DNA of 64,000 bases, taken from contig CANXME010000043.1 in assembly GCA_948144175.1 (NCBI GenBank), positions 558,001 to 622,000 of the forward strand. The letters are read 5' to 3'. Shown here in pieces: positions 1 to 64,000 of the stretch. The position numbers and the translations under genes were made by a program. This stretch comes from Closterium sp. NIES-65 (lineage: Eukaryota > Streptophyta > Zygnematophyceae > Desmidiales > Closteriaceae). Below the pieces are notes generated by a model. The model worked only from the letters and a program-made list of their open reading frames with translations, did not search any database and was not told where the DNA came from. Position 1 is the first letter of the stretch. Each line of letters opens with the position of its first letter.

Positions 1-133
1 GAAACAAGTGAACAGAGATGTGTGAACTATGAAAGAAGGCAGTACAAATATGAAACCCTAACTGGGTTGTACCCCCTATGGGATACCCCACTACAGCCTA
101 CACAATAGTATAAGCTATAGATATGTTCTGACA
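1..133 (-). repeat. 3' LTR of copia-A (cut by window edge)
   Basis: Matches 7245-7377 base for base. The outer end (about 3 bases) lies beyond the window start. A purine-rich tract, as read on the minus strand, abuts it at 134-150. Confidence 0.93.
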
Positions 134-3100
134 CACCCCCATAGGCAAAGTGGGGGAGAACAAGGGGTCACAAGACCAGTCAAGCAAAGCAAAGCAAAGC
201 AAGCTCGGGGTGGATCACAAAGTCACCACACAGTCCGAGCACAAGAGCAGAGCCAGAGGCCAGTTCACATGCAGGAGTACAGACATATATATATATATAA
301 AACTAGACAAGCAAGAGCAGGTATATATATATGTCACAGTACAAGTAAAGTCAAGAGGAGAGCAAGTGAAGCAAGACAGGCACAAGACCCAGCTGGGTGC
401 AGAAGCGCTGATGGTCACAAGACGCGAGTGCCTTGGTGAACACATCAGCAGTGTTGGCCTCAGAGGCCACGTACGCAAGCCGCAACTGTCCACGCTGCTG
501 TAGCTCACGAGCAAGGAAGTAGCGGAGAGCAATGTGCTTCGTTCTGTGCTCCAGACGCTGCTCTCGACACAAGGCCAGCATGGCCTTGTTGTCTACGTAC
601 AGCACTGGAGGAGAACGAGGCGGCTCTCCAAGGTCGGTCAGCAGGTAGGTGAGCCAGCGAAGCTCCTGTGCAGCCATGGCCCCGGCGTAGATCTCAGCCT
701 CACAACTGGAGCTGAGAACCGAAGACGAACGAGTAGCCCGCCACGAGACAGAGCCAGAACCAAGACTGAAGGTGTAACCCTGTGACGACCGCTGCGTAGT
801 CTGGTCGTCAGCCCAAGAAGCGTCTGCGTGCCCTGTAAGGACCACTGGACTCCGCCCTCCAAGCACTAGCCCCATGCCTGACGTACTGCACAGGTAGCGC
901 AATACCCTCTTCGCTGCAGCCATGTGCTCTGGTCGGTGTCTCCCAGGAGCAACATAGCGTGCAAGAATGCTCAGAGGGTATGCAAGGTCAGGCCGTGTGC
1001 AGGTCATCAGGTACATGAGGCAGCCAACAAGCTCTGGGTACGGGCCACTCGACTCTACGGACTCATCCGAAGGCAGAGCTGAGAGCGAGTGGCGAGTAGA
1101 CAGAGGAGTGGCCTGAGGCGAGGAGTACGTGAAGCCGAAGCGCTGAAGGACCTGCTGCACCATGTGTGACTGAGTCAAGGTAATGGTGCGGCGTGCTCTG
1201 TCCCGAGTGATCTGCAAGCCAAGGTAGCTGCACAGTTCACCCAAGTCTGTGCACGTGTGTCTCTTCAGCAGCTCGGACTTCACGTAGGCGAGTCCAGCAG
1301 TGTCCGCTGTGGCAAAGACCAAGTCGTCGACGTACACGAGGATGTAGAACGGCGGCAGAGAAGTGTCGGTGCGCAGAAACAGCGACGGGTCAGCAGTAGA
1401 AGGAGCAAACCCAAGAGCCGCAAGCGTAGTCCTCAGTGTGTCGTGCCACTCACGCGGTGCCTGGCGGAGACCGTAGACTGGCCGTCGGAGGCTCCACTGG
1501 GTGCCAAGAGGGAAAGTCCCAGTGAAGCCAGGTGGACGGCGCAGCCAGATCTCCTCGTGCAGGCTACCCTGCAGGAACGCAGTGCTGAAGTCGAGAGAGT
1601 GAAGCTCGTAGTCGCGCTGAGCGGCTATGTGCAGCAGCACCCGAAGAGTGGTCATCTTCGAGGTGGGAGAGAAGGTCTGAAAGTAGTCAACTCCCTGCCG
1701 CTGACTGAAGCCACGAGCAACGTACCGCGCCTTGAAGACAGGTGGAGAGCCCGGCGGCCGCTTCACCCTGAAGATCCACATGCCACTGACGATGTTCGCC
1801 CCAGGAGGGGGAACTGCGTCAACGTAGGTGCCTGTGGACTTCCAGGAAGCCATCTCTGCATCCATAGCTGCCTGCCACTGAGACGAGTAGGGACCCTCTA
1901 CGGCCTCCGCGTAAGAGCGCGGAGTCGGGATGTCTAGTGCATCCGGGTCTCCCTCAGGAGCAAGCAGTACAGACGCAAGATGAGGTGAAGCAGCAGCCAG
2001 ACACTGTAACTCCTCCTGCCTGTCCTCTAGGACGTCCATGCCAAGAGCACACTCACCCCCGACCGACGGAGGACAGACAGACGCAGACTCAGCAACAAGA
2101 CTAGCAGCGTAGTCTAGACGACAGCGAGCAGCAAAGTCGACGAGCTGAGCGACAAGAGCAGACGCAGCAGTGGACTCAAAAGAGGGGTCAGTGACGACAG
2201 TAGCAAGCAGACGCGTGACAGTAGGACTGGCAGCAAGAAGAGAGTCCGACTCCGGGTCGGCAAGGGCAGGAAGAGAGGACTCAGGAGGAGAAGGCAAAGG
2301 GGCACGCAGAGGAGCAGTGGACGGACGCAGAGACATCCGGTGCGTGCCAGGGACAGGAGGAGGACGCTGACGCGAACCGCGACCACTAGTGCGAGCAGCA
2401 CGAACAGGCGACGCAGGACGAGACGCAGGCTCACGACGCTCAACAAGACCTCCAGTAGGACCAGTGTAAGGAGAGGGAGCAGGCAGTGGAGAGGAAGGCT
2501 CCAACAGTGACTGTGACTGGACAGGCTGTGAACACTCTACCGGAGGAGAAAGACCAAGAACCTGCTACAGGAGCGGAGCGAAGTACGGTCGAGGCCGCGC
2601 GGCAGCTCCAGACTCAGCAGGGACAGCACCAGCACCCTCAGCAACCGCACCAGCGCCACCAACACCTCCAGCGGCAGGACCTCCAGCAGCACCAGTAGCA
2701 GAACCACCGCCGGGACATACAGCAGTAGTCTCAGCACCAACACCCTCAGAGCTCCTGCTCCAGGAGTACCCGCAGACCCAGCAGCTCCGGGACCGGCAGC
2801 ACCAGCACCCTCGACGGTCAAAGAAGCTCCAGCTCCAGCAGCACGCCTCCAGCGGCGAGCAAACCACTCGCGCAGCTCCTGTGGAGAGAGGGGCTCCCGG
2901 CGAGACGCAGCAGCAGGAGAAACCCCAGGCTCAACAGCTCCAGACGTAGCACCCCCAGGCTCAGCAGCTCCAGACTCAGTACCCCTAGGCTCAGCAGCTC
3001 CCGACCCAGCACCCCCAGACCCAGCACCCCCTAGCTCAGCAGCTCCAGGCACCGTACCCCCCGGCTCAGCACCCCCAGGCACAGCACCCTCCGCAGTAGT

Positions 3101-6100
3101 ACTCCCAGGCCCAGCACCCCCAGGCTCAGCACCCCCAGGAGCAGCACCTCCAAGCTCGGCACCCCCGCGCACAGCACCCCAAGAGTCAGCACCCCCAGGC
3201 TCAGCACCCGCAGCAGCACCAGAGTCACCAGTAACCTCGACCGGGTCAACTGCGTCTACCTGGGACACACCTGAGGCGGCAGGAACCTGAGGGGGGAGGG
3301 GGTCTACCCGGGGGGGAACTGGCACAAGGAAGTCCGGCGGAGGGGGGAGGGAAGGAGTGCGGTAGGGGAAGAGGCGGTAGAAGGGGACTGACTCGTCGAA
3401 CGTGACGTCCTGGGAGGACAGAACACGACGAGAGGAGGGGTGGTAAAACTGCCACCCGGGAGCGTCCGTGGGGAAGCCAAGGAAGACACAGGGAGCAGCA
3501 CGAGGGGACAGCTTGTCTGCAGACAAGTCGCGGACAAACGCCCGAGATCCCCAGACACGGAACGCCGACGCATCGCCAACCTTCCCCGTCCACAACAAAG
3601 CTGGGGAGGTCTCCGGTCGGGAGACTCTGGGCTGAAGGTTGATCTGATGCGCGGCGTACCGAACCGCGAACGGCCACAGAAAATGGGGGGCAGCCGCATG
3701 CACCATGGACGTACGGGCGACATCCATGACAATGCCGATGCGGCGCTCAGCAATCCCATTCTGTTGTGGAGAGTCCGGAAGTGTGAAGGTCTGGCGGATG
3801 CCTCGTGCCCGACAGTAGGCTCGCAGAAGGCCGGAGGAGAACTCTCCGCCTCTGTCCGAATGCAGACGCAGAACAGGAAAGTCCGAGCCGAAGCTCCGCC
3901 TGAGCTGGAGACGAGCTGCGCGGATCCAGTCGATCAACACCTCAGTGACCTCACCCTTGCTGCGCAAGGGGAAGACTGTGGTGTAACGCGAGTAGTCGTC
4001 AACCACCAGCAGGAAGTAGCGCTCGTGACCCTGTCCACGGACGCGGGCTGGGCCCCACACGTCCATGTGAAGCGTCTGCATCGGGGCCTCCGACGAAGGG
4101 AACGGGGAGGAGTGAGGGGTAGCCCGCAGGCGACCCTCGACACAGGGGACACAGGGAGGGCCAGGCCCCGGAGGAAGGGGAGGGAGGGACCGGGGAAGGC
4201 CAGAGACAAGAAGGCGAGAGGCCATGCCCCGGAGACGAGGCAGGGAGGGGTGACCCATCCTGTGGTGCCACAGGAGGGTCTCGTGGGACAGAAGGCGACA
4301 CGAGCAGGGGGCAGACCCAGGACCAGACCTGGACGCTGCAGCAAACACCTGACCCGACGCAGCTACCTGACCAGACGCAGGAGAAGGAGACGGAACAGTG
4401 AGTGTGTACAGGCTCGACCCTAGACCACGTGTGAATGTTGTCAGGTGTCGACCCGTGTCCGCGTCCGTGCAGTGGGTGACTCGTCGACGCGCAGGGGTGA
4501 ACTGGTCAACCCCTGCATCCTGTAGGTCAGCACCCGCCACCAAGTTCGTAGAGAACGAGGGGAGGTAGAGACCGGACAGGGCGCCAGACGGGACCGCAGG
4601 GCACGGCAGGACAGTGGAGTAGCGAGCCAGAACAGGACCCCCAGAGGGGTCTGCCAAGGAGACCGCCACTGGCCGACTAAGCGGCGTGAGTGTGGTGCGG
4701 TCTCGAAAGAACGAGCGAGACGCCCCGGAGTCAAGAGTGAAAGTGAGAGAGGGTGTGTGACACTGTACCTGAGAGAGCAGACTCACCAGCACCTGAGGAC
4801 TCAGACTCACTGGCACCTAGAGCAAGAGCCTCACCAGCACCTGGAGCAGTAGTACCAATGCCCGGGTCGGGCGGGAAACACCGGTAACAGTCACCCTCCT
4901 CACTAATAGTCACAGCATACATAGCAGCAAGAATAGCATCAAAGTCAAGATCAAAGATAGCCACTCCAGCCCTAGACAGCTGGTCCCAGCGAGGGATCTC
5001 AGAGGCGTCAGGAAACTGGCGGCGCCAAGCGTCAGTCAGGCGGCCGAAGCAACGCTGGGCGGAGTGTGGACCACCACACTGCTCACCCGCACGGTCGCCT
5101 GTGCGCAGGACGTAAGTGCACGGACCAGTACCCCCACCCCGCTGACGCGCAGAGTACCACTCACGGAGCTGCTGCGGGGAGAGGGTCTCCTGACCACGCT
5201 GCTGCTGCTGGCGCTGACCACCACCGGAGCCACTCCTCCTCGGCGCGCCACGACCACCGCCGCCTCCTCTGCCGCCGTCGCCACCACCTCCACCGCCACC
5301 CCCACTCCCACCGTCGCCGCCGCCACCGCCGCCTCCGCCTCCACCCCCACTACCACCGCCGCTGCCGCCCCCGCCTCCACTGCCTCCGCCGACACCTCCA
5401 CTCCCGCCACTACTCCCGCTACCACCCTCACCTCCGCCGCTGCCTCTACCTCCGCCTCCACCGCCCCCGCCGCCTCCACCACCGCCCCTGCCCCCCTTGC
5501 TCTTGCCAGAGCGACGTCTCCCGCTGGGGGCAGACGCCGCTCCGACCGACTCAAAACCAACAAGGTCGGCCGTAGCAGCAGAGGCGACAGAGGGCAGGAG
5601 GGGGGAGGGGGAACACCCCTCAAAGATGGGGGTGCGCGGGTCACCACGAGACGCCCCTACAGCGAGAATGCTCTTCTCGGCTGCGAGGAGGGACTTCTCG
5701 AGGATCTCGACAGTGAGAGTGGTGGGGCAGACTGCGAGTAGGTCGTCCCTGACTCCGCGAAGGGAGTCAGGGAGGCGGGTGACAATGTAGTAGAGAGTGA
5801 AGTACTGTGGGGGGGGGTTCTTGGCGCAGAACTCAGCAGGAAGTGCAGCGCGGAAACGAGCGTCAATAGTGCGCAGGTGGGTAATGAGGTCGGCGACTGT
5901 GGCAAAAGCAGCAAGGTCGGGAAAGAGGTACGGTAGCATGAGGCGGCTCAGTGCAGCAGTGGCAGGGGTGGAGTAGCGTGCGATAACGGCGTCGTACAAG
6001 GTCTTAGCACTCTTGTACGACCCAAAGTGCGCACGCTCAGCGGGAGGGAGGTGGCGACGCACAGCAAGACGTGCAGCACCATCGCGTGTGGCCCATTGTG

Positions 6101-6350
6101 AGCAAACAGTGGCATCCTCAGTAGCAGCAGGGGCGGGAGAGGCACCAGAAGTGAGATCAAAGAGAGAGAGTCCGTCAGCTCTGTCGCACTGTAGGAAAAG
6201 CAGTAGGTCGTCTACCCACACGTCAAAGTCAATGGCTCTGCCCTCAGCGTCAAAGGCGAGGACACTGGGGGTAGCCATGACAGCAGTAGAGAGAGGGCAG
6301 TGCGCAGAGTAAAGCTCAGTGCTCACCAGACAGGGTAGTGCAGGGAGGGC

Positions 6351-7135
6351 TCGGGCGGCTCGGGCGGCTCGGGCGGCTCGACTGCTGGGCGGCTCGGGCG
6401 GCTCGGGCGGCACTGCAGCTGGGGCGGCTCGGCTGCTGGGGCGGCTCGGCTGCTGGGGCGGCTCGGCTGCTGGGGCGGCTCGGCGGCTGGGGCGGCTCGG
6501 CTGCTGGGGCGGCTCTGCTGCTGGGGCGGCTCGGCCGGGAGATGCAGGGGCGGGGCCGTCAGGTGCAGCGGCGGGCCGGCAGGTGCAGCGGCGGGTCGAC
6601 CGGTGCAGCGGCGGGCTGGCAGGTGCAGCGGCGGGGCCGTAGGGTGCAGCGGCGGGCCGGTAGGTGCAGCGGCGGGGCCGTCAGGTGAAGCGGCGGGCCG
6701 CTGGGTGCAGCGGCGGGCCGTAGGGTGCAGCGGCGGGCCGGCAGGTGCAGCGGCTGGGCCGTCAGGTGAAGCGGCGGGCCGCTGGGTGCAGCGGCGGGCC
6801 GTAGGGTGTAGCGGCGGGCCGGCAGGCGCAGCTGCGGGGCCGTCAGGTGAGGCGGCGGGCCGTAGGGTGCAGCGGCGGGCCGTAGGGTGCAGCGGCGGGC
6901 CGGCAGGTGCAGCGGCGGGGCCGTCAGGTGCAGCGGCGGGCCGGCAGGGCCGCGTCAGAGCCGGCGGCGGGGCCGCGTCAGTGAAGGCGGCGGGGCCGCG
7001 TCAAGCAGGCGGCGGGGCCGCGACGTAGCGGGCGGCAGGGCCGCGTCAGAGCCGGCGGCGGGGCCGCGTCAGTGGAGGCGGCGGGGCCGCGTCAAGCAGG
7101 CGGCGGGGCCGCGATCAGGAGGGGCAGCGGGGCCG
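6351..7135 (-). repeat. GC-rich tandem array in copia-A leader
   Basis: Lies between the primer-binding site and gag. The gag-proximal part is made of 9-bp units (GAGCCGCCC as read on the element strand). The LTR-proximal part has units of about 20-21 bp built from GCAGCGGCGGGCC variants. Every full copia copy in the window has an analogous array with a different unit, so the property is shared although the sequence is not. Confidence 0.8.
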
Positions 7136-7241
7136 CGAGGGAAATGGCGACCCGAGGGGTCGCTAAAAAAAATGCGCGCCTCGGGGCGCGCTTCGGTGGG
7201 CCCTAAAAAAACGGTCCTTAGGAAGGACCCGCTCTATACCA

Positions 7242-7377
7242 TGTGAAACAAGTGAACAGAGATGTGTGAACTATGAAAGAAGGCAGTACAAATATGAAAC
7301 CCTAACTGGGTTGTACCCCCTATGGGATACCCCACTACAGCCTACACAATAGTATAAGCTATAGATATGTTCTGACA
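7242..7377 (-). repeat. 5' LTR of copia-A
   Basis: A 136-bp LTR bounded by TG and CA as read on the minus strand. The primer-binding site adjoins its inner edge at 7231-7241. Confidence 0.93.
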
Positions 7378-7724
7378 AACCAACCCACCAGGGCCCGGAT
7401 GGACTGAGCTATTTCACCGTAGCTCGTAACAGCCTTTCGCCGGTGCCTTATTGCAACGTTAGACCATCGCAACGCAGGCCGGCTTCATGCGCGGCTTTCT
7501 GCGGTGCGAATGGCAAACTCGGAGCGTGTGGGGGGCATGGCACGTGTCGGCCTACAATAGTGGTTGGGAAGGTTCGGTGGCGGTTTTCGTGCGTGTGCGA
7601 CAAGGGTTACGGTTTGAAGCCGGGGAATCGGTTCTTGTGTGTGCCAACAGCAGCAGTGGCGCTCACGGACAAGCGCAGGGGAGGAGGTGACAATGAAAGG
7701 TTGTCGATTTTCACAGGCTTTTGA
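7378..7724 (+). pseudogene. 3' fragment of LRR-EGF gene, copy 1, interrupted by copia-A
   Basis: An open frame runs from the LTR edge to a TGA at 7722-7724. It encodes the end of an LRR-EGF protein: the motif SCAAFCGANGK, then CGGHGTC, then FSCVCDKGYGLKPGNRFLC. This Cys pattern (C..C...C...C.C....C) is EGF-like and matches the tail of copy 2 (8306-9193) and, more distantly, the intact gene at 22197-23834. No start codon or LRR is present on this side of the element. The upstream half should lie left of the window beyond copia-A. Inference: copia-A disrupted a gene that was open at least in this part. No signal peptide or membrane segment is visible in the fragment. Confidence 0.75.
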
Positions 7725-9802
7725 CACCTCGTTCTGCTTTGCTGAAGGAGACATTGCTGGAGGAGACATGGCTGGATCCAATGGCTACGTGGAGAAATAT
7801 ATTTTTATGGGGTTCGGTTTTACACATGTTGGAGCTTGTTTGCTAGCCGAGATAGCGAAGGTGGAACCTAGTACGGGAAGGAAATACCACATGGTTGTGG
7901 GACCAGTTCTGTAGGCTGCGAAGTATAACCATCATACTGCTATTTATGTGAAATACTTAGTGCAGTGTGCCTTTGCTCATATCGGAAACAGTTGTGTCGA
8001 ATTTTCGGTTCATATGCGATTGCCACCTCTTTCTGCCTACCTGTGTGCCACCTTATCTGCCTCGCACTGACAACCCAGAGCGCGCCAATGACATGGGGGA
8101 CAGCTGTGGGCCACCTGCATGTGCAGCTAACCCCCTGCTAACGTCAGCAGCTGGGTCACCGTCGTCACCTGTCCGTACAGAACCACCTCAGCTTAACGAG
8201 TCGCACTCGCTCCTACTTCGCTGGCAGCTGTTAACCTGCGTCTGGAACATCGATTAGCGCATCACGGCTGCGCGCTTTTGTCATAGATCAGCGCCGAAGC
8301 ACCCATTAGTGATACTGGCGGCTGGGGCTAACTGTTTGGGGGGTCCGCTTCCCCTGAGCACACTTCTGCGACTCCCGAAGCTGAACGGCCTTTCGCTCAG
8401 GCGTAACGGGTTCATCGTTACTTCGCTAGCACCTCTCGCGAACCACCCTAGGCTGAGAGACATCGACCTGAGCAATAACAAGGTTGCTCGGCGAATCCTC
8501 GCAACCCTCGGGCGTATGGAAAACATATAATTCCTGAATCTGGCGGGAAACAGGCTAACAGGATCTGTTCCCGCGTTTCTGCTAGCCAATCAGCCGAAGC
8601 TTATGGGACTCGACCTGTCTTTTAACAAGCTTTCAGGGAGCTTTCCGTGGACTGCTGTTCGAGGCGCGCCGGCGCTACTCTGGTTGGACGTCCGGAACAA
8701 CATGCTTTCTGGCAGAATCCCGGAGAATTCGTTCAATGGGCTCTTCATGCTCGCATTGAACATCTCAGAAAACTTCTTTGCGGGCAGTTTGCCCAATTTT
8801 GGTTCGCCAATATGGCTCGACGCACGTGGCAATTTCTTCTCGGGCAGACCGGAGATACGGGTGGGGGGAAAACAAGTCTGCCCCGTGGAAGGGCGGACGC
8901 GTCCAGACGGCAAACTGAGTTCCCTCACCGTAGCTCTTAACTGCCTTTCGCAAGTGCCTGGTTGCAAGGTTACATCGCAACGCAGGTCAGCTTCGTGCGC
9001 GGCTTTCTGCGGTGCGAATGGGAAATCGGGACCGTGTGGGGGGTATGGGACGTGTCGACCTACGCTAGTGGGTGGGAAGGTTCGGTGGCGGTTTTCGTGC
9101 GTGTGCGACAAGGGCTATGCTTTAAAGCCGGGGAATCGGTTTTTGTGTGTGCCAACAGCAGCAGCCCGCGCAGCCAAAGTACTGAAACCCTAGGGCAGGC
9201 GTAGTGGAGGAGACAATGATAGGTTGAGATCACAGGCTCTTTGATTCTCGTTGTGCTCTGCTGCAAGTGTCACATGGTTTCTGAGGGAAAATCTTAGGGT
9301 TAGGGTTGCTACTTATTTGCTAACTGAGGCTGCTAAGGCGGAACCTTGTAGGCAGCAACATCTGCGCAGGGAATCTGACATGGATGTGGTAACAGTTCCG
9401 TAGGCTGGGCGGAGTATAACCATCCTAAGTTGTTTCTGTGGAATACATGGTGCAGTGTGGATTTGGTAATATCGGAAACTGTTGTGTCGAATTTTTGCTC
9501 CAACACAAAGCTACCCTTTTCTGCTAACCTGTACGCCACCTAATCTACCTCGTAGTGACACCCCAGAGCGCGCTAATGACATGGTGGGGGGGGCAACTGT
9601 GGCCCCCCTGCATGTGCGGCAAACCCCCTGCTAACGTCAGCAGCCGGGTCACCGTCGTCACCCGTCCGTACAGAACCACCTCAGCATAACGAGTCGCACT
9701 CGCTCCTCTTCGCTGACAGCTGAAAACCTGCGTCTGGAACATCGATTAGCGCGTCACCGCTGCGCGCTTTTGTCATGGATCAGCGCCGAAGCACCATGCG
9801 TT
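7390..9802 (+). repeat. Tandem segmental duplication of LRR-EGF 3' end plus downstream flank
   Basis: Unit 1 (about 7390-8306) and unit 2 (about 8905-9802) align along their whole length: the EGF-coding part first, then about 600 bp of non-coding flank. Blocks near 8060-8300 and 9545-9795 are nearly identical. Similarity stops sharply after the shared AGCGCCGAAGCACC at about 8304 and 9796. The non-coding parts 7725-8305 and 9194-9802 hold no gene that I recognise. Confidence 0.85.
8306..9193 (+). pseudogene. LRR-EGF gene, copy 2, with one in-frame stop
   Basis: One frame gives LRR units (LNGLSLRRNGF, LRDIDLSNNK, LNLAGNRLTGSVP, LMGLDLSFNKLSGSFPW, LLWLDVRNNMLSGRIP, FMLALNISENFFAGSLP) followed by the EGF-like tail SCAAFCGANGK and CVCDKGYALKPGNRFLC. 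It ends at a TAG at 9191-9193. It matches the last third of the intact LRR protein at 22197-23834. The frame is broken once, by a TAA at 8528-8530 that sits in frame between LRR units. The left end begins at the duplication breakpoint near 8305, so no signal peptide or N-terminal cap is attached. An alternative is a two-exon gene with an unseen upstream exon, but the in-frame TAA lies inside well-conserved LRR sequence and no convincing intron surrounds it. Confidence 0.75.
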
Positions 9803-10603
9803 TCCTTGACCCACCCCAGGCGTTTTGCCCTTGGCTTGTGGCTTCGCCGAAACGAGATTCGAGTCACGTCACAGAAACAAGCGCCAAGGTGGCCGAATCT
9901 GAACTGAAGGGACAGCTGGGCCCGCTGCGATTGGATGCCACCACCAACACCCTGTTACGCTTCTGACAGGTGAGTGTAGTTGGAAGCTTATCACTACAAT
10001 TCTCATCCAGGCTCGACTTTCCGTGCCACGTGTCTTGAGCTCGTCAAGTCTGAACCAATCTAGGTTTGAAATATGATCGAGAAGAGGCCTAACTGAAGCA
10101 TGATTAGAATGGTTGTGCCTGGCGAGCGAGAAATTCACAGGAGGCAATACGAGCCCAATACGATTCGCTGGAGAGAGAACAGGAAAAGATGAGCTGTGCG
10201 TGTGTGCTCGGGGTTGGGTTCTCAAGGGAGTTGTGAATCCAGCGCGCCGAGCCGTGATTGAATGATTCGTGAGAGCCGCTTTCGCTGGTAGAGGAGGATG
10301 CGCCTCGAGCTATGCTTATGCTCAGAGGCTCTCTATCGTCTCCATTTCGTAACTTGCAGCCGGGGGAGAGAGTTTCATCTGGCGTCTCCTCTCCTTGTCG
10401 CGGAAGCTTGCACTATCGTCGGGCTTGGAATTTTAGGGTCTGCCGTCTCTAAGAGTCGTCGCCAAATCTGGATCTGAAGCTGGTTCTGTTTGCCTAAGAC
10501 TGGCAGTGAAGTGAATACCAAGAGAGTATGCAATCACATGATTTAGCACTGACGAAGACAAATCAGCTGTTCAATCAACGATTAATATAGGCGACTGCAG
10601 AAG
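9803..10603 (+). other. Probable SUT upstream region, no gene seen
   Basis: No convincing coding sequence. A good donor-like CAGGTGAGT sits at about 9965-9973, and a CTGCAG acceptor-like site lies three bases before the SUT start codon at 10604, so a 5'-UTR intron is possible. This is only a suggestion from the two motifs. Confidence 0.4.
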
Positions 10604-11719
10604 ATGGAGAGGAATCAGTTAGAGCACTCCAAGTGCGGAATCGTGGTTGAAGGAGAGGCTGACGCCAGCAAGGTTGACGTTGACGTCAGCGGAAGTGTTG
10701 CAAGTCCTTGTAATTGCCTAGATTCGGTAACAGCAGCAGGTGGTGATGGTGACGTCAGGGGATGTTCAGGAGGTGGGAAAGCAGGAAATCCGAACCGTCC
10801 GTTGAAGGCTGGGACAAAGAAGCGAGTTCCCCTGATTGGTCTAGCCAAGGTGCTGCTTAGAACAATAGTATTTGAATATAAACGAATTATTTTATCTTAT
10901 TGAAATACGATTCTGATGTGCCTCACCTGGGTGCTCTCTCTAAAAGCTTCCGTCCATAGGTGTCCCTACCCACTCATCACCCAGGGTGCTCACTCTTGGA
11001 GCTTCTTTACAGACGAAACCACCTTGTGTATATCGCCCCTTTGACCAACATCCCTTTGTTATATTAGTCCAATGTGTTGCTGCTCCTCTTCTTTCTTCTG
11101 CTGGACGTGCTAACTGCAGTTGTCTTTTCCAGTGAAAGTACAGTTCTTCTGCTCACGTTTCCCTGGTTTGTGCCAGCTTGGTATTCCCCCTGCGTTCTAA
11201 GCATCCTACAACCAATTTTGTTTCCGACTCCTTATCACCCGTCTTCCTCCAATCACAAACTGCCAGGTGGCATCAGTTGCAGCGGGGTTGCAGTTCGCCT
11301 GGGCTTTACAGCTGTCTCTGCTCACGCCCTATGCGCAGCAGCTCGGCATTCCCCATGCCTGGGCCTCCTACAGCCTGATGTTTTTCACCACCCTGTTCTC
11401 CATCCTCCTCCAATCACGAAACGCCAGGTGGCATCGGTTGCAGCGGGGTTGCAGTTCGGCTGGGCTTTACAGCTGTCTCTGCTCACGCCTTATGTGCAGC
11501 AGCTCGGTATTCCCTGTGCCTGGGCCTACAACTTTTCTTTCCATCCTCCTCCAATCACAAACCGCCAGGTGGCATCGGTTGCAGCGGGGTTACAGTTCGG
11601 ATGGGCTCTACAGCTCTCTCTGCTCACGCCCTATGTGCAGCAGCTCGGTATTCCCCATGCCTGGGCCTCCTACATCTGGCTCTGTGGGCCTGTATCGGGA
11701 CTGTTTGTGCAGGTATTAA

Positions 11720-11753
<34 letters not shown>

Positions 11754-14700
11754 TTTGCTGAGAGTGATGGGGAAGAGGGGGAAAGGAGGAAGGTGGGTAA
11801 AAAGAGGAGGTGTTTATGCCCTACATGCAGCAGGGCGGTATTCCTCTCTTCTCTGCCCTGGGCCTCCTACATCTGGCTGTGTGGGCCCTTGTTCGGCCTG
11901 TTTGTGCAGGTATTTGCTGGTGAAGGGTGTTTTTGAGAATTCTGCAGGGTGTTTTTGAGATTTCTCAAAAACACCCTGTGGTATTCCTCTCTGCCCTGGG
12001 CCTTCTTCTTCTGGCTCTGTGGGCCCTTGTTCGGCCTGTTTGTGCACGTATTTGCTGGTGAGATAAGATGGTGAGTGCATCGCCATTGGTAAGATGGGAG
12101 AGTAGGAGGAGGGGGGTTGGGAAAGATGTTGGGGGAGGGGGGTTGGGAAAAGAGGTTCTGTTTACTGGTGCAGGGAGTAACTTTAGAAGGGGGAGGGCAG
12201 AGGGTGTGAGTCTGCGCCCTATGTGCAGCAGCTCGGTATTCCCCATGCCTGGGCCCCCTACATCTGGCTCTGTGGGCCTTTGTCCAGCCTGTTTGTACAG
12301 GTATTTACTGGTGTAGGCATTCACTGGTGCGGGTATCACTGCTGCGAGTATTGACTAGTGCAGGTGTTAACTTGGGGGTGGGGAGAGGGGAGAGGTGGGG
12401 AAAAAAGGGAGGGAATGAGGCGGTTGTTACCTGCGCCCTGAGCTCGAGCCGTTTGTTAGCAATCTTTAGCTTTGGAACAGCCGCTAAATGTAAATCAATT
12501 TAGCATATCAAAGAAAAGCTCCCCCATTTGCCGACCTATCGGTTTTTCTGCCCTTTTGTCCCTTCCTCTCCTCACCCCTCCCCCCCATTCCTCGCCCATC
12601 CCCCAACTTACCCCGCCCTCTTCCTCCTCTCGTCCGCCCCCCGCTTCCGTTCCCCCACGTTCCCTCCAACCATCTCCCCCCTTTTTCTCCAGCCTCTGAT
12701 TGGCCATTGGAGCGACAGCTGTCGCTGCCCGTATGGGCGGCGCCGCCCGTTCATTGTGGCGGGGGCAGCACTGGTGGCGGTGGCAGCGATGCTGATAGCG
12801 TTCTCAAGGGACTTGGGGCACGCACTGGGGGATGCGAGGATTGAAGCAGGGCAACCGCTGGTGGGAGCGATTGTCGTTTTCATACTTGGTTTTTGGTGAG
12901 TCGCTTGTCTTGTGTGCTGCGCTGCTCTGGTGGCGGTGGCGGCAATGCTGATTGCGTTCTCGAGGGACTTGGGGCATGCACTGGGGGATGAGGAGGGGCG
13001 GCCGCTGGTGGGAGCGATTGTCGTTTTCATTCTGGGGTTCTGGTGAGTGGGAGAAGTCTTTTTGAGTCAATAAGTGCAAGAAACCACTGTGCACAGCTCT
13101 GCTCTGGTGGCGGTGGCGGCGATGCTGATAGCGTTCTCGAGGGACTTGGGGCATGCGTTGGGGGATGCGAGGATTGAAGCAGGGCGGCCATTGGTGGGGG
13201 CAATTGTTGTGTTCATCCTCAGGTTCTGGTGAGTGGGAGAGGCATTTTTGAGTCACTAACTGCAAGAGACCAATGAGATGTGCTCTGCTGTGGTGGCGGT
13301 GGCGGCGATGCTGATTGCGTTCTCGAGGGACTTGGGGCATGCGTTGGGGGATGCGAGGATTGAAGCAGGGCGGCCATTGGTGGGGGCAATTGTTGTGTTC
13401 ATCCTCAGGTTCTGGTGAGTGGGAGAGGCATTTTTGAGTCACTAACTGCAAGAGACCAATGAGATGTGCTCTGCTGTGGTGGCGGTGGCGGCGATGCTGA
13501 TTGCGTTCTCGAGGGACTTGGGGCACGCGTTGGGGGATGTGAGGGTGGAAGAAGGGTGGCCGCTGGTGGGGGCAATCGTCGTGTTCATTCTCGGGTTCTG
13601 GTGAGTGGGAGAATGCATAGAAGTTCTGGTGCTGATAAAATGTGCGTTGCTCTGCTCTGCTGCTGATGGGATGGGTTGTGCGTTGCTCTGCTCTGGTGCT
13701 GATGGGATGGGATGTGCGCTGCTCTGCTCTGCTGCTGATGGGATGGGATGTGCGCTGCTCTGCTCTGCTGCTGATGGGATGGGATGTGCGCTGCTCTGCT
13801 CTGCTGCTGATGGGATGGGATGATGTGCGCTGCTCTGCTCTGCTGCTGATGGGATGGGATGTGCGTTGCTCCGCTCTGGTGGTGGTGGCGGCGATCCTGA
13901 GTTGGGACTTGGGTTATGCACTGGGGGACGCGAGGGTGGAAGCAGGGCGGCCGCTGGTGGGAGCAATCGTCGTGTTCATACTTGGTTTTTGGTGAGTGGG
14001 AGAGGCGTTTTTGAGTCACTAACTGCAAGAGACCAATGAGATGTGCTCTGCTGTGGTGGCGGTGGCGGCGATGCTGATAGCGTTCTCGAGGGACCTGAGC
14101 TATGCATTGTGGGATGCGAGGGTGGAACCAGGGCGGCCGCTGGTAGGAGCTATTGTCGTTTTCATCCTTGGTTTTTGGTGAGTGGGGTGTGTGGTGGGCG
14201 GTGCTGCTCTGGTGGTGGTGGCAGCGATGCTGATAGCGTTCTCGAAGGACTTGGGGCATGCACTGGGAGATGCGAGGATTGAAGCAGGGCGGCCGCTGGT
14301 GGGGGCAATTGTCGTGTTCATTCTGGGGTTCTGGTGAGTGGGGTGTGTTGTGGGCTGCGCTGCTCTGGTGGCGGCGGCGGCGATGCTGATAGTGTTCTTG
14401 AGGGACTTGGGGCATGCGTTGGGGGACGCAAGGGTGGAAGCAGGGCGGTCGCTGGTGGGAGCGATTGTTGTTTTCATCCTGGGGTTCTGGTGAGTGGGAG
14501 AGGCGTTTGATTGATCTGAGCCGGATAGAGCAAGGATATGGGTTCAGGTCCTGCTTTTGAGTCGACTCAAAAACCGGATAGAGCAAGGATATGGGTTCAG
14601 GTCCTGCTTTTGAGTCGACTCAAAAACCGGATAGAGCAAGGATATGGGTTCAGGTCCTGCTTTTGAGTCGACTCAAAAGCCGGATAGAGCAAGGATATGG

Positions 14701-17179
14701 GTTCAGGTCCTGCTTTTGAGTCGACTCAAAAGCCGGATAGAGCAAGGATATGGGTTCAGGTCCTGCTTTTGAGTCGACTCAAAAGCCGGATAGAGCAAGG
14801 ATATGGGTTCAGGTCCTGCTTTTGAGTCAACTCAAAAGCCGGATAGAGCAAGGATATGGGTTCAGGTCCTGCTTTTGAGTCGACTCAAAAGCCGGATAGA
14901 GCAAGGATATGGGTTCAGGTCCTGCTTTTGAGTCGACTCAAAAGCCGGATAGAGCAAGGATATGGGTTCAGGTCCTGCTTTTGAGTCGACTCAAAAGCCG
15001 GATAGAGCAAGGATATGGGTTCAGGTCCTTCTTTTGAGTCGACTCAAAAACCGGATAGAGCAAGGATATGGGTTCAGGTTCTTTGCTTGGCCAACAACAG
15101 CCTGCCTCTCTGTCTACCTGCTACCTCTAGAATCCCTTCTTTCCCTCACTCCTCTCATCATCACCCATCATCACCCATCATCACCCATCATCGCCCATCA
15201 TCGCCCATCATCGCCCATCATCGCCCATCATCACCCCTTTTTTCTCTCATGCTGCCTGACTTGGCCACCCAACAGCTTGCAGGGACCATGCCGAGCTCTT
15301 CTAGTTCCCTCTTCTGGTGTAGCATACTGCTTTCGTTTTCCACCTGCTGCTCTCAAGTTCCCTCTCATTTCCCCTCACTCCTCTCCACCCATTTTCACTC
15401 TGTTCTTCTCTCAGGCTTCTCGATCCGCCCAACAGCCTGCAGGGACTGAGTCGAGTTGTTCTGGCGGATCACACTGCTTCTCTTCTCTGCTTCTCTTGAG
15501 CATACTGTTGCTTTGTCCACCTGCTTCTGTCATTTTCCCTCAATTTCTCCTCACTCCTCTCCACCCACTTCTCTCAGGCTGCTTGACCTGGCCAACAACA
15601 GCCTACAGGGACCGTGTCGAGCTCTGCTGGCCGATTTTACTGGTGAGTGTTTCTTTGAGAATTCTCAGAAAAACCTCGCTGATTTTACTGGTGAGTGTTG
15701 CCGAAGCAAGCTAAAATTGACGGGTCAATACCTATTTTTCCACTTTCATGCCTCCGAGCAATGTGCTGTGCTTTGCAGCTGGCTCCTACCCCCACCTTCT
15801 CTCTACCCCTTTGTCCTCGTTACAGAAAAGTCCTTTACAGGCATGGAAGGCAAGCACACTCGCAGGGCGAATGCATACTTCGCTGCGTTCATGGCTCTTG
15901 GCAGCGTCCTTGCCTTCACAGCTGGTTCCTACCTATTCCCACCTCGTCTCTGTTCTATGCTTCTGTCCTCTTTACAAACATCCCCTTTACAGGCACAGAA
16001 GGCAAGCGCACTCGTTGAGCCAATGCATACTTTTCCGCGTTCATGGCTCTCGGTAACGTGCTTGGCTTTGCAGCCGGCTCCTACCCGCACCTCGCCTCCG
16101 CCCTCTCCTCTCCCCTCTCCCTCCTCCGGCCCCACCTCACCTTGCTCTGAATCCCTCTGCTTTCATACTTCTCAGCGTTCAAGGCTTTGAAAAACGTGCT
16201 AGGCTTTGCAGCTGGCTCCTACCCCCACCCATCTTCCCTCTTTCCTTTTGTCCTCTTTACAAACATCCCCGTTACAGGCACATAAGGCAAGCGCACTCGC
16301 AAGCGAATGCTTACTTCTCCGCGTTCAGGGCTCTCAGCAACGTGCTTGGCTGTGCAGCTGGCTCCTACCCCCATCTCCTTTCTTCCCGTCTTTCCATGCA
16401 TCTTCCTTGAAAAATAACCCCCTTTGCAGGCACAGAAGGCAAGCGCACTCGCAGAGCGAATGCATAATTTTCTGCTTTCATGGCTCTCGGCAACGTGCTC
16501 GGCTTTGCAGCTGGCTCCTACCCCCACCCACCTTCCCTCTTCCGCTTTGTCCTCCTTACAAACATCCCCTGTACAGGCACGGAAGGCAAGCGCACTCGCA
16601 GGGCCAACGCTTACTTTTCTGCTTTCATGGCTCTCGGCAACGTGCTGGGCTTTGCAGCTGGCTCCTACCCGCACCTCGCCTCCGCCCTCTCCGCTCCTCT
16701 CTCGCTCCTCCTCCGCCCGTTCGGGGGGTTCTCGCTGGTAACCGCGGCGTGTAACGGCGTGTGTGCGAATCTCAAGGCTGCGTTCATGCTGCATGTGGTG
16801 CTGCTCCTGGTGTCGACCATTGTTAGTGTGTCGGCTGCTTCTGAGGTGCCACTTTCTGATTCTGTTGCTGCCGATAGTGGTGTTGCTGCTGGTGCTGCTG
16901 CTGGTGCTGGTGCTGCTGGTGCTGCTGCTGGTGCTGGTGCTGCTGGTGCTTCTGCTGGTGCTGTTGGTGCTGATAGCTCTGCTGCTGATGCTTCCGGGGC
17001 CGACGCTGCTGCTATTGCTACTATCAGGGAGGCTTTTAGGGAGGATAGCCTGATGAGGCAGCCGCTTTTGCCTTGTAGCACCCATTACGCGCCCCCTGCT
17101 GGGCCTTCTTCTTCTCCTGCTGCTGCTCCTGCTGCTATTCATGCTCTGGTTACTGGTCAAGTCCCCATCCCCAGCAGCA

Positions 17180-17222
<43 letters not shown>

Positions 17223-20200
17223 GAGCAGCATCAGTGGCAGCGGCACAAGTGGGGTATTCAGCTCTGGTGGGGTGTGGCCTGTGGATGACTCGTTAGAAGG
17301 CCTCTTTGCTGCTGACTCGTTACAAGCAGATCCTGCTGATGCGGACATGGGAGGGCGGAGGACAAGGGAAAGCAGTGAGGCGATGAGTGATTTGGTTCAG
17401 GTGGAGGGGTCGGAGGGAGGGGAAAGGAAGTGTGGGAGAGAGAGTGGGAGGGAGTGTGGGAGAGAGTGTGGTGGAAACAGCGTAAGTGGGTTCAGTGCGA
17501 GTGAGATAGAGGAGATGGGAGCAGGCGAGACGGGGCACAAGAGAGGAGCGAATGGGTCAACTACAGTTGAGGCAGAGAAAGGCGGGACGAGGCAAGCGGA
17601 GCAGCAGAAGGAAGACGAAAAAGAGGACGGGGAGGGGGAGGGGGATGGGGAGGAGGAGGAGGAGGAGGAAGAGGGAGAGGAGGAACCGAAGCAGGTGCTG
17701 TTATGGGAGCTGGTCAGTTCAGTGCAGCAGCTGCCTCCCCCCGTGCTGTGCGTGCTGGCAGTCACGGCCCTAACCTGGCTTGCGTGGTTCCCGTTCCTGC
17801 TCTTCGACACTGATTGGATGGGCCGAGAGGTCTTTGGGGGATCGAGTAACCCTAGGGAATCTGGACTAGCAGCGGCTAGGGCAGCAGCGTCTGCAGCAGC
17901 AACTGCAACAGCTAAAGCTGCTGCTGCTGCTGCTGCTGCTGGTACAGCAAGAGGTGCATCTGCTGCTTCGCTAGGATCTGGTAACGCAGCTAGTTTTGTA
18001 GCCAGCGGAGTCGCTAGTGCTAGTAGCGAGGCGGCTCTTAAGGCGTACAGCAGGGGAGTGAGGTTCGGAGCGCTAGGTCTGGTGCTGAACTCGGTGGTGC
18101 AGGGAGTGACGAGCCTCAGGATCGACGCTCTGTGCCGGAGGTTCGGGTCGAGGACCGTGTGGGCCGTGGGGAATCTGGTGCTTGCTGTTTGCCTGCTCGC
18201 CACTGCTGCCGTGCCCTCTGCTGCTCCTGTTGTGCCTCAAATCCGGCTAGCCGCTGCTGCTGTGGCCGCTGGTGCTCCTGCACAAGGGGTTGAAGCTCAA
18301 TCCTGGCTGCCTCAAAACGTGCTGGTCACCCCTGCTGTTCCTTCTGCTGCTCCTGTTGTGCCTCAACTCAACCAGGCACATGCCACCGGTAGCCTCTGCT
18401 GCTCCCTGTCTCAAAACGGACTGGCGACTGCTGGGCTTCGGAAGCTGATGGGCGCGCGGAAACTCGGGATGCAAGAGCCGTTGCTTGAGTCGCATCCTGC
18501 GGTATCACGCCAGCAATCCTTGCTGCTGCCATTTTCAAGCGTGTCAGGCGTGTCGCAATCAAGGGTGGCTAAGGCAGCTGCACTCACCATCTTTGCTGTC
18601 CTTGGCGCTCCCATGGCGGTGAGTGGTAGTGTTGTGTCATGCCTTGTTCTGGGAATCTGTTTTTGACACGTCTCGAAAATCAAGGCAGCTGCACTCACCA
18701 TCCTTGCTGTTCTCGGCGCTCCCATGGCGGTGAGTTGGGGCACGCATGGTATGAGAGTTATTACTGTGCTTGGAACAGGCGCATTCACTGCTGCTGATGT
18801 GCACCTGAGTTGATCAAAGCCACGAAAGGCAGCGGCACTCTCTACTCACCATCTTTTCTGTTCTCCCTCACAGCAAGGTTTTGTCGAACGCAGACAGGTG
18901 GGCTGCGGAGGCCTTACGTCCTGCGGACGTATGTTCTCCCTCGCAGCAAGGTTGGAGAGCAGGGTCTCTTATGTGACTCGAAATAACGGCTGCCTTGACG
19001 CCTGATCCCCCATCCACCACCGCCCACCACCGTCCACCACCGTCCACCACCGTCCACCACCGTCCACCACCGTCCACCACCGTCCACCACCGTCCACCAC
19101 CACCGTCCACCACCGTCCACCGTCCACCACCACCGTCCACCACCGTCCACCGTCCACCACCGTCCACCACCACCGTCCACCACCGTCCACCGTCCACCAC
19201 CGTCCACCACCACCGTCCACCGTCCACCACCACCGTCCACCACCACCGTCCACCACCGTCCACCGTCCACCACCGTCCACCACCGTCCACCACCGTCCAC
19301 CGTCCACCACCGTCCACCACCGTCCACCGTCCACCGTCCACCGTCCACCGTCCACCATCCACCATCCACCGTCCACCATGCCCCATGCCCCACCCACCAC
19401 CCCCAGGCCTGCCTTGTGACTCCTTGTGACCACCCTCTTGGGGCGGGGGAGGGCAGGGCGTGGCAGCCGGTCTTTCTCTGCCTGATGCGCACACCATTGA
19501 ACCTCATGCTTTGCCACCCACCCGTTCCGTTCGCCGTCTCCCATCCCACCATCTCCTCTCTCCCATCCCACCATCTCCTCTCTCCCATCCCACCATCTCC
19601 TATCTCCCATCCCACCATCTCCTATCTCCCATCCCACCATCTCCTATCTCCCATCTCACCAGGTGACCTACAGCCTCCCATTCTCCCTCGCGGCGTTCTT
19701 CACCACCAGAGGAGGCGGAGGGGAGGGCCTGCTTGCTATGTGGCTCGCAATGACTGTTGCCTTCACGTCTGAACTCCCGCCCACCACCCACTACCACCCA
19801 CCATGCCCCATGCCCCACGCCCCATCCATCCCTCCAGGTGACCTACAGCCTCCCCTTCTCTCTCACAGCGTCCTTCACCACCAGAGGAGGCGGAGGGCAG
19901 GCCCTGCCTTGCCTTGACGTCCGATTCCAAACACACAATCCACCATGCCCCACGCCCCATCCATCACCCCAGGTGACCTACAGCCTCCCCTTCTCTCTCA
20001 CAGCGTCCTTCACCACCAGAGGAGGCGGCGGGCAGGGCCTGGCAGCTGGTCTACTCAACATTGCGATAGTGCTGCCTCAGGTGAATCTTCAGGTGGTCTT
20101 GTTATTCCTCAGGTGAATCCCTGGGTTAATTATATTGTGCTCAGTCGATTTTTTCATTCTACCATGGTGAATCCCTCATTTTTCCTTGGATGGATGCCCA

Positions 20201-20889
20201 GGTGGTCTCATAACGTCTCAGGTGGATGCCCAGGTGGTCTCATAACGTTTCAGGTGGATGCCCAGGTCACCTTGTTGTGCATAGGTGACTTCCCATCCCA
20301 ACATGTTACCCTGCCCCTTGTTTGCCCCTCTGGGCCCCTCTGTGCCACTCTCTCATATGTTAGTGTCACTAGTCATCAGCCCCTTTGATGCATTCTTCGG
20401 TGGGGGCAACATTCCTGGCTGCATGGCAGCAGCTGCCTTCGCTGCAACTGCCCCTCCTCCCAACCTGGCCCTTACTGACACCCCATCTGTGCCATACCCC
20501 TACCCGCGCAGATGTTTGTATCGCTAGTCATCGGCCCCTTTGATGCATTCTTCGGTGGGGGCAACATTCCTGGCTTCATGGCAGCTGCTGCCTTTGCTGC
20601 TGCTGCTGCAGCTGCTGCGTTCTTCACCCTCCCCCGCCCTCCTCCTGACACGCCTCCCCCTCCCAGACCCTCTGCCTCACGCGCTAGTCTTTGTACTACC
20701 TCAATCCCTCATTGGATGTCTCCTCCCTCTGCCTCTGCGCCACGCGATAGCCTTTCTAACCCCTTTCGCACGCCGCCTCTCCATACCTCTGCAAGACGAC
20801 CCGATCCTGTGTCTCCCCTCTCCCTACCCACTTGTGTCTCTCCTATTCCACCTTTGGGCATCAAGGATTCTTGTAGCAGGAGCCAATAG
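10604..20889 (+). CDS. SUT: Sucrose/H+ symporter (SUT/SUC family), seven exons
   Basis: A proton-coupled sucrose carrier of the major facilitator superfamily (GPH/SUT family). Exons: 10604-10849, 11569-11712, 12693-12895, 15578-15642, 16577-18618, 19973-20080 and 20512-20889. All introns are GT-AG, and the phases agree, giving about 1061 residues. SUT signatures in order: [19 protein letters not shown] and [12 protein letters not shown] (exon 2), PLIGHWSD and GRRRPFI (exon 3), [19 protein letters not shown] (exons 3/4), [18 protein letters not shown] and [13 protein letters not shown] (exon 5), TYSLPFSL (exon 6), [16 protein letters not shown] (exon 7). The usual length is 500-600. The excess is a central loop of roughly residues 312-590 (Ala/Gly-rich, poly-Ser, poly-Glu), an Ala-rich insert after FDTDW, a loop near 18195-18540 and a Pro-rich C-terminal tail. 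The first donor (AAG|GTGCTG) is weak. The introns hold many partial copies of the neighbouring exons, listed separately. The loop near 18195-18540 could hide a further intron. Confidence 0.85.
11720..11751 (+). repeat. Poly-G run of 32 bases
   Basis: An uninterrupted run of 32 G in SUT intron 2, seven bases after the exon 2 donor. It has clear G-quadruplex potential on the coding strand. The exact length is prone to sequencing error. Confidence 0.85.
11945..11978 (+). repeat. Perfect 16-bp-stem hairpin in SUT intron 2
   Basis: The arms are 11945-11960 and 11963-11978, fully complementary with a 2-base loop. The arm contains GTTTTTGAGA, a motif that recurs in other introns of this gene. Confidence 0.8.
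12924..14489 (+). repeat. Eight tandem copies of the 3' half of SUT exon 3
   Basis: Copies lie at 12924-13042, 13101-13228, 13287-13414, 13473-13600, 13873-13991, 14050-14177, 14206-14333 and 14362-14489. Each encodes a version of [20 protein letters not shown] through FILGFW and ends in a GTGAG donor in the same phase as the true exon (12693-12895). All eight frames are open. The only length changes are 9-base, in-frame losses in the first and fifth copies. None carries the first half of the exon ([15 protein letters not shown]) or an obvious acceptor. Copies 2 to 4 and their intron heads are almost identical, so some duplications are recent. Confidence 0.9.
13646..13872 (+). repeat. 36-bp minisatellite in SUT intron 3
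   Basis: About six copies of a 36-bp unit built from CTGCTCTGCT and GATGGGATGGGATGTGCG, placed between the fourth and fifth exon 3 copies. Confidence 0.85.
14519..15078 (+). repeat. 53-bp satellite with palindromic core in SUT intron 3
   Basis: About 10.6 units with a regular 53-bp period. Each full unit carries GGATAGAGCAAGGATATGGG and the 18-bp perfect palindrome TTTTGAGTCGACTCAAAA (one unit has a single change at its centre). The units are nearly identical, so the array is recent or homogenised. Confidence 0.93.
15087..15698 (+). repeat. Partial copies around SUT exon 4
   Basis: Pieces of exon 4 ([19 protein letters not shown]) occur at about 15087-15111, 15249-15305 and 15417-15465, before the full exon (15578-15642). 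A short copy of its donor end (GCTGATTTTACTGGTGAGTG) follows at 15678-15698. The partial copies are diverged and do not keep a full frame. Confidence 0.75.
15156..15235 (+). repeat. 10-bp minisatellite (CATCATCRCC)
   Basis: Eight tandem units of CATCATCACC or CATCATCGCC in SUT intron 3. Confidence 0.9.
15748..16535 (+). repeat. Partial copies of the start of SUT exon 5
   Basis: Copies of the intron tail (CTTTACAAACATCCCCTTTACAG-like) plus the exon 5 beginning ([20 protein letters not shown]) begin at 15841, 15993, 16279 and 16431. 3' pieces alone lie at about 15748-15795 and 16168-16225. The copy at 15841 is open. Those at 15993 and 16431 contain in-frame stops and that at 16279 is frameshifted. 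The full exon begins at 16577. Confidence 0.8.
18674..18875 (+). repeat. Partial copies of the end of SUT exon 5
   Basis: A copy of the last 16 codons ([15 protein letters not shown]) ending in a GTGAGT donor lies at about 18678-18729. A worn copy follows at about 18820-18872. Both are downstream of the true exon end at 18618. Confidence 0.75.
19003..19380 (+). repeat. CCACCACCGT minisatellite in SUT intron 5
   Basis: About 375 bp of CCACCACCGT units mixed with 7- and 13-bp variants that differ by whole CAC triplets. It generates long spurious low-complexity frames on both strands. Confidence 0.93.
19539..19662 (+). repeat. 22-bp minisatellite before SUT exon 6 copies
   Basis: About five and a half units of CATCCCACCATCTCCTATCT plus CC, ending in the acceptor of the first exon 6 copy. 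Confidence 0.88.
19663..20080 (+). repeat. Three copies of SUT exon 6, the last one complete
   Basis: Copies start at 19663, 19838 and 19973, each directly after a CAG acceptor, and begin [20 protein letters not shown] or a close variant. Copies 2 and 3 share the intron tail CCACGCCCCATCCAT. Only the third (19973-20080) continues through [15 protein letters not shown] to a GT donor. It is the exon used in the gene model. Confidence 0.85.
20081..20470 (+). repeat. Short repeats and a partial copy of SUT exon 7
   Basis: 20081-20280 holds short repeats of CTCAGGTGRATSCC and GGTGGATGCCCAGGTGG type. A copy of the exon 7 start lies at about 20357-20450 ([20 protein letters not shown]). It lacks the AG acceptor found before the true exon at 20512. 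Confidence 0.78.
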
Positions 20890-22196
20890 AGGAGCTTTTC
20901 TATCACTAGTGATGGATTTTCATTTGTTAATTTGTTTATCTGCTTGGTACTTGCTGTCACGGTAAATATGCTGACAAGTACACATTACCTTCATCACATT
21001 TGGCACGTACACCAAACCCTTCTACTAGGTTTACCCAAACGCCCGGAAAGAAAAGAAGTCCATTAAAAATCCACATAATGTACAATATGTAATTACATAC
21101 TAGCGAGATACAAGAAAGGGGTTTCGACACGAGTCAAGAATCACGAAGCTGCCACCGAGCTGCCGTATGTGCAAACATGACGTCAGGTGTCAGCCATCTC
21201 ACTGGGAGCGAGACACCACAGCCGGTCGTACAGTTACTGCCAGGACTCCACCGTCCAATCAGCCGTTTCGCAGCTGTCGTCGCAGTCGTCTGGAAACGCG
21301 AATGTGCTTCTTCGCCCTGCACATAGTGGACATTGTGGACCTGCGCGATTCGGAGAATCTCAATGTCGTGCACCACGCAAGCCGCATTCCACCCACACGG
21401 AATTGGCGGGACTATTATTTCTGTTTCACAGCCTATATTTTAAGGTTCTCCATGCTGCCCTGAGCTAAGCATTGTATTTTTCATAATATTTCATCCACAC
21501 TGCTGTTCCATAACCCTGCAAGTTCGAGACTGATTTTGCCGGTTATGAGTCTCAGAAACTTAGCTGTTCTGGGGCTCTTCAATGGATCAGGAGATGATAG
21601 GAGTCTACACTGCTTTCGGTTCCCACTGGGACTCGATGTCCCTGATCAATGGGCTAGAGACTGCGAACAGTCTCTCAAAAGAAGTTTTACAGAGAAAAAC
21701 AACTTGGCAATTCCCCCAACCAGTGATAGCTCATCCGTGCATCTCACTTGCAAATCGAAATCGACGCTGTTGTTTTGGTGTGTCTTTCCTCGCTGCTGTG
21801 ATGTTTCCCTTGGAGGCATGCCAACAAACATCACACCTTCCGTACCTTGCTGGAGCGACTCGATCGCGCGGCTCCTCGCCGCTTAGCAGGCACATGGGTC
21901 CTGGCGAATGGAAATGCCGCCAACGACAGCGATTGATGATGGCATAAAAGCAACTGTGGCTTCCTCAAGCCTACCTTTCGCGAATCGAGTTAGCACCCTC
22001 CTCATATGCCTACTAGATATCCGGTAAAACCTCTCCACGATATCATCGTAACAGCAGCACCTGATTAATCCCTTTAGAGACTACGGAGCCGCACAACTCC
22101 GAACTACGACTTAACATTCCTGTTTCGAGTTTGACTGGTTTCGACTGTTGCCTCGTAATAGCCAATTGTTGGTGACGTCCACTTCGAGAAGCGCCG
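20890..22196 (+). other. Intergenic region between SUT and the LRR-EGF gene, no gene seen
   Basis: About 1.3 kb with only short frames (for example 21167-21463 and 21536-21886) that resemble no family I know. It presumably holds the SUT 3' end and the LRR promoter. No specific motif could be assigned. Confidence 0.5.
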
Positions 22197-23834
22197 ATGG
22201 CACCCCTCCTCGGTAGATGTACTAGGAATGGTTCAGCCTCGCTCGCATCCCCGATAGTAGCTCTCTTCGTTCTCGTTGCAAGCATTCTGTGCATCCCGAG
22301 CCACGCCGCGCGAATCAAGCCCGCTCAGGAGAAGTTCCTGCTCTCCTTGATGCCGTACCTTAACGAGTACATCTATAACGAGACGTGGCGCGCGGGGACG
22401 GATTGCAGCAAATGGGAAGGCGTCAAATGCACCCCGCAAGGCGCGGTCGTGAGGATCGAGCTCAACCTCTGGGAAACGGGGCCCATTCCGCGGACCATCA
22501 CCATTCTCAACTCCCTCCAACACCTCGAAATCTCCGGGATGAACCTCACGGGCTCCCTTCCGGAGTCAATCGGCGCGCTTCTGACCCTCACGAACATCAG
22601 GATCAGCAGCAGCACGGGGGGATGCAGCGGCCGCATTCCACGCTCCCTCCCTTCCCTCACGAACCTCGTGTCGCTTGATCTCTTTGGTCATAGGTTTTCC
22701 GGAGGCATCCCACCCGCGCTTAGCAGCCTTAAGCGTCTTAATTACCTCTCGCTTGCCCTAAACCAGCTCACTGGCCCGATTCCCGCCGCGCTCGGATCCC
22801 TTCTGAACTTAAAGACGCTTCTCCTCGCGCATAATCGCTTAACGGGAGCCGTGCCGCGCCAGCTGTCGGGATTGCGGCTCCTCGAGGAGTTAAACCTGCA
22901 GGAGAACCGATTAATAGGTCCTCTACCTGGCAAGCTGACCGCTCTCGCTCCGACTCTTAAGGTCCTCGACCTTTCATACAATCCCATTGGCGGCGTCTTC
23001 CCTTACAAGTTAATCAACAGGCTGTCGCGGCTCGAGGGACTGAATATGCAGCAATCGGGGATTAAAGACTCGACTCTGTCGCTGGCTCAGTTGTGGCAGC
23101 ACCCGAGCCTTCGTTCCCTCGATCTGAGCTTCAATAAGTTTTCAGGAAACCTGCCCCCCGTTCTGGGCAGGATAAAAAATCTCAACAAGCTTTACCTCAT
23201 GAAGAACCGGCTCAACGGCTCTGTTTCGTGGAAGTTTTTCGCATATAAACCGCCCCTGACCGATCTTTCTCTCGCGTATAACCAGATGACGGGAGAATTT
23301 CCGTGGACTGCCGTGAAAGCGGGAGTTGCGGGGACTCTGGTGCATCTGGACATTGCCAGCAACTCGTTCGTGGGTTCAATTCCTGCAGCTGCGCTCTCCA
23401 ACATTCCCCTGACGGATTTCAACATCTCCGAAAATTACTTCTCTGGGAAGCTGCCTCAGCTGGGGAGGGGTGATGGGGACATGATGTTCGATCTGCAGTA
23501 TAACTACTTATGGGGTAACCCCATGCTCACTATTTCCGGGCAGAAACTCTGCCCGGAGGAGTCCGGTCTCAGGCAGGGGTTCGGGGACGATGAAATTCTG
23601 CGAGCTGTGCAGAACTGCCTGTCGAAAACGTCTAGCTGCCCGGAGAAACAGCAGCGGAGCGGGGCGGCTTGTGAAAAATTTTGTGGAACCAGCAGCAGCA
23701 GCCCACCCTGCTCAGGTTACGGAACTTGTGTGCCAGCGAGCAGTGCCAGCAGCTCTACACAGTTTGAGTGTCGCTGCTATAAAGGGTACAAGCTGAAGGC
23801 AGGAAGCAAGCATGTGTGCGAGAAGGATGGCTGA
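22197..23834 (+). CDS. Secreted leucine-rich-repeat protein with EGF-like C-terminus
   Basis: A single-exon frame of 545 residues that looks whole. Residues 1-38 form a signal peptide (hydrophobic core IVALFVLVASILCI, likely cut after SHA). Residues about 44-79 form an N-terminal cap ending WRAGTDCSKWEGVKC, as in plant LRR proteins. About a dozen plant-type LRRs follow to about residue 430 (LxxLxxLxLxxNxLTGxIP pattern). The tail (about 453-545) is Cys-rich and EGF-like (CEKFCG, CSGYGTC, ECRCYKGYKL). There is no transmembrane segment, GPI-like tail or kinase, so it is probably an apoplastic or wall protein that could act in recognition or protein binding. Two broken relatives lie at 7378-7724 and 8306-9193 on the same strand. 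The first ATG gives the signal peptide and was chosen for that reason. The ligand and role are unknown. Confidence 0.88.
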   Translation: MAPLLGRCTRNGSASLASPIVALFVLVASILCIPSHAARIKPAQEKFLLSLMPYLNEYIYNETWRAGTDCSKWEGVKCTPQGAVVRIELNLWETGPIPRTITILNSLQHLEISGMNLTGSLPESIGALLTLTNIRISSSTGGCSGRIPRSLPSLTNLVSLDLFGHRFSGGIPPALSSLKRLNYLSLALNQLTGPIPAALGSLLNLKTLLLAHNRLTGAVPRQLSGLRLLEELNLQENRLIGPLPGKLTALAPTLKVLDLSYNPIGGVFPYKLINRLSRLEGLNMQQSGIKDSTLSLAQLWQHPSLRSLDLSFNKFSGNLPPVLGRIKNLNKLYLMKNRLNGSVSWKFFAYKPPLTDLSLAYNQMTGEFPWTAVKAGVAGTLVHLDIASNSFVGSIPAAALSNIPLTDFNISENYFSGKLPQLGRGDGDMMFDLQYNYLWGNPMLTISGQKLCPEESGLRQGFGDDEILRAVQNCLSKTSSCPEKQQRSGAACEKFCGTSSSSPPCSGYGTCVPASSASSSTQFECRCYKGYKLKAGSKHVCEKDG

Positions 23835-24122
23835 TATATGAGCGTCCCTTACAGTAGCACTCCTCCCTTTCAAGTCTGTTTATAAACAGTGGCAGGAGTC
23901 AAGGCAAAATATGCGAAGCAATACTCAAGGTTAGCTGAATAAGCCTGAGAGGGCAACAGTGGGAGCTGAAGCTGCTGTACGCTTGCGAGCCTTCAGGGGC
24001 TGAAGCTGGGAGCCTATGCGAGCCATATGAGAAAGGAAGAAGGCGGTGGTAATGGTAGGAGCCCTAGGTAACGGGGATGGGAATCTACGAAAGGTGAAAA
24101 GAGCCTACTGTACAGTACACTT
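23835..24122 (+). other. 3' flank of the LRR-EGF gene, no gene seen
   Basis: Non-coding. Probably the 3' UTR and spacer up to the DNA transposon that starts near 24123. Confidence 0.5.
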
Positions 24123-24313
24123 ACTGTCATACCCCGGATATAAGCGCCACCCTCGGATTAGCGCCTGGCGCTTTTAATTGGCGTGTGACGCTTATATCCG
24201 CTTCTCGATCATAAGCGCACCCCCTGAAAAAAACTTGTTTTATTATAAGCGCACGTAAACTGTAAATTTTGAAATGTGTTCAGAACGCTGTAACGATGTT
24301 TACTTTAACAGAC

Positions 24314-24332
24314 GGATGTGTTGCAGATTCGG
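24314..24332. repeat. Target-site duplicate, 3' side of the LINE
   Basis: GGATGTGTTGCAGATTCGG, identical to 28563-28581. It abuts the LINE tail of TTTTAAG units (plus-strand reading). Confidence 0.93.
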
Positions 24333-27300
24333 TTTTAAGTTTTAAGTTTTATTGATGGTCGTAACCAATACATTTGATACAAGCAGCAGCAATGATAACA
24401 TATCAAGGTCGTAAAAACAACCTGCACTGTATCGTGCTAGCTGCCCAGCGGGACTCCCGCTGGCACCAGGGACCACTTGATGGCCGGTACCAGGGCTAGA
24501 TGAGGATGCTGCATTCAGGGGGGGCGGAAGGGGTCGTTCAGGAGCCAGGTCCGTTGTAGTGCTGGGTGTAGTGAAGGGTACTCAGAAGAGTCAAAGCACA
24601 GAAGGCGGAGAGACTGGGCGTAGCGAACCCTGGATGCCGTTGCCCTTTGGAATTTGATCGAACGCTTTTTCCGCTGCCAGAAGAAAAGCTTGCAAGCGGA
24701 AAGGAAAGCTCCTAAGACACGGTGCAGGATGGAGATGGTTGAGGAAGACTCGCGCTGATGTACAGTTGCACAGCGCTCATCCCAGAGGGTCTTGGCAGCA
24801 GCGCCCACCAACAAGCACCAAGGTGCAATCTGTCCAGCAGGGTGGGAGAGAGGGAAGAACACAAGCGGAGCCGGGACAGCCACTCCCAGGTGCGAACGTG
24901 TCACCCGACAGAGAGCCGCTGAGACTGTCGCCGCTGGGCCACACTCATTGAAGACGTGTAGGAGGGTCTCAAGGGGTCTTGGTGGACAGCGTCGACAGCT
25001 GCCACCATCTTCCATGAAACGGAAACGGGCACCTGTGGGAAGGGCACGCGCAAAAAGGCGGAGGAGGAGGTCGCGGGATCGACTGGGCTGCTCGCGGAGG
25101 AAGGGGTGTGTGAGCGAGGGCAGTGCAGGGACAGGGAGTTGTAACGCAGTCGACCAGGCTTCCTGTAGGGAGAGCGGCTGAGGGCGGTAGAACTGTTTGC
25201 GAAGGACTGCTAAGGATGGTGGTCCTGGGCGGAGCAGGTCTATGCGATCGGCTAACCCAGCACCGGAGCAAAAGGGTCCATGGATCCATCTGTCACGGAC
25301 GAGGATGGTGAGAAGGGCACGTTCGGGGACGACGCAGCAGCTGACGGCCTCCCTACCTACACGTCTACAGCTGATGTCGTACCTATCTGCTACCACCAGA
25401 CGCCTGGGAGTGTAACGCGAACCTGCAGTAGTTGAGGAGGAGAGAGGGGAGGAGGGGAGACAGGGACAGTCCAATCTCCTGCAGACAAGGATCCCAGAGG
25501 GCGTTGAAAAGGGAGGAGGACCTCCCACCAGTCCAGAGGAACCGCTTCGGTAATGGCAGTGAGGATACGTCTGCTGCAGGGGAAACGGGCAGTAGGGAAT
25601 CGACGGAAAATTTCAACTCTGGAGAGGCGACGAAGACCAGACTCTGTGGGGGTGAGGAGATGTCCGAGGCGGAGTTGGAGGGTGAGGAGAGGCAGTTCTT
25701 CTTTGAGACCACCAAAGGGTTGCCCATCCGGCTTAAGGAGAAAACGATTAAAGGGGAGGGGTTCTGCCAGTAAGACCCAAGGCTCCAAGCGTGGGGGGTG
25801 TATGAGCGGGGACATGGCCAGGAAGGACTCAAGTTCAGCCCTGGCACGAGGGGGGGTGGAGACAGGGAGACTTCTCAAGATGAGGGGATGGAGAAGGAAG
25901 CAATGGAGTCCGAAAGGCAGGGTGGAGCAGCTCCGCGCAATGTCCTCAAACGGGGTGGGCCGGAAGCGGCGGCAGGCTCGCTGGACGTTGAGGGCAGATA
26001 CGTACTGCGAGGGTTCAAGTCCGCCGATCCCACCGTGTTGTTTTTTATTATAGAGGATGCGTTTGGTGAGAAGCCGGGAGACGAGGCCTGTGGAGTGATG
26101 CTTGCTGGCGGAGAGGAAATTTCCAACGAGCATGTCCAGCTGTTTAAGCAAGCGAGGGGGAGGAGGCTGAAAGCGGCCGCCGAAGGCAATCAGGGGGATG
26201 ACCCTCTCAGTGACAAGGGCAGCGCGACACGAAGCAGTGAGGTGAAGTTTAGAGAGAAATGCGATGGTGGATGAGGCTTTGGCGAGAATCTGTTCCCACG
26301 TCCTGACTCCGGGTTGGGAATGCTGAACAAACACACCCAGAATACGTTCAGCGTCTTCAGGTTGGCGCACCGGAATGGGGCCTGCGTGCGTAATCTGCTG
26401 ATGCGGGATATTGAAGGGGAGGATGGAGCACTTATTCCAGTTAGGCTGTTCCCTGGAGACCAGGGCAAAGGAGTCCAAAAGCTGGGAGGCAGTGTGAAGT
26501 TCGGAGTCTGAGTTGAGGAAAATTGAAATGTCATCGGCATAGCATGCTGCCAGACGCCGTTGGTGGGTGGAGAAGGCAAAACCCGGGAGGGCAGAGGACA
26601 GATGGCGGTGAAGGACCTCGATGACACAGATGAACAAGAGTGGGGCTAGGGGGCAGCCTTGACGGACGCCAGAGCGGACCGGGAAGTCGGGTCCTGGATG
26701 ATTATTGACCAATACCCGGGTGGAGGTGTCAGTGTGGAGGAGGCGTACCCAAGTGATGAAGTCGGAAGGCAGGCCTAGATAGGACAAACACTGGTACATG
26801 AACTCGCGATCTACCAGGTCGTAGGCTTTGCGGATGTCTACTGTGAGTACGAGGAGGGGTACGGAGCGGGCAACTGCCCATTCCATTAAATCGAGAGTGT
26901 CATTGATCGTATCGCCAATGCTACGACCGCGCACAAAGGCTGTCTGGGCGGGGTGGATGATGTGGCGCAGAACAGGTTGAAGACGGTTGGCGAGGCAGAT
27001 GGCGAGGGTTTTGTAGTCAGCATTCATGAGCGTAATAGGGCGAAGATCCTCGACCATTGAGGAAGACTGTCGTTTGGGGATGAGGACAGTGCGGCCGCCT
27101 CTCATAGAGGGGGACAACGACTGGGAGCGCCAGATTGACGCGAAGAGTTGATGGAAGACCGGACCGAGGAGAGCACGGTAAGTGCGGAAGAAATCTCCGG
27201 GCAGGCCATCGCTGCCGGGCGTCTTGCCAGGGGCGAGAGAGGCCATTGCACGATCAATTTCGGCAAGCGAGAAGGGCGCCATTAAGGGAAGCAGCAAAGC

Positions 27301-28562
27301 TGACGGTGGGGACGAGGGGGGGAGGTGACGCCAGAAATCCGACGGACGAGCGGGTTGGGGAGGGGCACCGTAAAGGCTGGAGAAGAAGGAGGTGCAATGG
27401 GCGTTGATTTCGCTGAGGTTGGAGGTGAGGCGGCCAGAGGGGAGTGTGATCGCGGAGACTTGCGAGGCCTTGATATGGGAATTGAGACTACTGAGGAGAG
27501 ACGGGACACCCATCTCACGGGCCCCCTCCACTTTGAGCTTGGCTTTGAAGGCGATATCAGCGGCACGAGAGGACAGATACTGTTCCAGCTGTCTGGAAGA
27601 CTGCTGTAGACGGTGCTGTATAAGGGGGTTATGGGGAAAGCGCAGGAGGGAGAGTTGGCACGTAGCGACGACCGACTGGAGGTGCGTCATTGTCTTGCGG
27701 ACACGGGTGCGTTCTTCCGAGGAGAATGACCGAAGGCAGGCACAAAGGTGGGCTTTCCAACTGTCCCACCCAAGAGGGGACAACGGCTGAGGGAGGGAGT
27801 GTACAGCTTTCTGGACAAGGATTTGAACGCAGTGTTTGCGAAGGAGAGAGTGCGGAAACCTCCAGGGTCTAGGGGCTGTATTGGGGTCGTCAACAAGGAT
27901 GGTGCAAACAGGGTGTTGGAAATGGTCGGAGAGTTGGGGGGAGATGGCGACCAGGTCAGCCGACTGGAGCTGGGAGAGCCAGCCATGTGAGACACAAATT
28001 CTGTCCAGGCGAGAGGCCGGGCAGGACGCCAAACCAGCGCGGGCATGCGAAACAAAAGAGAAAGAGGGGAGAGAGGGATGGTGGATTCTGAAGGAGTCAA
28101 CGAGACCGTGTGCGTTGAGGAGGGTGTTAAGGATGCTGGCTTCGCTTAGCTCATGCTGCAGGAGGGGACGGTTACGATCGAGATGGTCGGTAACAGCGTT
28201 GAAATCGCCTGCCAAGATGATCCCGTCACAGTTGGTGCACGCGGTCAGGGCGGGGTGCAGAGTGTCGTTCCACCAGCGTCTACGGTCAGACGCATGGGTG
28301 GAGGGGTAAATTGCGACCAAGCCCAGGTGCAGCTGGAGGAAGCTGAGATGAAGTCGCAGGAGGCGATTGTCCGAGGAGGGTGCTCGCTCAGTGATGGTGA
28401 TGCGCTTGTTAAACACTAGGACGATGATACCGCCCGGTCGTACTCTCCCAGCGACTACAGAGGGCGGAGAATGTGCGTACGCTCGTGGCTTAAATTTAAA
28501 CAAGAGCTCGCGGAAAGTGGTCGTGACACGGGTGTCGATGAGGATGAGGATGTCAGGCGGGT
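24333..28562 (-). mobile_element. LINE (non-LTR retrotransposon), 5'-truncated
   Basis: Bounded by a perfect 19-bp target duplication (24314-24332 and 28563-28581). On the minus strand it starts inside the endonuclease domain, so the 5' UTR, any ORF1 and the first part of the endonuclease are missing, the usual result of incomplete reverse transcription. The 3' end at the left is not a plain poly-A but a short tail of CTTAAAA units preceded by AATAAAA-like sequence (minus-strand reading). The non-coding 3' region is about 24333-24514. The endonuclease, RT and C-terminal Cys/His domain suggest an L1-like clade. No RNase H domain is visible. Confidence 0.93.
24515..28562 (-). pseudogene. LINE ORF2: endonuclease, reverse transcriptase and zinc-finger region
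   Basis: The first frame (28562 down to 25390) holds an APE-type endonuclease. Its motifs are ILILIDTR near the truncation, GDFNAV at 28192-28209, ASRLDRI and SDHFQHPV. An L1-type RT follows, with LIPKRQ, RPITLMNADYK, DIRKAYD, RQGCPLAPLLF and the catalytic YADD at 26530-26541. The second frame (25528 down to 24515) continues the protein to a C-terminal zf-RVT-like motif CRRCPPRP..LLHVFNECG. The two frames overlap by about 140 bp, and the same DNA reads as the junction in both, so one frameshift in 25390-25528 separates them. The missing N-terminus and the frameshift mean that this copy cannot jump by itself. Confidence 0.88.
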
Positions 28563-28581
28563 GGATGTGTTGCAGATTCGG
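28563..28581. repeat. Target-site duplicate, 5' side of the LINE
   Basis: GGATGTGTTGCAGATTCGG, identical to 24314-24332. It is followed by three short repeats of CACATTCGG type (about 28588-28630) that belong to the pre-insertion site. Confidence 0.93.
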
Positions 28582-28877
28582 GTTCCTTCACATTCGGACC
28601 CTTCACATTCGGTTCCCTTCACATTCGGACCCTGCGGGTCCAGTCAGCAGGAGCTGTCGGAAGCTGGATGTGAGTCAGATTGAGTGTATCTCCCAGCACG
28701 CGCGAGAATATCAGACGACCCCATGTAACTTCAACTAGATTAAAAAGGCAAGCACGAGATCTACAGTTTGGTGTTAAATGATATTAAAAAATATATATGC
28801 CATTGTATAAACGCTGGCGCTTATAAATTTACTCGATTATAAGCCCACCCCCCTAAAAAAACCTGATTGATTATTGC

Positions 28878-29008
28878 TGTCAGCACATTATAGCTTATGC
28901 TTTTGTGTAGGCTGTAGTGGGGAAGCCCATATGGGGTACAACCCAATTAGGGTTAGTACTTGTACCCAACTGTTTCATAGTTCATTCATTCTCGTTCACA
29001 TTTTCTCA
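28878..29008 (+). repeat. 5' LTR of copia-B1
   Basis: 131 bp, TGTCAG...TCTCA, followed by TGGTATCGAGC. Confidence 0.93.
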
Positions 29009-29094
29009 TGGTATCGAGCAGGTTCCCCCGTGGGAACTGTGCCTAGGGCCCACCACATCGACCTTTTTTTTCCTGCCCGAAGCGCGCTCCGCCC

Positions 29095-29790
29095 GAGTCG
29101 CACTTCGTCGAGCCGCCCTAGCGGCCCTTTCCCCTAGCGGCCCCGCCGCACGTCGCCTCGGCCCCGCCGCCCGTCGCTTCGGTCCCGCCGCCCATCGTCG
29201 CGGCCCCGCCGCCCTACCTCGCGGCCCCGCCGCCCTACCTCGCGGCCCCGCCGCCCTACCTCGCGGCCCCGCCGCCCTACCTCGCGGCCCCGCCGCCCTA
29301 CCTCTCGGCCCCGCCGCCCTACCTCGCGGCCCCGCCGCCCTACCTCGCAGCCCCGCCGCCCTACCTCACGGCCCCGTCGCCCTACCTTGCGGCCCCGACG
29401 CCCTGCTCAGCGGCCTCGCCGCCCTTCTGCACCGGCCCCGCCGCCCTACTCCTGCGGCCCCGCCGCCCTACTCCTGCGGCCCCGCCGCCCTACTCCTGCG
29501 GCCCCGCCGCCCTACTCCTACGGCCCCACCGCCCTACTCCTGCGGCCCCGCCGCCCTACTCAGCGGCCCCGCCACCGTTCACCAGCGGCCCTGCCGCCCT
29601 ACACCGCCTGCGCCGCTCGAGCTGCCAGAACAGCCCGAGCCGCCCGAGCCGCCCGAGCCGCCCGAGCCGCCCGAGACACCCGAGCCGCCCGAGTCGCCCG
29701 AGCCGCCCGAGCCGCCTGAGCCACCCGAGCCGCCCGAGCCGCCCGAGCCGCCCAAGCCGCCCGAGCCGCCTGATCAGCCGAGTCGCCGGT
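29095..29790 (+). repeat. GC-rich tandem array in copia-B1 leader
   Basis: 21-bp units (CCTCGCGGCCCCGCCGCCCTA and variants) to about 29600, then 9-bp GAGCCGCCC units to 29790, directly upstream of gag. Confidence 0.88.
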
Positions 29791-32700
29791 GCCGCGGAGC
29801 CGCAGTCGCTACTGTGCCGTCCGAGCAGCCGTGTTGCCGGGTTACTGCACTACTGAGCTGCCCGACTTGCCCTGTCTGGTGAGACCAGCGCTTCTGTCAC
29901 TGCACTGCCCCTGTCCTAAAGTTGGTCTCGCTAGTCTACTGCTGTCATGGCTTCCCCTAGTGTTCTCGCTTTTGACGCTGAGGGTCGAGCCATTGACTTT
30001 GAGGTTTGGGTAGATGACCTGCAGCTCTTCTTATAGTGCGATAGGGCAGACGGTCTCTCCCTCTTTGACCTCACCTCTGGCGCCTCTCCTGCCCCTGCTG
30101 CCGATGCTGACCCCGCTGTTCGCTCCCAGTGGGCCACGCGCGATGCTGCTGCACGTCTTGCTGTGCGTCGCCACCTGCCTACCTCTGAGCGCGCGCACTT
30201 TAGTCAGTACAAGAGTGCTCACACCTTATACGACGCTGTAGTTGCGCGCTACTCTTCCCCTGCCACTGCTGCACTGAGCCGCCTCATGCTACCGTACCTC
30301 TTTCCTGACCTTGCTGCCTTTCCCACACTCGCTGACCTCGTTACGCACCTCCGCACTAGTGACACTCGCTACCGCGCCGCACTTCCTGCTGAGTTCTGCG
30401 CCAAGAATCCGACCCCCATGTACATCACTCTCTATTATATCGTCACTCGCCTTCCTGACTCCCTTCGCGTAGTCAGGGACCACTTCCTCTCAGTCTGTCC
30501 CACCACTCTCACTGTTGACCTCCTAGAGAAGGCCCTCCTAGTAGCGGAGAAGAGCATAGTCGCTGTAGGAGCCTCTCGTGGTGACCCTCGCACCCCCATC
30601 TTTGAGGGGTGTTCCCCTTCCCCCCTGTTGCCCTCTGTCGCCTCTGCTGCTGCGGCCGACCTCGTTGGTCTTGAGTCGGTCGGTGCGGCGTCTGCCCCTA
30701 GCGGGAGACGCCGCTCTGGCAAGGGCAAGGGGGGCAAGGGCGCGGGTGGGGCTAGCGGGGGTGGTGGAGGTGGCGGTGGGGGCGGCGGGGGGAGTGGGGG
30801 TGGCGGTGGGAGTGGTGCCGGGGGTGGAGGTGGCGGTGGCAGCGGCGGAGGCGGAGGCGGCGGTGGCGGTAGCGGTGGGAGCGGAGGCGGCGGTGGCGGG
30901 GGAGGTGGAGGCGGCGATGGTGGAGGAGGTGGAGCTGGTCGAGGTGGTACTTCTCAGCGGAGCGGCTCCGGGAGTGGTCAGCGCCAGCAGCAGCAGCAGC
31001 AGCAGCGTTCTCGGGACATCCCCCCTCCTCAGCAGCTCAGTGAGTGGTACACGCAGCGTCAGCGTGGTGGGGGTTTTGGCCCGTGCACCTACGTCCTCCG
31101 CTCCGGCAACCGCGCGGGTGAGCAGTGTGGGGGTGCTCACCCCACCCAGCGCTGCTTTGGCCGCCTGACGGACGCTTGGCGTCAGCAGTTCCCGGAGGCT
31201 AGTGAGATCCCCCGCTGGTGAGAGCTGTCTAGGGCAGGCATAGCTATCTTTGATCTTGACTTTGATGCTATCCTTGCTGCCATGTATGCTGTGACTATTA
31301 GTGATGAGGGTGACTGTTACCGGTGTTTCCCGCCCGACCCGGGCATTGGTACTGCTGCTCTAGGTACTGGTGAGGCTGCTGCTCTAGGTGCCAGTGCGTC
31401 CGCGCCCTCAGGTGCTGGTGAGTCTGCGCTCTCAGGTACCACGTCGGCTTCGGCCTCCCTCACCTTCACACTTGACTCAGGGGCTTCTCGCTCCTTCTTT
31501 CGAGACCGCACCACACTCACGCCGCTTGGTCGGCCAGTTGCAGTCTCCCTGGCAGACCCCTCTGGGGGTCCTGTCCTCTCTCACATCTCCACTGTCCTCC
31601 CGTGTCCAGCTGCCCCCTCTGGCACCTTGTCTGGTCTTTACCTCCCCTCGTTCTCTACAAACTTGGTGAGTGGTGCTAACCTGCAGGATACGGAGGTTCA
31701 CCAGTTCACTCCTGCAAGTCAGCGGGTGACCCACTGCACGGACGCTCGGACAGGCCGACACCTGGCCACGTTTACACATCGGCCGGGGTCGAGCCTGTAC
31801 ACACTGACCACTGAGTCTCCTCCAGTCACTGCGTCTGGTCAGGTAGCTGCGTCGGGTCAGGTGTTTGCTGCAGCGTCCAGGTCTGGTCCTGAGTCTGCCC
31901 CCTGCTCGTGTCGCCTCCTGTCTCACGAGACTCTCCTGTGGCACCACCGCCTTGGTCACCCCTCCCTGCCTCGTCTCCGAGGCATGGCTTCCCGTGTCCT
32001 TGTCTCTGGTCTTCCCCGGTCCCTCCCTCCCCTTCCTCCGGGGCCTGGTCCTTCTTGTGTCCCCTGTGTCGAGGGGCGGCTCCGAGCTGCCCCTCACCCC
32101 TCTCAGTTTCCCCCGACAGAGGCCCCGCTGCAGACGCTTCACATGGACGTGTGGGGCCCGGCCCGCGTCCGTGGACAGGGTCACGAGCGCTACTTCCTGC
32201 TGGTGGTTGATGACTACTCGCGTTACACCACAGTCTTCCCCTTGCGCAGCAAGGGTGATGTCGCTGAGGTGCTGATCGACTGGATCCGCGCAGCTCGTCT
32301 CCAGCTTAGGAGGAGCTTCGGCTCGGACTTTCCTGTTCTGCGTCTGCACTCTGACCGAGGCGGAGAGTTCTCCTCTGGCCTTCTGCGAGCCTACTGTCGT
32401 GCGCGAGGCATCCGCCAGACCTTCACGCTTCCGGACTCTCCACAGCAAAATGGGATTGCTGAGCGCCGCATTGGCATGGTCATTTACGTCGCTCGTACGT
32501 CCATGATGCATGCGGCTGCCCCCCATTTTCTGTGGCCGTTTGCGGTTCGGTACGCGGCGCATCAGATCAACCTTTGCTGCTGGAGGTACTGGAGCTGGAG
32601 GTGCTGTTGACGGTGGTACTGCCGCTGGGGGTGCTGGTGCTGTCCCTGCTATGCGTGGAGTCGCCGCGCGGCCTCGACCGTACTTTGTTCCGCTCCTTCA

Positions 32701-35125
32701 GCAGGTTCTTGGTCTTCCTCCTCCCTTAGAGTGTCCACCGCCTGTCCAGTCGCAGTCACAGTTACCACCGGTCTCCCCACTGCCTTCTCCTTCTCCGTAC
32801 ACTAGTCCTACTGGAGGTCTTGCTGAGCGTCGTGAGCCTGCGTCTCGTCCTGCGTCGCCTGTTCATGCTGCTCACACTAGTGGTCGCAGTTCGCGTCAGC
32901 GTCCTCCTCCTGTCCCTGGCACGCACCGGGTGTCTCTGCGTCCGTCCAATGCTCCTCTGCGTGCCCCCTTGCCCTCTCCTCCTGAGTCCTCTCTTCCTGT
33001 GCTTGCCGACCCTGAGTCGGACTCTCTTCATGTTGCCAGTCCTACTGTCACGCATCTCCTTGCTACTGTCGTCACTGACCCCTCCTTTGAGTCCACTGCT
33101 GCGTCTGCTCTTGTTGCTGAGCTCGTCGACTTTGCTGCTCGCTGTCGTCTAGACTACGCTGCTAGTCTTGTTGCTGAGTCTGCGTCTGTCTGTCCTCCGT
33201 CCATCGGGGGTGAGTGTGCTCTTGGCACGGACGTCCTTGAGGACAGGCAGAAGGAGTTCCAGTGTCTGGCTGCTGCTTCACATCATCTCGCGTCCGTACT
33301 GCTTACCCCTGAGGGAGACCCGGATGCACTAGACATCCCGACTCCGCGCTTTTACGCGGAGGCCGTAGAGGGTCCCTACTCCTCTCAGTGGCAGGCAGCT
33401 ATGGATGCAGAGATGGCTTCCTGGAAGTCCACAGGCACCTACGTTGACGCGGTTCCCCCTCCTGGGGCGAACATCGTTTGTGGCATGTGGATCTTCAGGG
33501 TGAAGCGGCCGCCGGGCTCTCCACCTGTCTTCAAGGCGCGGTACGTGGCTCGTGGCTTCAGTCAGCGGCAGGGAGTTGACTACTTTCAGACCTTCTCTCC
33601 CACCCCGAAGATGACCACTCTTCGGGTGCTGCTACACGTAGCCGCTCAGCGTGACTACGAGCTTCACTCCCTTGACTTCAGCACTGCTTTCCTGCAGGGT
33701 AGCCTGCACGAGGAGATCTGGTTGTGCCGTCCACCTGGCTTCACTGGGACTTTCCCTCCTGGCACCCAGTGGAGCCTCCGACGGCCAGTCTACGGTCTCC
33801 GCCAGGCACCGCGCGAGTGGCACGACACACTGAGGACTACACTTGCGGCTATTGGGTTTGCTCCCTCTACTGCTGACCCGTCGCTGTTTCTACGCACCGA
33901 CACCTCTCTGCCGCCGTTCTACATCCTCGTGTACGTCGACGACTTGGTCTTTGCCACAGCTGACACTGCTGGACTCGCCCACGTGAAGTCGGAGCTGCAG
34001 AAGAGACACACGTGCACAGACCTGGGTGAACTGCGCAGCTACCTTGGCTTGCAGATCACCCGGGACAGAGCACGCCGCACCATTACCTTGACTCAGTCAC
34101 ACATGGTGCAGCAGGTCCTTTAGCGCTTCGGCTTCACGTACTCCTCGCCTCAGGCCACTCCTCTGTCTACTCGCCACTCGCTCTCAGCTCTGCCTTCGGA
34201 TGAGTCCGTAGAGTCGAGTGGCCCGTACCCAGAGCTTGTTGGCTTCCTCATGTACCTGATGACCTGCACACGACCTGACCTTGCATACCCTCTTAGCATT
34301 CTTGCACGCTATGTTGCTCCTGGGAGACACAGACCAGAGCACATGGCTGCAGCGAAGAGGGTGTTGCGCTACTTGTGCAGTACGTCGGGCATGGGGCTAG
34401 TGCTTGGAGGGCGGAGTCCAGTGGTCCTCACTGGGCACGCGGACGCTTCTTGGGAAGACGACCAGGCTACGCAGCGGTCGTCACAGGGTTACACCTTCAG
34501 CCTTGGTTCCGGCTCTGTTTCGTGGCGGGCTACCCGCTCGTCTTCTGTTCTTGGCTCCAGTTGTGAGGCTGAGATCTACGCCGGGGCCATGGCTGCACAG
34601 GAGCTTCGCTGGCTCACCTACCTGCTGACTGACCTCGGAGAGCCGCCTCGTTCTCCTCCAGTGCTGTACGTAGACAACAAGGCCATGCTGGCCTTGTGTC
34701 GAGAGCAGAGACTGGAGCACAGAACGAAGCACATTGCTCTTCGCTACTTCCTTGCTCATGAGCTGCAGCAGCGTGGTCAGTTGCGTCTTGCGTACGTGGC
34801 CTCTGAGGCCAACACTGCTGATATCTTCACCAAGGCACTTGCGCCTTGTGATCATCAGCGCTTCTGTACTCAGCTTGGTCTTGTGCCTGTCTTGCCTCAC
34901 TTGCTCACCTCTTGACCTTGCTTGTACTGTTACATATATATACACCTGCTCTTGCTTGTCTAGCTTTCTATATGTATGTACTCATGCATGTGAACTGGCC
35001 TTGTGGCCTTGAACTTGTGCTCGGAATGTGTGGTGACTTTGTGATCCACCCTGAGCTTGCTTTGCTTTGCTTTGCTTGACTGGTCTTGTGACCGCTTGTT
35101 CCCCCCCACTTTGCCTATGGGGGTG

Positions 35126-35256
35126 TGTCAGCACATTATAGCTTATGCTTTTGTGTAGGCTGTAGTGGGGTAGCCCATATGGGGTACAACCCAATTAGGG
35201 TTAGAACTTGTACCCAACTGTTTCATAGTTCATACATTCTCGTTCACATTTTCTCA
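35126..35256 (+). repeat. 3' LTR of copia-B1
   Basis: 131 bp, 3 substitutions from the 5' LTR, followed by the target duplicate ATTGC. Confidence 0.93.
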
Positions 35257-35293
35257 ATTGCCCCTCATGGGGGTATATCCGGGGTATGACGGC

Positions 35294-35624
35294 TCCCCCA
35301 GAGCCTCAATGTGAAATGTTGGCTTGTTTTTTCTGATGTATGGTTCTGTATGCTTGATACCAGTCGGCTCTTTTACGCCCTTCGTAATGCACCTTGGTTG
35401 CCTAGCCCCATTGGCACTTGTAATTGAATATTACTCGCATTTGTTGAAACTTGAAAAAGTTGTGCATTCCATATCTTAAGCTGAGTCCCACAAATGGACT
35501 GAACCATTACTTGAAGGTCAGAGATAATCTATCATCTCACATCTTTTTGGTAGATGGCTAAATATTATTTTTGTGTGTGTTTGATTTCAATTGTGAAATG
35601 CATATATTCTGAAGTATAATCTTC
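35294..35624 (+). other. AT-richer spacer between the DNA transposon and the gypsy element
   Basis: About 330 bp without coding potential or recognisable element. It ends at the gypsy target duplicate TGGGA (35625-35629). Confidence 0.5.
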
Positions 35625-35629
35625 TGGGA

Positions 35630-35972
35630 TGTAAGGAAAATCATTTTTTCCTTACTTCGCATCCCTGCTCAACGCGTACATCACTATAGCACCACAGTCA
35701 GCACCGTTACCACTCGCGACCCTCGCATCGACAATCAGCCCGCCATTCTCGCACATCGCACCCCAACCTCACGGCTCCGCTGGTAACCCGCGCTCCGGGC
35801 CTCCGCTTCGACACTTTCCCAAACCTCAGTCCCAGGCCCGTCACGCGACAACCACAGTCCATTACCGTTACCACTGTAGTTTCGCTATATATTCTTCGCT
35901 CATACCTTCGCTTATTGTATTTTTGCTTCGATAGTGCAATTCTCGTTCACTTACTCAATTGCACTCGTAACA
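35630..35972 (+). repeat. 5' LTR of gypsy-C
   Basis: 343 bp, TGTAAGG...GTAACA. Its first bases form an inverted repeat (35631-35640 with 35646-35655). Confidence 0.92.
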
Positions 35973-36389
35973 CTTGGTATCAGAGCCTACGATCTCCTCT
36001 CGGACCGCACCCACATTTTCGCTTCCCCACTATCTCAATTTTTTGGGGGGGGGGGGGGGTAGACGTCTCTCAGCGATATAGCACCGCCGCTCGTAGTGCT
36101 CTCTCGTAAGCACGCACGGCCACGACCGAGGCTCTCGATGAGCTCGCCCGACACCCCCGCCATGGCCGATTTCACGCTCGCCACATTGACGCAGGAGCAG
36201 CTTGATCGTCTCGTGCGCCAACTTGAAGACTCGGCGCTAGAAATCGCGACGCTCACGGCGGAACGTGACTCCGCCCGTCAACAATCCACGGTGAATATTC
36301 CAGCGACATCACACGCACTGCCAAATGCATCTGCACAATCGGACGAGCCGATCATCATTTCGTCCGGCACACCAACGCAACACGAGAGC

Positions 36390-37939
36390 TGACAAAGTTT
36401 GAAGAAAGAAAGAGCATTGAACTAGCAAGAATGAGGATACAAATAGCAAACCCTAGAAGGGTTGTACTCGCTATAGAGCACCCCACTACAGGCTAGAACA
36501 TAAGATAATATTCTGACACACCCCCATAGCCAAAGTGGGGTGTAATCAGCAGAGCAGGCAAAGCAGTACAAGCTCAGGGTGGATCACAATGTCACCACAC
36601 AATCTGAGCACAAGTTCAAGAAGAAATAGTTTAGAGTTCACAATTATGAGCAAAGCTAGTGGTAGTCACAACGGGCAAGTGAGGAGGAGGAGAGAGAGTG
36701 AGGGGAGAGGAGATAGGAGGCGACGGCTGAAGCTGCAGACACACGGGCAACAGGAGGCAGACTGGCACAGCGGCTACCGGACTAAGCACCCGGACTACAG
36801 GAGTAACAGGCCCCGCGGCTAAAGTAGCGGCAGACGAGCAACGGACCCACGGGCGGCTGGCGTAGAAGTCTAGCTCACTGGGCTACCGGGACAGCGCCCC
36901 GGACTACAGGTGCTGCGGACAACAGTACGGCAACCTCCATGCAGCTTCCCCAAACAGTCCCACCCCCCCGACACGCACCCGCTGCTACACCGCTAGCTCC
37001 ACTCCCACGCACCCCCCTTAAACCCTAAACCCCAGTCTCCCACACAACCACCCCCCTCAGCGACAGCTGCAGCAGTGGGAGACGAAGGAGGAGGAGGAGC
37101 AAAGGGAGGAAGGCACACCGGCCACCCCCATACCCGACACCCCACCGCTCGCCCCTCCCGTCGCCTGTCGAGGCAAGCGGCCCCCTCAGGTCGCCTCGAC
37201 AGGCGACGGGAAAAGGGGGGGGGGGGAAGGCGGGGACGGGGCCGGGGCCGCGACGGGTAGGGCGACGGGCCGCATGTAGTGCGGCGGTAGGGCCGCAGGT
37301 AGGGCGGCTGGTGGGCCGCAGGTAGGGCGGCGAGTGGCCGCAGGTAGGGCGGCTCGCGGGCCGCAGGTAGGGCGGCGGGTGGGCCGCGAAGGTAGGGCGA
37401 CGGGTGGCCGCAGGTAGGGCGGCGGGTGGGCCGCGAAGGTAGGGCGGCGGGTGGCCGCGAAGGTAGGGCGGCGGGTGGGCCGCGAAGGGAGGGCGGCGGG
37501 CGGCCGCGACGGGTCGGGCAGCGGGGCCGCGACGGGTCCCCGTCGCCCGTCGCGGCGCCTCCAGAAGGCGACGCGACGAACGACGGGGCAGACGCCCGCC
37601 GCGCGCCTCGGGGCGCAGAGCGGGCAGAGAACCGCCGCGCGCCTCGGGGCGCACGGCGGGCAGAAAACCGCCGCGCGCCTCGGGGCGCACGGCGGGCAGA
37701 AAACCGCCGCGCGCCTCGGGGCGCACGGCGGGAAGGAAAAGTAGCAGCGGAAGCGAGGTGGTAACCCACCCACAGGATCGATCCAAGGGGATCGACCTGC
37801 TCTGATAGCATGACAAAGTTTGAAGAAAGAAAGAGCATTGAACTAGCAAGAATGAGGATACAAATAGCAAACCCTATAAGGGTTGTACTCGCTATAGAGC
37901 ACCCCACTACAGGCTAGAACATAAGATAATATTCTGACA
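36390..37939 (-). mobile_element. Non-autonomous miniature copia-like element (TRIM/LARD type)
   Basis: 129-bp LTRs at 36390-36518 and 37811-37939 differ at one site and are flanked by AGAGC (36385-36389 and 37940-37944). It lies in the gypsy gag region. The 1.3-kb inside has no gag, protease, integrase or RT. It keeps a primer-like site next to 37810, a 3' region related to that of the big copia copies (36519-36620, including GGGTGGATCACAA) and a GC-rich array (about 37085-37740) whose units resemble the copia-B1 leader (CCGCCCTACCT..GCGGCC on the element strand). The LTR shares the layout TGTCAGAATATTAT, TAGTGGGG, TACAACCC and AGGGTTTGCTATTTGTA with the copia LTRs. It looks structurally whole for a non-autonomous element and would depend on proteins from a related copia. 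Confidence 0.85.
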
Positions 37940-39545
37940 AGAGCATGGGACAACGCTCAGGCGCAGCCAGTGATGGCGTCGCTCAGCCGATGCCTGGCAT
38001 GGGAGGAAGCGGGGTCGTACCAAGCCCGCGGGAGCCCCGTGAAACCCGTCGGCACGTGGAATTCGCGGCGACAAGTGGCGAACAGGCCATTATGGCACCA
38101 ATGCCGCTCAAGCCACAACGCCCGCCCTGCTTCGACCCAAGCCAACGTGGAGGTCCGACGGTTCAATCGTGGGTCTTCACGATGAACGTCTTCTTCGACG
38201 CGAACTACGTCGAGTCGGACGCCGCGAAGATTCGGTATGCAGTTTCGCTGCTAAGGGGCCCCGTCATGGACTGGTGGCGAGTCATCGTGACGTCACCACG
38301 CGCCTACGAGCCACCGTCGCACGAGGAAGGGCCCACGGGTCCAGCTGTCACCTGGAGTTCGTTCTGCGAGACCGCCCAATACAACACGTGGGATGCGTGG
38401 TGCGCAGGGCTTCGGGCGCGCTTCGAGCCGATTGCGGCTTCCATTTCGGCGCGTCAGAGACTGCGCACTTGGCGGCAGCTCAGGTCGGTTCAAGAATATA
38501 CGAGCGGTTTTCTCGCACTTTGCGAGCAGGTCGGCTACATGCACGAAGCGGAGCGGGTGGACCGTTACGTCGGAGGGCTGAAGCCGGATATCTCGCACGA
38601 AATCATGCTGCGCGGACTCTCCAACTTCAACGAGATTCTCGCGCTCGCCGAGAAAATTGACATTCTACGCCGACCGAGACCGGGGTCCTACTACGGACAT
38701 CGCCCTCGGGGACCGACCGAGCACGCCACTGTACACGCCGTTGCAACGAATGCAGCTGCCGCACCGTTTAAGGGGCGCTGCTTTGCTTGCAACAGGCCGG
38801 GCCATTGCAAGAGCGAATGCCCAGAGGAGCTGAGGCGCCGGGGAGCTGAGCAGGGGAGGGAGTCTCAGAGGCAGGGAAACGCCAGCAGTCAGTATAAGTT
38901 GGGCCAACTACTGACGAGACTGCCTGCTCGCCCAACCGCACCGACCCTCACCGAGTCACAGTACCGATTCACGCCATCGATCGGGCTCGGATGAATGAGG
39001 AGGGTACAGCGACGGATTGCCCAGTACTGATCCACGGAAAATACAGGGAGCATTAGTGAAGATTTTTATTGATGGAGGAGCGAGTCACAGTTTAGTTAAT
39101 ACCGCAACCGCACGAAAACTACAGTTAACACTTAACCGTTGCCTACCTGAGATAGACGCACGCTTAGTCGACGACACGCCACTGGCCATACGGGAAAAGG
39201 TGGAGCGAGTAAAAGTCCGATGCGGAGGGAACTTCGGGTTTACACAGGAAATGCTCGCAACGACACTGGATGGGCACGATATTTTATTGGGGCATGATTG
39301 GCTGCGACGGTATAACCCGCGAATTGACTGGACGACGGGTAGCTGCACCGTGCGAAGTAGTGGTAACTGGGTCGAACTACCTCGCTGGCGATCACCCGAG
39401 TCTTCAACGGTCCACGTCAACGCCATCACGATGAAACGGGTTGTCGCCGCTGGAGCTGACGTGTACGCAGTGGATATAGCATTAGTGGAAGAAGAGGAGC
39501 AGCCGAGCGATTTTCAGAAACTGTTGGCAGCAGTACCGCCCGAAC

Positions 39546-42500
39546 TGAGAAGAAGTGAACGAGAATGAAATGACTATGAACGAAGTGAGTACAAATAGGA
39601 AACCCTGATTGGGTTGTACCCCTTATGGGATACCCCACTATAGCCTACAGAAACAAGTAAGCTATATGTTCTGACACACCCCCATAGGCAAAGTGGGGGA
39701 GAACAAGGGGTCACAAGACCAGTCAAGCAAAGCAGAGCAAAGCTCAGGGTGGATCACAAAGTCACCATGCATTCCGAGCACAAGTTCAAAGGCCAGAAGG
39801 CCAGTTCACATGCAAGATCATATATAGAGATATACAAGAGGCAAACAAGCAAGAACAAGAGTATATATAGGCGAAGGTACAAGCAAGGTCAAGAGGAGAG
39901 CAAGTGAGGCAAGACAGGCACAAGACCCAACTGCGTGCAACAACGCTGATGATCACAAGGCGCAAGTGCCTTGGTGAAGACATCAGCAGTGTTGGCCTCA
40001 GAGGCCACGTACGCAAGTCGCAACTGTCCACGCTGCTGTAGCTCACGAGCAAGAAAGTAGCGGAGAGCAATGTGCTTTGTTCTGTGCTCCAGTCGCTGCT
40101 CTCGACACAAGGCCAGCATGGCCTTGTTGTCTACGTACAGGACTAGAGGAGAACGAGGCTACTCTCCAAGGTCGGTCAGCAGGTAGGTGAGCCAACGTAA
40201 CTCCTGCGCAGCCATAGCCCCAGCGTAGATCTCAGCCTCACAACTGGAGCCGAGAACAGAAGACGAGCGGGTAGCCCGCCACGAAACAGAGCCGGAACCA
40301 AGGCTGAAGGTGTAACCCTGTGACGACCGCTGCGTAGCCTGGTCGTCAGCCCAAGAAGCGTCTGCGTGCCCAGTGAGGACCACTGGACTGCGCCCTCCAA
40401 GCACAAGCCCCATGCCCGACGTGCTGCACAAGTAGCGCAACACCCTCTTCGCTGCAGCCATGTGCTCTGGTCGGTGTCTCCCAGGAGCAACATAGCGTGC
40501 GAGGATGCTAAGAGGGTATGCAAGGTCAGGACGTGTGCAGGTCATCAGGTACATGAGGCAGCCAACAAGCTCTGCAAACGGGCCACTCGACTCTACGGAC
40601 TCATCCGAAGGCAGAGCTGAGAGTGAGTGGCGAGTAGGCAGAGGAGTGGCCTGAGGCGAGGAGTACGTGAAGCCGAAGCGCTGAAGGACCTGCTGCACCA
40701 TGTGTGACTGAGTCAAGGTAATGGTGCGGCGCGCTCTGTCCCGGGTGATCTGCAAGCCAAGGTAGCTACGCAGTTCACCCAGGTCAGTGCACGTGTGTCT
40801 CTTCTGCAGCTCGGACTTCACGTAGGCGAGTCCAGCAGTGTCAGCTGTGGCAAAGACCAAGTCGTCGACGTACACGAGGATGTAGAACGACGGCAGAGAG
40901 GTGTCGGTGTGCAGAAACAACGACGGGTCGGCAGTAGACGGAGCAAACCCAAGTGCCGCGAGCGTAGTCCTCAGTGTGTCGTGCCACTCACGTGGCGCCT
41001 GGCGGAGACCGTAGACTGGACGCGGGAGACTCCACTGGGTACCAGGAGGGAAAGACCCAGTGAAGCCAGGTGGGCGACGCAGCCAGATCTCCTCATGCAG
41101 ACTGCCCTGCAAGAAAGCTGTGCTGAAGTCGAGAGAGTGCAGCTCGTAGTCACGGTGAGCAGCAACGTGCAGCAGAACCCGAAGAGTAGTCATCTTCGGG
41201 GTGGGGGAGAAGGTCTGAAAGTAGTCAACCCCCTGCCGCTGACTGAAGCCACGAGCCACGTAACGCGCCTTGAAGACAGGCGGTGAACCCGGCGGCCGCT
41301 TCACCCTGAAAGTCCACATGCCACTGACGATGTTCGCCCTAGGAGGGGGAACAGCGTCGACGTAGGTGCCTGTGGACTTCCAGGAAGCCATCTCTGCATC
41401 CATAGCTGCCTGCCACTGAGAGGAGTAGGGACCCTCTATCGCCTCCGCGTAAGAGCGCGGAGTCGGGATGTCTGGTGCATCCGGGTCTCCCTCAGGGGCT
41501 AGCAGTACAGACGCGAGATGAGGTGAAGCGGCAGCCAGACACTGGAACTCCTCCTGCCTGTCCTCAAGGACGTCCGTGCCGAGGGCACACGCACCCCCGA
41601 CGGACGGAGGACAGGCAGACTCAAACTCAGCGACAAGACTGGCAGCGTAGTCTGGACGACAGCGTGTAGCAAAGTCGACAAGCTCAGTGACAAGGGCAGA
41701 CGCAGCAGACGACTCGAAGGAAGGGTCAGTGACAGCAGTAGCAAGGAGACGCGTGACAGTAGGACTGGCAGCACGAAGAGAGTCCGACTCCGGGTCGGCA
41801 AGAGCAGGAAGCGAGGAAGCAGGAGGAGAAGGCAAAGGGGCACGCAGAGGAGCAGTGGACGGACGCAGTGACATCCGGTGCGTGCCAGGGACAGGAGGAG
41901 GACGCTGACGCGACCCGCGACCACTAGCGCGCTCAGTACGAACAGGCGACGCAGGACGAGACACAGGCTCACGACGCTCAGTAAGACCTCCAGTCGGACT
42001 AGCGTAGGGAGAAGGAGCAGGCAAAGGGGAGGCAGGCTGTAGCTGTGGCTGTGACCGGACAGGCTGCGGACCCTCGAAGGGAGGAGGAGGTGTAAGACCA
42101 AGAACTTGCTGCAGGAGCGGAACGAAGTACGGTCGGGGCCGCGCGGCGACGCCAGAAACAGCAGGAACAGCACCAGTACCCCCAGCAGGAGCACCCACTA
42201 CAGTAGCACCTCCAGCAGCACCAGAACCTCCAGCAGCAGCACCAGGAGCACCGTCAGTCGGACCGCCAGCGGCAGGCACAGCGCCAACACCCTCAGCAGC
42301 ACCAGCTCCAGGAGAACCCTCAGACCCAGCAGCTCCTGCACCCACAGTACGAGCACCGCCGGGACGCGCGGCAGCAGTACCCTCTGCAGCCGAAGAACCA
42401 CCAGCACCAGCAGCACGCCTCCAGCGCCTGGCAAACCACTCACGCAGCTCCTGTGGGGAGAGTGGCTCCCGGCGAGACGAAGCACCCCCAGGCACAGCAC

Positions 42501-44719
42501 CCCCAGGCTCAGCACCCCCAGGCTCAGCACCCCCAGGCTCAGCACCCCCAGGCTCAGCACCCCCAGGCTCAGCACCCCCAGGCTCAGCACCCCCAGGCTC
42601 AGCACCCCCAGGCTCAGCACCCCCAGGCGCAGCACCCCCAGGCTCAGCACCCCCAGGCTCGGCACCTCCAGGCTCAACACCCCCAGGCTCAGCACCCCCA
42701 GACTCCTCACCCCCAGGCTCAGCTCCCGCAGCAGCACCAGAGTCACCAGTGACCTCGACAGGCTCGACCGCGTCTACCTGGGACACACCTGAAGGGGCAG
42801 GACCCTGAGGGGGGAGGGGGTCCACCGGGGGGGGACCTGGTACCAAGAAGAGCGGGGGTGGGGGGAGGGACGGAGTGCGGTAGGGGAAGAGGCGGTAGTA
42901 GGGTACCGACTCGTCGAACGTGACGTCCTGGGAGGACAGAACACGTCGAGAGGTGGGGTGGTAGAACTGCCACCCAGGGGCGTCGGGGGGAAACCCCAGG
43001 AAGACGCAGGGAGCAGCGCGAGGGGACAGCTTGTTCGCAGACAAGTCGCGGACAAACGCCCGAGATCCCCAGACCCGGAACGCCGACGCATCGCCAACCT
43101 TCCCCGTCCACAGCAGGGCTGGGGAGGTCTCCGACCTGGAGACCCTGGGGTGGAGGTTGATCTGATGCGCTGCGTACCTGACCGCAAACGGCCACAGAAA
43201 ATGGGGGGCAGCCGCATGCATCATGGACGTACGGGCGACGTCCATGACCATGCCAATGCGGCGCTCAGCAATCCCATTTTGCTGCGGGGAGTCCGGAAGC
43301 GTGAAGGACTGGCGGATGCCTCGCGCACGACAGTAGGCACGCAGAAGGCCAGAGGAGAACTCTCTGCCTCTGTCCGAGTGCAGACGCAACACAGGAAAGT
43401 CGGAGCCAAAGCTCTGCCTGAGCTGAAGACGAGCTGCGCGGATCCAGTCGATCAGCACCTCAGTGACCTCACCCTTGCTGCGCAAGGGGAAGACTGTGGT
43501 GTAACGCGAGTAGTCGTCAACAACGAGCAGGAAGTAGCTCTCCTGACCCTGTCCACGGATGCGGGCTGGGCCCCACACGTCCATGTGAAGCGTCTGCAAC
43601 GGGGCCTCTGTCGGAGGAAACTGGGAGGAGTGAGGGGCAGCACGCTGGCGCCCCTCGACACAGGGGACACAGGCAGGGCCAGGGCCCTGAGGAAGGGGAG
43701 GTAGAGACCGGGGGAGACCAGACACAAGAAGACGGGAGGCCATGCCTCTGAGCCGAAGCAGAGAGGGGTGGCCAAGGCGGTGGTGCCAGAGGAGGGTCTC
43801 GTGAGACAGACGACGACACGAACAGGGGGCAGACTCAGGACCAGACCTGGACGCTGCGGCAAACACCTGACTAGACGAAGGGACCCTACCAGACTCAGCA
43901 CCTGGAGGAGAAGCAGTGGTCAGTGTGTACAGGCTCGACCCTGGCCGACGTGTAAACGTAGCCAGGTGGCGTCCCGTGCTAGCCTCCGTGTAGTGGGTCA
44001 CGCGCTGACGAGCAGGAGTGAACTGGTGGACACCCGCATCCTGTAGGTCAGCACCACTCACCAGGTTCGTCGAGAACGAGGGGAGGTAGAGACCAGACAG
44101 GGTGCCAGAGGGGGCCGCCGGACACGGAAGGACCGTGGAGAAGCGAGACAGGACAGGCCCCCCAGAGGGGTCAGCCAGGGACACCGCAACCGGCCGACTC
44201 AGCGGCGTGAGAGTGGTGCGGTCCCTAAAGAAGGAGCGAGACGCTCCAGAGTCAAGGGTGAAGGTGTGAGAGGCCGAAGCCGACACAGTACCTGAGAGGG
44301 CAGACTCACCAGTACCTGAGAGCACAGACGCACTGGCACCTAGAGAAGCAGCCTCACTAGCACCTGACGCAGCAGTACCAATGCCCGGGTCGGGCGGGAA
44401 ACACCGGTAACAGTCATCCTCATCACTACCAGTCACAACATACATAGCAGAAAGAATAGCATCAAAGTCAAGATCATAAATGGCTACACCAGCCCTAGAC
44501 AGCTCCCCCCAGCGGGGGATCTCAGCGGCCTCCGGAAACTGCTGACGCCAGGCGTCGGTCAGGCGGCCAAAGCAGCGGCGGGCTGTGTGGGTGCCTCCAC
44601 ACCTCTCCCCCGCACGGTCACCGGTGCGAAGAACGTAGGGGCAGGGACCAAACGCACCACCACGCTGACGCTGCAAGTACCACTCACGGAGCTGCTGAGG
44701 GGCGGGGACGGTGCGAGAG

Positions 44720-44754
<35 letters not shown>

Positions 44755-47090
44755 CTGGCCACCCCCAGAGCTGCTCCGCTGGGACGAGCCACTCCGACCC
44801 CCGCCGCCACCGCCACCCCCGCCTCCACCGCCACCCCCGTCTCCACCGCCACCGCCCCCACCGGTACCCTCGCCCCCGCCTCCTCCGCCACCGCCTCCGC
44901 CGCCACCTCCGCCTCCACTGCCTCCACCAGTACCTCCACTCCCGCCACCACCTCCACCGTCACCCCCACTCCCTCCGCCACCCCCACCTCCTCCGCCACT
45001 ACCTCCTCTAGCTCCACCCGCTCCCTTGCCCCCCTTGCCCTTGCCAGAGCGGCGTCTACCGCTGGGGGCAGACGCCACACCGACCGACTCAAAACCAGCG
45101 AGGTCGGCCGCAGCGGCAGAGGCGACAGAGGGCAGCAGGGGGGAAGGAGAACACCCCTCAAAGATGGGGGTGCGAGGGTCACCCCGAGAGGCCCCTACAG
45201 CGACGATGCTCTTCTCAGCCGCTAGCAGGGACTCCTCAAGGAGGTCGACAGTGAGGGTGGTGGGACAGACAGAGAGAAACTGGTCCCTAACGACACGAAG
45301 GGACTCAGGGAGACGGGTGACTAGAAAGTAGAGAGTGATGTACATGGGAGGAGGGTTTGCGGCGCGGAACTCAGCAGGAAGGGCAGCGCGGTAGCGAGCG
45401 TCACTAGCGCGGAGGTGGGTAACGAGGTCAGCGACAGTGGGAAAGGCAGCGAGGTCAGGGAAGAGAAACGGTAGCATGAGGCGGCTCAGCGTAGCGGAGG
45501 AAGGGGAGGAGTAGCGTGCAACTACAGCGTCGTACAAGGCCTGAGCGGTCTTGCACTGACTAAAGTGGGCACGCTCGGAGGAAGGGAGGTGGCGACGCAC
45601 AGCAAGACGTGCAGCAGCATCGCGTGTGGCCCACTTGGAGCGAACAGCAGGGTCAGCATCAGCAGGAGGGGCAGGGACAGCTCCAGAGACAAAGTCAAAG
45701 AGAGAAACCTCATCGATCGCATCGCACAGTAAGTACAGCTGCAGGTCCTCAATCCAGACTGGAAAGTCAATGGCGCGACCCTCAGCGTCAAAAGACAGGA
45801 CACTGGGGGTGGCCATTGCAGCAGCTGATTGTCTCACCGGGCACGAAGAGTCGGGTAGCACAGCGGCGCAGCAACTCGGCAGAACAGCAGCTGCGCACGC
45901 CTCGGAGCAGCAGCAGCCCCGCAGGAGCAGGAGCTCGGCTCCTCAGGTTGCCCGGGCGGCTCGGGCGGCTCGGGTTGCTGGGGCGGCGCGGGCGGCTCGG
46001 GCGGCTCGGGCGGCTCGGGTGCTGGGGCGGCGCGGGCGGCTCGGGCGGCTCGGGCGGCTCGGGTTGCTGGGGCGGCGCGGGCGGCTCGGGCGGCTCGGGC
46101 GGCTCGGGCGGCTCGGGCGGGTCTGCTGCAGGCGGCTCAGGGACGGCGGCGCGGGCGGCTCAGGGACGGCGGCCTGGGCGGTCGTGGGCGGCTCACGCTG
46201 GGCGGGTTTACGGGCGGCTCGGCGGGCGGCGTTCGGGCAGCTCACGGGCGGCTGCGACGGGCGGCTCGCGGGCGTCGGGCGCTAGGGCGCTGGGGCGACG
46301 ACGGGCGGCGCTCAGGCGTCAGGGCGGGCGGCCGTCAGAGCGCTAGGGCGGGCGGCGCTCAGGCGTCAGGGCGGGCGGCCGTCAGGGCGCTAGGGCGGGC
46401 GGCGCTCAGGCGTCAGGGCGGGCGGCCGTCAGGGCGCAAGGGCGGGCGGCGCTCGGGCGCTAGGGCGAGCGGCGCACGGGCGCTAGGGCGGGCGGCCGTC
46501 AGGGCGCTAGGGCGGGCTGCGCTCGGACGCTTGGGCGGGCGGCGCTCGGGTGCTAGGGCGGGCGGCCGACAGGGCGCTAGGGCGGGCGGCCGTCAGGGCG
46601 CTAGGGCGAGCGGCGCACGGACGCTAGGGCGGGCGGCCGTCAGGGCGCTAGGGCGGGCGGCGCTCGGGCGCTAGGGCGGGCGGCGCTCGGGCGCTAGGGC
46701 GGGCGGCCGTCAGGGCGCTAGGGCGGGCGGCCGTCAGGGCGCTAGGGCGGGCGGCGTTCGGGCGCTAGAGCGGGCGGCCGTCAGGGCGCAAGGGCGGCGG
46801 CGTTCGGGCGCTAGGGCGGGCGGCCGTCAGAGCACTAGGGCAGATCGAAAAAAAAAAAAAGTACTAGGGCCCGGAGCGCGCTCCGGGAAGAAAAAAAGTT
46901 AAGAGGTAGCGGTGGTGGGCCCTACGAACAGTTCCCACAGGGGAACCTGCTCTATACCATGAGAAGAAGTGAACGAGAATGAAATGACTATGAACGAAGT
47001 GAGTACAAATAGGAAACCCTGATTGGGTTGTACCCCTTATGGGATACCCCACTATAGCCTACAGAAACAAGTAAGCTATATGTTCTGACA
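39546..47090 (-). mobile_element. Ty1/copia LTR retrotransposon (copia-E), young
   Basis: 131-bp LTRs at 39546-39676 (3') and 46960-47090 (5'), identical to each other, flanked by CGAAC (39541-39545 and 47091-47095). It lies between the protease and RT regions of gypsy-C. In element order: primer-like site (46949-46959), leader array (about 46850-45943), gag from about 45816 with a Gly-rich region and poly-Gln, protease (about 44255), integrase (about 43850-43020), EPGGA-type array (42480-42730), RT with YVDD (about 41490-40700), RNase H (about 40470-39900) and polypurine-like tract (39677-39700). It is the least damaged copia copy in the window, with about one break. Gag type LQLYLLCDAIDEVSLFDFVS, shared with copia-B2 and -B3. 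Confidence 0.94.
45943..46850 (-). repeat. GC-rich tandem array in copia-E leader
   Basis: 9-bp units (CGGCTCGGG on the plus strand) at 45943-46130, then units of about 24 bp (GGGCGGGCGGCCGTCAGGGC type) to 46850. Confidence 0.88.
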
Positions 47091-50013
47091 CGAACTTCAG
47101 GAACTGTTGAAACGGTACCTGGAGATTTTTCCAGACGACTTACCGCAAGGGCTGCCACCTCTGCGGGCGCATGACCATAGGATCGAGTTAGAACCGGGGG
47201 CACCGCCAACTGTACAGCGCCATTTCAGGCTGACACAGCCCGAGCTCGACGAACTGAGGAAGCAGTTAGATTATTTGTTAGAGAAGCAGTTTATCCGACC
47301 GAGCTCGTCACCGTTCGCCGCACCGATCCTGTTCACACCAAAAAAAGACGGAGGGTTTCGCATGTGCATCGATTACCGAGCGCTTAACAGGGTAACAGTC
47401 AAATCGCGGTACCCCATTCCCCGCGCCGACGAACTGATCGACCAACTGCGAACAGCACGGGTATTTTCGAAAATAGACTTACGGGGGGGTTACCATCAGA
47501 TTAGGGTCGAACCGTCGAACTGCGCCAACACAGCATTTAGGACTAGGTACGGGTCGTTCGAGTACACAGTAATGCCTTTTGGGCTGACCAACGCGCCCGC
47601 AACATTTCAGATGACCATGAACGAGGCGTTTAGGCCACTCTTAGATAAATGCGTGATAGTCTACCTCGACGACATTCTCGTTTACAGTCGCGACAAGCAA
47701 CAACACTTAGTAGATCTCGAAGCAGTGTTTAAAATTTTAGAGGAACATCGGCTACTCACCAAATGGTCTAAGTGCGAGTTTTTTCGGGACAGGCTAGAAT
47801 TTTTAGGGCACGTTATTTCGGAGGCTGGAGTTGAAATCGACCCCAAGAAGCTGGATACGGTCAAAGCGTGGCGTCCCCCGACGAACATCACGGAAGTGCA
47901 GAGTTTTTTAGGGTTCGTTAATTACGTTCGTCGGTTCGTCCCCGACATGGCACAATTAACTGCCCCGCTGACAGACTTATTACGCAAGGGGGTCGTTTTT
48001 ACGTGGGGGGAGAAAGAGCATGCTGCCTTCTCTGCCCTGAAAAATGTTCTCTGTTCTCCACCCATCCTGCGCATCGCTGACCCACATCGCCCCTTCGAAG
48101 TTGTTACAGACGCAAGCGACATCGCCATTGGAGCCGTACTGTTGCAGGACTTCGGCAACGGCCTACAGCCCATCGCATACGAATCACGAAAACTGCATCC
48201 GCCCGAACGAAATTACCCGATACACGACCGCGAAATGCTCGCGATCGTGCATGCGTTCAAAGTGTGGCGCTGCTACTTGACCGGCGCAGACGTGACAGTA
48301 CGGAAAGACCACCGATCCCTACAATACCTCCGCGCACAGCCCCACCTCAACCCACGACAGATTCGGTGGCTCGATTTCCTCGAGTCGAATTTCCACTACA
48401 CAGTCACCTAAAAAAAAAGGAGCCTCGAATATCGCCGACGCACTGACCCGCCCCACTGCCCAGATCCATGCGATACTACTCGCCCAGACCAGCCCGCTAC
48501 TGACGGGACTATTTACCCACGGATACCAAACGGACCCATTCTTCACAGGAGGAAACTCGCAGCAATTCGCAGCAGCCAAGGGAGTCTATTATGTAAAAGC
48601 TGGGACCGAACGCATCTGGGTACCAGGGTACACACTACTACGGGAATTACTTTTACAGGAGGCACATGACGGAGTTACCTCGGGACATTTCGGAGTAGAG
48701 AAAACACGGCAACAGCTGCAGCGGTATTATTATTGGCCCGAAATGTTGACCGGCGTACAGCGACACGTGGCATCGTGTCCCACTTGCCAGATCATGAAGT
48801 CAACCCGGAAGCGGCCGGCGGGACAGTTGCAACCAATCCCACCCCCAGAGCGTGCTTGGCAGCAGGTGACGATGGACTTCGTCACGGGGTTACCGGCCGG
48901 AGCGAGTGGGAATGACGCGATCCTGGTCGTCGTTGATCGACTGACGAAAATGGCACACCTCGCAGCCTGCAAGAAATCAATCACAGCCGAAGAAACAGGC
49001 CGCCTCTTCATCTCTACCGTCGTTCGACTGCACGGGATACCAGCATCAATCATCAGCGACAGAGACACGAAGTTTACCAGCAACTTCTGGCGGAACCTGT
49101 GGCAGCAGTTCGGCACGCGACTACAGTTTAGTTCATCGTATCACCCCGAAACGGACGGACAGACAGAACGGACAAATCAAACCATGGAGCAACTCATCAG
49201 GGCCACGTGCGACGATCCAAACACGTGGGAGCAACAACTGCCACTCATCGAATTCGCATACAACAACGCCCCATCAGCCACGACCCAACAGTCACCGTTT
49301 TACCTGAATTACGGACAAGACCCAACAATACCCATGACCCCGAATCCCGACAACCCGGTTCCACGCGCGCAACAGTTCGCTGAAATTCTGCAAGCGGCAC
49401 GTACCAGGGCAGCAGACGCAATCAAAAAATCGAACATCATCGCTAAACGCAACGCCGACCGCCACCGTAGACCTGCCACTTACCAGCCCGACCACCTAGT
49501 TTTACTCGACACCCAGAACCTCCGACTGCCCATCACACCCAAACTCCGCCCCCGATACTGTGGGCCATTTCGTATCAGTCACATGATAACACCCGTCACC
49601 GCCCACCTCCTCCTCCCTGCTGACTGGTACGTCAGCCCCTCGTTCCACGTCAGCCTGCTTCGCCCCTACGTCCCATCTTCAAGCCAACTCCTACGCAATC
49701 GCCCAGCCAGCATGGCACGACCGCCAATCGCCCCCGACAAAATCCTGAGCCACAGAGTTCGTGACCCTCGAGGAGCCCGAAAGATCGAGTTCCTGATCCG
49801 CTGGAAAGACCGTACACCCACCGAAGACAATTGGGTTCCCCTGGACAGAATCGAAAACCACCCTGTTCTCACCGAATATCTGCGCAGCCGAAACTTCAGG
49901 GACGTCCACGCACTTTCGTAAGGAGGACCTCCTTAGGAGGGGGGGGTAATGTAAGGAAAATCATTTTTCCTTAATTCGCATCCCTGCTCAACGCGTACAT
50001 CACTATAGCACCA

Positions 50014-50141
50014 TGACAAAAGTAGAAGGAAGAAGAGGATTGCACTAGCAAGAATGGGGATACAAATAGCAAACCCTAGAGGGGTTATACTCGCTATAAA
50101 GCACCCCACTACAGGCTAGAGCATAAGTTAACATTCTGACA
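50014..50141 (-). mobile_element. Solo LTR of the miniature copia-like family
   Basis: 128 bp, similar to the LTRs at 36390-36518 and 37811-37939, flanked by CACCA (50009-50013 and 50142-50146). It lies within the gypsy-C 3' LTR. A single LTR with an intact duplication is the usual product of LTR-LTR recombination. Confidence 0.9.
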
Positions 50142-50570
50142 CACCACAGTCAGCACCGTTACCACTCGCGACCCTCGCATCGACAATCAGCCCGCCATTT
50201 TCGCACATCGCACCCCAACCTCACGGCTCGGCTGGTAACCCGCGCTCCGGGCCTCCGCTTCGACACTTTCCCAAACCTCAGTCCCAGGCTGTCACGCGAC
50301 AACCACTGTCCATTACCGTTACCACTGTAGTTTCGCTATATATTCTTCGCTCATACCTTCGCTCTGTCAGAATATTATAGCTTACTTATTTGTGTAGGCT
50401 ATAGTGGGGTATCCCATAAGGGGTACAACCCAACTAGGGTTTCCTATTTGTACTCACTTCGTTCATAGTTCACCATCTTCTCTCGTTCACTTCTTCTCAT
50501 GGTATCGAGCAGGTTCCCCTGTGGGAACTTTGCTTAGGGCCCACCACTTCGGAAAACTTTTTTTTTTCTG

Positions 50571-51430
50571 CCCTAGCGCCCTAGCGCCCTAGCGCCCACC
50601 CTTGCGCCCGCCCTAGCGCCCTAGCGCCCGCCCTAGCGCCCGCCCTAGCGCCCGCCCTAGCGCAAGCCCTAGCGCCCTAGCGTCCGGCGCCTGCCCTAGC
50701 GCCCGTGAGCCGCCCGCGGCCTGCCCGTGAGCCGCCGCCCACGGCCTGCCCTAGCGCCCATGAGCCGCCCGCGGCCTACCCGTGAGCCGCCCGCGGCCTG
50801 CCAGTGAGCCGCCGCCCGTGAGCGCCGCCCGTCAGCCGCCGCCCGTAAGCAGCCGCCCGTCAGACGCCGCCCGTGCGCCGCCGCCCGTGAGCCGCCGCCC
50901 GTGAGCCGCCCACCCGCGCGCCGCCCGACCGTGAGCCGGCGCCGCCCGTGAGCCGCCCGCCCGTGCGCCACCAGCCCACCCGTGAGCCGCTGGCGCCGCC
51001 CGTGCGCCGCCCGTCCGTGAGCCGCCCGCCCGTGCGCCGCCCATCCGCGAGCCACCCACCCGCCCGTGCGCCGCCCGCGCCGCCCGTGCACAGCCCGCGA
51101 GCCGCCCGCGAGCAGCCCGCAAGCCGCCCCAGCCGCCCGTGCAGCCGCCCGTGAGCCGCCCCAGCCGCCCGTGAGCCGCCCGCGCGCCGCCCGCGAGCAA
51201 CCCGCAAGCCGCCCCAGCCGCCCGTGCAGCCGCCCGTGAGCCGCCCCAGCCGCCCGTGAGCCGCCCGCGCGCCGCCCGTGACCCGCCCCGGCCACTCGTG
51301 CAGTCACCCGTGCGCCGCCCGCGAGACGCCTGCGCCGCCCGAGCCGCCCGAGCCGCCCGAGCCGCCCGAGCCGCCCGAACCGCCCGAGCCGCCCGAGTCG
51401 CCCGAGCCGCCCGAGCCGCCCGAGCAACCT
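50571..51430 (+). repeat. GC-rich tandem array in copia-B2 leader
   Basis: Irregular units of GCCCGCCCTAGC and CCGTGAGCCGCCGCC types, ending in 9-bp GAGCCGCCC units upstream of gag. Confidence 0.85.
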
Positions 51431-54400
51431 GCGGTGCCGAGCTCCTGCTCCTGTGGGGCTGCTGCTGCTCCTGGACCGGCACAGCCGCTGTGCTGCTCCT
51501 GGACCGGCACTACTGAGCTACCCAACTCTTCCTGCTCGGTGAGACTGTCAGCTGCTATAATGGCCACCCCCAGTGTCCTGGCTTTTGATGCTGAGGGTCG
51601 CGCCATTGACTTTGCACTCTGGGTCGAGGACCTGCAGCTGTACTTACTGTGCGATGCGATAGATGAGGTTTCTCTCTTTGACTTTGTCTCTGGCGCTGTC
51701 CCTGCCCCTCCTGCTGATGCTGACCCCACTGTTCGCTCCAAGTGGGCCACACGCGATGCTGCTGCACGTCTTGCTATGCGTCGCCACCTCCCTTCCTCCG
51801 AGCGTGCGCACTTTAGCCAGTGCAAGACCGCTCAGGCCTTGTACGACGCTGTAGTTGCGCGCTACTCCTCCCCTTCCTCCGCTACGCTGAGCCGCCTCAT
51901 GCTACCGTACCTCTTCCCTGACCTCGCTGCCTTTCCCACAGTCGCTGACCTCTTTACCCACCTCCGCGCTAGTGACACTCGCTACCGCGCTGCGCTTCCT
52001 GCTGACTTCCGCGCCGCAAACCCTCCTCCCATGTACATCACTCTCTACTTTCTAGTCACCCGTCTCCCTGAGTCCCTTCGTGCCGTTAGGGACCAGTTTC
52101 TCTCTGTCTGTCCCACCACACTCACTGTCGACCTCCTTGAGAAGTCCCTGCTAGCGGCTGAGAAGAGTATAGTCGCTGTAGGGGCCTCTCGTGGTGACCC
52201 TCGCAACCCCATCTTTGAGGGGTGTTCTCCCTCCCCCCTGTTACCCTCTGTCGCCTCTGCTGCTGCGGCCGACCTCGTTGGTTTGGAGTCGGTCGGTGCG
52301 GCGTCTGCCCCCAACAGTAGGCGCCGCTCTAAGAGGGGCAAGGGGGGCAAGGGAGCGGGTGGAGCTAGCGGGGGCGGTGGCGGAGGAGGTGGGGGCGGCG
52401 GAGGGAGTGGGGGTGGCGGTGGAGGTGGTGGCGGGAGTGGAGGTACTGGTGGCGGCAGTGGAGGCGGAGGCGGCGGCGGAGGTGGTGGCGGAGGTGGCGG
52501 TGGGAGTGGCGGGGGCGAGGGTGGGGGTGGCGGCGGTGGCGGCGGTGGCGGTGGTGGCGGTGGTGGAGGTGGTCGGAGTGGCTCGTCCCAGCGGAGCAGC
52601 ACTGGGGGTAGTCAGCGCCAGCAGCAGCAGCAGCGCTCTCGCGACGTCCCCACCCCTCAGCAGCTCCGTGAGTGGTACTCGCAGCGTCAGCGTGGTGGGG
52701 CGTTCGGTCCCTGCACCTACGTCCTTCGCACCGGCGACCGCGTGGGTGAGCAGTGTGGGGGCACCCACACCGCCCGCCGCTGCTTTGCCCGCTTGACCGA
52801 TGCTTGGCGCCAGCAGTTTCCGGAGGCCTTTGAGATCCCCCGCTGGGGAGAGCTGTCTAGGGCTGGTGTAGCTATCTTTGATCTTGACTTTGATGCTATC
52901 CTTGCTGCCATGTATGCTGTGACTGTTAGTGATGAGGGTGACTGTTACCGGTGTTTCCCGCCCGACCCGGGCATTGGTACTGCTGCGTCAGGTGCCAGTG
53001 AGGCTGCTGCTCTAGGTGCCAGTGCGTCTGTGCTCTCAGGTACTAGTGAGTCTGCACTCTCAGGTACTGTGTCGGCTTCGGCCTCTCACACCTTCACCCT
53101 TGACTCTGGGGCGTCTCGCTCATTCTTTCGGGACCGCACCACTCTCACGCTGCTTAGTCGGCCGGTTGCGGTGTCCCTGGCTGACCCCTCTGGGGGTCCT
53201 GTCCTGTCTCGTTTCTCCACAGTCCTCCCGTGTCCGGCAGCTCCCTCTGGCGCCCTGACTGGTCTCTACCTCCCCTCGTTCTCTACGAACCTGGTGAGTG
53301 GTGCTGACCTACAGGATGTGGGTGTCCACCAGTTCACTCCTGCTCGTCAGCGGGTGACACACTGCACAGAGGCTAGCACAGGTCGCCACCTGGCTACGTT
53401 TACACGTCAGCCAGGATCGAGCCTGTACACACTGACCACTGCTTCTCCTCCCGGTGCTGAGTCTGGTAGAGTCCCTTCGTCTGGTCAGGTGTTTGCTGCA
53501 GCGTCCAGGTCTGGTCCTGAGTCTGCCCCCTGTTCGTGTCGCCGTCTGTCTCACGAGACTCTCCTCTGGCACCACCGCCTTGGCCACCCCTCTCTGCTTC
53601 GGCTCAGAGGCATGGCCTCCCGTCTTCTTGTGTCTGGTCTCCCCCGGTCCCTCCCTCCCCTTCCTCAGGGCCCTGGCCCTGCCTGTGTCCCCTGTGTCGA
53701 GGGGCGCCAGCGCGCTGCCCCTCACTCCTCCCAGTTTCCTCCGACAGAGGCTCCGTTGCAGACGCTTCACATGGACGTGTGGGGCCCTGCCCGCATCCGT
53801 GGACTCGGTCACGAGCGCTACTTCCTGTTGGTGGTTGACGACTACTCGCGTTACACCACAGTCTTCCCCTTGCGCAGCAAGGGTGATGTCAATGAGGTGC
53901 TGATCGACTGGTTCCGCGCAGCTCGTCTCCAGCTCAGGCAGAGCTTTGGCTCGGACTTTCCTGTGTTGCGTCTTCACTTGGACAGAGGCAGAGAGTTCTC
54001 CTCTGGCCTTCTCCGTGCCTTCTGTCGTGCGCGAGGCATCCGCCAGACCTTCACGCTTCCGGACTCGCCGCAGCAAAATGGGATTGCAGAGCGCCGCATT
54101 GGCATGGTCATGGACGTCGCTCGTACGTCTATGATGCATGCAGCTGCCCCCCATTTTCTCTGGCCGTTCGCGGTCAGGTACGCGGCGCATCAGATCAACC
54201 TCCACCCCAGGGTCTCCAGGCCGGAGACCTCCCCAGCCCTGCTGTGGACGGGGAAGGTTGGCGATGCGTCGGCGTTCCGGGTCTGGGGATCTCGGACGTT
54301 TGTCCGCGACTTGTCTGCGGACAAGCTGTCCCCTCGCGCTGCTCCCTGCGTCTTCCTGGGATTCCCCCCCGACACCCCTGGGTGGCAGTTCTACCACCCC

Positions 54401-54624
54401 ACCTCTCGACGTGTTATCTCCTCCCAGGACGTCACGTTCGACGAGTCGGTACCCTACTACCGCCTCTTCCCCTACCGCACTCCGTCCCTCCCCCCGCCCC
54501 CGCTCTTCTTGGTACCAGGTCCCCCCCCGGTAGACCCCCTCCCCCCTCAGGGTCCTGCCCCTTCAGATGTGTCCCAGGTAGACGCGGTCGAGCCTGTCGA
54601 GGTCACTGGTGACTCTGGTGCTGC

Positions 54625-54915
54625 TGCGGGAGCTGAGCCTGGGGGTGCTGGGACTGGAGGTGCTACGCCTGGGGGTGCTGAGCCTGGGGGTGCGGAGTCT
54701 AGAGGTGCTGAGCCTGGGGGTGCTGAGCCTGGGGGTGCTGAGCCTGGGGGTACTGAGTCTGGGGGTGCTGAGCCTGGGGGTGCTGGGCCTGGGGGTGCTG
54801 AGCCTGGGGGTGCTGAGACTGGGGGTGCTCCGCCTGGAGGTGCTTTGCCTGAGGGTGCTGAGCCTGGAGGTTCTTCGTCTGGAGGTTCTCCGCCTGGAGG
54901 TGCTTCGTCTCGCCG
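54625..54915 (+). repeat. 15-bp array between integrase and RT of copia-B2
   Basis: Units of GGTGCTGAGCCTGGG encoding GAEPG repeats. The same array with other unit counts lies in copia-A (about 2930-3215), copia-E (about 42480-42730) and copia-B3 (about 62755-63015). Confidence 0.88.
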
Positions 54916-57900
54916 AGAGCCACTCTCCCCACAGGAGTTGTGTTAGTGGTTTGCCCGGCGCTGGAGGAGTGCTGCTGGTGCTGGAGGTTTTTCGATTGCA
55001 GAGGGTGCTGCTGTCCCGCGTCCCGGAGGTGCTCGGGCTGTGGGTGCTGGAGCTGCTGGGCCTGAGGGTTCTCCTGGAGCTAGAGCTGCTGAGGGTGTTG
55101 GCGCTGAGACTACTGCTGGCGGTCCTACTTACAGTGCTCCTGGTGCTGCTGGGGGTTCTGGAGCTACTGGAGGTGCTGCTGGAGGTGCTGCTGGAGCGGG
55201 TGCTCCTTCTGGGGGTACTTGTGCTGTCCATGCTGTTTCTGGCGTCGCCACGCGGCCCCGGCCGTACTTCGTTCCGCTCCTGCAGCAGGTTCTTGGTCTT
55301 ACACCTTCTCCTGGTCCTCCTCCTCCTCCCTTAGAGGGTCCACAGCCTGTCCAGTCCCAGTCACAGCTACAGCCTGCCTCTCCTTTGCCTGCTCCTTCTC
55401 CCTACGCTGGTCCGACTGGAGGTCTTACTGAGCGTCGTGAGCCTGCAACTCGTCCTGCGTCGCCTGTCCGTCCTGCACGCACTAGTGGTCGCGGTTCGCG
55501 TCAGCGTCCTCCTCCTGTCCCTGGCACGCACCGGATGTCTCTGCGTCCGTCCACTGCTCCTCTGCGTGCCCCTTTGCCTTCTCCTCCTTCTTCCTCTCTT
55601 CCTGCTCTTGTCGACCCGGAGTCGGACTCTCTTTGTGCTGCCAGTCCCACTGTCACGCGTCTCCTTGCTACTGCTTTCACTGACCCTTCTTTCGAGTCGT
55701 CTGCTGCGTCTGCCCTTGTCACTGAGCTCGTCGACTTTGCTGCGCGCTGTCGTCTAGACTACGCTGCTAGTCTTGTCGCTGAGTCTGAGTCTGCTTGTCC
55801 TCCGTCCGTCGGGGGTGAGTGTGCCCTTGGCACGGACGTCCTTGAGGACAGGCAGGAGGAGTTCCAGTGTCTGGCCGCCGCTTCACCTCATCTCGCGTCT
55901 GTACTGCTCGCCCCTGAGGGAGACCCGGATGCACTAGACATCCCGACTCCGCGCTCTTACGCGGAGGCGATAGAGGGTCCCTACTCCTCTCAGTGGCAGG
56001 CAGCTATGGATGCAGAGATGGCTTCCTGGAAGTCCACAGGCACCTACGTTGACGCTGTTCCCCCTCCTGGGGCGAACATCGTCAGTGGCATGTGGATTTT
56101 CAGGGTGAAGCGGCCGCCGGGTTCTCCGCCTGCCTTCAAGGCGTGTTACGTGGCTCGTGGCTTCAGTCAGCGGCAGGGAGTTGACTACTTTCAGACCTTC
56201 TCCCCCACCCCGAAGATGACCCTTCTTCGGGTACTGCTGCACGTTGCTTCTCACCGTGACTACGAGCTGCACTCCCTCGACTTCAGCACTGCTTTCTTGC
56301 AGGGCAGCCTGCACGAGGAGATCTGGCTGCGTCGCCCACCTGGCTTCACTAGGTCTTTCCCTCTTGGTACCCAGTGGAGTCTCCGACGTCCAGTCTACGG
56401 TCTCCGCCAGGCGCCACGTGAGTGGCACGACACACTGAGGACTATGCTGGCGGCACTTGGGTTTGCTCCTTCTACTGCCGACCCGTCGCTGTTTCTGCGC
56501 ACCGACACCTCTCTGCCGTCGTTCTACATCCTCGTGTACGTCGACGACTTGGTCTTTGCCACAGCTGACACTGCTGGACTCGCCTACGTGAAGTCCGAGC
56601 TGCAGAAGAGACACACGTGCACTGACCTGGGTGAACTGCGCAGCTACCTTGGCTTGCAGATCACCCGGGACAGAGCACGCCGCACCATTACCCTGACTCA
56701 GTCACACATGGTGCAGCAGGTCCTTCAGCGCTTCGGCTTCACGTACTCCTCGCCTCAGGCCACTCCTCTGCCTACTCGCCACTCACTCTCAGCTCTGCCT
56801 TCGGATGAGTCCGTAGAGTCGAGTGGTCCGTATGCAGAGCTTGTTGGCTGCCTCATGTACCTGATGACCTGCACACGACCTGACCTTGCATACCCTCTCA
56901 GCATTCTCGCACGCTATGTTGCTCCTGGGAGACACCGACCAGAGCACATGGCTGCAGCGAAGAGGGTGTTGCGCTACTTGTGCAGTACATCGGGCATGGG
57001 GCTAGTGCTTGGAGGGCGCAGTCCAGTGGTCCTCACTGGGCACGCGGACGCTTCTTGGGCTGACGACCAGGCTACGCAGCGGTCATCACAGGGTTACACC
57101 TTCAGCCTTGGTTCCGGCTCTGTTTCGTGGCGAGCTACCCGCTCGTCTTCTGTTCTCGGCTCCAGTTGTGAGGCTGAGATCTACGCCGGGGCTATGGCTG
57201 CTCAGGAGCTTCGCTGGCTCACCTACCTGCTGACCGACCTTGGAGAGCCGCCTCGTTCTCCCCCAGTCCTGTACGTAGACAACAAGGCCATGCTGGCCTT
57301 GTGTCGAGAGCAGCGACTGGAGCACAGGACAAAGCACATTGCTCTCCGCTACTTTCTTGCTCGTGAGCTACAGCAGCGTGGACAGTTGCGACTTGCTTAC
57401 GTGGCTTCTGAGGCCAACACTGCTGATGTCTTCACCAAGGCACTTGCGCCTTGTGATCATCAGCGTTGCTGCACGCAGCTGGGTCTTGTGCCTGTCTTGC
57501 CTCACTTGCTCACTTCTTGACCTTGCTTGTACCTTGACCTATATATACTCTTGTTCTTGCTTGCTTGACTCTTGTATATCTCTATATATGATCTTGCATG
57601 TGAACTGGCCTTGTGGCCCTTGACCTTGCGCTCGGAATGTGTGGTGACTTTGTGATCCACCTTGAGCTTTGCTTTGCTTTGCTTGATTGGTCTTGTGACC
57701 CCTTGTTCTCCCCCACTTTGCCTATGGGGGTGTGTCCGAATATTATAGCTTACTTATTTGTGTAGGCTATAGTGGGGTATCCCATAAGGGGTACAACCCA
57801 ACTAGGGTTTCCTATTTGTACTCACTTCGTTCATAGTTCACCATCTTCTCTCGTTCACTTCTTCTCACGCTCATTGTATTTTTGCTTCGATGGTGCAATT

Positions 57901-57966
57901 CTCGTTCACTTACTCAATTGCACTCGTAACATGGGACATACAAAACGGGTATTGCGAGTCAGGCTA

Positions 57967-58247
57967 TGTAAGGATTTACAGAATCCTTACTGAGGCACTC
58001 GTTACCGAGGCCATCCCGAGGGTCACGCGACGAACCTGTCCTTCTTATTTCGTCGCACCGAACCACTCCCGAGTCGCCTCCGCTCCAATCGCAACCATCA
58101 CCGAGCCATCCTCGCCCAACCTCTCCGCCTAGCTAGGACTTCCCCTATTTAGTCGTACCTTTCTCATTGTATCGTCATTCAGTAATTTAGTAATCAGTCA
58201 TTCTCGTTATCCGTTTTACTGCGCACTCTGCAAGTTCATTCATAACA
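57967..58247 (+). repeat. 5' LTR of gypsy-F
   Basis: Begins with an inverted repeat (57968-57976 with 57982-57990), like the gypsy-C LTR but of different sequence. Confidence 0.7.
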
Positions 58248-58598
58248 CCTGGTATCAAAGCTACTTTCCTAGCCTACCCCGCTTTTTAGAGTGTAGTACC
58301 CCTCGGGGGGGGGGGGGGGGGACGAGGAAGGATATCTTGGGGTCCAGGAGTTGCGTAGGCCGGCCAGGAGAACGAGTTAGTTGCTCCTCGCGGCCATGGT
58401 TTTACGGGTACTCCTTCGGCACCACCAGATCCTTGCCTCGAGCGGTCGCGATCGACCGTGGCCTCCCTCCCCCTGGGCAACGGGCAGCAGTTGCTGTTGC
58501 GACGTTTATGTGAGTAATTTCCGCTGCGATTACCGACAATTTCGGAAGTTTTGTGTGGCAGCTGGCGTCAGCGGACCTGCGTCGGCACCTGCACGAAA

Positions 58599-58732
58599 TG
58601 TCAGAACATTATAGCTTACTTATTTGTGTAGGCTATAGTGGGGTATCCCATAGGGGGTACAACCCAATTAGGGTTTCATATTTGTACTCACTTCATTCAT
58701 AGTTCATTCATTCTCTCGTTCGCTTCTTCTCA
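58599..58732 (+). repeat. 5' LTR of copia-B3
   Basis: 134 bp, TGTCAGAACATTATAGC...CTTCTCA, related to the copia-B2 LTR. Confidence 0.92.
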
Positions 58733-58794
58733 TGGAATCAGAGCAGGTTCCCTTGTGGGAACTGTGCTTAGGGCCCACCACTTATAATTTTTTT

Positions 58795-59560
58795 TCTGCC
58801 CTAGCGCCTTGCGCCCTAGCGCCTACCCTAGCGCCCGCCCTAGCGCCCTAGCGCCCGCCCTAGCGGCCGCCTTAGCGCCCGCCCTAGCGCCTGCCCTAGC
58901 GCCCTAGCGCCCGGCGCCCGCCCTAGCGCCCGTTCGCCGCCCGCGGCCTGTCCGTGCGCTGCCGCCCGTGCGCCGCCGCCCGTGAGCGCCGCCCGTGAGT
59001 GCCGCCCGTGAGCACCGCCCGTGAGCGCCGCCCGTCAGCGCAGCCCGTCAACCGCCGCTGGGGCGCCGCCGCCCGTGACGCCGCCGCCCGTGAGCCGCCG
59101 CCCGTGAGCCGCCGCCCGTGAGCCGCCGCCCTTGAGCCGCTCGCCCGTGAGCCGCCCGCCCGTGAGCCGCCCGCCCGTGAGCCGCCCACGACGCCGACGC
59201 CGCCGACGCCGCCGACGCCGCCCGTGCACCGCCGACGCCGCCGACGTCACCCGTGAGCCGCCGACGCCGCCGACGCCGCCCGTGAGCCGCTGACGCCGCC
59301 GTCGCCGCCGACGCCGCCCGTGAGCAGCCGACGCCGCCCTCGAGCCGCCCGTGCAGCCGCCCCAGCCGCCCGTAAGCCGCCCGTGCGCCGCCCGCGAGCC
59401 GCCCCAGCCGCCCGTGAGCCACCCGCGAGCCGCCCCAGCCGCCCGAGCTGTCGCCCGCAAGACGCTCGCGCCGCCCGAGCCGCCCGAGCCGCCCGAGCCG
59501 CCCGAGCCGCCCGAGCCGCCCGAGTCGCCCGAGCCGCCCGAGCCGCCCGAGCAGCCTGAG
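58795..59560 (+). repeat. GC-rich tandem array in copia-B3 leader
   Basis: Blocks of GCCCTAGCGCCC, CCGTGAGCCGCCG and GACGCCGCC units, ending in 9-bp GAGCCGCCC units upstream of gag. Confidence 0.85.
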
Positions 59561-60729
59561 GTGTCGGCCTCCTGTTCGTGTGGGGGCTGCTGCTGCTCCT
59601 GGGCCGCCGTAGCTGATGTGCTGCTGTGTGGCTGTACTCCTGAGCTACCCGACTCTTCCCGCCCGGTGAGACTGTCAGCTGCTATAATGGCCACCCCCAG
59701 TGTCCTGTCTTTTGACGCTGAGGGTCGCGCCGTTGACTTTGCAGTCTGGGTCGAGGACCTGCAGCTGTACTTACTGTGCGATGCGATCGATGAGGTTTCT
59801 CTCTTTGACTTTGTCTCTGGCGCTGTCCCTGCCCCTCCTGCTGATGCTGACCCCTCTGTTCGCTCCAAGTGGGCCACGCGCGATGCTGCTGCACGTCTTG
59901 CTGTGCGTCGCCACCTCCCTTCCTCCGAGCGTGCACACTTTAGTCAGTGCAAGACCGCTCAGGCCTTGTACGACGCTGTAGTTGCGCGCTACTCCTCCCC
60001 TTCCTCCGCTACGCTGAGCCGCCTCATGCTACCGTTCCTCTTCCCTGACCTCGCTGCCTTTCCCACAGTCGCTGACCTCTTTACCCACCTCCGCGCTAGT
60101 GACACTCGCTACCGCGCTGCGCTTCCTGCTGACTTCCGCGCCGCAAACCCTCCTCCCATGTACATCACTCTCTACTTTCTAGTCACCCGTCTCCCTGAGT
60201 CCCTTCGTGCCGTTAGGGACCAGTTTCTCTCTGTCTGTCCCACCACCCTCACTGTCGACCTCCTTGAGAAGTCCCTGCTAGCGGCTGAGAAGAGTATCGT
60301 CGCTGTAGGGGCCTCTCGTGGTGACCCTCGCACCCCCATCTTTGAGGGGTGTTCTCCTTCCCCCCTACTTCCCTCTGTCGCCTCTGCTGCTGCGGCCGAC
60401 CTCGTTGGTTTGGAGTCGGTCGGTACGGCGTCTGCCCCCAGCGGTAGGCGCCGCCCTGGCAGGGGCAAGGGGTCAAGGGAGCGGGTGGAGCTAGCGGGGG
60501 CGGTGGCCGAGGCGGTGGAGGCGGCGGGGGGAGTGGGGGTGGCAGTGGAGGTGGTGGCGGGAGTGGAGGTACTAGTGGCGGCGGTAGAGGCGGAGGTGGT
60601 GGTGGTGGTGGCGGTGGGAGCGGCGGGGGCGAGGGTGGCGGTGGCGGCGGTGGCGGTGGAGGCGGAGGTGGCGGTGGTGGAGGTGGTCGGAGTGGCTCGT
60701 CCCAGCGGAGCACCACTGGAGGTAGTCAG

Positions 60730-60764
<35 letters not shown>

Positions 60765-63700
60765 CTCTCGCGACGTCCCCACCCCTCAGCAGCTCCGTGA
60801 GTGGTACTCCCAGCGTCAGCGTGGTGGGGCGTTCGGTCCCTTCACCTACGTCCTTCGCACCGGCGACCGTGCGGGTGAGCAGTGTGGGGGCACCCACACC
60901 GCCCGCCGCTGCTTTGCCCGCTTGACCGACGCTTGGCGCCAGCAGTTTCCGGAGGCCTTTGAGATCCCCCGCTGGGGAGAGCTGTCTAGGGCTGGTGTAG
61001 CTATCTTTGATCTTGACTTTGATGCTATTCTTGCTGCCATGTATGCTGTGTCTGCTAGTGATGAGGGTGACTGTTACCGGTGTTTCCCGCCCGATCCGGG
61101 CATTGAGTCTGCTGCTCTAGGTACTGGTGCGGCTGCTGCCCTAGGTGCTTGCGACGCTGCTGCTCTAGGTGCTAGTGTGTCTGCGTCCTCAGGTACTGGT
61201 GAGTCTGCGCTCTCAGGTTCTACGTCGGCTTCGGCCTCCCTCACGTTCACCCTTGACTCTGGGGCGTCTCGCTCCTTCTTTCGGGACCGCACCACTCTCA
61301 CGCCGCTTAGTCGGCCGGTTGCGGTGTCCCTGGCTGACCCCTCTGGGGGTCCTGTCCTGTCTCGTTTCTCCACAGTCCTCCCGTGTCCGGCGGCTCCCTC
61401 TCGCACCCTGACTGGTCTCTACCTCCCCTCGTTCTTTACGAACCTGGTGAGTGGTGCTGACCTACAGGATGGGGGTGTCCACCAGTTCACTCCTGCTCGT
61501 CAGCGGGTGACACACTGCACAGAGGCTAGCACAGGTCGCCACCTAGCTACGTTTACACGTCAGCCAGGGTCGAGCCTGTACACACTGACCACTGCTTCTC
61601 CTCCCGGTGCTGAGTCTGGTAGAGTCCCTTCGTCTGGTCAGGTGTTTCCTGCAGCGTCCAGGTCTGGTCCTGAGTCTGCCCCCTGTTCGTGTCGCCGTCT
61701 GTCTCACGAGACTCTCCTCTGGCACCACCGCCTTGGCCACCCCTCTCTGCTTCGGCTCAGAGGCATGGCCTCCCGTCTTCTTGTGTCTGGTCTCCCCCGG
61801 TCCCTCCCTCCCCTTCCTCAGGGCCCTGGCCCTGCCTGTGTCCCCTGCGTCGAGGGGCGCCAGCGTGCTGCCCCTCACTCCTCCCAGTTTCCTCCGACAG
61901 AGGCTCCGTTGCAGACGCTTCACATGGACGTGTGGGGCCCTGCCCGCGTCCGTGGACTCGGTCACGAGTGCTACTTCCTGTTGGTGGTTGACGACTACTC
62001 GCGTTACACCACAGTCTTCCCCTTGCGCAGCAAGGGTGATGTCACTGAGGTGCTGATCGACTGGATCCGCGCAGCTCGTCTCCAGCTCAGGCAGAGCTTT
62101 GGCTCGGACTTTCCTGTGTTGCGTCTGCACTCGGACAGAGGCGGAGAGTTCTCCTCTGGCCTTCTGCGTGCCTTCTGTCGTGTGCGAGGCATCCGCCAGA
62201 CCTTCACGCTTCCGGACTCACCGCAGCAAAATGGGATTGCAGAGCGCCGCATTGGCATGGTCATGGACGTCGCTCGTACGTCTATGATGCATGCGGCTGC
62301 CCCCCATTTTCTGTGGCCGTTTGCGGTCAGGTACGCGGCGCATCAGATCAACCTCCACCCCAGGGTCTCCAGGCCGGAGACCTCCCCAGCCCTGCTGTGG
62401 ACGGGGAAGGTTGGCGATGCGTCGGCGTTCCGGGTCTGGGGATCTCGGGCGTTTGTCTCCTCGTGCTGCTCCCTGCGTCTTCCTGGGGTTCCCCCCCGAC
62501 GCCCCTGGGTGGCAGTTCTACCACCCCACCTCTCGACGTGTTCTGTCCTCCCAGGACGTCACGTTCGACGAGTCGGTGCCCTACTACCGCCTCTTCCCCT
62601 ACCGCACTCCGTCCCTCCCCCCGCCCCCGCTCTTCTTGGTACCAGGTCCCCCCCCGGTAGACCCCCTCCCCCCTCAGGGTCCTGCCCCTTCAGGTGTGTC
62701 CCAGGTAGACGCGGTCGAGCCTGTCGAGGTCACTGGTGACTCTGGTGCTGCTGCGGGAGCTGAGCCTGGGGGTGCTGAGACTGGAGGTGCTACGCCTGCG
62801 GGTACTGAGCCTGGGGGTGCGGAGTCTGGAGGTGCTGAGCCTGGGGGTGCTGAGCCTGGGGGTGCTGAGCCTGGGGGTGCTGAGCCTGGGGGTGCTGAGC
62901 CTGGAGGTGCTGAGCCTGGGGGTGCTGTGCCTGGGGGTACTGAGCCTGGGGGTACTGAGCCTGGGGGTGCTGAGCCTGGAGGTGCTGAGAGTGGGGGTGC
63001 TCCGCCTGGAGGTGCTTCGTCTCGCCGAGAGCCACTCTCCCCTCAGGAGCTACGTGAGTGGTTTGCCAGGCGCTGGAGGCGTGCTGCTGGTGCTGGAGGT
63101 TCTTCGGCGGAGGGTACTGCTGCCGAGCGTCCCGGCAGTGCTCGTACTGTGGGTGCTGGAGCTGCTGGGTCTGAGGGTTCTCCTGGAGCTGGTGCTGCTG
63201 AGGGTGTTGACGCTGAGACTGCCGCTGGAGGTCCGACCGGTGGTGCTCCTGGTGGTGCTGCTGGAGGTTCTGGAGCTACTGGAGGTGCTGCTGGAGCGGG
63301 TACTCCTGCTGGGGGTACTGGTGCTTTCCCTGCTGTTTCTGGCGTCGCCGCGCGGCCCCGGCCGTACTTCGTTCCGCTCCTGCAGCAGGTTCTTGGTCTT
63401 ACACCTTCTCCTAGTCCTCCTCCTCCTCCCTTAGAGGGTCCACAGCCTGTCTCGTCAAAGTCACAGCTACAGCCTGCCTCACCTTTGCCTGCTCCTTCTC
63501 CCTACGCTGGTCCGACTGGAGGTCTTACTGAGCGTCGTGAGCCTGCGTCTCGTCCTGCGTCGCCTGTTCGTACTGCGCGCACTAGTGGTCGTGGTTCGCA
63601 TCAGCGTCCTCCTCCTGTCCCTGGCACGCACCGGATGTCTCTGCGTCCGTCTACTGCTCCACTGCGTGCCCCTTTGCCTTCTCCTCCTGCTTCCTCTCTT

Positions 63701-64000
63701 CCTGCTCTTGCCGACCCGGAGTCGGACTCTCTTCGTGCTGCCCGTCCTACTGTCACGCGTCTTCTTGCTACTGCTGTCACTGACCCTTCTTTCGAGTCTT
63801 CTGCTGCGTCTGCCCTTGTCACTGAGCTCGTCGACTTTGCTGCGCGCTGTCGTCTAGACTACGCTGCTAGTCTTGTCGTTGAGTCTGCGTCTGCCTGTCC
63901 TCCGTCCGTCGGGGGTGAGTGTGCCCTTGGCACGGACGTCCTTGAGGACAGGCAGGAGGAGTTCCAGTGTCTGGCCGCCGCTTCACCTCATCTTGCGTCT

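Follow-up and report, generated by a model that had tools for sequence, protein, structure and literature searches.

Tandemly duplicated exons that are used in a mutually exclusive manner are copies of complete exons, each with both splice sites, and the silent partial gene cassettes of antigenic variation diversify the protein of the gene that they serve. The sucrose transporter (SUT) gene described here has points in common with both. Like mutually exclusive exons, it has tandem copies next to the used exon in which coding sequence is conserved, but none of these copies is complete. Like the cassettes of antigenic variation, the copies are incomplete and apparently silent and may exchange sequence with the working copy, but their differences are mainly synonymous and not of a kind that diversifies the protein, and it is only presumably that they exchange sequence with the used exon.

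A tandem duplication that crosses an exon-intron border has been described for the potato RdRp gene, as one event whose new intron was confirmed by RNA reads (PMC4974935). There, the duplicated segment consists of the 3' portion of an intron plus the beginning of the exon after it, and its splice signals come from the parental border; the copies in the SUT gene are of the same make. In contrast to that single event and its new intron, the SUT gene holds at least 25 copies, on acceptor as well as donor sides, and its introns appear to have been lengthened. In the AGGT model (Rogers 1989, as cited in PMC4974935), exon sequence likewise becomes intron by tandem duplication, but an AGGT in the duplicated exon segment is required as the source of both splice sites, whereas GT follows AG at exons 2 and 6 only of the SUT gene. 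In the open-licence literature, the terms searched brought up no account of a gene with duplicated borders at almost all of its exons, and as far as this search goes, the scale that duplication reaches in a single gene and the constraint under which its copies diverged are new.

The SUT gene and its partial exon copies

In the window (the whole stretch of 64,000 nucleotides that was analysed), a SUT/SUC-type sucrose transporter gene of seven exons was modelled on the forward strand at 10604..20889, with splicing inferred from homology and sequence alone. Exon 1 (10604-10849) and the used exons 2 (11569-11712), 3 (12693-12895), 4 (15578-15642), 5 (16577-18618), 6 (19973-20080) and 7 (20512-20889, with the stop codon), joined via GT donors and AG acceptors, give a CDS of 3186 nt including the stop, with a frame open throughout its 1061 codons (1061 aa). 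Arabidopsis SUC1 (8bb6) matches the product from exon 1 to early exon 5 (E 1.3e-76, protein residues 76–304), with a second match past the central loop, and with this core homology to a characterised SUC protein the gene probably encodes a plant-type sucrose transporter. The central loop (16830-17680) contains, relative to SUC1, a low-complexity insertion that is rich in Ala/Gly/Ser and then acidic, and is estimated at about 260 residues. A run of 32 G (11720-11751), a few bases past the exon 2 donor, is a possible weak spot of the assembly. A tRNA search over the SUT locus found none, and the 26 Rfam matches over the locus, mostly in low-complexity or minisatellite stretches, were all under the gathering scores. 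Relatives of the SUT gene were absent from viral contigs, and prokaryote contigs gave just two matches, both bacterial, distant and 37 residues long, which were not used.

Alignment of every exon border with the locus (Smith-Waterman) gave 27 rows, of which the two weakest (11139-11210 and 19367-19473) were excluded and 25 kept, so that the SUT introns hold at least 25 partial exon copies. Both self-BLAST, in which all direct-repeat rows had E-values of 8.5e-9 or less, and the border alignment place partial copies at exon 2 (both sides), exon 3 (donor side), exon 4, exon 5 (both ends), exon 6 and exon 7, as had been reported in the initial annotation of this DNA, whose phrase "almost every exon" is true of the SUT gene from exon 2 to exon 7. 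When exon 1 was compared with the SUT introns, no copy of it was found.

All copies lie on the forward strand. Upstream of exon 2 there are two copies of its start, with intron tail and acceptor (11239..11532, with exon starts at 11267 and 11428), and downstream there are three copies of its end, with the donor (11811-11914, 11980-12052 and 12215-12305). Exon 3 is followed by eight copies of its tail and donor (12910..14495), which are separated by spacers of 21 to 52 nt and by one block of a 36-bp minisatellite (13640-13878). Exon 4 is preceded by two copies with intron tail (15242-15302, which has AT for AG, and 15341-15476). Six copies of the start of exon 5 lie upstream of it (15722..16546), four with intron tail and acceptor and three with an in-frame stop, and one copy of its end with the donor lies downstream (18682..18735). 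Exon 6 has two upstream copies consisting of intron tail, acceptor and exon start (19651..19906, with exon starts at 19663 and 19838), and exon 7 has a single upstream copy of its start, in which the acceptor AG is lost (20335..20451). Absent from the list of the initial annotation were a 19-nt exact copy of the end and donor of exon 4 (15681-15699, repeating 15633-15651) and short CAGGT repeats downstream of the exon 6 donor (20081-20267). Copies and used exons diverge by 5–20% and also by indels, and in the border alignment no copy besides the used exon has both splice borders.

The initial annotation had staked its reading on self-alignment across the splice junctions, and here it was borne out: 23 of the 25 kept copies cross the junction as direct repeats, and two exon 5 pieces (15722 and 16166) stop short of it. 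Its account of upstream copies as intron tail, acceptor and exon start, and of downstream copies as exon end, donor and intron head, is correct in outline, with some qualifications. The exon 7 copy (20335-20451) crosses the junction in the alignment but has AT instead of AG, and its BLAST match begins just 3 nt upstream of the exon. On the donor side, the match to the used intron is mostly only 5–6 nt long, i.e. the donor signal itself (all three exon 2 copies, six of the eight exon 3 copies and the copy of the exon 5 end); the exon 3 copies have longer intron heads in common with one another than with the used intron. Complete and partial exons were seen in the succession that had been described, but this adds no evidence, since tandem duplication by its geometry permits no other arrangement: the complete exon must come last on the acceptor side and first on the donor side, because only the last duplicate of intron tail and exon start precedes the remainder of the exon.

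Pieces of the adjacent exon occupy 2594 of the 7100 intronic bases (37%; forward strand, E no more than 1e-4). A looser scan gave 2840 bases (40%), partly spurious, with an average of 0–0.1 hits in mononucleotide-shuffled introns. Introns 3 and 5 are in part minisatellite. The proposal that these introns grew by border duplication thus stands in so far as such duplications account for more than one third of the intron sequence, but to take the copies as passive products of that growth clashes with their mostly synonymous divergence (see below).

The earlier statement that many decoy splice sites were left behind agrees with the presence of AG in 9 of 11 upstream copies (the first exon 4 copy and the exon 7 copy carry AT) and of GT in 13 of 13 donor-side copies (three of exon 2, eight of exon 3 and one each of exons 4 and 5). 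The full frame is kept when the decoy acceptors 11428 or 19838, or the decoy donors 15690 or 20092 (the latter in the short repeat after exon 6), take the place of the normal site; use of the decoys leads to an early stop in 7 of the 9 AG-bearing copies and in 12 of the 13 donor-side copies. It could be argued from the many retained splice signals, from these four frame-preserving sites and from the low dN/dS values given below that the copies owe their conservation to present use in alternative or regulated splicing. We consider this very doubtful, since no copy has both borders, three of the six exon 5 copies contain stops, most decoys end the frame early as just stated, and divergence in place would not leave spacers more alike than exon pieces.

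That exons 2 and 6 start with GT right after AG was confirmed, and is true of these two exons only. Intron creation of the AGGT type, which the initial annotation had invoked, finds no support at the locus, as the borders of exons 3, 4, 5 and 7, including those with the largest arrays (exons 3 and 5), are without AGGT, no duplicated AGGT segment giving both splice sites was found, and there is no sign that any of the introns is new. With border duplication at six of its seven exons, the SUT locus provides a natural series on intron lengthening and a case for how splicing selects the right site among near-identical decoys.

Synonymous bias in the divergence of the copies

Neutral relics would be expected to differ from the used exon with a dN/dS of at least about 0.5, and from one another with a dN/dS of about 1. 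When used exons and copies of eight families were pooled, dN/dS was 0.152 (95% codon bootstrap 0.10–0.22), from 203.7 synonymous differences in 594.5 sites and 111.3 nonsynonymous differences in 1676.5 sites, sums in which shared changes count more than once because the copies are related. By family, the values against the used exon were 0.09 (0.04–0.18) for exon 3, 0.14 (0.07–0.27) for the exon 5 start, 0.17 (0.03–0.58) for the exon 2 start, 0.25 (0.08–0.53) for exon 4, 0.18 for the exon 5 end, 0.23 for exon 7, 0.28 for exon 6 and 0.38 (0.18–0.93) for the exon 2 end; the last four families are short and, taken singly, do not exclude 0.5. Between copies, dN/dS was 0.15 (0.07–0.27) for exon 3, 0.24 (0.13–0.44) for exon 5 and 0.24 for exon 4, and 0.68, 0.70 and 0.47 for the exon 2 start, the exon 2 end and exon 6, respectively, where 1 is not excluded. 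Differences in exon 3 fell on codon positions 1, 2 and 3 in the numbers 21, 17 and 98, of 314 each, and the synonymous difference among the nine exon 3 sequences was 0.35.

Changes private to one copy and states common to at least two sequences were counted in five families (exon 2 start, exon 2 end, exon 3, exon 5 and exon 6; exon 4, the exon 5 end and exon 7 were left out), with the second exon 2-start copy in a shortened form here and in a longer form for dN/dS. Private changes comprised 34 synonymous and 50 nonsynonymous ones, a mild nonsynonymous deficit, as neutrality predicts a share of about 0.72 (P 0.015), and shared states comprised 29 synonymous and 11 nonsynonymous ones (11 of 40 nonsynonymous), with synonymous to nonsynonymous ratios of 17:6 in exon 3, 10:1 in exon 5 and 2:4 in the exon 2 end. 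The contrast between private and shared changes was significant (Fisher P 0.001). Since the shared states are biased towards synonymous change and the private changes are near neutral, translation seems to have acted as a filter on the older variation and hardly on the recent variation.

The initial annotation implied that the copies are passive leftovers of intron growth, a view with which the pooled dN/dS, at 0.152 versus an expected value of about 0.5 or more, is at odds. That they are simple relics, i.e. tandem duplicates dead on arrival and in neutral decay, would agree with the near-neutral private changes (50 of 84 nonsynonymous), with the in-frame stops among the exon 5 copies and, for one family, with the exon 2 end, which alone is compatible (0.38, 0.18–0.93). 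It is nevertheless highly improbable in view of the pooled value and of the values among copies of exons 3 and 5, for which two exons it is already hard to hold; in addition, the oldest relics should contain many private synonymous changes, and the maximum in exon 3 is three. Each exon 3 copy has 0–3 such changes (in the near-identical pair 13106/13292, the count is zero by construction), and used exon 3 has two private synonymous changes and one nonsynonymous change. The possibility that each copy preserves the state of the used exon at a different time was rejected on the same count, as the oldest of such snapshots would bear many private synonymous changes. Because the divergence is mostly synonymous, the copies seem to be no plain relics, and a further step is needed, namely exchange with functional exons.

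Signs of recombination at exon 3 and a proposed origin of the copies

The 52-nt spacers behind the exon 3 copies 13106, 13292 and 13875 are 0 or 1 site apart, and the exon pieces before these three spacers differ at 1 of 129, 19 of 120 and 21 of 120 sites. Between copies 13292 and 13875, the spacers are 1/52 apart and the exon pieces 21/120 (P 0.005). Intron 3 thus has spacers that are almost the same behind exon pieces that are 16–18% apart. When 13106-13420 was compared with 13292-13606, a single difference fell within the initial 234 nt, as against 12 within the final 81 nt, which, judged from the alignment, is the trace of a 186-bp duplication that ended within an exon 3 piece, making a hybrid.

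Four-gamete conflict was observed in 81 of 190 site pairs of exon 3, where PHI gave P 0.003–0.05, depending on window size, and the Sawyer test P 0.001 for all variable sites and a non-significant P 0.23 for third positions alone. In exon 5, recombination was not detected by PHI (P 0.96–1.0) or by the Sawyer test (P 0.57 and 0.72), and the conflict in 12 of its 19 site pairs may come from repeated synonymous change. Given these null tests in exon 5 and the non-significant third positions in exon 3, part of the four-gamete conflict may be repeated synonymous change. A mosaic copy whose breakpoint lies in an exon tract is clearly seen in exon 3, and none is seen in exon 5. We conclude that recombination probably brought diverged, functional exon sequence into the arrays, exon 3 being the clearest case.

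The finding that divergence sits in the exon pieces and not in the unique spacers might also point to an artefact of assembly or polishing, in which reads from several SUT genes were merged or exon pieces were altered by mis-mapped short reads, and the G run after the exon 2 donor and the long minisatellites are in keeping with this. However, the copies have common fixed breakpoints and periods, they are 5–20% off the used exon, with indels, and six exons are affected in the order that tandem duplication predicts, so that an artefact is most unlikely. A second way to obtain such a pattern is recycling within the locus and with no outside donor, in which contraction and expansion of the arrays rotate copies through the working position and nonsynonymous changes are purged. 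The breakpoint within an exon 3 piece, which shows that hybrid copies form, and the few private changes of used exon 3 speak for it, but all eight exon 3 copies must then have held the working position within a short time, given their few private synonymous changes and near-identical spacers, and we regard recycling as rather unlikely.

The best explanation, in our judgement, and one that we hold to be moderately probable, is that border tandem duplications were tolerated and that sequence was exchanged with diverged functional SUT exons, either alleles or paralogues. According to this explanation, short tandem duplications would have arisen repeatedly across the borders of SUT exons, with units of about 140–190 bp in the clearest arrays. 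A duplication confined to an exon would change the protein and would usually be lost; a border-crossing duplication would leave one complete exon, which splicing would join, and the extra pieces would turn into intron. As a high rate of tandem duplication and this filter would together explain the positions of the copies, a preference of duplication for borders need not be assumed. Further tandem duplication or unequal crossing-over, breaking within exon pieces, would have extended the arrays. The copies would now be mostly silent, most of their differences would have arisen under coding constraint, and exon tracts would have been swapped with already diverged functional SUT exons, belonging to other alleles or to other SUT genes.

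A study of desmid genomes has described, for strains of the Closterium psl complex, a Ks peak near 0.35 within a strain, the hybrid origin of one strain and recombination among genes that differ in origin (PMC10407611); the synonymous difference among the exon 3 sequences, given above, has the value of that peak. Such a Ks peak and such recombination would supply diverged functional donors for SUT, and the exon sequence could have come from diverged alleles or from SUT paralogues; unlike the exon pieces considered here, the matter of that study is whole genes and contigs. If the synonymous-biased divergence is confirmed, intronic exon pieces can recombine with working exons, and if such recombination is true, dN/dS tests, gene models and copy-number counts would be distorted in such genomes.

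Palindromes, minisatellites and the rest of the window

Intron 3 contains a 53-bp minisatellite (14519..15082, forward strand), every unit of which carries a palindrome of the TTTTGAGTCGACTCAAAA type. Palindromes of the form TTTTTGAGnnnnCTCAAAAA are present in four SUT introns (11945-11978, 14553-15050, 15652-15671 and 18660-18679), with no close match elsewhere in the window. The first of these, detected by motif scan, is located between two copies of the exon 2 end (11945..11978), and two looser motif matches are located between the exon 4 donor and its mini-copy (15652..15671) and, as an imperfect palindrome, between the exon 5 donor and its copy (18660..18679). The motif TTTTGAN{4,14}TCAAAA occurs 11 times in the window, always inside SUT introns, versus 0.01 expected, a significance that is overstated since the motif was defined after the cases had been seen. 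As 10 of these 11 sites are repeat units of a single minisatellite, the independent cases are those of introns 2 and 3, to which introns 4 (15652) and 5 (18660) add the looser ones.

In introns 2, 4 and 5, the exon-end copy starts within about 10 nt past the palindrome, which may mark duplication breakpoints; the explanation preferred above, exchange with diverged functional exons after tolerated border duplication, is not rested on it. It seems improbable to us that the intronic pieces form a standing pool of silent cassettes, in form similar to the cassettes of antigenic variation, which exchanges with the working exons of SUT and of sister SUT genes and reshuffles synonymous sequence while the protein is kept, with duplication seeded at the junction palindromes. 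In hairpin folding against shuffles, z was -7.7 at 11945-11978 and -0.9 to -1.4 at the other three sites, and since three of the four sites fold no better than shuffles, no working structure is claimed for the palindrome.

The window has a GC content of 60%, and much of positions 1-7400 and 24500-64000 is retroelement, with several diverged Copia-type copies, a chromodomain-bearing Ty3-type element and a LINE-type element (reverse transcriptase and endonuclease). This GC content, the flanks rich in retroelements and the SUT of plant type point to a streptophyte alga, possibly Closterium, as the source. Pfam assigned nine other long ORFs of the window to LRR proteins and retroelements, except for two without a match, which leaves a single further gene in the window with a partial copy nearby. 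This is an LRR-protein gene (8531-9193), whose 3' end, together with downstream sequence, is partially copied about 1.5 kb upstream (7404-7656); self-comparison of the same window yielded no local copy of the LRR ORF at 22176-23834. Two genes are too little to speak for a genome-wide pattern. Between the LRR copy at 7404-7656 and the gene at 8531-9193, the differences at codon positions 1, 2 and 3 number 8, 7 and 15 of 83.
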